A stretch of 28,192 nt of DNA, from positions 1-28,192 of the IMG/VR virus record IMGVR_UViG_3300045051_001126, one strand, 5' to 3'. The notes below the pieces were generated by a model. It was not told the DNA's origin. It saw only the letters and a list, made by a program, of their open reading frames with translations, and ran no database searches. Positions within the stretch are counted from its first letter, which is position 1, and the number at the start of each line of letters is the position of its first letter. Of this stretch, positions 1 to 28,192 are shown piece after piece. A program made the translations under genes and the position numbers. Origin of the DNA: a virus.

Positions 1-269
1 GGCCAGTCATGGTTCAGATACTTAGGATTACTGCCATTCATCTGTACCCAAAGTGTATGAATCTCGATTAATGTTGTGTCGCTTGTGGTTCCAAGTGCAA
101 CTAGTTCACGGAATGTATCGAACATACACAGCACCGCGAGAGGGTTGCGTAAATAGCGATCAACGTAGTGAATACGGGCAATAGGTGCTTCGCAAAGGAA
201 AGCCTTAATGCCGGGAACTCTCTCGTCTAGAATCTTGTTGCAGTGCGCGATAAATTTGGGGCCCGAGAT
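1..269 (-). CDS. Interrupted host gene, partial at both ends
   Basis: A minus-strand frame is open from about 269 down to base 1 and encodes a natural-looking peptide with no phage family resemblance. It runs from SGPKFIAHCNKIL through a central ARIHYVDRYLRNPLAV to KYLNHDW at the window edge. Its base composition is more AT-rich than the phage to the right. Reading upstream, the same frame enters phage-like sequence and meets a TGA in the 312-315 area, with no start codon in the host-like part. I infer the 3' part of a bacterial gene cut by phage insertion. The DRYLRNPL segment vaguely recalls large DEAD/DEAH helicases, but I cannot support a family assignment, so no function is given. Confidence 0.5.
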   Translation of the reverse strand, partial: MSGPKFIAHCNKILDERVPGIKAFLCEAPIARIHYVDRYLRNPLAVLCMFDTFRELVALGTTSDTTLIEIHTLWVQMNGSNPKYLNHDW

Positions 270-290
270 GCGATAATTGCAAATTTGCGG
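264..290. other. Predicted tail-side end of the prophage
   Basis: Composition and coding change between the host-like frame and the last phage gene, whose stop is at 312. Transposable phages usually begin with TG and are flanked by a 5-bp target duplication. The TG at 269-270 opens a stretch with TGC repeated at 269, 278 and 286 (TGCGATAATTGC, then AAATTTGCGG), which could be transposase-binding sequence. If so, the duplicated target would be CGAGA (264-268). The exact base is a guess: other TG steps at 278 and 286 are also possible, and the partner end is not in the window. Confidence 0.35.
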
Positions 291-311
291 CCTCGGGCAG
301 CTGACTCCGCC

Positions 312-635
312 TCAGGTTTTTTTGCAAGCGGTCGGGCTGACCTTTAAAGTCACATGGTGGTCACATGAGCAGCTTACCCTTGTGCGGCGGTCGCCGCATT
401 CCCCGCAGGCGTAACCAAACTCCTGAATGCCACAATGACTGCAGGTAGCCACATCCTCATCCTCCAGACCCTCCCAGTCAGACTTTGCCCACATCCATAC
501 GTGCTCGCATGGTTTCGGCGCATCACCCGGCGCATCACCTGGCGCATCACCCGGCGCATCACCCGGCGCATCACCCGGCGCATCACCCGGCGCATTACTT
601 TTCACCTTTAACATCGCGCCCGTCTTAGGTTCCAT
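312..635 (-). CDS. Small Cys-rich (zinc-ribbon-like) protein with APGD repeats
   Basis: A 107-residue protein and the last gene before the predicted phage end, reading in the same direction as the tail genes. Residues about 14-40 are six to seven copies of Ala-Pro-Gly-Asp, encoded by an exact 12-bp tandem repeat. The C-terminal half is rich in Cys and His (CEHVW, then CSHCG, CGECG and CSCDHH), which looks like one or two metal-binding knuckles joined to a flexible linker. No family is recognised. Phage Mu carries the zinc-finger protein Com at its right end, but beyond position and cysteines I see no similarity to Com. The start codon ATG (633-635) has only a weak ribosome-binding site. It may be an accessory (moron-type) gene. 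Confidence 0.5.
   Translation of the reverse strand: MEPKTGAMLKVKSNAPGDAPGDAPGDAPGDAPGDAPGDAPKPCEHVWMWAKSDWEGLEDEDVATCSHCGIQEFGYACGECGDRRTRVSCSCDHHVTLKVSPTACKKT
516..599. repeat. 12-bp tandem repeat, seven copies
   Basis: The unit CGGCGCATCACC is repeated head to tail seven times. Copy three starts with T instead of C, and the last copy diverges (CGGCGCATTACT). The unit length is a multiple of three, so copy-number change would lengthen or shorten the APGD linker of the overlapping minus-strand gene without breaking frame. Confidence 0.9.
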
Positions 636-659
636 TGTTTCTGCCTACGTTGAAGTTGT

Positions 660-829
660 GGAAGCACCGTGGCGGCACCGTGAAAGTGCCGAGGAAGTGC
701 CGTGGAAGCACCGTAGAAGCACCGTGGAAGCACCGTGGAAGCGCCGTGGAAGCACCGTGGAAGTGCCGTGGAAGTGCCGTGGAAGCGCCGTGGAAGTGCC
801 CTGGAAGCACCGTGGAAGCACCGTGGAAG
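660..829. repeat. 11-bp tandem repeat array, 15 copies plus a partial
   Basis: The unit GGAAGCRCCGT-type 11-mer is repeated without gaps from 660 to 824, followed by GGAAG. Apart from a few changes in units 2, 3, 6 and 13, variation is confined to the two central bases of GCGC: eight units read GCAC, five GTGC and two GCGC. All three frames stay open on both strands, so the long frames across it are by-products rather than genes. The period is close to one helical turn, which would place a bound protein on the same face of the DNA at each unit. It lies between the last two minus-strand genes, about 390 bp inside the predicted phage end. Confidence 0.9.
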
Positions 830-876
830 GTCAAACTGGCTGAAACGGCTGGTCAACTTTGACAATTAAAGCGCGA

Positions 877-903
877 CTTCAACGCTTCCTTCAACCGTTG
901 AAG
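877..903 (-). terminator. Hairpin just after the 907-1284 gene, possible weak terminator
   Basis: CTTCAACG (877-884) pairs with CGTTGAAG (896-903) across an 11-nt loop. An alternative tight dyad CTTCAAC-C-GTTGAAG uses 889-903. On the minus strand the hairpin begins four bases after the TGA of the gene ending at 907 and is followed by TCGCGCTTTAATTG, which has only a short T run. Position suggests an end-of-operon structure; the poor T tract keeps the call weak. Confidence 0.3.
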
Positions 904-906
904 CGG

Positions 907-1284
907 TCACGGGTGGGAAAGAAGCCGGTCAACGTAGGCTGTTCCCTGCTCATCCCGCTTGATCATGCCACAGGTAAAGATGCCGCCCTGGTGGCCAGAC
1001 TGGCGCAGTGCGCGAATCAGCGGAGCGAAGTTTGCCACCAACACATCAGCATCCGAGGGCGGCAGAGTGCCCGAGATACCCTCGTAGCCCTCCGCCACGT
1101 CTACCTGTACCCCCATCACATACTCGCCATTGTTCACCTGCAGCATGCCAAGGGGGGACACCTTCTCCTTCAGGCTGAGCACATTGCCTGAGGGAGCGAT
1201 GGTGAACTCCTCCACACCATTTCGGATTACCACGGGATTCGGCAGCAAGGACACCAAGGTCATGAAAAGCACGTCTCGAGACAT
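907..1284 (-). CDS. Hypothetical protein at the end of the tail operon
   Basis: A 125-residue protein if started at the ATG of MSRDVLF. A TTG eight codons upstream (1308) gives a longer form that I think less likely. It has a hydrophobic N-terminal segment (LFMTLVSLLPNPVVI), then a mixed alpha/beta-looking body with GTLPPSDADVLV and a C-terminal part with QGGIFTCGM and GTAYVDRLL. No family recognised. It follows the fibre and the 1419-1772 gene on the same strand, so it is probably a late accessory protein of the particle or of lysis, but the sequence does not show which. Confidence 0.6.
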   Translation of the reverse strand: MSRDVLFMTLVSLLPNPVVIRNGVEEFTIAPSGNVLSLKEKVSPLGMLQVNNGEYVMGVQVDVAEGYEGISGTLPPSDADVLVANFAPLIRALRQSGHQGGIFTCGMIKRDEQGTAYVDRLLSHP

Positions 1285-1341
1285 TCCAACCCCACTTTTA
1301 GGGGGCAAGCTTTTTGGAAGCCTTGCCCGTTAAACCCAGAT

Positions 1342-1419
1342 CTAACAATTGGCATTTATGGTGCCGTTGAACTCGCGCCACCAGCGTGAGCTGCTCGCAA
1401 AACCAGGACCGAGCGTCAT
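1342..1419 (-). CDS. Possible 25-residue coupled ORF
   Basis: The ATG overlaps the TGA of the preceding gene as TGATG (1417-1421), the coupling geometry seen across this operon. It encodes 25 residues ending RWWREFNGTINANC and stops at TAG. It is too short to judge by composition and has no recognisable relative. It may be a real tiny gene, a decayed remnant or chance. Confidence 0.25.
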   Translation of the reverse strand: MTLGPGFASSSRWWREFNGTINANC

Positions 1420-1772
1420 CACCCGCCTTTTCTGTAGTCAAACAGGGCCGACCTTGGACCATTGAATTCCGCGTTTGCATGGGTGGTCTGCTGGATCTGA
1501 AAGTCGATTGGCAGACCCGTCATAAGCCGACCGTAGTGCGAGAAGACCAGGCAGAGTGCCATCCATTTTGCGTTCTCGTGGGGCTTCGCGGGATCCCCCA
1601 ACTCCTGCCGTTCCCATTCGGCATCGTCAAGGATCAGGCGGACATCGACATCACGCCATCCGCTCTTTTGCGCCAGCGATGATCCAACATGGTAGGGAAT
1701 CGAGCCGAAAGCCTCGAACACAGTCTGCCCGAACTGCATCAGACCTACCTGAAGAGGAAAGCCAACACCCAT
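1419..1772 (-). CDS. Conserved phage hypothetical protein next to the fibre gene
   Basis: A 117-residue protein. I prefer the ATG at 1772 (MGVGFPLQVGL) because GAGG lies five bases upstream, just beyond the fibre stop. An upstream ATG at 1805 would overlap the fibre gene by 26 bases and add 11 residues. The C-terminal part contains GLPIDFQIQQ, then HANAEF and NGPRSALFDYR. I recall this pattern (an acidic VRLILDD segment, then FQIQQ, ANA and GPRSAL) from small unassigned phage proteins, but know no function for it. Context suggests a late, tail- or lysis-associated role; nothing in the sequence proves either. Confidence 0.7.
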   Translation of the reverse strand: MGVGFPLQVGLMQFGQTVFEAFGSIPYHVGSSLAQKSGWRDVDVRLILDDAEWERQELGDPAKPHENAKWMALCLVFSHYGRLMTGLPIDFQIQQTTHANAEFNGPRSALFDYRKGG

Positions 1773-1779
1773 TACCGCC

Positions 1780-2415
1780 TCAACCGTTGAAGGCAAGATG
1801 GACATAGCGGAAGGTGGCGGCCTCAGACGTGCCGTTATTATCGATGGTGCATTCCACCCACACCTTTTCGTTCGCGGCCAGCGTGTGCTCGGAGAATGAC
1901 GCTGAAACCGAGGCTGCCGACGAGCTGTTCATGGTGATGGTGGCCACGGTAGTGGCGCTGGCCGTGCCGATTCTCGACTTGAGGGCCACAGTGAGAGTGG
2001 ATGTGGAGGTACAGGCCCCAAATGCGGTCAAGCCCGTTATGGTTTGCCCTTCCGTCAAATCGACCGGCATGACCCAGCCAAAATTATTTCCCCCCGTAAG
2101 AGTACTGCTGATATAGCCTGTAGTGGTTGAATAACTCAACGTATCGGCAATGGTGGACCCACCCAGAATCACGCTGATATCGCTGGAGTCCAAAATCAGT
2201 GTCTTGGCAGGCGCGGCCAGGAGCTGAATGGCCTCCAACAGCTGACCCTCATTGTTGACGTCCAACGTCAGACCAGCTTCCTCAATGACATTGCAGATCT
2301 CCTCCTGCACCGAATTGCACCAGGTATAACTGAACTTGGTGGCCATCACCCCCGAAACGGGATTTCCTGCCACAAACCGACCATCGTCCGCCGTCGCGGT
2401 AGCGATTCTCTGCAT
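1780..2415 (-). CDS. Short tail fibre protein
   Basis: A 211-residue protein. Residues 1-65 match the baseplate-attachment domain of many phage fibres: MQRIATATADDGRF, a Gly-Asn-Pro turn, the pattern W-N-S-V-Q-E-E-I and a leucine-rich stretch ending QLLEAIQLL. The rest is Ser/Thr/Gly-rich and looks beta-structured (ITGLTAFGACTSTSTLTVAL, SFSEHTLAANEKVWVEC), as expected of a receptor-binding tip. It follows the gp48-like gene exactly as gene S does in Mu, but is much shorter than Mu S. No invertible tip segment, second fibre cassette or fibre-assembly chaperone is seen. The start is the ATG two bases after the gp48 TGA; a longer in-frame ORF upstream lies inside the gp48 gene. Confidence 0.8.
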   Translation of the reverse strand: MQRIATATADDGRFVAGNPVSGVMATKFSYTWCNSVQEEICNVIEEAGLTLDVNNEGQLLEAIQLLAAPAKTLILDSSDISVILGGSTIADTLSYSTTTGYISSTLTGGNNFGWVMPVDLTEGQTITGLTAFGACTSTSTLTVALKSRIGTASATTVATITMNSSSAASVSASFSEHTLAANEKVWVECTIDNNGTSEAATFRYVHLAFNG

Positions 2416-2416
2416 A

Positions 2417-3061
2417 TCACTCTCCGTAGGTGAATCGGACCAGCGTGTGGGCTGGAGCCATGCGCCGAACAGTACACTCCAAAAGACCATCACCCCAAGA
2501 AGCCAGGGCATCCTCGCACGAGTCCTCACAGCTAACCTCCGTTATTGAAACCTCCTCCACCAGGGCGAGGGTCCACACAAATCGCCATCCCTCCACACGG
2601 AGGTATGACTCACAGTCGCTCTCGCAGTCGGCCTCAGTGGCCTCATCTGGATTCAGGGCAGCTTCGCAATCGCTCCCACAGTCAGCTGGGGCGTATTCCT
2701 CAATGGAGGCAGTCCAGCCGAGCAGCTCGGCCTGCTCAATAAAGTAGGCTTGGCTCTGGCCACCACGAGCTATCAGTCGCTGCTGCACCACCACCCGCCG
2801 CTCCGCCTCAGTCTGAGTCTCAGGCGAGCAGTCGTCGGGCAATCCACACAGCTCTTCCCACTCGGACAGAAGCTCGCTGGTCTGACCAGGGTCCAGCTCC
2901 GTGGTCAGTAGGGTCTCGACCCTGGCGTCAAACCGGGCGAATTCTTCAGCCGCCGCGGCCAGCACCTTGGTCAGCACGGCATCCGAATGCCGAGGCCAGA
3001 CGGCGCCGGACGGCAGCAATGCCTGTAGTCCCTCTGTATAGGCGTCAGCGCTCAGAGCCAT
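2417..3061 (-). CDS. Mu gp48-like tail/baseplate protein (DUF2313/YmfQ family)
   Basis: A 214-residue member of the family that links the baseplate wedge to the fibres. Family features seen: an N-terminal ALLPSGAVWPR, the central EWEELCGLPDD followed by ERRVVVQQRLIARGGQS, and a C-terminal PAHTLVRFTYGE. It lies between the gp47-like gene (10-base overlap) and the fibre gene. It is unusual in carrying three copies of a C-x3-C-E-x2-L pattern (DCGSDCEAAL, DCESDCESYL, SCEDSCEDAL). Only the third corresponds in position to the cysteine pair I know from the family; the first two look like insertions rich in acidic residues. A metal-binding or disulfide role is possible but not shown. Confidence 0.85.
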   Translation of the reverse strand: MALSADAYTEGLQALLPSGAVWPRHSDAVLTKVLAAAAEEFARFDARVETLLTTELDPGQTSELLSEWEELCGLPDDCSPETQTEAERRVVVQQRLIARGGQSQAYFIEQAELLGWTASIEEYAPADCGSDCEAALNPDEATEADCESDCESYLRVEGWRFVWTLALVEEVSITEVSCEDSCEDALASWGDGLLECTVRRMAPAHTLVRFTYGE

Positions 3062-4104
3062 GTGATAGTCCCCAGCACCGGATACTCACCCGCGTTCAGC
3101 TGCACGTTGGTCGAGGGCACGCTGATAACGTGGTCCACCTCCCCCGCTGCCTGACTGACGGCCTCACGAATATGGCTGAGATACACCAGCGCACCGGGGG
3201 CGCCCTCACGCTTCAAAAGCTCAGTCAGCTCCAACTCCACTGCGTCCTTCACCGTCTGTGTGGCGGGAGACACGCTCAGCTCAAAATCAATGGGGGTCGA
3301 AATGGGCGCAAATACAGTCACAGCTGCCGTCACTGGCCGGAGCTCATCGATATAGGCCTGGACAGCCTCCACTGTCTCTGTGGTTGGAATGGGGTCTGTC
3401 GCGTCGTTGTTGAGCACGAAAACAGCGACGGTCCCCAGACCAAGATAACCAGGATAGATCCATGCTCGAGTCACCCCGTCACACTCTAACGCCCACTTTT
3501 CGTAGTCTGCTGAAGCTCCGCCCTGCGGCGGGGTCTGTACGCGCTGCAGGAGACGGGCGAGCAGCTCGGACGCTGTTTCCGCGTCGGTGCCAGCTGTGAG
3601 GCCCGCGCTATCGACCACGGCGTTACTGTAAAGACCGGAAATGGTGGTGGTCACGGCCAGAGTCGTGCCGCTGGCGGTATTGGTGGTGCTGCCACCCGTT
3701 TCCGCCTCCACGTCTACAGTGGCCTCGCCCGCTCCATCCAGCTCCACTTCCACCGTGGAAACAAAGCGCACGCCGTCTGACCGATCCCAGGTGGTACCGA
3801 TGGGAACAGTGGTAGTGGGTGTGCCAGTGAGCAGCAGCACACCGGAGGCAGGACCTGCAACCTTGGGGGTCAATCCCCAGAAGCTTGCCCACTTCTTGAG
3901 GTAGATCTCATCCGCGCTCTGCGGAAAGAGCTGTTTTACTGCCCATCCAAGCAGGCCGTAGAGCGAATGAAACCCACCCGCCTCGACCGCAGCCAGCACC
4001 CTCAGGTTGCTGCGCAGCAAGTGAGCATCGCCTCCAGGAAGGCGGCTTTCCAGGTCGCTGCCGGTACGGTCCACCAGCTCTGCCAGTGTTGGTCGGCTAA
4101 ACAT
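3052..4104 (-). CDS. Baseplate wedge protein, Mu gp47 / P2 gpJ-like
   Basis: A 350-residue baseplate J-like protein. Recognisable are an N-terminal PTLAELVDRTGSDLESRLPG, the FWGLTPKVAGPASGVLLLTG section, a TVPIGTTWDRSDGVRF section typical of the J-like beta domain, and a C-terminal VYLSHIREAVSQAAGEVDHV. With the gp46-like protein it would form the wedge that ties hub to fibres and rearranges on tail contraction. Its ATG shares one base with the TGA of the gp46-like gene (TGATG), so the two are probably translated together. Length is normal for the family. Confidence 0.9.
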   Translation of the reverse strand: MFSRPTLAELVDRTGSDLESRLPGGDAHLLRSNLRVLAAVEAGGFHSLYGLLGWAVKQLFPQSADEIYLKKWASFWGLTPKVAGPASGVLLLTGTPTTTVPIGTTWDRSDGVRFVSTVEVELDGAGEATVDVEAETGGSTTNTASGTTLAVTTTISGLYSNAVVDSAGLTAGTDAETASELLARLLQRVQTPPQGGASADYEKWALECDGVTRAWIYPGYLGLGTVAVFVLNNDATDPIPTTETVEAVQAYIDELRPVTAAVTVFAPISTPIDFELSVSPATQTVKDAVELELTELLKREGAPGALVYLSHIREAVSQAAGEVDHVISVPSTNVQLNAGEYPVLGTITWL

Positions 4105-4538
4105 CAGACCCCCCAGACCAGGTCATAACGCTGAACAAGGGAATCGCCTTGGGGCCGCTCGAGTACGACCTGGATGGCCAGCAGGTTGCCCTGTAGTTCC
4201 ACCGTCACCGTCACCGTCGAGGCGATTCCGTCCTCTATCATCCACTGCAGCGCCTGTTCACTCCATTGACGCGCGTTAGAAACCACCTGTTTAGGCTCCT
4301 TGATGCGCGGAAGTAGCCAGAGCTTGCTTCCGAGCTGTTTACCGGCACCAAAAATCAGCTCGGAAGCCCACCACCCGCGACGCGAAAACGCATCGCCTGT
4401 GACCTCCTCACTTTCAGCGCGAGCATCCGTAAACAAACTGAGCAGCACTGCGGTGGTCAGGCCAACGTCCGTGGCGAGCTGGTATCCGTCCAGAGCCCAG
4501 TCCAGTTCACCGTTGGAAAACTGAGTTCTGATGTCCAT
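4104..4538 (-). CDS. Baseplate wedge protein, Mu gp46-like
   Basis: A 144-residue gp46/GPW-related small wedge protein. It starts MDIRTQFSNGELDWALDG, followed by TDVGLTTAVLLSLFTD, RRGWWASELIF and GSKLWLLPRIKEP, the usual family sequence of a leader, a helical stretch and a Trp-rich core. It lies between the gp45 spike and gp47-like genes, as in Mu. The start is the ATG one base after the upstream TGA; the longer in-frame ORF reaching 4751 lies inside the spike gene and is rejected. Confidence 0.85.
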   Translation of the reverse strand: MDIRTQFSNGELDWALDGYQLATDVGLTTAVLLSLFTDARAESEEVTGDAFSRRGWWASELIFGAGKQLGSKLWLLPRIKEPKQVVSNARQWSEQALQWMIEDGIASTVTVTVELQGNLLAIQVVLERPQGDSLVQRYDLVWGV

Positions 4539-4539
4539 C

Positions 4540-5130
4540 TCACGTCTCCGGAATAACGGGGGTACTGGTCGGCGTAGTACCGCCAATGATGTGAATGTGA
4601 GCGTTGTACAGCGCCCGCAGCTCGGCAAGACTGCCCCCAGCGTCGGACACGTTTCCGCTTGCTGACAAAGATCCACCCGTCTGAATTGAGCCGCCGACAG
4701 AGAGAGCGCCAGAAATCGACAAAGCGCCATCCACCTCGAGGTCGCCCTCAACGCTGACGGTCTCAGCCGTTATCTCGATACGGCCACCGGGCTGCAGGAT
4801 CAGCTTCGTGCCGTCATGGGTGTAGAGCGCGACGGCTCCCTCATCGAGGGCGGTGAGCCGATACCGGCGATCGTCCACTTGGATCACCAGGAGATCATCG
4901 CGGTTCGAGCCCAAACTCAATGTTATGGCCTCCGCCCCCGCTGGTGGATGGCTGGTAAAGCCATACCCTTGTAACCGCCGCACCGTGCGATCCTCACCCT
5001 CCAGCGCTGTGATGGTGAGATTCTGAATCCCGTCGGAGTCATCAATGCCCGAGATAATGGCTCGAGACACCATCAGGCGGACGCGACGGGCCAGCGGTTG
5101 CAGCAGCTTTTGCAGGGTGCTGGCTTTCAT
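4540..5130 (-). CDS. Baseplate spike (central puncturing device), Mu gp45-like
   Basis: A 196-residue protein. Residues 1-60 form the leader and OB-like part (RRVRLMVSRAIISGIDDSDG). The middle holds LILQPGGRIEITAE, and then come repeating short strands (GDLEVDGALSISGALSVGGS, then TGGSLSASGNVSDAGGS) expected of a trimeric beta-helix. The tip carries NAHIHIIGG. In Mu gp45 and P2 gpV, histidines at this tip hold an iron ion; the His-x-His here is consistent with that, though unproven. The ATG overlaps the stop of the P-like gene as ATGA. An in-frame extension to 5283 falls inside the P gene. Confidence 0.88.
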   Translation of the reverse strand: MKASTLQKLLQPLARRVRLMVSRAIISGIDDSDGIQNLTITALEGEDRTVRRLQGYGFTSHPPAGAEAITLSLGSNRDDLLVIQVDDRRYRLTALDEGAVALYTHDGTKLILQPGGRIEITAETVSVEGDLEVDGALSISGALSVGGSIQTGGSLSASGNVSDAGGSLAELRALYNAHIHIIGGTTPTSTPVIPET

Positions 5131-6110
5131 GCCGCCTCCACATCGAAGGCGTCCTTGCCGACCAGGTGGAGGGTGGTGGTGGTGCCCTGCTCGTTCAGGC
5201 TTAGATCCACTGCACTGATGAGCAGCTCTTCGTCGGCGCCGGTCATAAGGTTGCTGTATCGCACCAGGCGGTTTAGCTCCCACAGGCTGCTGCTCGAGTC
5301 AAACCATCCAGCCACCGTCACGTTCACTTGGCGCGACTTTCCCTTTCTGGTGGCCTGCTCCCACTTCGCCCGTCTTCGAACGCCACTGCGGGAGGCGGCA
5401 CCATCCGACATCACCACCAGCGGCCGATACCGGCGCACCCTGGCGTCCAGCTCGCTGGCGGACAGGGTGGGCGAGGCATCTGATTCGTGCTGCCCCAGCA
5501 CCTTCAACTCTGAGAACCGACCAGTGTGATCCAGCGACTCCTCGTAGGACACAACGTTGACGCCTACCTCGAGGTCCATCTCCGCTTTCAACTGACCAGG
5601 TCGCCCGACAACGAGACGACCTGCACCATCGGTGTGAGAGAGATAACCTGAGAGCTGCAGCAGGCGCTCGATGGCATCAAAAACGCCCTCTCCCGGATGG
5701 ACTGACCAGCGCTCACAGCGCCATGCAGCGCCACTGGACAGCTCGATGCCGAAGGGTTGTAGCAGCTCGCGCAGAACCTTGTTCAGCTCCACACCCTGCC
5801 ATTGCTTGGCTTTGAGGATTGAGCAATCGACCAGGTCAGCCGTCAGGTCTCGACCCACCACGGTGATGGTGTGGCTTTCTGCATCTCCGCTCTGTGTCAG
5901 AGCGTCGACGTAGCCCGTGATCACTGGCAGGGAGTTAATCACCACCCGGCAGGCGTCCCCAGGGGCGGGCAGGGTGAGCATGCGCGCTCGAGTCCGATTG
6001 GAGACCGTCAGCTCAAACGAGCCTGCCACTGTCTCAAGGGACCGATTGACCCGAATTGACTCCCAGCCGCTGTATTCGAGCCCGCCGATTTTAAGTAGCA
6101 GGTCAGACAC
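5127..6110 (-). CDS. P: Baseplate hub protein, Mu gpP (gp44)-like
   Basis: A 327-residue hub protein. It opens SDLLLKIGGLEYSGWESIRV with ETVAGSFELTVSN next, the typical P/gpD-type start. Later sections include GYVDALTQSGDAESHTITVV, GRDLTADLVDCS and the C-terminal LISAVDLSLNEQGTTTTLHL. In Mu three copies form the hub ring that holds the spike. It starts with GTG (6108-6110), overlapping the end of the N-like gene by eight bases, and its stop overlaps the spike start. Length and position match Mu. Confidence 0.88.
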   Translation of the reverse strand: MSDLLLKIGGLEYSGWESIRVNRSLETVAGSFELTVSNRTRARMLTLPAPGDACRVVINSLPVITGYVDALTQSGDAESHTITVVGRDLTADLVDCSILKAKQWQGVELNKVLRELLQPFGIELSSGAAWRCERWSVHPGEGVFDAIERLLQLSGYLSHTDGAGRLVVGRPGQLKAEMDLEVGVNVVSYEESLDHTGRFSELKVLGQHESDASPTLSASELDARVRRYRPLVVMSDGAASRSGVRRRAKWEQATRKGKSRQVNVTVAGWFDSSSSLWELNRLVRYSNLMTGADEELLISAVDLSLNEQGTTTTLHLVGKDAFDVEAA

Positions 6111-7245
6111 TGAGCACCTCCAGATCCTGGGGCATAAACAGTGGATGAGCGACGGCGTTGCGTGTCAGCAGCTCATCCTCACGACTGAGATCGTTGTAGA
6201 GATTGTAGGCCACCACCAGGCCAGGCAACGCGGCGGGCAGGCTGACCGCCACCAGGCGAGGCAGAACCATCGCCCGTTGTTCCAGGTCAACCGACACTGC
6301 GGCCCGTAAGCCTTGCAGAAGCTGCAGCATGTCAGCTTCCAGGCTGTCACCGGTAATGACATCTACCTGACCTGATAGCACATCAAAGACATCCAGCAGC
6401 CTTGCACGTGCTACCAGAGCTGAGGCCCGGTCCCGCCATGCCATTTCGGAGGCGAGCTGACATGCTCTGACCAGAGCCTGCCACTGCAGCAGCCATGTCA
6501 GGTTCTGGACATTGTTGACCTGCTGACTGCGGCGGGGGGTGGTCGGGGTCTCCAGCCGGGTGGTTGTGCCTGCCTGCTGCAGCAGCACATCAAACGCCTG
6601 CAGTGGCTCGAGTGTGGCCACAACCTCATCCAGAGTGGCACCCACCCAAGCCACCAGGCTCGCTGCGGTTGCAGTCACCGGTGCAATCAGCTGGTTCTGA
6701 AGCGCCAGGGACAGAGGGGCCACCAGCTCCGCGGCTGACTTTGCAGTCTGTTCGGCGTAGTCGTCCTGACCCTTGGTATCCAGCTCCGCCGCCGCCTTTT
6801 CATCTGCAGCGGTAGAGGCAGCTGCTACAGCCGCCAGTACTCGAGCCTGAGTATCCACTGCCACCTTGAGCGTGGGCAGCTCACCCGCTTCCACAAAGGT
6901 GGCCCGGAAGGTGGCCATGCCACCTTGAGCATTGCTCTCGGTCAGCTCCACCTCACCGTCAATCACCACCTGGACGGCACCCTGCAGCGGCAGAATGAGC
7001 TGGCCTGATCCAGCGGTCTCGATGGCGGCAATCAGTGCATCACGGTCGGCAGTGTAGTTCGGGCCAATGACAAAGAGGTCCAGCCGCCAGACGCGCTTGC
7101 GACGTCCGAGGTCCTCTGTGACAGGGGTATCCCGAAACGGATACTCGCGGGTGATGGTGCGTCGTCCCAGTGAGGCAGTGCTCGAGGTGACATAGAAGGG
7201 TGCCCCACGAAAGCTGGCGGGGAGCAGCTCATCGCGCCAGCTCAT
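6103..7245 (-). CDS. N: Tail/DNA circularisation protein, Mu gpN (gp43)-like
   Basis: A 380-residue protein. The N-terminal domain (residues 1-95) is the DNA_circ_N family: MSWRDELLPASFRGAPFYV, RRTITREYPFRDTPVTEDLG, then a Trp-Arg-Leu-Asp-Leu beta strand and GSGQLILPLQGAV. The rest is long alpha-helical, Ala- and Leu-rich. In Mu and relatives the protein sits at the distal tail between tape measure and hub; the family name comes from an older idea about genome circularisation. It overlaps the tape measure stop by four bases and the P-like start by eight. Confidence 0.85.
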   Translation of the reverse strand: MSWRDELLPASFRGAPFYVTSSTASLGRRTITREYPFRDTPVTEDLGRRKRVWRLDLFVIGPNYTADRDALIAAIETAGSGQLILPLQGAVQVVIDGEVELTESNAQGGMATFRATFVEAGELPTLKVAVDTQARVLAAVAAASTAADEKAAAELDTKGQDDYAEQTAKSAAELVAPLSLALQNQLIAPVTATAASLVAWVGATLDEVVATLEPLQAFDVLLQQAGTTTRLETPTTPRRSQQVNNVQNLTWLLQWQALVRACQLASEMAWRDRASALVARARLLDVFDVLSGQVDVITGDSLEADMLQLLQGLRAAVSVDLEQRAMVLPRLVAVSLPAALPGLVVAYNLYNDLSREDELLTRNAVAHPLFMPQDLEVLSV

Positions 7246-9098
7246 GGCTTCACCCCTCTGAGTCCCTGAGACACCATGGTGTCGACATTCGGCGAGCTGC
7301 TCACCTGCTGGACGCGCATTCCTGGGGGAGCGTTCTCAAAGCCGACTTTGAGCTCGGCGGCGATCTTGGAGTGTGTGAACAGGTTGGAGATGGCAGACAA
7401 AATGGAGTCTCCCGCCAGACCTCCGAGCACGCCGCCCGCCAGGCCACCCACTGCGGTGCCGATTCCAGGCAGTACAGCGGTGCCCGCCATGGCACCAAGC
7501 TTCATGCCCGCCAGTCCGCCGCCGAGGCCTCCCAGCAGACCAGCACTCTTATTGATCTTCTCCGCTGCCTGCAGACGATCATCATTGAACGTTTTTAGCA
7601 GCTCATATCCAGTGAAGGCGCTGGCAGCGACAGCCCCAAGCTTTCCAACTTTGCCCACAGCGCCAGGGGTAATGCGTGAGAGCAGACCGCGGGCTGCAGC
7701 CACTGCACCTCCCCCTGCGGCGGCCTCTCCTGCTGTGCCCCCTGGCATCGAGATGCCCTGCCCCGGCCAGTTGACGACGTAAACCGGCTGGGCACCGCCT
7801 ACCTTGCCGATCATCTCCTCCACGGATTTCTTACCGCCCACCGCTCTGTCGTAGATGGCCTTGATGTCTTGACCAATGGTAAAGGCCTTACGGGCAAGCA
7901 CGGCCGCCCCCAGTACCGCGCCACCCACCAGAGCCGCTTTGAACCCGGTGGCAGCCGTGGCGGGGTCAATGCGATCCAGTAGACCTGCCAGCGTCTCCAG
8001 CGGGCCAGTCAACGAGCTGTCCGCAAGCTTGGACCAGGAAGCATGCAGCCCTTCGAGGGCTGCGGAGAGCTTCTTGGCGGCCTCCGCTGATTCCCTGGTG
8101 ATCTCAGTGCCATCACCCTGAATGGCCAGGAAGTCCTTCAGCATCGGACGATTGGCCTGCACAAAGCTCACGACCTTGTACGACTCCGCCCCAAAGATCT
8201 TCTGCAGCTTGGCGGGGTCGCCCTTGGTGGCATCAATCAACTCTGTAACGATGGCGGCCAGATCCCGAGCCACGTACTTGCCGTTCTTCAGGTCCTCTGG
8301 ATTCCACAGCTGGACCTTCAAGGCGTTGATTTTGTCACTGTTGTTGATGATGTCCCGGGTAAGAGCCTCCAGCGCTGTCGCCGCCATTTCCGGGGACTTG
8401 GTGGCTTTGTAGGAGACCTGCGACCAGGCGCCCATCTCAATGGCGGCCTGCTTGCCGGTGTGCCCGATGCTCGCAAAGGTGTTGGTGAGGCTGGCACCCT
8501 GGGCTGCCATGTCCTTGAGGGTGAACTTTCCGCTCTCCCCTTGAATTCTGAGAGTATCCAGCACGCGCAGCATGTCCGCTGCGGAGCTGATCTTGAACTT
8601 CTCGGAAAGGTCTGAGAGGGTTGCGCCAACCTCCGCGCCATCTGCCCCGCTGGCTCGCATTACCAGGCCGATGTTGCGCAGGTTGTCCTTCGCGAGCTGC
8701 AGATCTCCGGTGTACTCCACGATCTTCTCAACACCCGCCAGCAGTCCATCCGGGGAAACCCGAATGTCCGAAGCGGCCGCCGTATTGAAGATCTCCTCTT
8801 TCAGGGCAGCCATGTCCTTTTTGCTGGTGTTGGAGTTCAGCTGAAGCATGGTAAGGCGGTCCTCGAAGGCCGCCACATTGCGCAGGGCTCCAGCTCCAGC
8901 CGCGCCACTCAGCAACGCGGTGTAGCGGTTGGCGAGGTTGTCCAGCCCAGCCATGGCGACAGCCGAAGCGCCCTTCAGGATCTTCATCTGACGCGCCCCG
9001 TCCGACCCCAGATCCTTCAGGTTCTGACGAAACCTCGCAGCCTGGGCGCTGAGGTTGCCCACTAGGTCGAGGATGAGGCTGGTGCGGAGCTGGGCCAC
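7242..9098 (-). CDS. Tail tape measure protein, Mu gp42-like
   Basis: A 618-residue protein that sets tail length; Mu's own is of very similar size, so a tail of similar length is expected. The N-terminal half is helical with the standard tape-measure core (FEDRLTMLQLNSNTSKKDM, GLVMRASGADGAEVGATLSD, then SFVQANRPMLKDFL). Residues about 390-410 and 525-580 are hydrophobic and Gly/Ala-rich (LVGGAVLGAAVLA; GTAVGGLAGGVLGGLAG), which in this family may interact with the host membrane at DNA entry. It starts with GTG preceded by AGGAGA six bases upstream, just after the frameshifted chaperone frame ends at 9108. Confidence 0.9.
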   Translation of the reverse strand: MAQLRTSLILDLVGNLSAQAARFRQNLKDLGSDGARQMKILKGASAVAMAGLDNLANRYTALLSGAAGAGALRNVAAFEDRLTMLQLNSNTSKKDMAALKEEIFNTAAASDIRVSPDGLLAGVEKIVEYTGDLQLAKDNLRNIGLVMRASGADGAEVGATLSDLSEKFKISSAADMLRVLDTLRIQGESGKFTLKDMAAQGASLTNTFASIGHTGKQAAIEMGAWSQVSYKATKSPEMAATALEALTRDIINNSDKINALKVQLWNPEDLKNGKYVARDLAAIVTELIDATKGDPAKLQKIFGAESYKVVSFVQANRPMLKDFLAIQGDGTEITRESAEAAKKLSAALEGLHASWSKLADSSLTGPLETLAGLLDRIDPATAATGFKAALVGGAVLGAAVLARKAFTIGQDIKAIYDRAVGGKKSVEEMIGKVGGAQPVYVVNWPGQGISMPGGTAGEAAAGGGAVAAARGLLSRITPGAVGKVGKLGAVAASAFTGYELLKTFNDDRLQAAEKINKSAGLLGGLGGGLAGMKLGAMAGTAVLPGIGTAVGGLAGGVLGGLAGDSILSAISNLFTHSKIAAELKVGFENAPPGMRVQQVSSSPNVDTMVSQGLRGVKP

Positions 9099-9107
9099 GG
9101 CGTTCTC

Positions 9108-9528
9108 CTATTTCTTGGGAATTGAGAGGGTAGTGAGGTGCGAAAACTCAGACGGGGATAGACTCAGCAGCTCACTTAAGGACCACCCGGTGCGCAGGGC
9201 TATCAGATAGGCCGCCTCCAGCACCTGCTTCCGGGACGGCTTCAGGCTCCCCCCGCTCCACGTCCTCCGACGCCGCGCTGAGCGGTCCAATGTCACGGGT
9301 GGAGAGCTGCTTCATCATGGCCAACGCGATGGGACCGTCCACCGTGTGGCCATCCTCTGACTCGAGGTGGTGAATCTGCCTGCTGAGGGTTTCGATGGCC
9401 TGACGGTACGGACCGCCCCCCACTTCCTCCACTGCCAGCAGATCACCCACGTTGAGCGGTCGGAGATACACCACCCGATAAAGCCGTGCGCCAATCTTGA
9501 GACCATCCTGAATCTGGATGCGCTTCAT
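9108..9528 (-). CDS. Tail assembly chaperone, frameshifted long form (gp41-42)
   Basis: A run of six G on the minus strand (9254 down to 9249, context CGGGGGGAGCC) lies in the gp41-like gene. A ribosome that has decoded GGG at 9252-9250 and slips back two bases re-reads from 9251 as GGG-AGC-CTG. It then enters a frame open to TAG at 9110-9108, just before the tape measure start. The product would be about 140 residues: 93 shared, then GSLKPSRKQVLEAAYLIALR and a Leu-rich helical tail. Long-tailed phages make a G and GT pair this way, and phage Mu is reported to use a -2 shift at a G-rich site. The +1 alternative gives the same final frame. Confidence 0.8.
9172..9528 (-). CDS. Tail assembly chaperone, short form (Mu gp41-like)
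   Basis: A 118-residue zero-frame product. It opens MKRIQIQDGLKIGARLYRVV, followed by LRPLNVGDLLAVEE and ETLSRQIHHLES, the Mu gp41 pattern. It would coat the tape measure during tail assembly and is not in the mature particle. It overlaps the tail tube stop as ATGA. After codon 93 the 25 zero-frame residues are low-complexity (EPEAVPEAGAGGGL), while the +1/-2 frame becomes protein-like; see the frameshift entry. Confidence 0.85.
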   Translation of the reverse strand: MKRIQIQDGLKIGARLYRVVYLRPLNVGDLLAVEEVGGGPYRQAIETLSRQIHHLESEDGHTVDGPIALAMMKQLSTRDIGPLSAASEDVERGEPEAVPEAGAGGGLSDSPAHRVVLK

Positions 9529-9884
9529 CCCGCCTTGACCTCCTCGCAGCTGATCCCCGCGAACTTGAGCTGTACCTCACCCTTGCTCAACGCACAGGGC
9601 TCTGTGAGAAATGCACCCGAGACGTAGTAGATCGTGCCGGTATCACACTCGAAGGTGATGGTGCTATCCGTAATGGCGTTGAGGGCCGTCAGGTCGGTAC
9701 TTTTGGTATGGGCAACGGTACATTCAACCATTGGCTCCACCACCTCCTCTGAATACCCGACAACACCGTTGTCGCCCTTCTTGGCCTCGCGCTTGACCCC
9801 CCCCGTGTTGAGGGTCGCACCCGGCAGGCTGTCGATGAGCTGCCCATCCACCCGGATACTGATTTTGCCTGTAACCTGAGCCAT
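9525..9884 (-). CDS. M: Tail tube protein, Mu gpM (gp40)-like
   Basis: A 119-residue protein. It opens MAQVTGKISIRVDGQLIDSL, then PGATLNTGGVKRE and a middle with VVEPMVECTVAH and DLTALNAITDSTITFECDTG, the usual small tube protein of Mu-type contractile tails that forms stacked hexameric rings inside the sheath. It begins 12 bases after the sheath stop with a strong G-rich ribosome-binding site (AAGGGGGGG), suited to the very high amounts needed. Its end overlaps the chaperone start by four bases. Confidence 0.9.
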   Translation of the reverse strand: MAQVTGKISIRVDGQLIDSLPGATLNTGGVKREAKKGDNGVVGYSEEVVEPMVECTVAHTKSTDLTALNAITDSTITFECDTGTIYYVSGAFLTEPCALSKGEVQLKFAGISCEEVKAG

Positions 9885-9896
9885 GAAATCCCCCCC

Positions 9897-11351
9897 TTAA
9901 AGCTTGAAGCTCAGTCGAACGCCAAACACGCGGAACTGGTTGACCAGGTTGGGGGGCAGCACCGCATCGACCCGATTGGGGTCATCCGCATTTCGCTCCA
10001 CCCTCAGCTCGGCTTTGAACGCGGCCATGTCCTCGACCAGGCCCCGTTGCTCCATCTCACTGAACAGGCCAATGAGCTCGGCCCGGATTACCCGAGGGGT
10101 CACCACCGCCTGACCAGGGGCGATGCGTGTCCCGTCGTTGGCCAGCTTGTGCCGCGGAAATCGCAACGCAATTCGGGTGCGCACCGCAAACCGAATGTAG
10201 GCCAGGGTTCTCATCGTCTCAATGTCGAGGTAGCTGGTGTCGGCAGTGCCCAACCCATTCACCTGGTAGGTGGTGATCAGACGTTCGATGAGGCAGCGTC
10301 CGTTCGCGTCCACCACAAAGGTGCTGATGCCGTCGCGCAGCAGCAGGTCCCGCTCATCCCGGGTGAACTGAGCAGAGCGCGCAGGGGCCAGCACACCCTT
10401 GAGCCACAGCGTCTGCCGAGGTCGCGCTGGATCAGCCTCCCCAGCGTCCAGGGCTGCTACCACGGCTGCCACCTCCCAGGGCGGTGTCGGAGACTGAGAG
10501 CCCATAATGCTCAGAAACTGGCTGTTCCGAGCATCTCCCAGGGTCAGCAGGTTGGAGTAGGTGTCGCGGGCGGCTGCAAAGGCCTGCCCTTCCTTCTGCA
10601 CCGTGGGGCCAAAACGGCGCTCGAGCTCGGCTTCCAGAGCTGTCAGGTTGGTGTCGTCAATCCAGGCCGTCACAACGGTGTGGAACTGCTCATCGGCCAT
10701 CGCAGTGATGGCCGTGCTGAGCGATGGGTTGGTGGCACCAGAAGCCATGGCCGTGATGGTGACCGTGACACCCGCCGGGGTAAGCTGCCCGGGGTAGTAG
10801 TTCACCCGAATGTCGATGCTGTTGCCTGGCACGCCCTTATTGCGGGCAGTCAGGGTGACGGTGGAGCTGCTCACCGAAGCTGTCACCGGCAAATCCGTGA
10901 CTGCATTGACGGCGTCTGCCACGTTCGACGCAATCGCTGTGGTGGCATCCCCACTCTCCACAGCCACCGGGATGTAACGACCAGCCACCAGCAGGTGAAT
11001 CGTGCCAGCGGAGGCACCTGATCCCCCGATCACGATTGTTCCTGTGGCGGCCACCCCAGAGCCATGGTCCGAGATGCCCACTGCCCACAGCTCCGCCGAC
11101 GTGTTGATCTGGCGAAAGGCAGCCACCATACGATGCGCCGTCGAGCCGCGGCCAAACAGACTCTCGGCCTGGTCGATGGATGTCAGCTTGTACAGGGTAT
11201 TGGAGGTGCCCAGCCCACTGCTGAGGCGCCCTCCCAAAATCAGCACACGGTGGGTTTCAGTCGGAAGCCCTTCCAGTGCGTTGCTGTTGTCCACTTCGAT
11301 GTAACTGCCCGGCGTTCTGATGTCAGTGGGCACATTGGTAAAGTCAATCAC
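9897..11351 (-). CDS. L: Contractile tail sheath protein, Mu gpL (gp39)-like
   Basis: A 484-residue sheath protein. The N-terminus IDFTNVPTDIRTPGSYIEVD is the standard extension that threads into neighbouring subunits. Other family sections are VLILGGRLSSGLG, AESLFGRGSTAHRMVAAF, GVPGNSIDIRVNYYPG in the outer domain and a conserved C-terminal part (DTSYLDIETMRTLAYIRF, ending NQFRVFGVRLSFKL). Its contraction drives the tube through the host envelope. It starts at GTG, overlapping the gp38-like stop as GTGA. Confidence 0.92.
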   Translation of the reverse strand: MIDFTNVPTDIRTPGSYIEVDNSNALEGLPTETHRVLILGGRLSSGLGTSNTLYKLTSIDQAESLFGRGSTAHRMVAAFRQINTSAELWAVGISDHGSGVAATGTIVIGGSGASAGTIHLLVAGRYIPVAVESGDATTAIASNVADAVNAVTDLPVTASVSSSTVTLTARNKGVPGNSIDIRVNYYPGQLTPAGVTVTITAMASGATNPSLSTAITAMADEQFHTVVTAWIDDTNLTALEAELERRFGPTVQKEGQAFAAARDTYSNLLTLGDARNSQFLSIMGSQSPTPPWEVAAVVAALDAGEADPARPRQTLWLKGVLAPARSAQFTRDERDLLLRDGISTFVVDANGRCLIERLITTYQVNGLGTADTSYLDIETMRTLAYIRFAVRTRIALRFPRHKLANDGTRIAPGQAVVTPRVIRAELIGLFSEMEQRGLVEDMAAFKAELRVERNADDPNRVDAVLPPNLVNQFRVFGVRLSFKL

Positions 11352-11518
11352 TCAGATACCTCCTGACCATCGGTCTGTACCGTCACGTCGCCAGCCTCGA
11401 CGCGGCGGAGCCAGTACGAATCAAGCACCACAAATGCCCCCTCAGGGGTGAGCACCTTGTTGGAATTCGGAATTCTCACCCGGCGACCCTCGACGGGTTT
11501 GACCAGCACACGCTTCAT
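11348..11518 (-). CDS. Small Mu gp38-like protein (DUF2635 family)
   Basis: A 56-residue gene below the usual ORF cut-off. It starts MKRVLVKPVEGRRVRIPNSN and ends VTVQTDGQEVSE, with FVVLDSYWLRRVEAGD in between. The pattern of VKP near the start, an RxP motif and a W-x-R-R in the second half fits DUF2635. Its ATG overlaps the gp37-like stop (ATGA) and its TGA overlaps the sheath GTG (GTGA), so it is coupled on both sides. The position between gp37 and sheath is that of Mu gene 38, whose function is not established. Confidence 0.85.
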   Translation of the reverse strand: MKRVLVKPVEGRRVRIPNSNKVLTPEGAFVVLDSYWLRRVEAGDVTVQTDGQEVSE

Positions 11519-12069
11519 TCTGTCTCCATCGTCACAGTGTCCTCGGCTGCGGCCTCATTGCCGGGCAGCTCATACACCGCGTCAAAGGTTTCGAAGTCGC
11601 CCAGGCCATCTGGCAGGGACACCGGCCCCACCGTGGTTGGGATCTGCCACACAGCTGCATAGATGGAGAGGTTCTTGCGCTCGAAGGCCCCCTCCCAGAG
11701 GTTCTCCACAGCCAGCAGCTCAGCAGTGCCGTGGTCTTCAATGGTGAGGCCCTGGATGGCACTGATGGCAGCCTGCACCAGCGCCAGGGTACCAAGCTTT
11801 TTGCCGTCGCCCTCGCGCCTGGCGACCTGCCCGATGGCGTTGGTATTCACCAGATACACTGCGTACTGCCCGTTGATCACGGCCTCATGGGTCTGCACTC
11901 CACGCAGGCCGCGCAGAAAAACCACATAGGCTGCTGGAGCCTCCCGCTCCACCCGCGCCACAATTTCCTCGGACCAGCCACCCGGAAGGCTCTCAATCTT
12001 TCTGACATACGATCCGAGCGCGTTTTGCAGCGCAGCAATCAGGGCGGCTTCAACCGCCTCAATGCCCAT
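11515..12069 (-). CDS. Mu gp37-like protein (DUF1834 family), head-tail completion
   Basis: A 184-residue protein. Family features are an N-terminal helix (MGIEAVEAALIAALQN), RKIESLPGGW, a YVVFLRGLRG strand, and INGQYAVYLVNTNAIGQVAR followed by LGTLALVQAAISAIQGL. DUF1834/gp37 proteins occur between the gp36-type adaptor and the sheath in Mu relatives and are thought to help complete or terminate the tail. Start and stop are fused with the flanking genes (TAATG upstream, ATGA downstream). The acidic C-terminal tail (EAAAEDTVTMETE) is longer than I would expect. Confidence 0.8.
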   Translation of the reverse strand: MGIEAVEAALIAALQNALGSYVRKIESLPGGWSEEIVARVEREAPAAYVVFLRGLRGVQTHEAVINGQYAVYLVNTNAIGQVARREGDGKKLGTLALVQAAISAIQGLTIEDHGTAELLAVENLWEGAFERKNLSIYAAVWQIPTTVGPVSLPDGLGDFETFDAVYELPGNEAAAEDTVTMETE

Positions 12070-12893
12070 TAAAAGTCCGCCAGCGTAGTGGGGCTGAATA
12101 CCCGGGTGGCACCTTCCAGCACGATGATGTCTGCTGCGTTGGCGGCAGGCTCCTGTGCTGGTGTCAGACCCAGATCAAGCTTGCCCATGCTGACCCGCTC
12201 CAGCTGTTTCAGAGCCTGGTCGGCCTGCTCCTTGGCATAGTCGGGCGCGCCTGTGCGGTGCAAGGTGTAGCGCGCCAGGTCGCAGGCCCAGCGCACCACC
12301 GTGGCGGGGGCTGACTCGAGCGGCAGCAGATACCGTCCGCGCAGGTGGCCCTCGATGAGGGTGGTGGCGTCCTGCAGTGCGATGAGAATGGCATTGACCG
12401 CATTCTCTGTGGCGGCCTGCTCCTGCTCAGAATAGATCGTCATGTCCCCACCGGACACTGCGGTGGAGAGCATCTCCCCGGTCACCACCCGCGGCAGGTT
12501 GGGATCCCCCAGCTCCGCCATGTGGTCGGCCCCGAACCGATTTACCATGTCCAGCACGCTGGCATAGCTGCCGGTGGTGCTGACGTTCACGCCTGCGGTG
12601 TAGGTAAAGACCTGCTCGACATCGAGCAGCTCGGTTTTGACCCGGCTGCTGGAGCTCTGAAAAACGGCCAGGTACTGACCCGCCTCAGCGAGCTGCACCT
12701 CCGCGGTGTACCATGCCAGCTGACCTTCGACCTTCTCCAGATCGAGTGGGTAGGTCAGCGCAACACCGTCTGCGTCAAGCCCCACCTCTTCACCCTGGAG
12801 TGTCTGGATCTGCAGAAGCTGCCAGGTGTCAGTGTCCAGACCGCCGCTTTGGGTCAGCACCAGGCGCTTGGAAATGCCGGCAGAGAGTTTCAT
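12069..12893 (-). CDS. Mu gp36-like adaptor (DUF1320) with an extra N-terminal domain
   Basis: A 274-residue protein made of two parts. From about residue 108 (SYASVLDMVNRFGADHMAEL) to about 235 it follows DUF1320/gp36: a run of helices with AVNAILIALQDATTLIEGHL, RGRYLLPLESAPATVVRWAC and DLARYTLHRTG. This family is usually a head-tail adaptor of about 140 residues. The first 100 or so residues (MKLSAGISKRLVLTQSGG, then LEKVEGQLAWYTAEVQLAEA) look like a separate beta-rich domain fused in front. The join has no stop or frame break. It couples to both neighbours by ATGA and TAATG overlaps. Confidence 0.75.
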   Translation of the reverse strand: MKLSAGISKRLVLTQSGGLDTDTWQLLQIQTLQGEEVGLDADGVALTYPLDLEKVEGQLAWYTAEVQLAEAGQYLAVFQSSSSRVKTELLDVEQVFTYTAGVNVSTTGSYASVLDMVNRFGADHMAELGDPNLPRVVTGEMLSTAVSGGDMTIYSEQEQAATENAVNAILIALQDATTLIEGHLRGRYLLPLESAPATVVRWACDLARYTLHRTGAPDYAKEQADQALKQLERVSMGKLDLGLTPAQEPAANAADIIVLEGATRVFSPTTLADF

Positions 12894-13507
12894 ACCACCT
12901 CCACCTGAATCGGCTCTGGCCAGAGGATCTCGTACTTACGGGGACTTGAGGCAGACGTGAAGACTGGATAGGTGCTGGTGCGGGTGGTATTGGTCAGCAG
13001 GTCCACCTCGATTTCCAGATCACAGGCCTGGTCCAGCAGGTCGGTATAGAGCACCGGCACAGTGCCCCGGTACCATCCTTCAGGTGTCACTCGCTCCACG
13101 GTGGCGCCGGTGGCAATATCCAGCTCACCGGGGGCGCAGAAGATCTTGAACTGGGTGCCCGAGAGGACCGTGTCCACCTGGTAGACGCCTCCCAGGCCGC
13201 TTGCCTGGGAGCGTACATACTGCCCCCCCGCAAGACCGGAGGTAGACGCCACCGTGATGGTGTAGGTCGCCTTACCACTCGTACCAGTGCCAGCAGACGG
13301 TGTACCGGCCACCGTCCCACTCCAGGGCGTACTGGTGGCCGTCGCCTCCTCGCGCATGATGGCGCTGGTGGGCGTCAGAGAACTGCTGGTGCCATCCGGA
13401 CGGGTCAGAGTGGCGCGCGTAATAACACAGGCCCCGTGTTTGCCGTACTCACTCGCGTTGGCGGTCGCTGAAATGAGCACCGTGCCATTCGGCTTGATTG
13501 GTGGCAT
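12890..13507 (-). CDS. Hypothetical structural protein between capsid and adaptor genes
   Basis: A 205-residue protein rich in Thr, Ser, Gly and Val (TSTPWSGTVAGTPSAGTG, then SGKATYTITVASTSGLAGGQ), pointing to an all-beta fold. The C-terminal ends SPRKYEILWPEPIQVEVV. No family recognised. It follows the capsid gene pair after a 123-base gap and precedes the gp36-like gene, so a head-decoration or connector role is likely. The start ATG has GAGGGGAG upstream. The C-terminal beta region may be of the same kind as the extra N-terminal domain of the next protein, but I see no clear sequence match. Confidence 0.65.
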   Translation of the reverse strand: MPPIKPNGTVLISATANASEYGKHGACVITRATLTRPDGTSSSLTPTSAIMREEATATSTPWSGTVAGTPSAGTGTSGKATYTITVASTSGLAGGQYVRSQASGLGGVYQVDTVLSGTQFKIFCAPGELDIATGATVERVTPEGWYRGTVPVLYTDLLDQACDLEIEVDLLTNTTRTSTYPVFTSASSPRKYEILWPEPIQVEVV

Positions 13508-13538
13508 CGCCAGTTCTCCCCTCTTTCATAAAATGGTT

Positions 13539-13554
13539 TTCCCACGCGTGGGAA
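13539..13554. promoter_or_regulatory. Perfect 16-bp palindrome in the capsid-to-adaptor gap
   Basis: TTCCCACGCGTGGGAA equals its own reverse complement. It lies in the only gap of more than 100 bases within the late operon, upstream of the gene starting at 13507. The downstream GGCGTGGGAAAGG (13555 onward) repeats one arm. It is the same length as the three early-region palindromes but has a different core. A protein-binding dyad or part of the RNA structure of this gap is possible. Confidence 0.5.
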
Positions 13555-13565
13555 GGCGTGGGAAA

Positions 13566-13596
13566 GGCCGAGAGACCTCTTACGCGACTCTCGGCC
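13566..13596 (-). terminator. Hairpin after the capsid pair, possible partial terminator
   Basis: GGCCGAGAG (13566-13574) and CTCTCGGCC (13588-13596) form a perfect 9-bp stem with a 13-base loop. On the minus strand it lies 35 bases past the 13631 stop and is followed by TTTCCC. The T run is short, so read-through is likely. A partial terminator here would keep capsid transcript higher than the connector and tail genes behind it. Confidence 0.45.
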
Positions 13597-13630
13597 CTGC
13601 CAAACGCTCCTGAGGCCTCTCAGAAGCCTT

Positions 13631-13999
13631 CTACTTTTTCGGCGGTTCCACGGTTTTGGTGTCCAGTGCGACATCCCCGCCATCCGGAGAAAGCCCACCC
13701 TTGTCCGGTGCGCCTGCTGTGGGCGTACCCACGTCCGGGCCCGTCGGAGGTGGGGGCGGAGCCGCTTGGCTGGTTTTGGTGGCCAGAGCGGCCTCCAGCG
13801 CCTCGCGCAGAGGCTGCACCTGCATGTCGATGTGTTGCTGGGCATCCCGGATCTTCTCGAGGCTGACTTCCTCGACGCGATCAAGGCGGCTCAAACGCTC
13901 CGCCTGCTTTGGCTCGAGCTCAATCAGCTCGCCCAGGTGGTAGCGCTTGTGATTGTGAAGGATGGTGCCCTTCGCCAGAAAGTGCTTCAAACGGCTCAT
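13631..13999 (-). CDS. Small protein coupled to the capsid gene, proline-rich C-terminus
   Basis: A 122-residue protein. The first 40 residues (MSRLKHFLAKGTILHNHKRY, then HLGELIELEPKQAERL) look like a small beta domain, as in short proteins found directly after capsid genes. A helix of about 50 residues follows, then a Pro/Gly/Ala-rich flexible tail (AAPPPPPTGPDVGTPTAG). The true start is the ATG that overlaps the capsid stop as ATGA; the longer frame to 14224 is inside the capsid gene. Function is unknown; the context suggests head completion or decoration. Confidence 0.75.
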   Translation of the reverse strand: MSRLKHFLAKGTILHNHKRYHLGELIELEPKQAERLSRLDRVEEVSLEKIRDAQQHIDMQVQPLREALEAALATKTSQAAPPPPPTGPDVGTPTAGAPDKGGLSPDGGDVALDTKTVEPPKK

Positions 14000-14928
14000 A
14001 CGCACGCCTCCAGGTAATACCCCAGCTCGGTATAGGTGACGAGCTCCCGAACGGCCTCGCCAACACGCACATCCTGACCACCGCTCATGCCAATGTCCTT
14101 GTCCGGCAGAGCGCCCGCCACCCGGCCGCTGCGCAGCTCGGCGGTGAAACCCCAGGTGGGACGCACATCCTTCACGCTGGTCATCTGGGTATTGAGATGC
14201 AGCAGCGCACAGTTGCCACCCCAAACCCGGCTGTAGCTGGCCGACTGGCCCTTCTTTGCCGAGTTCAGGAACCCCTGACCCACCAGCACACGGTCCAGCT
14301 CGAAAAGCCGGGCGAGCTGCTCGCGGGTGGCCACACCCGACGTGCCGGAGTTACCCAGCGCCGCTGAGACAATCTTGGGGTGCTGAACCAGCTTCGAATA
14401 CGCCGCCTGCCCGATGACCATGGTGTTCGGGCGCATCAGGGGGGTATTCAGCCCATCCATGATCTGAGCGATCGGGTCGGAGCTCGTGTCATCCCACTGG
14501 TCGGTACCGCTCAGGGTGACCTGATTGGCGGCGGGGTAGTTGGCGGTGTTGAACACCGTACCCGCTACCCGCACCTCGCGGTCGAGCTGCACCAGGTGGG
14601 AAAGGCCCTGCACCGCGTTGGCCACAGGGTCCATGCCAGAAACACGACCCTCCTCGATGTCGCTGTTGGGGACACCATCCGCCAGACCAAAGTCCTCGAC
14701 CGAGCCCTCAGTCTCCGTCGCATTGAACTCCACCTGGTTGGGCTTTGACTTTCGCCCCACCCGGGTGTTGGGTACGGTGAAATTCTGGGCGGTGTTCCAC
14801 TTAAGGTATTTGAACGTGCGACCTGCGACCGGTACCCGCATGAGCACCTGGTCGGAGATCAGCGCAGTGTTTGAGACACCCATGAAAATGGCCAGCAGCG
14901 CTGGCGTACTGGGAAACGGACGAGCCAC
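13996..14928 (-). CDS. Major capsid protein
   Basis: A 310-residue capsid protein of a family I know from other tailed phages and prophages: VLMRVPVAGRTFKYLKW, then FTVPNTRVGRKSKPNQVEF, FGLADGVPNSDIEEG, the NTMVIGQAAYSKLVQHPKIV helix-strand and a C-terminal DIGMSGGQDVRVGEAVRELV. It does not resemble Mu's own capsid protein T, so the capsid gene seems to come from another lineage than the Mu-type tail genes. It begins with GTG preceded by GAGGAGG and is coupled to the next gene by ATGA. Confidence 0.88.
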   Translation of the reverse strand: MARPFPSTPALLAIFMGVSNTALISDQVLMRVPVAGRTFKYLKWNTAQNFTVPNTRVGRKSKPNQVEFNATETEGSVEDFGLADGVPNSDIEEGRVSGMDPVANAVQGLSHLVQLDREVRVAGTVFNTANYPAANQVTLSGTDQWDDTSSDPIAQIMDGLNTPLMRPNTMVIGQAAYSKLVQHPKIVSAALGNSGTSGVATREQLARLFELDRVLVGQGFLNSAKKGQSASYSRVWGGNCALLHLNTQMTSVKDVRPTWGFTAELRSGRVAGALPDKDIGMSGGQDVRVGEAVRELVTYTELGYYLEACV

Positions 14929-14959
14929 GGAACCTCCTCAGCGCCCGCAGGCGCACACA

Positions 14960-15328
14960 TCAGCCCTGAACGCTACCCTGGCTGAGCAGCACATCGATGA
15001 CGTCTCCAGACACACCCGACACCAGCGCGACCCCCACCACCCGATTGTTTGCACCGGAGCTGGGAGCGGCGGCCACCCCCTTTCCGTTTGCGTCGGCAGT
15101 GATGAGCGCACCGCGGGTGACAGTGCCACCCAGCACAATCTCCGCCATACCGGTGAGGGTGACGTCGAGACGCTCCCCGCTGGCGGCGCCGTTGGGATCG
15201 CTGACGCCAATCAGAGCGTCAGTTGCAGCAGACGCCTGCACCACGGTGGCGTCGGCGCTGAGCTTCACGATGCGGTTGCCTGCCACAGCTGCACCGACAT
15301 CAAAATTCGCAATCACACCCGGAATCAT
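14960..15328 (-). CDS. Capsid decoration (cement) protein, DUF2190 family
   Basis: A 122-residue protein rich in Ala, Val, Gly and Thr (AAVAGNRIVKLSADATVVQA, then DPNGAASGERLDVTLTGMAE and GGTVTRGALITADANGKGV), the typical DUF2190 pattern of repeated beta strands. Such proteins bind the outside of the capsid at three-fold points. It lies between protease I and capsid, the common order, and its ATG overlaps the stop of I as ATGA. The longer 90-residue frame on the same strand ending 14938 is a shadow. Confidence 0.85.
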   Translation of the reverse strand: MIPGVIANFDVGAAVAGNRIVKLSADATVVQASAATDALIGVSDPNGAASGERLDVTLTGMAEIVLGGTVTRGALITADANGKGVAAAPSSGANNRVVGVALVSGVSGDVIDVLLSQGSVQG

Positions 15329-15774
15329 GCGTTCTCCTTGGTAATCGCGGTCACAGCGTCAGCAATGCTGAGCACCTCACCCCGCTTTGCAGCCTTTTCC
15401 TGAAACTCCAGCGCACGAGCCAGAATCTCGCGCGGGTCATCGGTGGGCTGAGCTGGGGTAGGCCCGGTGGCCAGCTCCCGGAACTCCACCACCTTGGGGA
15501 GGCCCTTCAGCAGGTCCTTAAAGGCCTGCTGCAGATTCTGCTGCACCACCTTGCCACCCTCTGAAAATTCCAGCGTGGAGCCGGTGGGCAGCTCGGCCAG
15601 CACCCCCACAATCACCTTCTGGTGCGCGGGGATGAGCTTACCGTCCCGCACCAGACCCTCGGCAAAGTCACTGTGGCCCTTCAGGCTGGCAGCACGCTCC
15701 AGCTCCTTCAGGGCCCTCTCCCGCTGCTCCACCAGCCGCTCACGCGCAGCCAGGGCTTCCAGCTCCTTCGTCAT
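15325..15774 (-). CDS. Z: Internal scaffold protein Z, in-frame within I
   Basis: An ATG at 15774 inside gene I (MTKELEALAARERLVEQRER) has AAGGAG exactly six bases upstream (15781-15786 on the plus strand), a stronger signal than that of I itself. Starting there gives a 149-residue protein identical to the helical C-terminus of I. In phage Mu an in-frame internal start in I makes scaffold Z in excess over protease, so this site reproduces the same arrangement. The ribosome-binding site is seen; its use is inferred. Confidence 0.65.
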   Translation of the reverse strand: MTKELEALAARERLVEQRERALKELERAASLKGHSDFAEGLVRDGKLIPAHQKVIVGVLAELPTGSTLEFSEGGKVVQQNLQQAFKDLLKGLPKVVEFRELATGPTPAQPTDDPREILARALEFQEKAAKRGEVLSIADAVTAITKENA

Positions 15775-16410
15775 CGCACTCTCCTTCTCTGTATAAGAGG
15801 ACATGTCAGACCCTGTGGGCTGAGCTGCCCCCAGCTCCGCCTTGACCTCCTCGCGAATGGCTGCATCGCGCAGACTCTCAATCTGCCACTCCGGCAAAAC
15901 CTCATCCGCCACCTGCTGCCCCTTGTCACCAATCAGCCAGTTCTTCAGACGCCGCCACAGACCGGCGTTTGTCTCCGCCTCCCAGCTGAACTCCACCACA
16001 CCCTCAGCGCTGCTCGAAAACTCGATGGGGCGCAGTCCCTTTACTGCAGGGGGAGCCGCGCCGAGAAATCCGACGTGACGCAGATAATAGGAGCCGGGCT
16101 TGGGGTTGGCGGGACTGTCGGGGAGGTAAAAGGAGGCGCTAACCTTCTTGTAGCGCCCAGCCTCCACCAGCTCGGCAAAGGCGGGGTCCACCTGATATGG
16201 CTCGGCCTGCAAACCGCTGTCAGCCCTCAGGCGCTTCACCCAGCCATAGGCCGGGCCGTTGGTGGACGGATGACCCACCACCAGAGGGGCCTCGTGCAGG
16301 CTGGGGTCGTAGCTGGCGGCGATGTCCTGCAGGACCGCTTCGCTGAAGTCAATGGCCTGGCCGTGGGAGTCCACCTGGCGGCCTGGCTTGAAGATGTGGA
16401 TTCGCTTCAC
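15325..16410 (-). CDS. I: Capsid maturation protease / scaffold, Mu gpI-like
   Basis: A 361-residue protein. The conserved protease part covers about residues 1-150: MKRIHIFKPGRQVDSHGQAI, then HEAPLVVGHPSTNGPAYGWV, YKKVSASFYLPDSPANPKPG and LRHVGFLGAAPPAVKGL. The C-terminal half is helical and charged (TKELEALAARERLVEQRERA), as expected of a scaffold. I place the start at GTG 16410 because the family begins at this Lys-Arg-Ile-His-Ile-Phe and AGGAG lies six bases upstream. A longer in-frame ORF to ATG 16500 adds an unconserved leader with no good ribosome-binding site. It is the first gene of the minus-strand late block. In Mu it would be preceded by terminase, portal, gp30 and G genes, none of which is here. 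Confidence 0.88.
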   Translation of the reverse strand: MKRIHIFKPGRQVDSHGQAIDFSEAVLQDIAASYDPSLHEAPLVVGHPSTNGPAYGWVKRLRADSGLQAEPYQVDPAFAELVEAGRYKKVSASFYLPDSPANPKPGSYYLRHVGFLGAAPPAVKGLRPIEFSSSAEGVVEFSWEAETNAGLWRRLKNWLIGDKGQQVADEVLPEWQIESLRDAAIREEVKAELGAAQPTGSDMSSYTEKESAMTKELEALAARERLVEQRERALKELERAASLKGHSDFAEGLVRDGKLIPAHQKVIVGVLAELPTGSTLEFSEGGKVVQQNLQQAFKDLLKGLPKVVEFRELATGPTPAQPTDDPREILARALEFQEKAAKRGEVLSIADAVTAITKENA

Positions 16411-16577
16411 TGCGCACTCCTGAAAAAGGGGTACGCGCTGGAGGATGAACAGCCCTGAGATGGGTGTAGTAGGAGGCCAGCGCGTCACGATGTCCATCAT
16501 GCCGCTGGCTGTGTAGGGTTTCGATTAACGTGGATTAGAAAGACGCGGAGAGATTGGAGAAGGCAGGAAAGGCTGGC

Positions 16578-16661
16578 TTAAGCGCCAAAAAGCAGACGAA
16601 GCAGGGTTCCGATTTCCCAGAACTGAAACCCATAGTTGACCGGCGTTTGCATGGCATCCAT
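16578..16661 (-). CDS. Possible small protein in the leader of the late operon
   Basis: A 27-residue frame starts at ATG 16661 with GAGG five bases upstream and ends at TAA. The sequence MDAMQTPVNYGFQFW, then EIGTLLRLLFGA, has a hydrophobic, possibly membrane-bound end. The same frame is open upstream to a TTG at 16703 with GAG before it, which would give 41 residues. It is the only coding signal I see in the 337 bases between repressor (ends 16748) and gene I (starts 16410). The rest of that gap must hold the late promoter, but I could not pick one with confidence. Confidence 0.4.
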   Translation of the reverse strand: MDAMQTPVNYGFQFWEIGTLLRLLFGA

Positions 16662-16747
16662 TTGAACCTCGTGAAGTAAGGGGTTTACGGGCGACGCTCC
16701 CAACCGCTCAGCCGAGGCAGTTCAACCACTGTTCTACTCCCGTGAAA

Positions 16748-17698
16748 TCATTCCTCTCCCACTTTATGCTTGATAACTGCGTTAGCGTCAAGACTCACCC
16801 CCAGCACCAGATGAACAGGCTGACCATTGTCATCTTGCAGCTCAAGGCAGATTCCGTGCACTGCCTCACGAATGCGAGCGACGAACTCTTTTTCCGAGCC
16901 AGCCTTTACCCGACCAGCCGCGTCAAGTACATAACCACGCCCGTCAGCTCGTTCCGCCACTGGCACAATCTCCAGCACCAGCCGCTTCACAGCATCCTTA
17001 GTGGCCTGACTGATATCGCCGGTTTCGCGCGCCGCTAAAGCCGGATTCTTTGTCGTCAGCTCATATCCTTTTGGCCCCTGTGACACCAGGCCTCTGTGGA
17101 CAAGTACCGCCAAGTCTGAGCGGAGATCCATTTCGGTACAGGGCGTACCGGAGTTCGCCACCCCCACCAACACATCCCGCCAGGAAGCTACCCCTCGCCG
17201 ATCCCTCAGCACCTTGATGATGGTCCAAGAAAGCTCCTGTTGTCCACGCCGAGCCTTGAGATATAGGTCCTGAAGACCAAGCTCGGCAAACATCGCGCGC
17301 TCGGCTGTCTCGGTCGTTGGTGGCAAATCTACCTTTTCGGAGTCTTCCAAGTAGGAAGCCTCCTGAATAGGTGATTCGCAGTCTGCTGTATCTACGGCAA
17401 CACCCTGGAATCGAATCACCCTACCCTTATCAACCCACATCCTGCCCTCAGGGTCGTCAACCCTGTGCCTATCCCCAATTCCCGTTAAAAGCCAATCACT
17501 TGTTACACCCAGTGCTACTGAGAGTCGCAACAGCGCCAATCCACCTGGAAACTGCTCACCTGAGGTGTATTGCTGAAGGGTCCTATACGACATGCCGGAC
17601 GATTCTGCAAACTCCTTCATCGACAGCCCAAGACGCTTAATTGACGTTCTTAGTCTCTCAGAAAACTCTCTTTTTAGGTCAATTTCCTCATTTTCCAT
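16748..17698 (-). CDS. Phage repressor with N-terminal HTH
   Basis: A 316-residue protein. Residues about 12-73 are a Cro/CI-type helix-turn-helix (RLRTSIKRLGLSMKEFAESS, then GMSYRTLQQYTSGEQFPGG and SVALGVTSDWLLTG). The remaining 240 residues have no LexA-type self-cleavage domain that I can recognise; they include a region that may be a second winged helix (DLAVLVHRGLVSQGPKGYEL). The gene is divergent from the early operon with 72 bases between, the position of repressor c in Mu-like phages. I prefer ATG 17698 to TTG 17713; neither has a clear ribosome-binding site, so low or leaderless translation is possible. Confidence 0.8.
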   Translation of the reverse strand: MENEEIDLKREFSERLRTSIKRLGLSMKEFAESSGMSYRTLQQYTSGEQFPGGLALLRLSVALGVTSDWLLTGIGDRHRVDDPEGRMWVDKGRVIRFQGVAVDTADCESPIQEASYLEDSEKVDLPPTTETAERAMFAELGLQDLYLKARRGQQELSWTIIKVLRDRRGVASWRDVLVGVANSGTPCTEMDLRSDLAVLVHRGLVSQGPKGYELTTKNPALAARETGDISQATKDAVKRLVLEIVPVAERADGRGYVLDAAGRVKAGSEKEFVARIREAVHGICLELQDDNGQPVHLVLGVSLDANAVIKHKVGEE

Positions 17699-17727
17699 TT
17701 GATAGACACCCAATCATGTGTAATTAT
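17699..17727 (+). promoter_or_regulatory. Early promoter with overlapping dyad
   Basis: TTGATA (17699-17704) and AATTAT (17722-17727) are 17 bases apart, five and four matches to the sigma-70 hexamers, directed at the early operon that starts at 17771. The spacer holds a short inverted repeat (ACAC, eight bases, GTGT), a candidate operator for the divergent repressor. On the other strand TTGACC near 17738 could belong to the repressor's own promoter, without a good -10. Confidence 0.5.
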
Positions 17728-17770
17728 CTAAGGCAGATGGTCAACTCTACTACATAAGCAGGCGGGTGCA

Positions 17771-18019
17771 ATGAAAATCGAACCAGGTTACCAACTCGCA
17801 AGAGCTGTAATCGCCGGATTTCGCCTACAAGGCACGACGATGAATCACTGGTGCAAGCAAAACGGCATTACACAACAGAACGCTAATCAGGCAATTCGTG
17901 GAAGTTGGAACGGTCCCAAGGCAAAACAACTACTTCTTGCAATTGTGCAGGCTTCTGGAGCCGGAAACCTCTTGAACGTTTCTGAACAGACGGGAAAAGG
18001 CGAGGTAGTTGAAACATGA
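17771..18019 (+). CDS. Early HTH protein, paralogue 1 (HTH module only)
   Basis: An 82-residue protein and the first early gene, in the position of ner in Mu. It is essentially a single helix-turn-helix module: LARAVIAGFRLQGTTMNHWC, then GITQQNANQAIRGSWNGPKA and IVQASGAGNLL. The same module recurs in the next two genes. It is similar in outline to the small gp16-type HTH proteins of the phage BcepMu group (an AGF/W-C helix, a QAIxG recognition helix, then GPxA), but I cannot prove membership. Its stop overlaps the next start as ATGA. The likely role is tuning of the lysis-lysogeny switch. Confidence 0.75.
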   Translation: MKIEPGYQLARAVIAGFRLQGTTMNHWCKQNGITQQNANQAIRGSWNGPKAKQLLLAIVQASGAGNLLNVSEQTGKGEVVET

Positions 18020-18345
18020 GACAGGCTTTTCGCGATGGCAGCCCTGAACAATTTTTGGCCGCTCTGCTGGCCTTGCCGGTATTCATCCAGACCGAGATGG
18101 AGGCCCGTCGACCAATAGAACCAGGTCCACGGCTGGCGGATGCGGTGATGGCCGGTTTTCGCCTACGCCGAACCAGTTTGTATAAGTGGTGTGCAAGCAG
18201 CGGCTTGCGCCAGCAAAACGCACACCAAATTCTGACAGGTCGCTGGACTGGGCCAACGGCAAAGCGACACCTCGAAGCCATGGTTGAGGCCTCAGGTGCG
18301 CGGGCCCTTTTGACACAGTCGAATGAGGAAGGAAGCAAGGAATGA
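18016..18345 (+). CDS. Early HTH protein, paralogue 2 (N-module plus HTH module)
   Basis: A 109-residue protein. Residues 10-25 (PEQFLAALLALPVFIQTE) form a short hydrophobic helix shared with the two following genes. Residues about 38-100 are the HTH module shared with the flanking paralogues: LADAVMAGFRLRRTSLYKWC, SGLRQQNAHQILTGRWTGPT, then AKRHLEAMVEASGARALL. Closest to paralogue 3, with which it shares GRWTGPTAKRHL exactly. ATGA overlaps on both sides imply coupled translation. The N-module may mediate pairing among the family members; this is inference. Confidence 0.75.
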   Translation: MRQAFRDGSPEQFLAALLALPVFIQTEMEARRPIEPGPRLADAVMAGFRLRRTSLYKWCASSGLRQQNAHQILTGRWTGPTAKRHLEAMVEASGARALLTQSNEEGSKE

Positions 18346-18680
18346 GACCACAACTGGGCAAATGTGAAGAGTTTCTGGCCGCCATTTTGGCTATGCCGAC
18401 GCTGTTGACTCAGATTGACTTTGATCACACAGGGCCCAGTAGAGTGGAAATTCTGCCCTCAAAGAAACTGGCGAATGCTGTAAAGGCTGGCTTTCGCCTT
18501 CGAAACACCAGTCTCTACAAATGGTGTGCGGAATCTGGCATTCGCCATCAGGGCGCCTCTCAGATTCTCTCTGGCAGATGGACTGGCCCAACAGCCAAAC
18601 GACACCTGCAAGCAATGATCGAGGCGTCTGGAGCTGCAGCGCTCATGGGTTCAGACGAAGCTGGAGGCGGTCAGAAATGA
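18342..18680 (+). CDS. Early HTH protein, paralogue 3 (N-module plus HTH module)
   Basis: A 112-residue protein with the same two-part plan as its upstream neighbour: CEEFLAAILAMPTLLTQ at residues 8-24, then LANAVKAGFRLRNTSLYKWC, SGIRHQGASQILSGRWTGPT and AKRHLQAMIEASGAAALM. The spacer between the modules differs in length and sequence from paralogue 2. Divergence among the copies is high enough that they are old duplicates, or were acquired separately, rather than recent ones. Coupled by ATGA at both ends. Confidence 0.75.
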   Translation: MRPQLGKCEEFLAAILAMPTLLTQIDFDHTGPSRVEILPSKKLANAVKAGFRLRNTSLYKWCAESGIRHQGASQILSGRWTGPTAKRHLQAMIEASGAAALMGSDEAGGGQK

Positions 18681-18994
18681 AGCCACCATCGGGATCAACA
18701 GAGGAGTTTTTGGCGGCATTGCTGGCCCTGCCAAACATAACCGCCTGGCGTATCGGCAAGACCCGGCAGGTGCTGCATGGTGGGCGACTACACTGGAAGT
18801 CTGACATTTACCAGATCCTGCACTGGCCTGCTGCGAGGTTTGAGCGGGTGCGCATTGCGGAGGTGCGCCAGGAGGCAGCTAGTTTGGTGGTCGTGGATGG
18901 AGACGGAAAGTGTTGGCTTGCACTGCGGATGACGGCGTGGGGACTGGCGGATTCGAGAAGAATTCTCCCCGGGGAGAAGGGGCTTATTGGTTGA
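18677..18994 (+). CDS. Early protein with the shared N-module but a different C-terminus
   Basis: A 105-residue protein. Residues 8-20 (TEEFLAALLALPNITAWR) match the N-module of paralogues 2 and 3. The HTH module is absent; instead there is a basic segment (GKTRQVLHGGRLHWKSD) and a beta-looking stretch (ARFERVRIAEVRQEAASLVV). The start is the ATG overlapping the stop of paralogue 3; an in-frame extension upstream lies inside that gene. No known family. The C-terminal tail (ILPGEKGLIG) is encoded by the first of the three palindromes that follow. Confidence 0.65.
   Translation: MKPPSGSTEEFLAALLALPNITAWRIGKTRQVLHGGRLHWKSDIYQILHWPAARFERVRIAEVRQEAASLVVVDGDGKCWLALRMTAWGLADSRRILPGEKGLIG
18963..18978. 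promoter_or_regulatory. Palindrome 1, TTCTCCCCGGGGAGAA
   Basis: A perfect 16-bp palindrome with the core TCCCCGGGGA and flanks TTC/GAA. It overlaps the last codons of the gene ending at 18994. Symmetry stops exactly at 16 bp. It is the first of three such sites in 112 bp and a candidate operator for an early regulator. Confidence 0.7.
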
Positions 18995-19002
18995 CATATT
19001 CC

Positions 19003-19018
19003 GCGTCCCCGGGGACGC
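19003..19018. promoter_or_regulatory. Palindrome 2, GCGTCCCCGGGGACGC
   Basis: A perfect 16-bp palindrome with the same core TCCCCGGGGA and flanks GCG/CGC, centred 40 bp from the first. A consensus -35 hexamer TTGACA (18991-18996) lies between the two, but no -10 is seen at proper spacing, so a promoter is not claimed. Confidence 0.7.
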
Positions 19019-19058
19019 CTACTGAGAACAGCGGGGCAAACCGGAGTGACCGGAAGCA

Positions 19059-19074
19059 TTTTCCCCGGGGAAAA
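19059..19074. promoter_or_regulatory. Palindrome 3, TTTTCCCCGGGGAAAA
   Basis: A perfect 16-bp palindrome with the same core and flanks TTT/AAA, centred 56 bp from the second and 61 bp before the start codon of the next gene. As RNA it could fold only as a short hairpin with a tight loop, so a DNA-binding dyad seems likelier. The 140-base gap 18995-19134 holds palindromes 2 and 3 and no gene. Confidence 0.7.
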
Positions 19075-19134
19075 GAATTGAGAACGGTTTTCAGAATCTC
19101 GTAAGTGGCTGAAATATTAAGTGGAGGTTGAAGG

Positions 19135-19317
19135 ATGGACGTGAGACCGGGCACCAGGGTCACCTGGGGCGAGCTGATTATGCGTGACGGAAAGGCGGTG
19201 GTCATCAACCGCCTGGGCACTGTGGAGAGCGTGCTTGGCCATTACTGCCGGGTGCGCCAGGATCACAACTCACGCGTGCCGGAGCTTCCGGTGCGGATTT
19301 TGAGGAGGGTGGGATGA
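19135..19317 (+). CDS. Small early hypothetical protein
   Basis: A 60-residue protein after the palindrome block. The ribosome-binding site AGTGGAGG lies about seven bases before the ATG, followed by MDVRPGTRVTWGELIMRDGK and SVLGHYCRVRQDHNSR. It looks like a small beta barrel. The PGxxVxW motif at its start recurs as PGAIVSW in the C-terminal domain of the double-Ner protein two genes on, so both may carry the same small domain. No function known. Its stop overlaps the next start (ATGA). Confidence 0.65.
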   Translation: MDVRPGTRVTWGELIMRDGKAVVINRLGTVESVLGHYCRVRQDHNSRVPELPVRILRRVG

Positions 19318-19784
19318 AGAAGCTGACGATCTACCTGGCGAGTAGCTGGAAAAACCAGCGGTATCCCGAGGTATTGCAGGCACTGCGAGCCGCGGGCCAT
19401 GACGTCTACGACTTCCGGCACCAGGGCTTTTCGTGGTCTTCCGTGGATCCCGGCTGGCGCCAGTGGAGCCCGGCTCAGTTTTGCGATGCGCTGAAAACAG
19501 ACACAGCCAAGAAGGGCTTTGCCACCGACATGAATGCCCTGATCGAGGCCGACGTAGTGGTCCTGCTCATGCCATGCGGGCGGTCTGCTCATCTGGAGCT
19601 GGGGTTTGCCTGCGGTGCTGGGAAGGTAGCGCTGGTGTTGCAGGAGGAACCAGCGGAGGCCGAGCTGATGTATGGGATGACTGATGGGATCTGTACTTCG
19701 TTGGCTGATCTGCTCCTTGTTTTGGGCCTGACTGATGTCGCCAATAGCAATTTTGACAAGGAGGATATGTCATGCGAAGGTTGA
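19314..19784 (+). CDS. Nucleoside 2-deoxyribosyltransferase-like protein
   Basis: A 156-residue protein. The N-terminus MKKLTIYLASSWKNQRYPEV fits the family's first strand and loop; next come AAGHDVYDFRHQ, KGFATDMNALIEADVVVLLM and the signature PCGRSAHLELGFACGAGK, ending with EAELMYGMTDGI. Enzymes of this fold break or transfer the bond between base and deoxyribose, or remove bases from nucleotides. Phage members are usually annotated from sequence alone. In an early operon it may alter the nucleotide pool or counter a nucleotide-based host defence; this is speculation. It overlaps the following start by 13 bases. Confidence 0.75.
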   Translation: MKKLTIYLASSWKNQRYPEVLQALRAAGHDVYDFRHQGFSWSSVDPGWRQWSPAQFCDALKTDTAKKGFATDMNALIEADVVVLLMPCGRSAHLELGFACGAGKVALVLQEEPAEAELMYGMTDGICTSLADLLLVLGLTDVANSNFDKEDMSCEG

Positions 19785-20431
19785 AAGTAGCCCCCACGCC
19801 GCTGCCACCCCCCAACTGTACCACCCAGATGCTGCGCTCCTGGGTGCGGGCAACACTGGCGGAACGCAACAGCTCGCTGGAGCACATCGCGGATCAGCTC
19901 GGTGTGAAGCTCAGCTCTCTGTGTGGAGCCTTCAACAACGGCTGCCCTCGATATCAGCGGGCCATAGCCGATGCCTGCGGCGTCTCACCCGACGCTCTCT
20001 GGCCACAGAATCACGCCACCACCCCACCGGGTACGCCGATTGATGAAGCCGCCCGATTGGCACCTATACCCACCCACCCCCTTGGTCGTGAGCACTGGAT
20101 TCGCTATCAGCTTGCCATGCGGCTTGTCACGGTGGCCAGCCTGGCAAAGAAGCTGGGGATCAGCCCGGAAGCAGCGCAGACCGCCTTTCGTCGTTCCTAC
20201 CCACGGGTGGAAGCGGTCATTGCCGAGGCCATCGGCATGAACCCCTCGGAACTCTGGCCCGAGCGCTACCAGCCAAACGACCAGTGGCAGCCGGGCGCCA
20301 TTGTCAGCTGGGAAGAAGGTACCCGGCGACTGACGGGCACGATTGCGAAGCGTGAGCGCAACGAGCTGACGGTGCGCAGCGCGGACGCCACCTACTACCT
20401 CACCACCCGTGATGTGCTGGAGGTGCGATGA
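19772..20431 (+). CDS. Regulator with two Ner-like HTH domains
   Basis: A 219-residue protein. Residues about 22-82 (LRSWVRATLAERNSSLEHIA, then GCPRYQRAIADACGVSPDAL and WPQ) and about 105-168 (RYQLAMRLVTVASLAKKLGI, then SYPRVEAVIAEAIGMNPSEL and WPERY) each follow the Ner/Nlp pattern: HTH, proline, a helix with IAxAxGxxPxxLWP. Mu Ner is a single such domain that shuts down early transcription and c. Here two copies are fused and followed by a beta-looking C-terminal domain (QPGAIVSWEEGTRRLTGT). ATG 19772 has AAGGAGG well placed. I infer a DNA-binding negative regulator that could bind two half-sites as one chain. Confidence 0.8.
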   Translation: MRRLKVAPTPLPPPNCTTQMLRSWVRATLAERNSSLEHIADQLGVKLSSLCGAFNNGCPRYQRAIADACGVSPDALWPQNHATTPPGTPIDEAARLAPIPTHPLGREHWIRYQLAMRLVTVASLAKKLGISPEAAQTAFRRSYPRVEAVIAEAIGMNPSELWPERYQPNDQWQPGAIVSWEEGTRRLTGTIAKRERNELTVRSADATYYLTTRDVLEVR

Positions 20432-20727
20432 AGCTTCATAGCGTCCACCAGGAGCACATTCATGTCCGGACTCTGGCGGAGGCCCGCCAGGCTGGCCCGG
20501 GTTTGGAGCTGCGCAGCTCAAAGCTGCCCCCCCGTATTCCGGGGTTTCCCTACGAAGTCTGCCAGCAGTGCGGCTGCATCGTCTTCTTCGAGGGTGATGA
20601 GCTGACCGCGGAAGCAGCTGGCCACTACGACCGCATCTATAAGGAGTGGACCCCTGGCACCCTGCGTTTTGCGGGGTTGCTGGAGAGGGCACGAGCACGG
20701 ACTTTCAGTCGAGGAGATGTGCGATGA
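20428..20727 (+). CDS. Early hypothetical protein with a CxxC motif
   Basis: A 99-residue protein. The centre has PGFPYEVCQQCGCIVFFEGD, where VCQQCGC could be half of a zinc knuckle, but no second Cys pair is present; His residues near the start (SVHQEHIHVRT) might complete a site. No family recognised. It sits between the Ner-like regulator and the 278-residue unknown with ATGA overlaps on both sides, so it belongs to the same coupled operon. Confidence 0.6.
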   Translation: MKLHSVHQEHIHVRTLAEARQAGPGLELRSSKLPPRIPGFPYEVCQQCGCIVFFEGDELTAEAAGHYDRIYKEWTPGTLRFAGLLERARARTFSRGDVR

Positions 20728-21560
20728 CCACAGAGAATATTCAGCCCGTTGACGAAGCTCAGGAGCTGTTCATGAAGATTGAGAACTTCGAATTCAGTTA
20801 CTCACTGGGAAGCCTGCCCTGGACTCCAGCTGACCCAATCGACTCCGAGGCTGCATTGCTGAAGTGGCTGTGCGGCTGGGCTTTTGAAAATGGGTCCTAT
20901 ATGCTTCGGATACTGGCCTATCATATCGTTGGAGATCGACAGCTCTGGATTGTGGTGGACGACGCGCCATCCTACTGGGTGAGCACCAAGACCATCGACG
21001 GTAAGTTGCACATTGTTGTTCACGTGCCCCACAATGCAGTTCTCAATGTAAGCCTGCAATTGATCCGAGCAGTGCACGATCTGAATGGCGATGTGGGTGA
21101 TATCGATGAGGTGAACGGCAGCCTTCAGATGGAGTTTCTTCTGGCTGAAGACTGTTTTGTCAACAGCGTTGAGCTCGAGAATTTTGTCCGGGCCTATTGG
21201 CCGAACCATCGTGGCCTGGATCATTGGTGTTATGAACAGGCAATTCTTGCCTACACTCTGTGCCCTAACTGCCTCACGCCATTTGCTCGGAATCGTCATA
21301 CTGAAGGAACCGAGTGTGGACATCATGACAATCTCCAGAACGTCTCGCTGCGCATGGCTCTGCACAAGGCTGTGTCTCAGGCGTTCAACGTGCCCACTGG
21401 AGCTGCTGAGCTGGTCTCGCGTTTCTCCGCCGTTGCCGACTCAAACCCAATTGGTGCTCTGAACCTCATCCTGAATGGGCTGGATTATTTGCCGAAGGAC
21501 AGCTGGGATTTGATTCTGGCAGCTGTCGACCCAACGCCGAATTCCCCCACCGCAAGCTGA
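20724..21560 (+). CDS. Unrecognised 278-residue early protein
   Basis: The start is ATG 20724, overlapping the preceding stop as ATGA; the longer frame upstream is inside the previous gene. The first 170 residues alternate strands and helices (MLRILAYHIVGDRQLWIVVD, DGKLHIVVHVPHNAVLNVS) in a way that recalls small alpha/beta domains such as YbjN, which I cannot confirm. A CPNC at about residue 190 with later Cys and His (TEGTECGHHDN) suggests one zinc site. The C-terminus is helical. Its base composition looks a little less GC-rich than its neighbours, hinting at separate acquisition. It is followed by a 94-base gap, the first break in the coupling since the 19135 gene. Confidence 0.6.
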   Translation: MTTENIQPVDEAQELFMKIENFEFSYSLGSLPWTPADPIDSEAALLKWLCGWAFENGSYMLRILAYHIVGDRQLWIVVDDAPSYWVSTKTIDGKLHIVVHVPHNAVLNVSLQLIRAVHDLNGDVGDIDEVNGSLQMEFLLAEDCFVNSVELENFVRAYWPNHRGLDHWCYEQAILAYTLCPNCLTPFARNRHTEGTECGHHDNLQNVSLRMALHKAVSQAFNVPTGAAELVSRFSAVADSNPIGALNLILNGLDYLPKDSWDLILAAVDPTPNSPTAS

Positions 21561-21654
21561 CCTGACCCACAGACACAACAACACCGCGAAATGGCAACGG
21601 CGCGCATGGGGCGCTCTGTTGATGGCCCGCGGTGTATCCGGAGGAGGTACGAGG

Positions 21655-22347
21655 ATGAGACGCCGACTGAACCCGCTGAACACCCTGCTGGTAACGGTCA
21701 TCGAGGAGGTAGTAGCGCCGCTGGTGGCGGAGATGGGGGAGCTGGACTTGGCGGAGAACACCCTGCGCTCTGCCACCTGTCAGCTGCTGCTGAACCGCTT
21801 CTGGAATCTACAGGCGGTGGGCAAACACCTGAATCGCCCGGCCCATACGGTGGCCCGCTACTTCGAAGGTAGGCTGTCGGAGCCGGGTGAACACCTGGCC
21901 GCCGGGGCGCTGCAGGCGGTGGTAAGCCGCCAGAACCTGACGGATGAGCAGGCACTGGAGCTGATGGCCCGCCTGCTGCCTGTCAACCAGTCCCGCAGTG
22001 ACCTTTACGATCTGATTCAGCTCTGGATTCAGTCCGGTGCGCTGGTCAAGACGACCCACGAATGCGAACGTTTTCACCGCACTCTGCTGTCGGGCATGCC
22101 TTACCGACAGCCCGGTGCCAATACCACATCCCTGATTCGCCTGCTCCGCCGGGTACTCGTAGAGTCCCTTCACGACGAGCCTCGGCTGCTACGCCTTACA
22201 GGCTTGCTCACCGTAGAAGCTCAGGACCTGCTGCTGGCAGAGGTCCGAGACTTTGCCGCCAAACGCTTCGCCGAGTTGCTGGCGGAGTGTGACGGCAATC
22301 CCAACGCAGAAATCCGCACTGTTGCGGTAGTCGCAGGGCGCGAATAG
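21655..22347 (+). CDS. Early hypothetical protein with a probable HTH
   Basis: A 230-residue, mostly helical protein. The start chosen is MRRRLNPLNT because GGAGGAGG lies eight bases upstream; an in-frame ATG at 21619 lacks a ribosome-binding site. Residues about 48-73 (NRFWNLQAVGKHLNRPAHTV, then ARYFEG) fit a helix-turn-helix with a following RYFEG hairpin. The rest is Leu-rich helices with no signature. No known family. It lies two genes before the transposase and may take part in regulating or organising transposition; this rests on position alone. Confidence 0.6.
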   Translation: MRRRLNPLNTLLVTVIEEVVAPLVAEMGELDLAENTLRSATCQLLLNRFWNLQAVGKHLNRPAHTVARYFEGRLSEPGEHLAAGALQAVVSRQNLTDEQALELMARLLPVNQSRSDLYDLIQLWIQSGALVKTTHECERFHRTLLSGMPYRQPGANTTSLIRLLRRVLVESLHDEPRLLRLTGLLTVEAQDLLLAEVRDFAAKRFAELLAECDGNPNAEIRTVAVVAGRE

Positions 22348-22381
22348 ACCCCTTTAACCCCCTGTTCTATTGGAGAGATCA

Positions 22382-23755
22382 ATGGATCCCGTTGAAAACA
22401 GTCTGATGGAGTTTGTGAGAGATGCCCGCATTCCGGTGAGCCTCTCGGAAATCCAGGATCACTTCCGCGCCCGGAGGGTTCGCACCAGCCGGACCAATAC
22501 GCTGGAGCTGCTGGAGAACCTGGTACAGGATGGCGCGCTGGTGGTGCAGGGCACCATCGGCTCTGACTCGGAGCTGTACAGCCTGCCCGCTCCCACCCCC
22601 ATGCAGGTGCCCGAATGGCAGGAGCCTGCCTCAGAAGAGGCTTCCCCTCGCACCATGGCGGACTTCATTGAGGAAGCGCCCGCCGCCACACCATCCGCCC
22701 CCCTGCCCACCACCGATGTGTTCGACATGGTGCCGACGGGCGAGCAGATCCTGCTTCCGGAGCTTCCAGAGGAGGCGCTGCCCCTTGAAGAGGCTTTCAA
22801 GGCTGTCAACCAGGTGGGCGCAATTGCCAACGAGCTGGGCATCGAGCTGCCTGAGTTCAACATGGCCAACACCCACGTGCTGATCCGTCAGTCCGTCCAA
22901 CGCAGCTTCCAGGAGTGGCTGCGCACGGGCGCGCTGCTCTACCAGGCCCGCCTCTACACTTCCAGGGCAGAATTCGCCGAGTGGGTGGCGCGCTGCGGCA
23001 TCCCCATGTCGGAGCGATCTATTCAAAAGGCCATCTCTGGATTCCGCGCCATTCAGGAGATTCCCGAGTGTCGCAAGCTGGCCTCCGGAATGAGCAGCAT
23101 CAAAAAGTTCCAGGTGGTGCAGCGTGTGCTGACCGTACCCGGGGCGCTCGAAGTCTACCGCAGCACCGGCAAGATTCTCGACATGACCCCTGCCGAGCTG
23201 GATTCAGCTTCCAAGACCACACTCGAGGCCCTCGAAAAGGAGATGCGGCGCAAGGGCGAGGAGGCCTCCGCCAAGATTGCTGCCCTCGAAACGGCGGTGG
23301 CCGCCAAGGATGAGGAGCTGGGCAAGGTCCATCGGGAGCTGTCTCTGCGGACCAATCCGGAGCTGTCGGAAGCAGCCCTCAGCAAGGCCTTTCTCGCCGA
23401 GATCGGTCAGCTCATTGATGCCGCCTACCCACGCCTCGCCCAGCTGCAGGTCGGACGTCGAACCGACCTGAACTCACTCCAGCCCACTGCCATCAGCCGC
23501 GGATACGTGGCCCTGATCGGTCTGTCCAAGACTCTGAGTCTGGTGCTTCGCGAGTTTGAGGCCCGCTGGGGCAAGCAGGTCCCCGAGCTGCTGCTGGACG
23601 AGGACGGTCAGATGCGCATGCCCGTCACTCGCCAGGAGCTGCGCATTCTGGCGCGTGACGCGCAGGAGGCGGACATTGGCGGGCAGGCGGCGCTCAAGGG
23701 CCAGCAGGTGCTGGTGTTCCGCCGGGATGAACAGGTCGCAGAGATCGCTGACTGA
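22382..23755 (+). CDS. Early DNA-binding-like protein with winged helix and coiled coil
   Basis: A 457-residue protein. Residues 1-65 look like a winged helix (SLSEIQDHFRARRVRTSRTN, then LELLENLVQDGALVVQGT). A Pro/Glu-rich linker follows to about 115. The middle (SFQEWLRTGALLYQARLYTS, RAEFAEWVARCGIPMSERSI, then QKAISGFRAIQEI) recalls DUF3102-type phage/plasmid proteins, which contain an HTH. Next come a strong coiled coil (TTLEALEKEMRRKGEEASAK and onward) and a C-terminal helical domain. It is the gene immediately before the transposase. I suggest a DNA-binding accessory protein; ParB-like and enhancer-binding roles are both conceivable. The start is ATG 22382 with GGAGAG upstream, preferred to the TTG at 22370. 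Confidence 0.65.
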   Translation: MDPVENSLMEFVRDARIPVSLSEIQDHFRARRVRTSRTNTLELLENLVQDGALVVQGTIGSDSELYSLPAPTPMQVPEWQEPASEEASPRTMADFIEEAPAATPSAPLPTTDVFDMVPTGEQILLPELPEEALPLEEAFKAVNQVGAIANELGIELPEFNMANTHVLIRQSVQRSFQEWLRTGALLYQARLYTSRAEFAEWVARCGIPMSERSIQKAISGFRAIQEIPECRKLASGMSSIKKFQVVQRVLTVPGALEVYRSTGKILDMTPAELDSASKTTLEALEKEMRRKGEEASAKIAALETAVAAKDEELGKVHRELSLRTNPELSEAALSKAFLAEIGQLIDAAYPRLAQLQVGRRTDLNSLQPTAISRGYVALIGLSKTLSLVLREFEARWGKQVPELLLDEDGQMRMPVTRQELRILARDAQEADIGGQAALKGQQVLVFRRDEQVAEIAD

Positions 23756-23775
23756 TAACGGGAAGGAGGTGCGTC

Positions 23776-25530
23776 ATGGCTCGAGGATTGATGTTGAACC
23801 CTGAAGTGCTGGTCGCTGCTCGCCAACGGGTGCAGGCGTCGGGATGGGGTGAACGCAGCAGGGTGGTGAATGAGCTGGCAGGATGCTGGGGCATCTCAGT
23901 CTCTCAGGTATGGCGCATTCTGGATTTGGACACGGGCCGCAAACGGAGGTCGGACCAGGGGGAGACCATCCTGACAGATGCTGATCTGCAGAAGATGGCC
24001 GCCTACCTGGTCCGCTCCATGCGGGATTCCGGCGTATGCCTGGGCAGTGTGAAGCGTGGGAAGGAGATTCTGCTGCGCAGCGGAGAGATCTCCCTCGCGT
24101 CCGCTCAGGCCAGTGACGCCACCTGGAATCGCCAGCTGCGAAAGCATGGGCTGGCCAAGGAGTTTTTGGCAGCGCCGTCGCTGGCCACTGAGGTGGCCAC
24201 CCGCTTTCCCAACGACTGGCACATGGTGGATGCGTCGATCGCCATCCTCTTTTACCTCACCCCCAAGGGGAAGATGGAGTTTGAGCGGTTCGATTTGGCC
24301 GACCCCAAAAACAAGCCGCAGGAGTGGGCAAAGAAGGTGCGCTCCCGCCTGCTGCTGGTGCGCTGGGTGCTGGTGGACTGTTATTCCGGCGCGGTGGTGG
24401 TCGATTACCGGGAGGCCAGCGGCGAAAACACCCGGGATTTGCTCGACTTCCTGCACTACGCCTGGAGCCCCAAGAACGACCGGCGCTGGCCCTTTCATGG
24501 GATCCCGTTCAATCTGGGAGCCGATCAGGGCGCTCCGCAGAAATCGTCCTACGTCGATAGCCTGGCCAGTGTGCTGGGCTTCAGTCTGCACCTGCACCGG
24601 TCCAGTCACGAGCGCAAGGACGCCCCAGCGGCTCGAGCATCGGGTGACGTCGAGACCATCATGCGGGTGTGGGAAGAGAATTTTGAGAGTCGCTGGCGGC
24701 TCAATCCGCCCACTGGCGGTCTGGCTCAGGTGCGCGATCAAGCTCGAGACTTCTGCATCGCCCTGAACAGCAGTGAGCAGTATAGGCTCAGAAGTACTGA
24801 TTTCACCCGATCTCAGCTCTGGCTGGACATCCGGGAAGAGCACATCCGTCTCCCCCCACCCCTTCATCAGTTTCGGGAACTGGCGATCTCGAGCCCTTTC
24901 AGCCGGGTACTGGACGCTTACGGACGGGTACGCATCGACGGCGACTTCTACAAGATTCCCAGCTGCCCCTGGTATCCAGGGGAGGAGCTGCAGGTGCGCC
25001 GGAACGCCTGGGAGCCGGAGAAAGTCGAGGTGGTCAACCCCCGCACGGGGGAGATGCTTGACGCGTTCAAGCTGGAGATCACCCGCACTGGGAAAACCTC
25101 CGCTGCGGTGTACCGGGGAGAGAAGGAGGAGGCCGACAAGCCGGTCTCAGGTCGCCAGCCCAAACACACAGCGGCTCGTCTGCGGGAGACGGTGGATGCT
25201 GAGGTGAAAGCCAAGAGCGGACTGTGGGAGCCGGGCAAGCTGGACACTGGCCTTGGCACCCATGCCGAAACGGTCAAGGTGGAGTTCGCACCACGGACGG
25301 GAACGCTGGTGCTGCCTGCGGTGAGTGGTCGCCGGATCGATTTGTGGGATGCCTTTGCGCTGGCCAGCCAGCGGCTCGGCCGTGAGCTGAACAAGGCCGA
25401 CACCGACTTTCTGGAAGCGCGGCTGACAGCACGGCGGTTTGACGAGCTGGAGGCCCTCCGGGTGATTGAGGAGCTGGCGGCTCAGCAGGGACAAGGCCGG
25501 AAGCTGCTCACGCTGGGAGGTGGCCGATGA
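23776..25530 (+). CDS. A: DDE transposase of the phage (MuA-type role)
   Basis: A 584-residue transposase/integrase-core protein that would cut and join phage ends for integration and replicative transposition. Residues about 25-50 hold an HTH (RVVNELAGCWGISVSQVWRI). In the catalytic core I assign Asp152 (DWHMVDAS), Asp250 (FNLGADQG) and Glu293 (ASGDVETIMR); the last two are 43 residues apart, as in this superfamily. Past residue 385 a Mu-type beta-barrel follows (YGRVRIDGDFYKIPSCPWYP, then EELQVRRN), then a basic linker and a helical tail, where MuA contacts MuB. It is shorter than MuA (663), mainly at the N-terminal end-binding part. AAGGAGG lies upstream of the ATG; the stop overlaps the next gene as ATGA. 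Confidence 0.9.
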   Translation: MARGLMLNPEVLVAARQRVQASGWGERSRVVNELAGCWGISVSQVWRILDLDTGRKRRSDQGETILTDADLQKMAAYLVRSMRDSGVCLGSVKRGKEILLRSGEISLASAQASDATWNRQLRKHGLAKEFLAAPSLATEVATRFPNDWHMVDASIAILFYLTPKGKMEFERFDLADPKNKPQEWAKKVRSRLLLVRWVLVDCYSGAVVVDYREASGENTRDLLDFLHYAWSPKNDRRWPFHGIPFNLGADQGAPQKSSYVDSLASVLGFSLHLHRSSHERKDAPAARASGDVETIMRVWEENFESRWRLNPPTGGLAQVRDQARDFCIALNSSEQYRLRSTDFTRSQLWLDIREEHIRLPPPLHQFRELAISSPFSRVLDAYGRVRIDGDFYKIPSCPWYPGEELQVRRNAWEPEKVEVVNPRTGEMLDAFKLEITRTGKTSAAVYRGEKEEADKPVSGRQPKHTAARLRETVDAEVKAKSGLWEPGKLDTGLGTHAETVKVEFAPRTGTLVLPAVSGRRIDLWDAFALASQRLGRELNKADTDFLEARLTARRFDELEALRVIEELAAQQGQGRKLLTLGGGR

Positions 25531-26543
25531 CTGCCAAGAAGCGGCCCACCAAGGCTCAGCGGGCAGTGCTGGCCATTCAAGAGAAGGCGCTCAGTGCGGC
25601 AGCCCACTGCCCTGAGTGTGGCAGTCCCACCCGCACCATTGCCGATGGCACGGCAGCATTTGCGTTCTGTCCGGTGTGCCACGCGCGACGCCTGCGCGAC
25701 CAGGCGGTGCGCCGCCAGGAAGCCAAGGTCGAGCGCGACCAGGTGGTAAAGCCGATGCCCCAGAAACCGCTGGTGGAGCAGACGACCTGCCCTGACTGCG
25801 GGGGAGCCAAGAAGATCATTCGTATTCTGTCCTCTGTGATCGGCATCTGCGAGACCTGTAGAGCTCAGGCTCTGCGGGCAGAGAAGGCTGCGGAAGAGGC
25901 TCAGCGCGCTGCCAGCGTCAACGATGCCCTGGTCTACGCTGGGATCCCGGCGAAGTACCACGGTTATTCGTTGCTGGACATAACCAAGCTGCACGACTGG
26001 CGGGGGCGGCCCATTCCCCCCCGTGAGAACTGGCCGGTCGGGGTGGTCATGATCACCACCCAGAGCGAATACGACTTCATCAAGCGGCTACGCCACTTGC
26101 AGTACAACCAGCTGCGGTTCTGGGGGCTGGTGGATGGCCCGCCGGGCCAGGGCAAGACCTTATTATTAGCGGCCTGGCTGTGTGACCAGATTCGGCTGGG
26201 GCTGCGCGGGGCACTCTGGCTGTCGGAGCGGGAGTTTGCCAACCTCTCTGCTGCTCAGTTCGGCACTGTCCAGAAACAGCGCGCTGATGAGCTGCTCGAT
26301 CGTGCGGGTCGCTCCCGTTTGTTGGTCTGGGACGACCTCGGATTTACAGGCAACGGCAAGCTCTTTGCCAACGTGTTGGGCCTGCGCTACGAGCGCGAGC
26401 TGCCCACCCTCATTTCCACCAATCTCACGGCAAGCCAGCGAGTCCGTCTGCTGGACGCCCCGACGGCTTCGCGTCTGCACGAGCTGACCCGTGCTGGTTT
26501 CCTCGTGACGCTCGAAGGGCCAGACAAGAGGAGTGCTGTATGA
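25527..26543 (+). CDS. DnaC/IstB-like AAA+ ATPase with two zinc ribbons
   Basis: A 338-residue protein. Two N-terminal zinc ribbons have identical spacing, C28-x2-C31-x16-C48-x2-C51 and C88-x2-C91-x16-C108-x2-C111. The ATPase follows: Walker A GPPGQGKT (204-211), Walker B LLVWDD (265-270), a sensor STN (297-299) and an Arg in ASRLHEL. This is the DnaC/IstB clade, whose members load replicative helicase or assist IS21 transposase. Position right after the transposase, coupled by ATGA, allows either role. Mu has no such gene and borrows host proteins to start replication after strand transfer; a phage-borne helicase loader could do that step here. The zinc ribbons may contact DNA or the transposase. 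Confidence 0.8.
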   Translation: MTAKKRPTKAQRAVLAIQEKALSAAAHCPECGSPTRTIADGTAAFAFCPVCHARRLRDQAVRRQEAKVERDQVVKPMPQKPLVEQTTCPDCGGAKKIIRILSSVIGICETCRAQALRAEKAAEEAQRAASVNDALVYAGIPAKYHGYSLLDITKLHDWRGRPIPPRENWPVGVVMITTQSEYDFIKRLRHLQYNQLRFWGLVDGPPGQGKTLLLAAWLCDQIRLGLRGALWLSEREFANLSAAQFGTVQKQRADELLDRAGRSRLLVWDDLGFTGNGKLFANVLGLRYERELPTLISTNLTASQRVRLLDAPTASRLHELTRAGFLVTLEGPDKRSAV

Positions 26544-27667
26544 CGACGACCCTACGAGACGCACGGAAAGCCAAGGAGCTGACACTGGCACAGCTGGGCG
26601 AGCAGGTGGGACTGACCACCCAGCAGCTCAGCCGCATCGAGACCCACCACCCGAGCAGAGTGCAGCTCTGCGCGGAGAAACGCCTACGTCTATTGGAGCT
26701 GTATGGGGTTGGGCCAGAGGAGCTGGCCCATTGTCCTGAGGTGAAAGGGAAGCGGACGCCGGTGAAGCTTTCCCCGGCAATTGAAACGGAGAAGCCCATG
26801 TTTGAAGATCGCGTGACGTTAACAAAAGACGAGATGAAGCGGCTGAATTTGGTTGGGGATCCATTCCCAGAGCGGCCGCATCACGGCAAGTTTTTCTGGT
26901 GGCCAGCGCTTTCGAACACGCTGGAGAAAATTGAGGAAGACCTTTTTTACTCGCGCATGGTGGCCCTGGTGGGACCGTCGGGCGCGGGCAAAAGCTCTGT
27001 ACTGGCTCAGGTGCGCGAGAATCTGGAGGAGGCAGGCGACACCATCATCGTAGACCTCGCGTCCACCGACCGCAGCCGTCTCACTGACTGGACGGTGGAG
27101 ATGGCCATCCTCAAAGCGTTGGGACAGTCCCGCGGGAAGGTGCCCAGCTCGGCAACAGACCGGCTCGAGTTGCTGATTCGCCTGCTGAGCAAGTCGGCAC
27201 GGGAGGGAAAGAAGCTTGCATTGCTTTGTGACGATTTTCACGACGTCAACAACGTGCTGTTGAAGCAGCTCCGACGGCTGCGCGAAGCCGATGCTCGGAA
27301 TGCCCTGTTTGGGGCGGTGCTGTCGGGTCAGCCTCACCTGGCGTCCGCTCTGCGCAGTGAAGAGCTGCGCGAGGTGGGGGGGCGTACTCAGCTGGTAGAA
27401 ATGCCGCGCATGGGTGGGCTTGACCATCAGGGCAAGCCGCTGCCCAACGTGGGGCTGGCCTATATCAAGTGGAGCTATGAGCAGCTCGGAATGGAGGCGG
27501 AGCGGCACTTTAGCCCTGAGGCAGCCCACTTGATCGCGGAAATTGCCGAGCATCCGCTGTGGGTGCGCAACCTGGCGACACGGGCGCTGAAGGAGCTGGC
27601 ATCGCGTGGCGTGGGCGGACGCCCGGTGGATCCGGGTCTGCTGCACAAGCTGGTGAGGCGCTCATGA
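26540..27667 (+). CDS. B: MuB/TnsC-like AAA+ ATPase with N-terminal HTH
   Basis: A 375-residue protein. Residues 4-58 are a Cro-type HTH (DARKAKELTLAQLGEQVGLT, then TQQLSRIETH). The ATPase carries Walker A GPSGAGKS (145-152), Walker B LALLCDD (226-232) and a sensor segment GAVLSGQPHLASALR. The section FFWWPALSNTLEKIEEDLFY before Walker A, and a helical lid, fit the ExeA/TnsC/MuB group. MuB is likewise an HTH plus AAA+ protein that coats target DNA, directs the transposase away from the phage's own genome and stimulates strand transfer. It overlaps both neighbours by ATGA. Confidence 0.85.
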   Translation: MTTTLRDARKAKELTLAQLGEQVGLTTQQLSRIETHHPSRVQLCAEKRLRLLELYGVGPEELAHCPEVKGKRTPVKLSPAIETEKPMFEDRVTLTKDEMKRLNLVGDPFPERPHHGKFFWWPALSNTLEKIEEDLFYSRMVALVGPSGAGKSSVLAQVRENLEEAGDTIIVDLASTDRSRLTDWTVEMAILKALGQSRGKVPSSATDRLELLIRLLSKSAREGKKLALLCDDFHDVNNVLLKQLRRLREADARNALFGAVLSGQPHLASALRSEELREVGGRTQLVEMPRMGGLDHQGKPLPNVGLAYIKWSYEQLGMEAERHFSPEAAHLIAEIAEHPLWVRNLATRALKELASRGVGGRPVDPGLLHKLVRRS

Positions 27668-28192
27668 GTGCAGCAGCACCAGCCCAGCGTACCATCAGTC
27701 AGAACCGCCACATTCACAAGCTGGCCGCCGATCTGGCGGGTTTGAGCCAGCTCGATCCGGAGCTTGTCCCCAAGAAGGTGCTGGCCGTGAAGGGTAAGGA
27801 CCTCAAGGAGCAGTGGCGGATCTACCTCACTCAGAAGGTGAGCGGGCAGGAGCACTCCAGCCAGCTCACCACAACACAGGCGCGGCAGTGGGTGCAGGAG
27901 GCAGAGAAGCACCTGCAGAAGCTCCGCGACGGACTGACGGGGGTGAAGCAGGCGCGCGCCAGCAACACCATTTCCCCCGCCATGCAGCAGCACATCGGGA
28001 AGCTGCTGGAGGCCATCGCCTGGCTTGGAGGTCGATATGCCTCGATGGCAGGCAGTCCAGCCAAGCTACGGCAGTTCTGTGAGCACTACCTGAAGCAGCC
28101 CTGGCCTCAGACTGAGAAGGCTGCGGACGACCTGATCGAGGCTCTGAAATCCATCCTGAAGCGCTCGTTGCCAGACAAACAGGCGCTCGTTG
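27664..28192 (+). CDS. Early protein after MuB-like ATPase, partial at window edge
   Basis: Open from ATG 27664 to the end of the window, 176 codons without a stop. It starts MSAAAPAQRTISQNRHIHKL and is mostly helical and charged (VQEAEKHLQKLRDGLTG, then EKAADDLIEALKSILKRSL). The N-terminal stretch with an IHKL motif, and the later FCEHYLKQPWPQTEKAADDL, remind me slightly of GemA/gp16-type (DUF1018) early proteins of Mu-like phages, but this is weak and no function is claimed. The start overlaps the upstream stop as ATGA, so it belongs to the same operon. Confidence 0.6.
   Translation, partial: MSAAAPAQRTISQNRHIHKLAADLAGLSQLDPELVPKKVLAVKGKDLKEQWRIYLTQKVSGQEHSSQLTTTQARQWVQEAEKHLQKLRDGLTGVKQARASNTISPAMQQHIGKLLEAIAWLGGRYASMAGSPAKLRQFCEHYLKQPWPQTEKAADDLIEALKSILKRSLPDKQALV

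Follow-up and report, generated by a model that had tools for sequence, protein, structure and literature searches.

Gene order is regarded as strongly conserved among transposable phages. In Mu, the repressor gene c and the early genes are followed by Mor, lysis, terminase, portal, gp30 and G, and the block that runs from the head protease gene I to the tail genes continues after G on the same strand. The Mu activator C acts on distinct late promoters, namely lys, I, P and mom (PMC4461284), and the junction of G and I accordingly also divides two transcription units. Phages of the B3/BcepMu type (Pseudomonas phage B3, Klebsiella KP12, Escherichia PhiKM, phiSHP3) have a divergent early operon and a B3-type transposase, and carry lysis-packaging genes in the space from c to I. 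In Burkholderia phage KS10 (NC_011216) and Curvibacter phage TJ1 (MH766655) the late region is cut before I, the packaging-lysis and I-tail halves lie on opposite strands flanking the c-early block, and the genome terminates on one side with gp30 (F) and on the other with the tail genes (PMC2628397). In these two phages the packaging-lysis half sits beside the repressor, the I-tail half comes after Mor, and G is found after the capsid gene. The divided capsid module of KS10 was called unique in 2008, without an explanation being given (PMC2628397).

The stretch of DNA analysed here (the window) is the entire 28,192 bp linear IMG/VR record IMGVR_UViG_3300045051_001126. By analogy with the longer relatives described below, it very probably represents about three-quarters of a transposable (Mu-like) phage whose late region is split, with the packaging half lying past position 28192. 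The window encodes both a DDE transposase A and the ATPase B, as expected of a transposable (Mu-like) phage, and also has Mu-type genes for the head protease I, the capsid and a contractile tail. Mu-type structural late genes occupy the minus strand from near 312 to 16,410, from the fibre region to protease I, and the plus strand carries early genes to the window end, among them transposase A, a DnaC-like gene, B and a GemA-like ORF. Scanning the whole window with HMMs derived from ten annotated phages gave no match to TerL, portal, gp30 or G, and no lysis genes were found in it either; a Pfam portal search also had no match in the window, but was discounted because its controls were equally silent. 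The preliminary description had stated that genes for terminase, portal, gp30, G and lysis are all lacking before protease I, that the minus-strand block starts at I and abuts the repressor, and that the plus-strand early operon reaches the window end. All of this was confirmed, with 337 non-coding bases between I and c and with the GemA-like ORF, within which the record stops, still open at base 28191. Because the contig is truncated, the absence of packaging genes is attributed to truncation first, and "missing" here means not in this fragment.

The I-tail half thus adjoins c, the early genes are divergent, and zero packaging genes lie between them, an order referred to below as the mirror order. 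Like KS10 and TJ1, the window phage would have its late region cut before I and the two halves on either side of the c-early block, but in those phages it is the packaging-lysis half that lies beside the repressor and the I-tail half that follows Mor. In the window I adjoins c, and the c-Mor segment would be reversed relative to the late arms. The B3/BcepMu-type phages share with the window the divergent early operon, the B3-type transposase and homologous I and capsid proteins, but have lysis-packaging genes between c and I where the window has none.

The late block is encoded entirely on the minus strand and consists of the fibre region, gp48, gp47/J, gp46, gp45, P, N, tape measure, tube, sheath, gp37 and gp36 (907–13507), the major capsid protein (13996–14928, phrog_1005), a head decoration/cement protein (14960–15328) and the head maturation protease/scaffold I (15325–16410, phrog_976, E 1.5e-120). 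Gene I starts with a GTG at 16410, which is preceded by the Shine-Dalgarno sequence AGGAG (CAGGAGTGCGCAGTG) and is also where homology to other I proteins begins. A small ORF reported previously at 16411–16500 proved to be no separate gene; it prolongs I in frame in the 5′ direction as far as an ATG at 16500. The HTH repressor c is located at 16748–17713 on the minus strand, and the non-coding interval between the two genes (16411–16747, minus strand) most plausibly forms the I-tail operon's leader together with its probable late promoter region. The same interval had been proposed as the scar of a rearrangement, an idea we reject since the interval is the leader of gene I; it held no repeat, RNA family, tRNA, mobile element or packaging remnant, and tRNA and Rfam searches gave no match. 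A candidate dyad (AACCCCTTACTTCACGAGGTT) is present at 16665–16685, though it is weak and its pattern was picked post hoc, and comparison with other late genes gave no common dyad.

The early operon, on the plus strand, opens with three tandem phrog_15281 paralogues at 17771–18680. Its first part (17771–23755) also includes a nucleoside deoxyribosyltransferase-like gene (phrog_12607, 19314–19784), an HTH_35/ner-like regulator and genes with no assigned function. Transposase A (23776–25530, phrog_310, B3 type) is 25–27% identical to its counterparts in B3-type phages. A gene for a zinc-finger and DnaC/IstB-like ATPase (25527–26543) is inserted between A and B, and a tblastn search of 50,697 phage records returned zero relatives of it. 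The transposition ATPase B (26540–27667) is followed by the GemA-like early gene (27664–28192), which is cut by the contig end and whose match (E 0.037) is below the Pfam cutoff; the position expected for Mor falls outside the record.

To locate the packaging half we looked to relatives of the window. It had been suggested that the packaging genes lie beyond 28192 and that the late operon is cut between G and I; comparing gene order with relatives showed exactly this in seven of them, and for the window phage itself it would hold by analogy. In these seven longer records with adjacent I and c, TerS, TerL, portal, gp30 and G come downstream of the early genes and are encoded on the other strand from I-tail. 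They are a 41.6 kb record without a Mor match (G002), a locus within a 3.46 Mb Rhodocyclaceae contig (G012), loci from Accumulibacter (G013), Gallionella (G014) and a gammaproteobacterium (G017), and two IMG/VR records, IMGVR 3300038829_000262 (G020, 39.2 kb) and the isolate record IMGVR 2883256034_000001 (G021, 37.9 kb). Every record of the window's order that is long enough to tell, bar G001 (discussed below), has its packaging half on the early strand, and G022 matches the order as far as the holin, where its contig ends. The sequence of c, early genes, Mor, lysis, terminase, portal, gp30 and G in the relatives is that of Mu; in Mu, however, I-tail follows G on the same strand, whereas in the window it is inverted and on the far side of c. 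In a further locus (L212) the packaging half is on a separate 7.1 kb contig, where common end motifs are suggestive at most.

The closest full-length tail relatives of the window are G020 and G021. In the orientation of the window, the left part of G020 reads Dam, tail, sheath, capsid, I and c, and the right part continues with ner, Gam, GemA, Mor, holin, endolysin, TerS, TerL, portal, gp30 and G to the record end. Identity between the window and G020 is 54% for the sheath, 48% for the capsid and 41% for I, and the sheath of G021 is 51% identical to that of the window. Both relatives have the same layout as the window and a syntenic late block, with late proteins ~26–54% identical, but their early modules are different: G021 has an A2-type transposase and none was recognised in G020. 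The spacing between I and c is also larger in the relatives (~1–2.5 kb) than in the window (337 bp). G013 has a 35-bp terminal inverted repeat (32/35) at its tail side and 85 bp past G, and G014 has shorter repeats of the same terminal motif at the corresponding places, indicating that these phages end directly past G. The records of G002 and G020 both terminate at the G stop codon. If the distances in the relatives are carried over, the right end of the window phage is predicted at 35.9–39.5 kb in window coordinates and its size at 35.6–39.2 kb, near the 37–39 kb given for transposable phages (PMC8705779).

In the split arrangement that we propose, the I-capsid-tail half would have a late promoter of its own in 16411–16747 and be read on the minus strand, pointing away from the repressor, and the lysis-TerS-TerL-portal-gp30-G half would follow GemA and Mor on the plus strand, past the window end. 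Both halves would presumably be activated by one Mor/C-type activator, so that the cut between G and I would coincide with a natural border between transcription units. For the window phage, we infer both this location of the packaging half and the single activator driving the two halves. Motifs in three other genomes support a putative co-activation of the two late halves. G020 has a 34-nt motif that occurs exactly twice at the threshold used, once upstream of I and once directly past Mor, before the holin gene. G014 carries a CGGAAA-TTTCCG dyad upstream of I and of the lysis genes as well as at two additional late sites, and in the KS10-type phage TJ1 a TTGGTGAA-TTCACCA dyad precedes both I and lysis and recurs at two other late sites. 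Border motifs common to both halves were not above background in G012, G013 and G017, and G021 showed no clear motif common to both halves, only short matches that were compared without shuffles.

The frequency of the mirror order was examined by classifying 160 IMG/VR loci (80 retrieved via I and 80 via A), 80 GTDB loci retrieved via I, and named phages. Order was called with the HMMs from ten annotated phages, in a sample biased toward relatives of the queries. The usual order, with G or another packaging gene upstream of I on the same strand, was seen in 143 of 171 classifiable I loci; another 18/171 had the KS10 order (early genes, then I), and in 10/171 I adjoins c with the early genes divergent, as in the window. 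These ten include the window and G001, and as the latter is a deletion, eight others remain. A scan with the window's sheath, whose better matches are 51–57% identical and reach the closest tail relatives, added four records of the same order (L294, L298, L302 and L310). The layout had been described as uncommon, yet it is no one-off, given its recurrence in eight further I loci and four records from the sheath survey. Exact peptide patterns of A, c and the capsid found no close relative in IMG/VR, that of A had no match in GTDB genomes, and no relative above ~60% identity was present in the collections searched. Two named phages with similar sheaths, Bordetella PBb002 and Paraburkholderia IPK, are not of the same kind; PBb002 was set aside because it is without an annotated Mu-like transposase, and IPK because the sheath alone was found. 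In L296 (G024), G lies on the opposite strand beside I (732–1279) with ~65 bp between the ORFs, one more variant of the G-I border, which could be an assembly edge.

The position of the window in trees of I and of the capsid is poorly resolved. In trees of I and of I plus capsid, the mirror labels require 8–9 changes, with starred branches forcing 4–5, although one of the tree analyses still counted G001 as mirror. By this number of changes, the mirror order has been gained or lost repeatedly. One way for it to arise is for the c-Mor cassette, and nothing else, of a KS10-type genome to be flipped, or swapped in the opposite orientation; this concerns origin, is compatible with the split layout proposed above, and we consider it possible but short of probable. 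A comparison of G014 (mirror) with G018 (KS10 type) favours it: their late arms are ~43–79% alike (TerL 74%, capsid 72%, portal 60%), while the c-Mor cassette has kept its gene order, is much more diverged (A 28%, Mor 28%, B 43%, c 51%), and lies reversed relative to the late arms. With one pair to judge from, a diverged, reversed cassette is easier to reconcile with exchange in the opposite orientation than with a simple inversion of recent date. That single pair would also accommodate change in either direction, and the mirror labels are scattered over the trees, so that origins differ among lineages. More doubtfully still, the c-Mor control cassette may be an exchangeable, orientation-reversible module between late arms that have their own late promoter copies, with inverted border copies that could enable a flip or swap and repeatedly yield both the KS10 layout and its mirror.

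A different explanation is that the window comes from a defective prophage, derived from a B3/BcepMu-type phage by deletion of the lysis-packaging segment between c and I and ending directly after Mor. Such loss is real in this phage group. G001 is a defective transposable prophage, which we first labelled as mirror and then reclassified as a deletion: on either side of its deletion it matches the contiguous phage G019 at ~88% identity, and an IS5-type transposase (DDE_Tnp_1_5) and an unrelated gene (L029, 8224–10050) replace the 10.4 kb lysis-packaging segment. A search of E. coli genomes for the G001 type gave no real match. Adjacency of I and c alone is no proof of a split late region, since G001 has it as well. 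The window itself, however, gives no positive sign of the simple loss that the preliminary description had allowed for. No mobile element or packaging remnant is found in 16411–16747, I retains its start codon and Shine-Dalgarno sequence, the reading frames of c and the late genes are uninterrupted, the phage would measure just ~28.5 kb, and G020 and G021 are intact. With one deletion set against seven intact cases, and both closest full-length tail relatives among the intact ones, we consider a deletion in the window improbable and a split late region the strongly favoured reading. An artificial join between I and the repressor, through an assembly chimera or two fused prophages, is very improbable, as the GC dip at 17–18 kb and the lack of packaging genes on the contig that could speak for it are outweighed by the recurrence of c-I adjacency across many assemblies, including the 3.46 Mb contig (G012) and the isolate record (G021), and by a join that is 337 bp of ordinary intergenic DNA without a repeat.

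Division of the late region is recurrent and takes two mirror forms, falling between units that have separate late promoters in Mu. That the cut between G and I lies at a border of separate promoters offers a simple reason why the split is tolerated. We found no description of the mirror form in the openly accessible literature. Tools that rely on terminase or on prophage boundaries may take one late half for a defective phage.

At the left end of the window, positions 1–310 (minus strand) are a flank of host DNA, with a GC content of 47.7% compared with ~61% in the phage, and carry a fragment of a DruE-like (Druantia defence) gene. The fragment matches PADLOC DruE3 (E 1e-9) at profile positions 1870–1951 of 2055, so that a Druantia-type defence gene appears to be disrupted by the phage close to the 3′ end of the gene. 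As low-GC host DNA extends to ~310, the tail-side terminus of the phage is placed near 300–312; of the two phage ends, this is the one that the record includes. The last phage gene is a small Cys-rich ORF (312–635, minus strand) with a 12-bp tandem repeat; it appears Com-like by eye, and family searches gave no match. Two tandem repeat arrays are present at this tail end, one of 12 bp units at 516–611, which falls within the small ORF, and one of 11 bp units at 647–851.

Follow-up and report, generated by a model that had tools for sequence, protein, structure and literature searches.

Three perfect 16-bp palindromes, all built on the core TCCCCGGGGA with a central CG, lie within a 112-bp stretch of the early operon of a Mu/B3-like transposable phage. 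The arms of these palindromes co-vary, and co-varying perfect palindromes are a recurrent feature of the B3-like phage group. We tentatively interpret the triplet as parS- or operator-like sites of a homodimeric DNA-binding protein, for which the DUF3102-like protein of the phage would be the leading candidate; we consider this reading plausible. The window referred to throughout is the whole stretch of DNA that was analysed, an IMG/VR virus record of 28,192 bases with a G+C content of 60.5%.

Three co-varying palindromes and their genomic setting

The outer triplets of the palindromes (TTC, GCG and TTT) vary from site to site, and all nine outer pairs remain complementary (P ~2.4e-6 under the local composition). 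The initial annotation had described three 16-bp palindromes with a constant core and variable, self-complementary flanks, and the sequences are exactly as it gave them (Table 1). It had also proposed a search for the core elsewhere in the genome; the record contains three exact copies of TCCCCGGGGA, all of them at the palindromes. As a null model, 60 order-2 Markov simulations of the window were generated. Per simulated window there were on average 0.67 perfect 16-bp palindromes, never more than 2, and the core occurred 0.017 times; none of the 60 contained two 16-bp palindromes sharing one core. When counted pair by pair, 24 of 24 cells are paired and three of the eight pairs have changed on both sides. 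This pair count was equalled in 7 of 500 shuffles, and it collapses once the register is slid.

The simulated mean agrees with the earlier estimate that a single 16-bp palindrome is expected less than once in a window of this size. The window nevertheless contains a fourth perfect 16-bp palindrome, TTCCCACGCGTGGGAA, at 13539-13554 in the structural-gene region and unrelated to the other three, so that a lone palindrome of this length is not rare here. That symmetry stops at exactly 16 bp, previously regarded as notable, proved unremarkable, as the chance that all three sites mismatch at the following pair is ~0.4. Sites 1 and 3 differ at a single pair and have flanking sequence in common, with 20 of 23 bases identical; they are thus in part copies of each other. 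The real contrast is that between site 2 and sites 1 and 3.

Table 1 Features of the early region and the three palindromes (positions in the window).
Feature	Position	Strand	Basis and remarks
CI-like repressor (HTH_3)	16748-17713	-	domain match; divergent from the early operon
Three consecutive HTH paralogues, phrog_15281	17771-18019, 18016-18345, 18342-18680	+	family matches
105-aa ORF overlapping palindrome 1	18677-18994	+	no family match; start overlaps the preceding stop (ATGA)
Palindrome 1, TTCTCCCCGGGGAGAA	18963-18978		sequence; inside the last codons of ORF 18677-18994
Palindrome 2, GCGTCCCCGGGGACGC	19003-19018		sequence
Palindrome 3, TTTTCCCCGGGGAAAA	19059-19074		sequence
60-aa ORF	19135-19317	+	3' of the palindromes
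Nucleoside deoxyribosyltransferase-like gene, phrog_12607	19314-19784	+	early operon
Double Ner-like protein, two HTH_35 domains	19772-20431	+	domain matches
DUF3102-like protein	22370-23755	+	predicted ParB/Noc-type DNA-binding domain at residues ~165-285, long coiled coil
DDE transposase, outlier of the B3-like group	23776-25530	+	sequence comparison

The initial annotation placed the sites in the gap between the HTH paralogues and the Ner-like region. This holds for palindromes 2 and 3, while palindrome 1 is located inside an ORF. The stretch 17771-18994 comprises the three HTH paralogues followed by this ORF, which has no HTH; the N-terminal motif EEFLAALLALP is common to the ORF and the two paralogues before it, that is, to the last three ORFs of the series. 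Further downstream, two to three genes without assigned function separate the double-Ner gene from the DUF3102-like gene, and AAA proteins are encoded alongside the transposase. The nucleoside deoxyribosyltransferase-like gene is closest to genes of mycobacteriophages and of Rhizobium phage RR1-B, and possibly has a role in nucleotide or DNA modification.

HTH genes adjoin the palindromes, and the HTH regulators of the phage are the main rival to the DUF3102-like protein as ligand. The triplet would then consist of operators for the CI-like repressor, for one or more of the HTH paralogues or for the double Ner protein, at a secondary early promoter before 19135. Three paralogues stand beside three sites with different flanks, and operator-like palindromes are present at the repressor/ner junction of relatives, both of which suit such a scheme. 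However, a search for a sigma-70-like promoter or a credible terminator at the palindromes found neither, and terminator-like matches there stay at chance level. Equal half-sites would not be read by the double Ner protein, whose HTH units are unlike each other. For the repressor, binding would be expected near 17714-17770, in the divergent region, which lacks the core. The repressor, the HTH paralogues and the double Ner protein had been named as ligands in the initial annotation, which did not include the DUF3102-like protein among its candidates; no specific evidence emerged for any of them, and we consider this explanation somewhat unlikely.

Protein-bound dyads, RNA structure and the parS comparison

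The symmetry of each palindrome is continuous through the dyad centre and leaves no loop. In a hypothetical hairpin the loop would be CCGG, which is invariant across the three sites, and the single RNA hairpins are weak (-6.1, -9.1 and -3.4 kcal/mol). The missing loop, the invariant centre and the weak hairpins together favour a protein-bound DNA dyad over an RNA hairpin. The initial annotation had argued that the symmetry itself is selected, either in a protein-binding dyad or in hairpin or cruciform formation. Symmetry does seem to be maintained, and the protein dyad fits best, with its loop-free, invariant centre and a 16-bp architecture like that of ParB centromeres; the hairpin option fares less well.

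A structural role could take the form of cruciforms, of separate RNA hairpins or of one long RNA hairpin formed by sites 1 and 3, with site 2 enclosed between them. The arms co-vary, as such a role would have it. On both strands, the predicted fold of the region is better than that of shuffled sequence (z ~ -3.4), and in it site 1 pairs with site 3. The folding score is, however, a trivial consequence of repeated self-complementary sequence, and the would-be loop is the most conserved part of the sites. The T-run of TTTTCCCCGGGGAAAA lies on the side opposite to that required in a terminator, so that no stem-loop with a U-tract in terminator sense is formed, and an Rfam search of the palindrome region gave no match. 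We regard a structural role as distinctly unlikely.

Among known protein-bound dyads, the published parS and Noc-binding sites are likewise palindromes of 16 bp, with a central CG in parS and in the related Bsr sites of the Burkholderiales (PMC5450999, PMC7383237). A repeated ~16-bp palindrome with a central CG is present in the window as well. The chromosomal parS, the Noc-binding site and the Bsr parS of the Burkholderiales resemble the phage sites as perfect 16-bp palindromes, and they are read by a dimeric protein of the ParB family. In contrast to phage site 2, which starts with GCG, these sites have T-rich arms with a GTTT- or ATTT-type 5' end. As a rule, ParB accepts substitutions at no pair but the outermost (PMC5450999), and in the Burkholderiales centromeres too it is mainly this pair that may change (PMC5450999, PMC7383237).

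The core of the phage sites recurs in bacteria. Public genomes were scanned for two TCCCCGGGGA cores 25-55 bases apart, which returned at least 100 stretches. At least 37 genomic loci contain two or more perfect 16-bp palindromes of this core, and in at least 18 loci the sites lie downstream of a gene for a SopB-type ParB, the nearest of them 4-80 bp from its end. Among the matches listed, nearly all palindromes in Sphingomonadales and allied bacteria read GTTTCCCCGGGGAAAC. In three loci, the neighbour inspected at the far side of the sites proved to encode a RepA-type initiator. The outer GTT of these plasmid sites is constant within a locus, and their flanks beyond 16 bp show little symmetry. 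The GTTTCCCCGGGGAAAC arrays are evidently plasmid ParB (parS) centromeres. Arrays directly 3' of a SopB-type parB were seen on alphaproteobacterial plasmids in L024, L053, L063, L075, L096, L130 and others.

The arrays of the plasmid SopB-type ParB (Pfam PF18090) from Sphingomonadales, Haematobacter and Asaia have the 10-bp core, the perfect 16-bp dyad and the spacing of tens of base pairs in common with the phage. They differ from it in the outer triplet, which is constantly GTT in the plasmids and TTC, GCG or TTT in the phage, so that the copies in the phage array are not near-identical. They also differ in their position directly 3' of parB and beside repA, whereas no cognate parB or parA stands beside the phage sites. 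A search of the window for a SopB-type ParB found none (best E 0.06), and the early genes scanned gave no ParB or ParA Pfam match. Owing to the lack of parAB beside the array and to the variable flanks, the phage array appears to be parS-like in architecture without being a member of the GTTTCCCCGGGGAAAC centromere family.

The shared core raises the alternative of a parS-like mimic for a host or plasmid ParB, or of a dispersed repeat derived from the host. SGI1 offers a precedent, as it carries parS-like sites bound by the ParB of IncC (PMC10954446) and is likewise a mobile element with parS-like dyads and no parAB. SGI1 is, however, an integrative mobilizable element for which binding has been demonstrated. 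Dispersed palindromes of this core do occur in some genomes (Janibacter, Massilia); with respect to such REP/HIP-like host palindromes, the phage record contains three core copies. The phage flanks differ both from the GTT of the centromeres and among the three sites, and neither ParA nor a SopB-type ParB is encoded in the window. This origin is unlikely.

In the bacterial genomes, dispersed TCCCCGGGGA palindromes were observed in Janibacter anophelis (L036, L071, L123, L126; 89 core copies in the genome) and in Massilia polaris (L064, L089; 57 copies). In Janibacter the flanking pair is also symmetrically variable (ATC/GAT and ATT/AAT).

Palindromes in B3-like relatives

The phage is an outlier, and the searches for its relatives returned distant matches and no close one. 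Known phages reach ~30% identity in the transposase and up to 47% in the capsid, and the best IMG/VR loci reach 33% in the transposase and 56% in the major capsid protein. Only distant transposases were found in 369 gammaproteobacterial genomes (best 33%) and 385 alphaproteobacterial genomes. Single-protein IMG/VR searches with the transposase, the double Ner protein and the major capsid protein found no relatives. IMG/VR alignment searches covering 11 loci for the HTH paralogues, 80 for the capsid and 80 for the transposase revealed no TCCCCGGGGA array, and the array is likewise absent from the matches in known phages and in the gammaproteobacterial genomes; one capsid relative (L232) has a single copy of the core with flanks that are not symmetric. 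A scan of IMG/VR for paired cores yielded 18 contigs, and in none of them was a relative of the phage recognised. A DNA similarity search of phages and plasmids gave nothing relevant, and a literature search for the palindrome sequence gave unrelated matches only. The relatives without a TCCCCGGGGA array are too distant for its absence to support or refute a function.

Long perfect palindromes are strongly enriched in the early regions of the relatives. Of 59 non-redundant transposable-phage loci, 20 have one that is 20 bp or longer in the 5 kb upstream of their transposase, whereas 0.33 would be expected, and none of the 59 has one downstream of it. Most of these long palindromes belong to one family, CAAATGCGnCGAC/GTCGnCGCATTTG, with 50 occurrences in 41 loci, positioned within the DUF3102-like gene, just 5' of it or kilobases off. 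IMG/VR was then scanned with CAAATGNNNCGACGTCGNNNCATTTG, in which N is free and symmetry is thus not selected. Of 68 distinct sites, 54 (79%) are symmetric at all three free positions, compared with 6% expected if the columns were independent. A DUF3102-like gene or a transposase is present in 62 of the 76 stretches, and in L283 two copies of the palindrome differ by a paired change. The enrichment, the symmetry at free positions and the paired change establish co-varying palindromes as recurrent in the group. As far as we found, the CAAATGCGnCGAC/GTCGnCGCATTTG family of 24-30-bp perfect palindromes is undescribed; examples are at 11564 in L146, 10880 in L155, 9442 in L275, 5287, 5599 and 9388 in L283, 8019 and 8094 in L292, and 9107 and 19363 in L298.

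These palindromes resemble the 16-bp triplet in their perfect symmetry, their co-varying arms, their early-region location and their occurrence in the same phage group, and sometimes, as in L283 and L292, in the presence of several copies. They differ in their length of 24-30 bp, in the constant outer CAAA/TTTG and in lying usually in or near the DUF3102-like gene, and they have no sequence in common with the triplet. The window itself contains no 26-bp palindrome with at least 11 of 13 pairs and no CAAA/TTTG family member. Among the 38 non-redundant loci without a 26-bp site, it alone has a tight array of palindromes with a common core.

Template switching can copy one palindrome arm onto the other. 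The triplet could accordingly be a neutral product of such quasipalindrome correction on a repeated core, with no current function, and the sequence surrounding sites 1 and 3 is shared as this would predict. Three events on one core within 112 bp would be needed, however, and no other such array occurs in the window or in those 38 family loci. A neutral origin is very unlikely.

Other perfect palindromes, of 18-24 bp, are located at the repressor/ner junction in L274, L286, L290, L291 and L307, and are probably repressor or Ner operators.

The DUF3102-like protein as candidate reader

Immediately upstream of the transposase, nearly all of these phages encode a protein that has a DUF3102 domain (PF11300; phrog_1748) and, after it, a long predicted coiled coil. 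The protein at 22370-23755 belongs to this family, as a family profile from which it had been left out matches it with E 4e-6; it is a divergent member, with ~19% identity to the family. A ParB-like helix-turn-helix had been proposed from the sequence ahead of modelling. The model of the DUF3102 domain has a pLDDT of 92.9. In a VIA comparison with solved structures, the DNA-binding domains of Noc, ParB, Spo0J and KorB accounted for 12 of the 14 best rows. The best match has Z 6.9 over 92 residues with an rmsd of 2.8, although a Z below 8 in an all-helical domain may reflect a common helix arrangement. Several of the matches are complexes with palindromic DNA, and SopB, P1 ParB and VirB follow further down. 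A Foldseek search with the domain model gave E 0.5 or worse. With the full-length window protein, the coiled coil dominated the AlphaFold model, so that fold comparison brought no useful match. On moderate evidence, the modelling suggests that the DUF3102 domain may have a ParB/Noc/KorB-type DNA-binding fold. Profile comparison by hhalign of DUF3102 with SopB-type or chromosomal ParB was not significant (probability ~1%), and sequence profiles thus gave no support for a ParB identity. A literature search on DUF3102 returned incidental mentions only.

KorB offers a further parallel, since its operators are palindromic sites of a ParB-fold repressor and the structure of KorB bound to its operator (1r71) appears in the list of fold matches for the DUF3102 domain; the window, by contrast, encodes no sequence relative of KorB.

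We postulate that a dimer would recognise TCCCCGGGGA, the constant 10-bp core, and would accept changes in the three outer pairs provided that the two half-sites remain identical. The reader would most likely be the phage's own DUF3102-like protein, encoded directly 5' of the transposase and presumably dimerised by its long coiled coil. In other phages of the group, the same role would fall to the perfect 24-30-bp palindrome that lies in or near the DUF3102-like gene. Binding could result in KorB-like autoregulation of the early operon or in ParB/Noc-like nucleation of a protein-DNA complex on phage DNA. Several points stand against this reading: the flanks of the triplet differ while plasmid ParB arrays keep GTT, the profile and Foldseek comparisons of the domain are not significant or poor, the window protein diverges strongly from its family, and the link between the triplet and the 26-bp family consists of symmetry and region, not of sequence.

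For the group as a whole, it is possible, though we would not count on it, that B3-like phages encode a ParB/Noc-fold DUF3102 protein together with fast-diverging but invariably perfectly symmetric sites, which are of the 26-bp CAAATGCG type in many of them and the TCCCCGGGGA triplet here. This would constitute an undescribed centromere- or KorB-like pair serving transposition, early regulation or DNA organisation. If so, DUF3102 (phrog_1748), which has no assigned function, would become a ParB-like DNA-binding protein with candidate sites, and its role in replicative transposition or in lysogeny control would be directly testable. The pair would also provide a natural system in which to follow how protein and palindrome shift specificity jointly, a question already addressed for ParB and Noc. 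Besides the window protein, a DUF3102 domain with a predicted ParB/Noc/KorB-type DNA-binding fold was observed in L316 (9087-10007).

Follow-up and report, generated by a model that had tools for sequence, protein, structure and literature searches.

A predicted DnaC-like helicase-loader gene between the transposase and MuB-type ATPase genes of a B3/BcepMu-like transposable phage contig

The window, meaning the whole stretch of 28,192 nt that was analysed (IMG/VR record IMGVR_UViG_3300045051_001126), carries near its end a DDE transposase gene (tnpA), a gene for a 338-aa ATPase of the DnaC/IstB type and a gene for a MuB-type ATPase with an HTH (tnpB), in that order (Table 1). This order, the three open reading frames and the ATGA coupling at both junctions were confirmed as given in the original prediction, and the two zinc ribbons ascribed to the 338-aa protein are both present as four-cysteine motifs. 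The gene after tnpB is likewise ATGA-coupled (27664–27667). The 461-aa gene ahead of tnpA gave a phmmer match to the gene upstream of TnpA at locus L071 (1.5e-8), and also at L029 and L076, and seems to combine in one frame the pair of small genes found ahead of tnpA in B3-like phages; a winged helix in the N-terminal part of its product was read by eye.

Table 1. Positions in the window of the genes, overlaps and motifs of the tnpA–tnpB region
Feature	Position	Strand	Basis
461-aa gene ahead of tnpA	22370..23755	+	phmmer
tnpA, B3/BcepMu-like DDE transposase, 584 aa	23776..25530	+	phrog_310 3.8e-29; tblastn to B3-like phages
ATGA overlap, tnpA stop / loader start	25527..25530	+	sequence read
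DnaC-like helicase-loader gene (predicted), 338 aa	25527..26543	+	phrog_50 2.8e-21
First zinc ribbon, C28/C31...C48/C51, the extra one	25608..25679	+	motif scan
Second zinc ribbon, C88/C91...C108/C111, in alignment with the sole ribbon in phage loaders	25788..25859	+	
Walker A GPPGQGKT, residues 204–211	26136..26159	+	K210 corresponds to K112 of E. coli DnaC
Walker B LLVWDD, residues 265–270	26319..26336	+	D270 at DnaC catalytic E170
Proline (P312) in place of the arginine coupler (R216 of E. coli DnaC)	26460..26462	+	
Arginine finger R316 (R220 of E. coli DnaC)	26472..26474	+	
ATGA overlap, loader stop / tnpB start	26540..26543	+	sequence read
tnpB, MuB/TnsC-type AAA+ ATPase, N-terminal HTH, 375 aa	26540..27667	+	AAA_22, HTH_31, tblastn, model
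Gene after tnpB, reaching the contig end, weakly GemA-like	27664..28191	+	Pfam GemA 0.036; phrog_286 2.7e-8

TnpA had no Pfam match at E <= 1, and the Pfam rve profile run over the whole record found nothing, while tblastn gave matches in 58 phage records that are for the most part B3-type. Its identity to any relative found is about 25–33% (best 33%) and its branch measures 2.23 changes per column in a tree of 40 hand-picked TnpA rows; D152, D250 and E293, which following the DDE pattern we take to be the catalytic triad, are invariant in an 8-row alignment. TnpB was predicted to be MuB/TnsC-like with an HTH, and this is what was found, with an AAA+ domain (AAA_22, 2.9e-14), an HTH (HTH_31, 1e-7) and tblastn matches to protein B of B3-like phages. 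The structure model of TnpB (pLDDT 83.2) has MuB and TnsC among its top fold matches, the MuB filament 8xvb_A ranking third (1.7e-7), and ORC/Cdc6 chains from archaea and eukaryotes reach similar scores. Judged by their sequences, TnpA and TnpB are of the B3/BcepMu kind of transposable phage, and the window holds both a DDE transposase and phage virion genes, a feature of such phages.

The 338-aa protein retains the ATPase residues K210 (Walker A), D269 (Walker B), N299 (sensor I), R316 (arginine finger) and R335 (sensor II), and its D270 makes it one of a minority, Asp standing at the catalytic-Glu position in 6 of 51 loader rows. The arginine coupler, which is typical of loaders but does not define them, is R in 46/51 loader rows, missing from 5/51 and R in 0/7 IstB proteins. 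When analysing the ribbon columns of the same 51 rows, cysteine was found at C88 in 45, at C108 in 48 and at C111 in 48. A zinc ribbon is present in nearly all viral loaders as against 0/7 IstB, none of the seven having any C..C/H motif in its helical N-terminal extension, and a comparable double ribbon was found among the 45 viral loader loci only in an Acinetobacter plasmid protein.

Profile searches revealed that the 338-aa protein scores far better as a phage loader than as IstB. In PHROGs it matched the DnaC-like helicase loaders of phrog_50 (2.8e-21) and, among the other families, phrog_3277 (2.2e-11), and a profile of 31 viral loaders built without the window sequence found it at 2.7e-19. 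All 32 members of the loader alignment (31 of the 45 loader loci and the window; near-copies, L271 and L284 were left out) match phrog_50. Both curated IstB cut-offs were missed, with 22.4 bits against 24.1 for IstB_IS21 and 27.3 against 200 for IS21_help_AAA, and an IS21 insertion was rejected, there being no IstA and no IstB cut-off reached. With home-made profiles of seven rows each, the score was 53.1 bits for hand-picked, diverse viral loaders, 39.1–52.7 for six random draws (which excluded L284, L268 and L271) and 32.1 for IstB, a margin that with the AAA+ domain alone narrows to 41.9 versus 34.4 bits.

In the tree, from which L270, a copy of the Acinetobacter protein, was omitted, IstB forms one clade with 100/100 support, and the window protein falls outside it, beside L284 (support 98/82) and on a very long branch of its own; its highest identity to any loader in the tree is 24%. 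L284 also lacks the arginine coupler and adjoins a primosomal/O-like gene upstream. The tight grouping with IstB that was to count against a loader was not recovered, but joining the protein to IstB was not rejected by the AU test (p 0.0925). Profiles and zinc ribbon favour a loader over IstB. The fold comparison, a near tie with a Z of 18.5 for DnaC and 18.3 for IstB, cannot separate the two.

It is unlikely that the 338-aa protein is a second, IstB-type transposition ATPase, working in series with the first, with TnpB sampling the target and the IstB-like protein bending DNA or activating TnpA. Such a role would fit a gene adjoining a DDE transposase as istB does, a missing arginine coupler as in 7/7 IstB, the fold tie and the AU result, but the missed cut-offs, the better loader scores, the position outside the IstB clade, a double zinc ribbon that has no counterpart in IstB, and a TnpA that is B3-type and not IstA-type all argue against it.

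The relatives of the 338-aa protein adjoin replication initiators in ordinary phages. At all eight loader loci scanned upstream (8 of 45) the gene matches replication-initiation or primosomal families, and the sole downstream gene scanned matches DnaB. A pattern built on only two loaders found one locus, the already known Acinetobacter plasmid. According to PMC3791466, the N-terminal zinc fold of DnaI binds the C-terminal domain of DnaB.

The original prediction asked whether the pair of ATPases is conserved in BcepMu-like phages; a survey of loci for tnpA and tnpB did not bear out such conservation in BcepMu-like or B3-like phages. Sampling was of the best 80 of 588, 80 of 132 and 80 of 331 relatives; 326 loci (250 and 76) were examined, 14 of which lacked one partner in the stretch, and among the 312 sampled loci with both genes (267 distinct TnpA tails) a recognised ATPase gene lies between them only in the window. 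An open reading frame with a Walker A was found between A and B in the window alone among the 241 pairs of the first set; in the second set of 76 loci Walker A was looked for in the six largest gaps and in L323, and the rest were covered by the loader profile. The nearest TnpA relatives, among the matches listed, have no ATPase gene in this position, and PhiKM, a Bcepmuvirus record, has A followed directly by B. Weak loader-profile matches in L218, L192, L042, L323 and L339 (the last being the contig of L042) are the TnpB frames themselves, and a phrog_50 match in L024 (0.002) likewise falls within that locus's own TnpB.

A loader search of whole records covered 50 of them, namely 48 of the 80 listed loci (contigs over 25 kb), B3 and phiSHP3, and gave no loader match anywhere in the record of the Pseudomonas phage B3. 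Single-sequence scans of IMG/VR with the loader, TnpA and TnpB found no close relatives, which does not make the window unique. No DNA-level match was found in 50,697 phage records, no loader by tblastn in phages at 1e-5, and none in the genomes scanned for a host (0/399 of one order at 1e-6 and 0/12 in a set of 12). In the open PMC literature searched, no helicase loader is reported to lie within the A–B operon of a transposable phage.

The contig is best read as carrying the transposition operon of a transposable myophage of the B3/BcepMu kind, with a gene for a zinc-ribbon DnaC-like loader built into that operon. With a probability of roughly 0.6 we propose that this is a captured phage helicase loader, built in between tnpA and tnpB, that starts replication at transposition forks. 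Mu forks are handed to host ClpX, PriA and DnaB-DnaC. A passage of PMC3334882 states that Mu requires PriA and DnaB-DnaC after strand transfer. In the window, TnpB would polymerise on target DNA and deliver the target to TnpA in the manner of MuB; once strand transfer is complete, a replicative helicase would be needed at the forks on the phage ends, and the phage-encoded loader would bring the host's DnaB-type helicase there, its zinc ribbons perhaps contacting the helicase or the transpososome. TnpA would then occupy the slot held by an O-like initiator beside such loaders in ordinary phages.

Counted against this explanation were the lack of an arginine coupler and the position next to a transposase, both of them also found with IstB, the smaller profile margin on the AAA+ domain alone, the B3-like phages that evidently cope without a loader, the AU p of 0.0925, the DnaC/IstB fold tie, the best identity of 24% and the fragmentary contig. 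Through its arginine coupler E. coli DnaC is made dependent on restart factors, and loss of the coupler there reportedly relieves dependence on one such factor in vitro. It is conceivable, if doubtful, that a loader lacking the coupler loads the helicase without host PriA/PriC, the transposase acting as initiator and the whole switch lying in one coupled operon.

The original prediction also held that a self-supplied loader would widen host range. Most B3-like phages found infect P. aeruginosa, which has no dnaC or dnaI homologue (PMC5109545), and B3 itself has no loader match, which counts against this argument.

Loader genes are usually among phage early genes, which would also suit a host-takeover factor that draws the host helicase away from the chromosome, either by binding it or in competition with the host's DciA/DnaC, and does not act at transposition forks. 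The one site on DnaB that helicase loaders share (PMC9912922) would serve such competition, but translation coupling between tnpA and tnpB favours use with the transposition proteins and renders this improbable. There is similarly little probability that the gene is a passenger with little effect on the phage. Gaps between A and B of up to 1182 nt in relatives do hold small, unrelated open reading frames without Walker A, suggestive of a tolerated insertion site, but the 338-aa frame is open with its ATPase residues kept, it is joined by two exact ATGA overlaps, and GC3 is 0.755, 0.757 and 0.733 for tnpA, the loader gene and tnpB. With values this close, the middle gene does not resemble a recently acquired foreign sequence or a join made in assembly. 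An assembly chimera or annotation artefact, to which a single contig with no second copy found might point, is very improbable, as a chance join would not give an in-frame ATGA at both junctions together with even GC3.

Mu, which uses the loader of its host, is the main source of knowledge on the hand-over of forks from transposition complex to replisome. If the phage encodes a loader coupled to its transposase, the hand-over would be open to study with phage proteins alone, and a helicase loader would here be recruited by a transposase rather than by an origin-binding initiator. The case would also illustrate DnaC-like loaders moving between phage replication modules, and the phage loader pool is described in PMC5109545 as the source of domesticated bacterial dnaC and dnaI.

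When compared with known systems, the window shares with the B3/BcepMu-like phages B3, phiSHP3, Bise and PhiKM the TnpA and TnpB families, their order, the preceding gene and divergent late genes, its major capsid being nearest that of Bise, but these phages have A–B without a loader and the window TnpA is only about 25–33% identical. Phage initiator-loader-helicase modules (phrog_50; psageK9, Hali) have the same zinc ribbon and DnaC-type AAA+ domain, and the loader of Acinetobacter sp. WCHA55 plasmid p1_010055 has the double ribbon in common with the window, but the partner in these modules is an O-like or DnaD-like initiator whereas the window loader has a transposase partner and no arginine coupler. 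IS21 likewise has a DDE transposase (IstA) followed by a DnaC-paralogue ATPase (IstB), from which the window differs in its zinc ribbons, the extra MuB-type ATPase, another transposase family and IstB scores below cut-off. Phage Mu, finally, likewise pairs a transposase with a MuB-type ATPase (A/B) but differs in that its helicase is loaded by host DnaC, as stated in a passage of PMC3334882.

The virus record of 28,192 bases has its early genes on the + strand and its contractile-tail genes on the - strand, and at 23776-27667 tnpA, a DnaC/IstB-type ATPase gene and tnpB are all joined by ATGA overlaps, so that the gene order, coordinates and coupling of the original prediction were right to the base. 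The virion genes are mosaic; for the tail sheath Bordetella phage PBb001 is nearest (48.6%), followed by Paraburkholderia IPK and Mu, and for the capsid Pseudomonas phage Bise and Curvibacter TJ1. The early operon starts with a small HTH-like gene in tandem triplication.

Features of the window and of compared loci (L-numbers)
Feature	Position	Strand	Remarks
tnpA	23776-25530	+	
Middle ATPase gene (loader)	25527-26543	+	338 aa
tnpB	26540-27667	+	
Virion genes		-	sheath, baseplate, tape measure, capsid, protease
Virion mosaic	9897-11351 and 13996-14928	-	
Overlapping small genes	17771-18019, 18016-18345, 18342-18680	+	phrog_15281 match in each
Nucleoside deoxyribosyltransferase	19314-19784	+	phrog_12607, 1.5e-46; early region
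Repressor-like gene	19772-20431	+	219 aa; phrog_769 matched by two stretches, apparently a fused duplicate
Acinetobacter sp. WCHA55 plasmid p1_010055	L008:18907-20942		replication-initiator-like gene and double-ribbon loader
Relatives with small ORFs at the A-B junction	L125:3540-4719		
	L127:3918-4729		
	L109		
	L158		
	L326		

TnpA matched the PHROGs transposase family phrog_310 (3.8e-29), and its tblastn matches lay in 58 phage records, most of them from B3-like Pseudomonas phages. A Pfam search gave no match at E <= 1. The residues D152, D250 and E293, which from the DDE pattern we take to be catalytic, are invariant across an eight-row alignment. TnpB matches AAA_22, an HTH and the B proteins encoded by the phages that TnpA matched. 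In a fold search with its model (pLDDT 83.2) the top match was archaeal ORC, the MuB filament structure ranked third and TnsC chains followed shortly after.

The middle protein had been proposed as possibly the phage's own helicase loader, a reading that the profiles favour over IstB. The PHROGs DnaC-like helicase loader family phrog_50 scored 77.2 bits (2.8e-21) and a second such family, phrog_3277, 44.9 bits, while IstB of Pfam (22.4 bits, cut-off 24.1) and of NCBIfam (27.3 bits, cut-off 200) stayed below their cut-offs. A profile of 31 viral loaders, the window left out, recovered the protein at 2.7e-19. Among seven-row profiles, hand-picked diverse loaders gave 53.1 bits, six random draws 39.1-52.7 and IstB 32.1, the gap being smaller for the AAA+ domain alone (41.9 for loaders vs 34.4). 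Its model (pLDDT 77) did not separate DnaC (Z 18.5) from IstB (Z 18.3), a tie that is expected because IstB is described as a close paralogue of DnaC/I (PMC11208146). In a maximum-likelihood tree of 61 rows the seven IstB included formed one clade (support 100/100) with the window outside it, adjoining the viral loader L284 (98/82); the tree alone is not decisive, since the window branch measures 2.98 changes per column and grouping with IstB gave p 0.0925 in the AU test.

An AAA+-part scan yielded at least 45 viral loaders, most of the 45 carrying one ribbon, C..H/C - CP.C, ahead of the AAA+ domain. The four ribbon columns were C, H or C, C and C in 45, 46, 48 and 48 of the 51 loader rows, and the full set was found in none of the seven IstB. 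The second ribbon of the window aligns with this single ribbon and its first is extra; a comparable pair is present in the Acinetobacter plasmid protein (26% identity over 320 positions).

Neither TnpA nor TnpB was found near the loaders at any of the 45 loci. The gene directly upstream matched a replication-initiation or primosomal family in all eight loci scanned, and the one downstream gene scanned encodes a DnaB-type helicase. The Acinetobacter loader, too, is preceded by a protein with replication-initiation matches; the loader family of the middle protein is therefore part of phage replication modules. In the window the transposase occupies the place held elsewhere by the initiator. The Acinetobacter plasmid is also an IMG/VR virus contig and looks like a phage-plasmid.

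Relatives were gathered from IMG/VR by TnpA and TnpB alignments (best 80 of 588, 80 of 132 and 80 of 331) and 74 loci were added from GTDB species genomes; in genome samples TnpA was found at 1e-30 in 8 of 399 genomes of one order, and in 3 of 369 of one class. In this sample, from which records very near the window may be missing, 312 of 326 loci, the window counted, have both tnpA and tnpB, with 267 distinct TnpA tails. Conservation of the arrangement, which the original prediction had raised, was not found: no other of the 312 has a recognised ATPase between the two genes. Among 241 pairs only the window has a Walker A ORF there, 71 further pairs (A-B gaps of at most 605 nt) gave no loader-profile match outside the TnpB frames, and 50 relatives' records of at least 25 kb gave a single phrog_50 match, weak and within TnpB. 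In the nearest TnpA relatives found (L323, L253 and L265; support for their grouping with the window 91/89) B comes immediately after A, and the simplest reading is that the loader was gained along the long branch leading to the window. Among relatives the A-B junction is an insertion site, where several have one to four small unknown ORFs. A transposable phage with a probable zinc-ribbon helicase loader added to its A-B operon is a real, well-formed and apparently rare arrangement.

We favour, at a probability of about 0.6, a phage loader in the A-B operon that supplies host helicase to strand-transfer forks. The protein has retained K210 of Walker A, D269 of Walker B, N299 of sensor I, R316 as the arginine finger and R335 of sensor II; P312 sits at the arginine-coupler position, where 46 of the 51 loader rows have R. 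Changing the coupler arginine of E. coli DnaC to alanine is reported to free the ATPase from single-stranded DNA and to let DnaB unwind a fork coated with SSB in the absence of PriC, and the R216A allele not to support cell viability (PMC8213410). As the coupler is also missing from all seven IstB, P312 counts in favour of restart-independent loading only provided that the protein does load helicase, and such loading would be the boldest step of the proposal.

The original prediction further held that a self-supplied loader would widen host range. P. aeruginosa, host of most B3-like phages found, is described as lacking dnaC and dnaI (PMC5109545), and a search of the B3 record found no loader; going by that description, replicative transposition there needs no self-supplied loader. 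The zinc fold of DnaI is reported to bind the helicase (PMC3791466). In Mu, as described in PMC3334882, ClpX loosens the transpososome, PriA acts on the fork and DnaB is delivered by the host DnaB-DnaC complex; in the window the strand-transfer forks would receive the host helicase from the phage's own loader.
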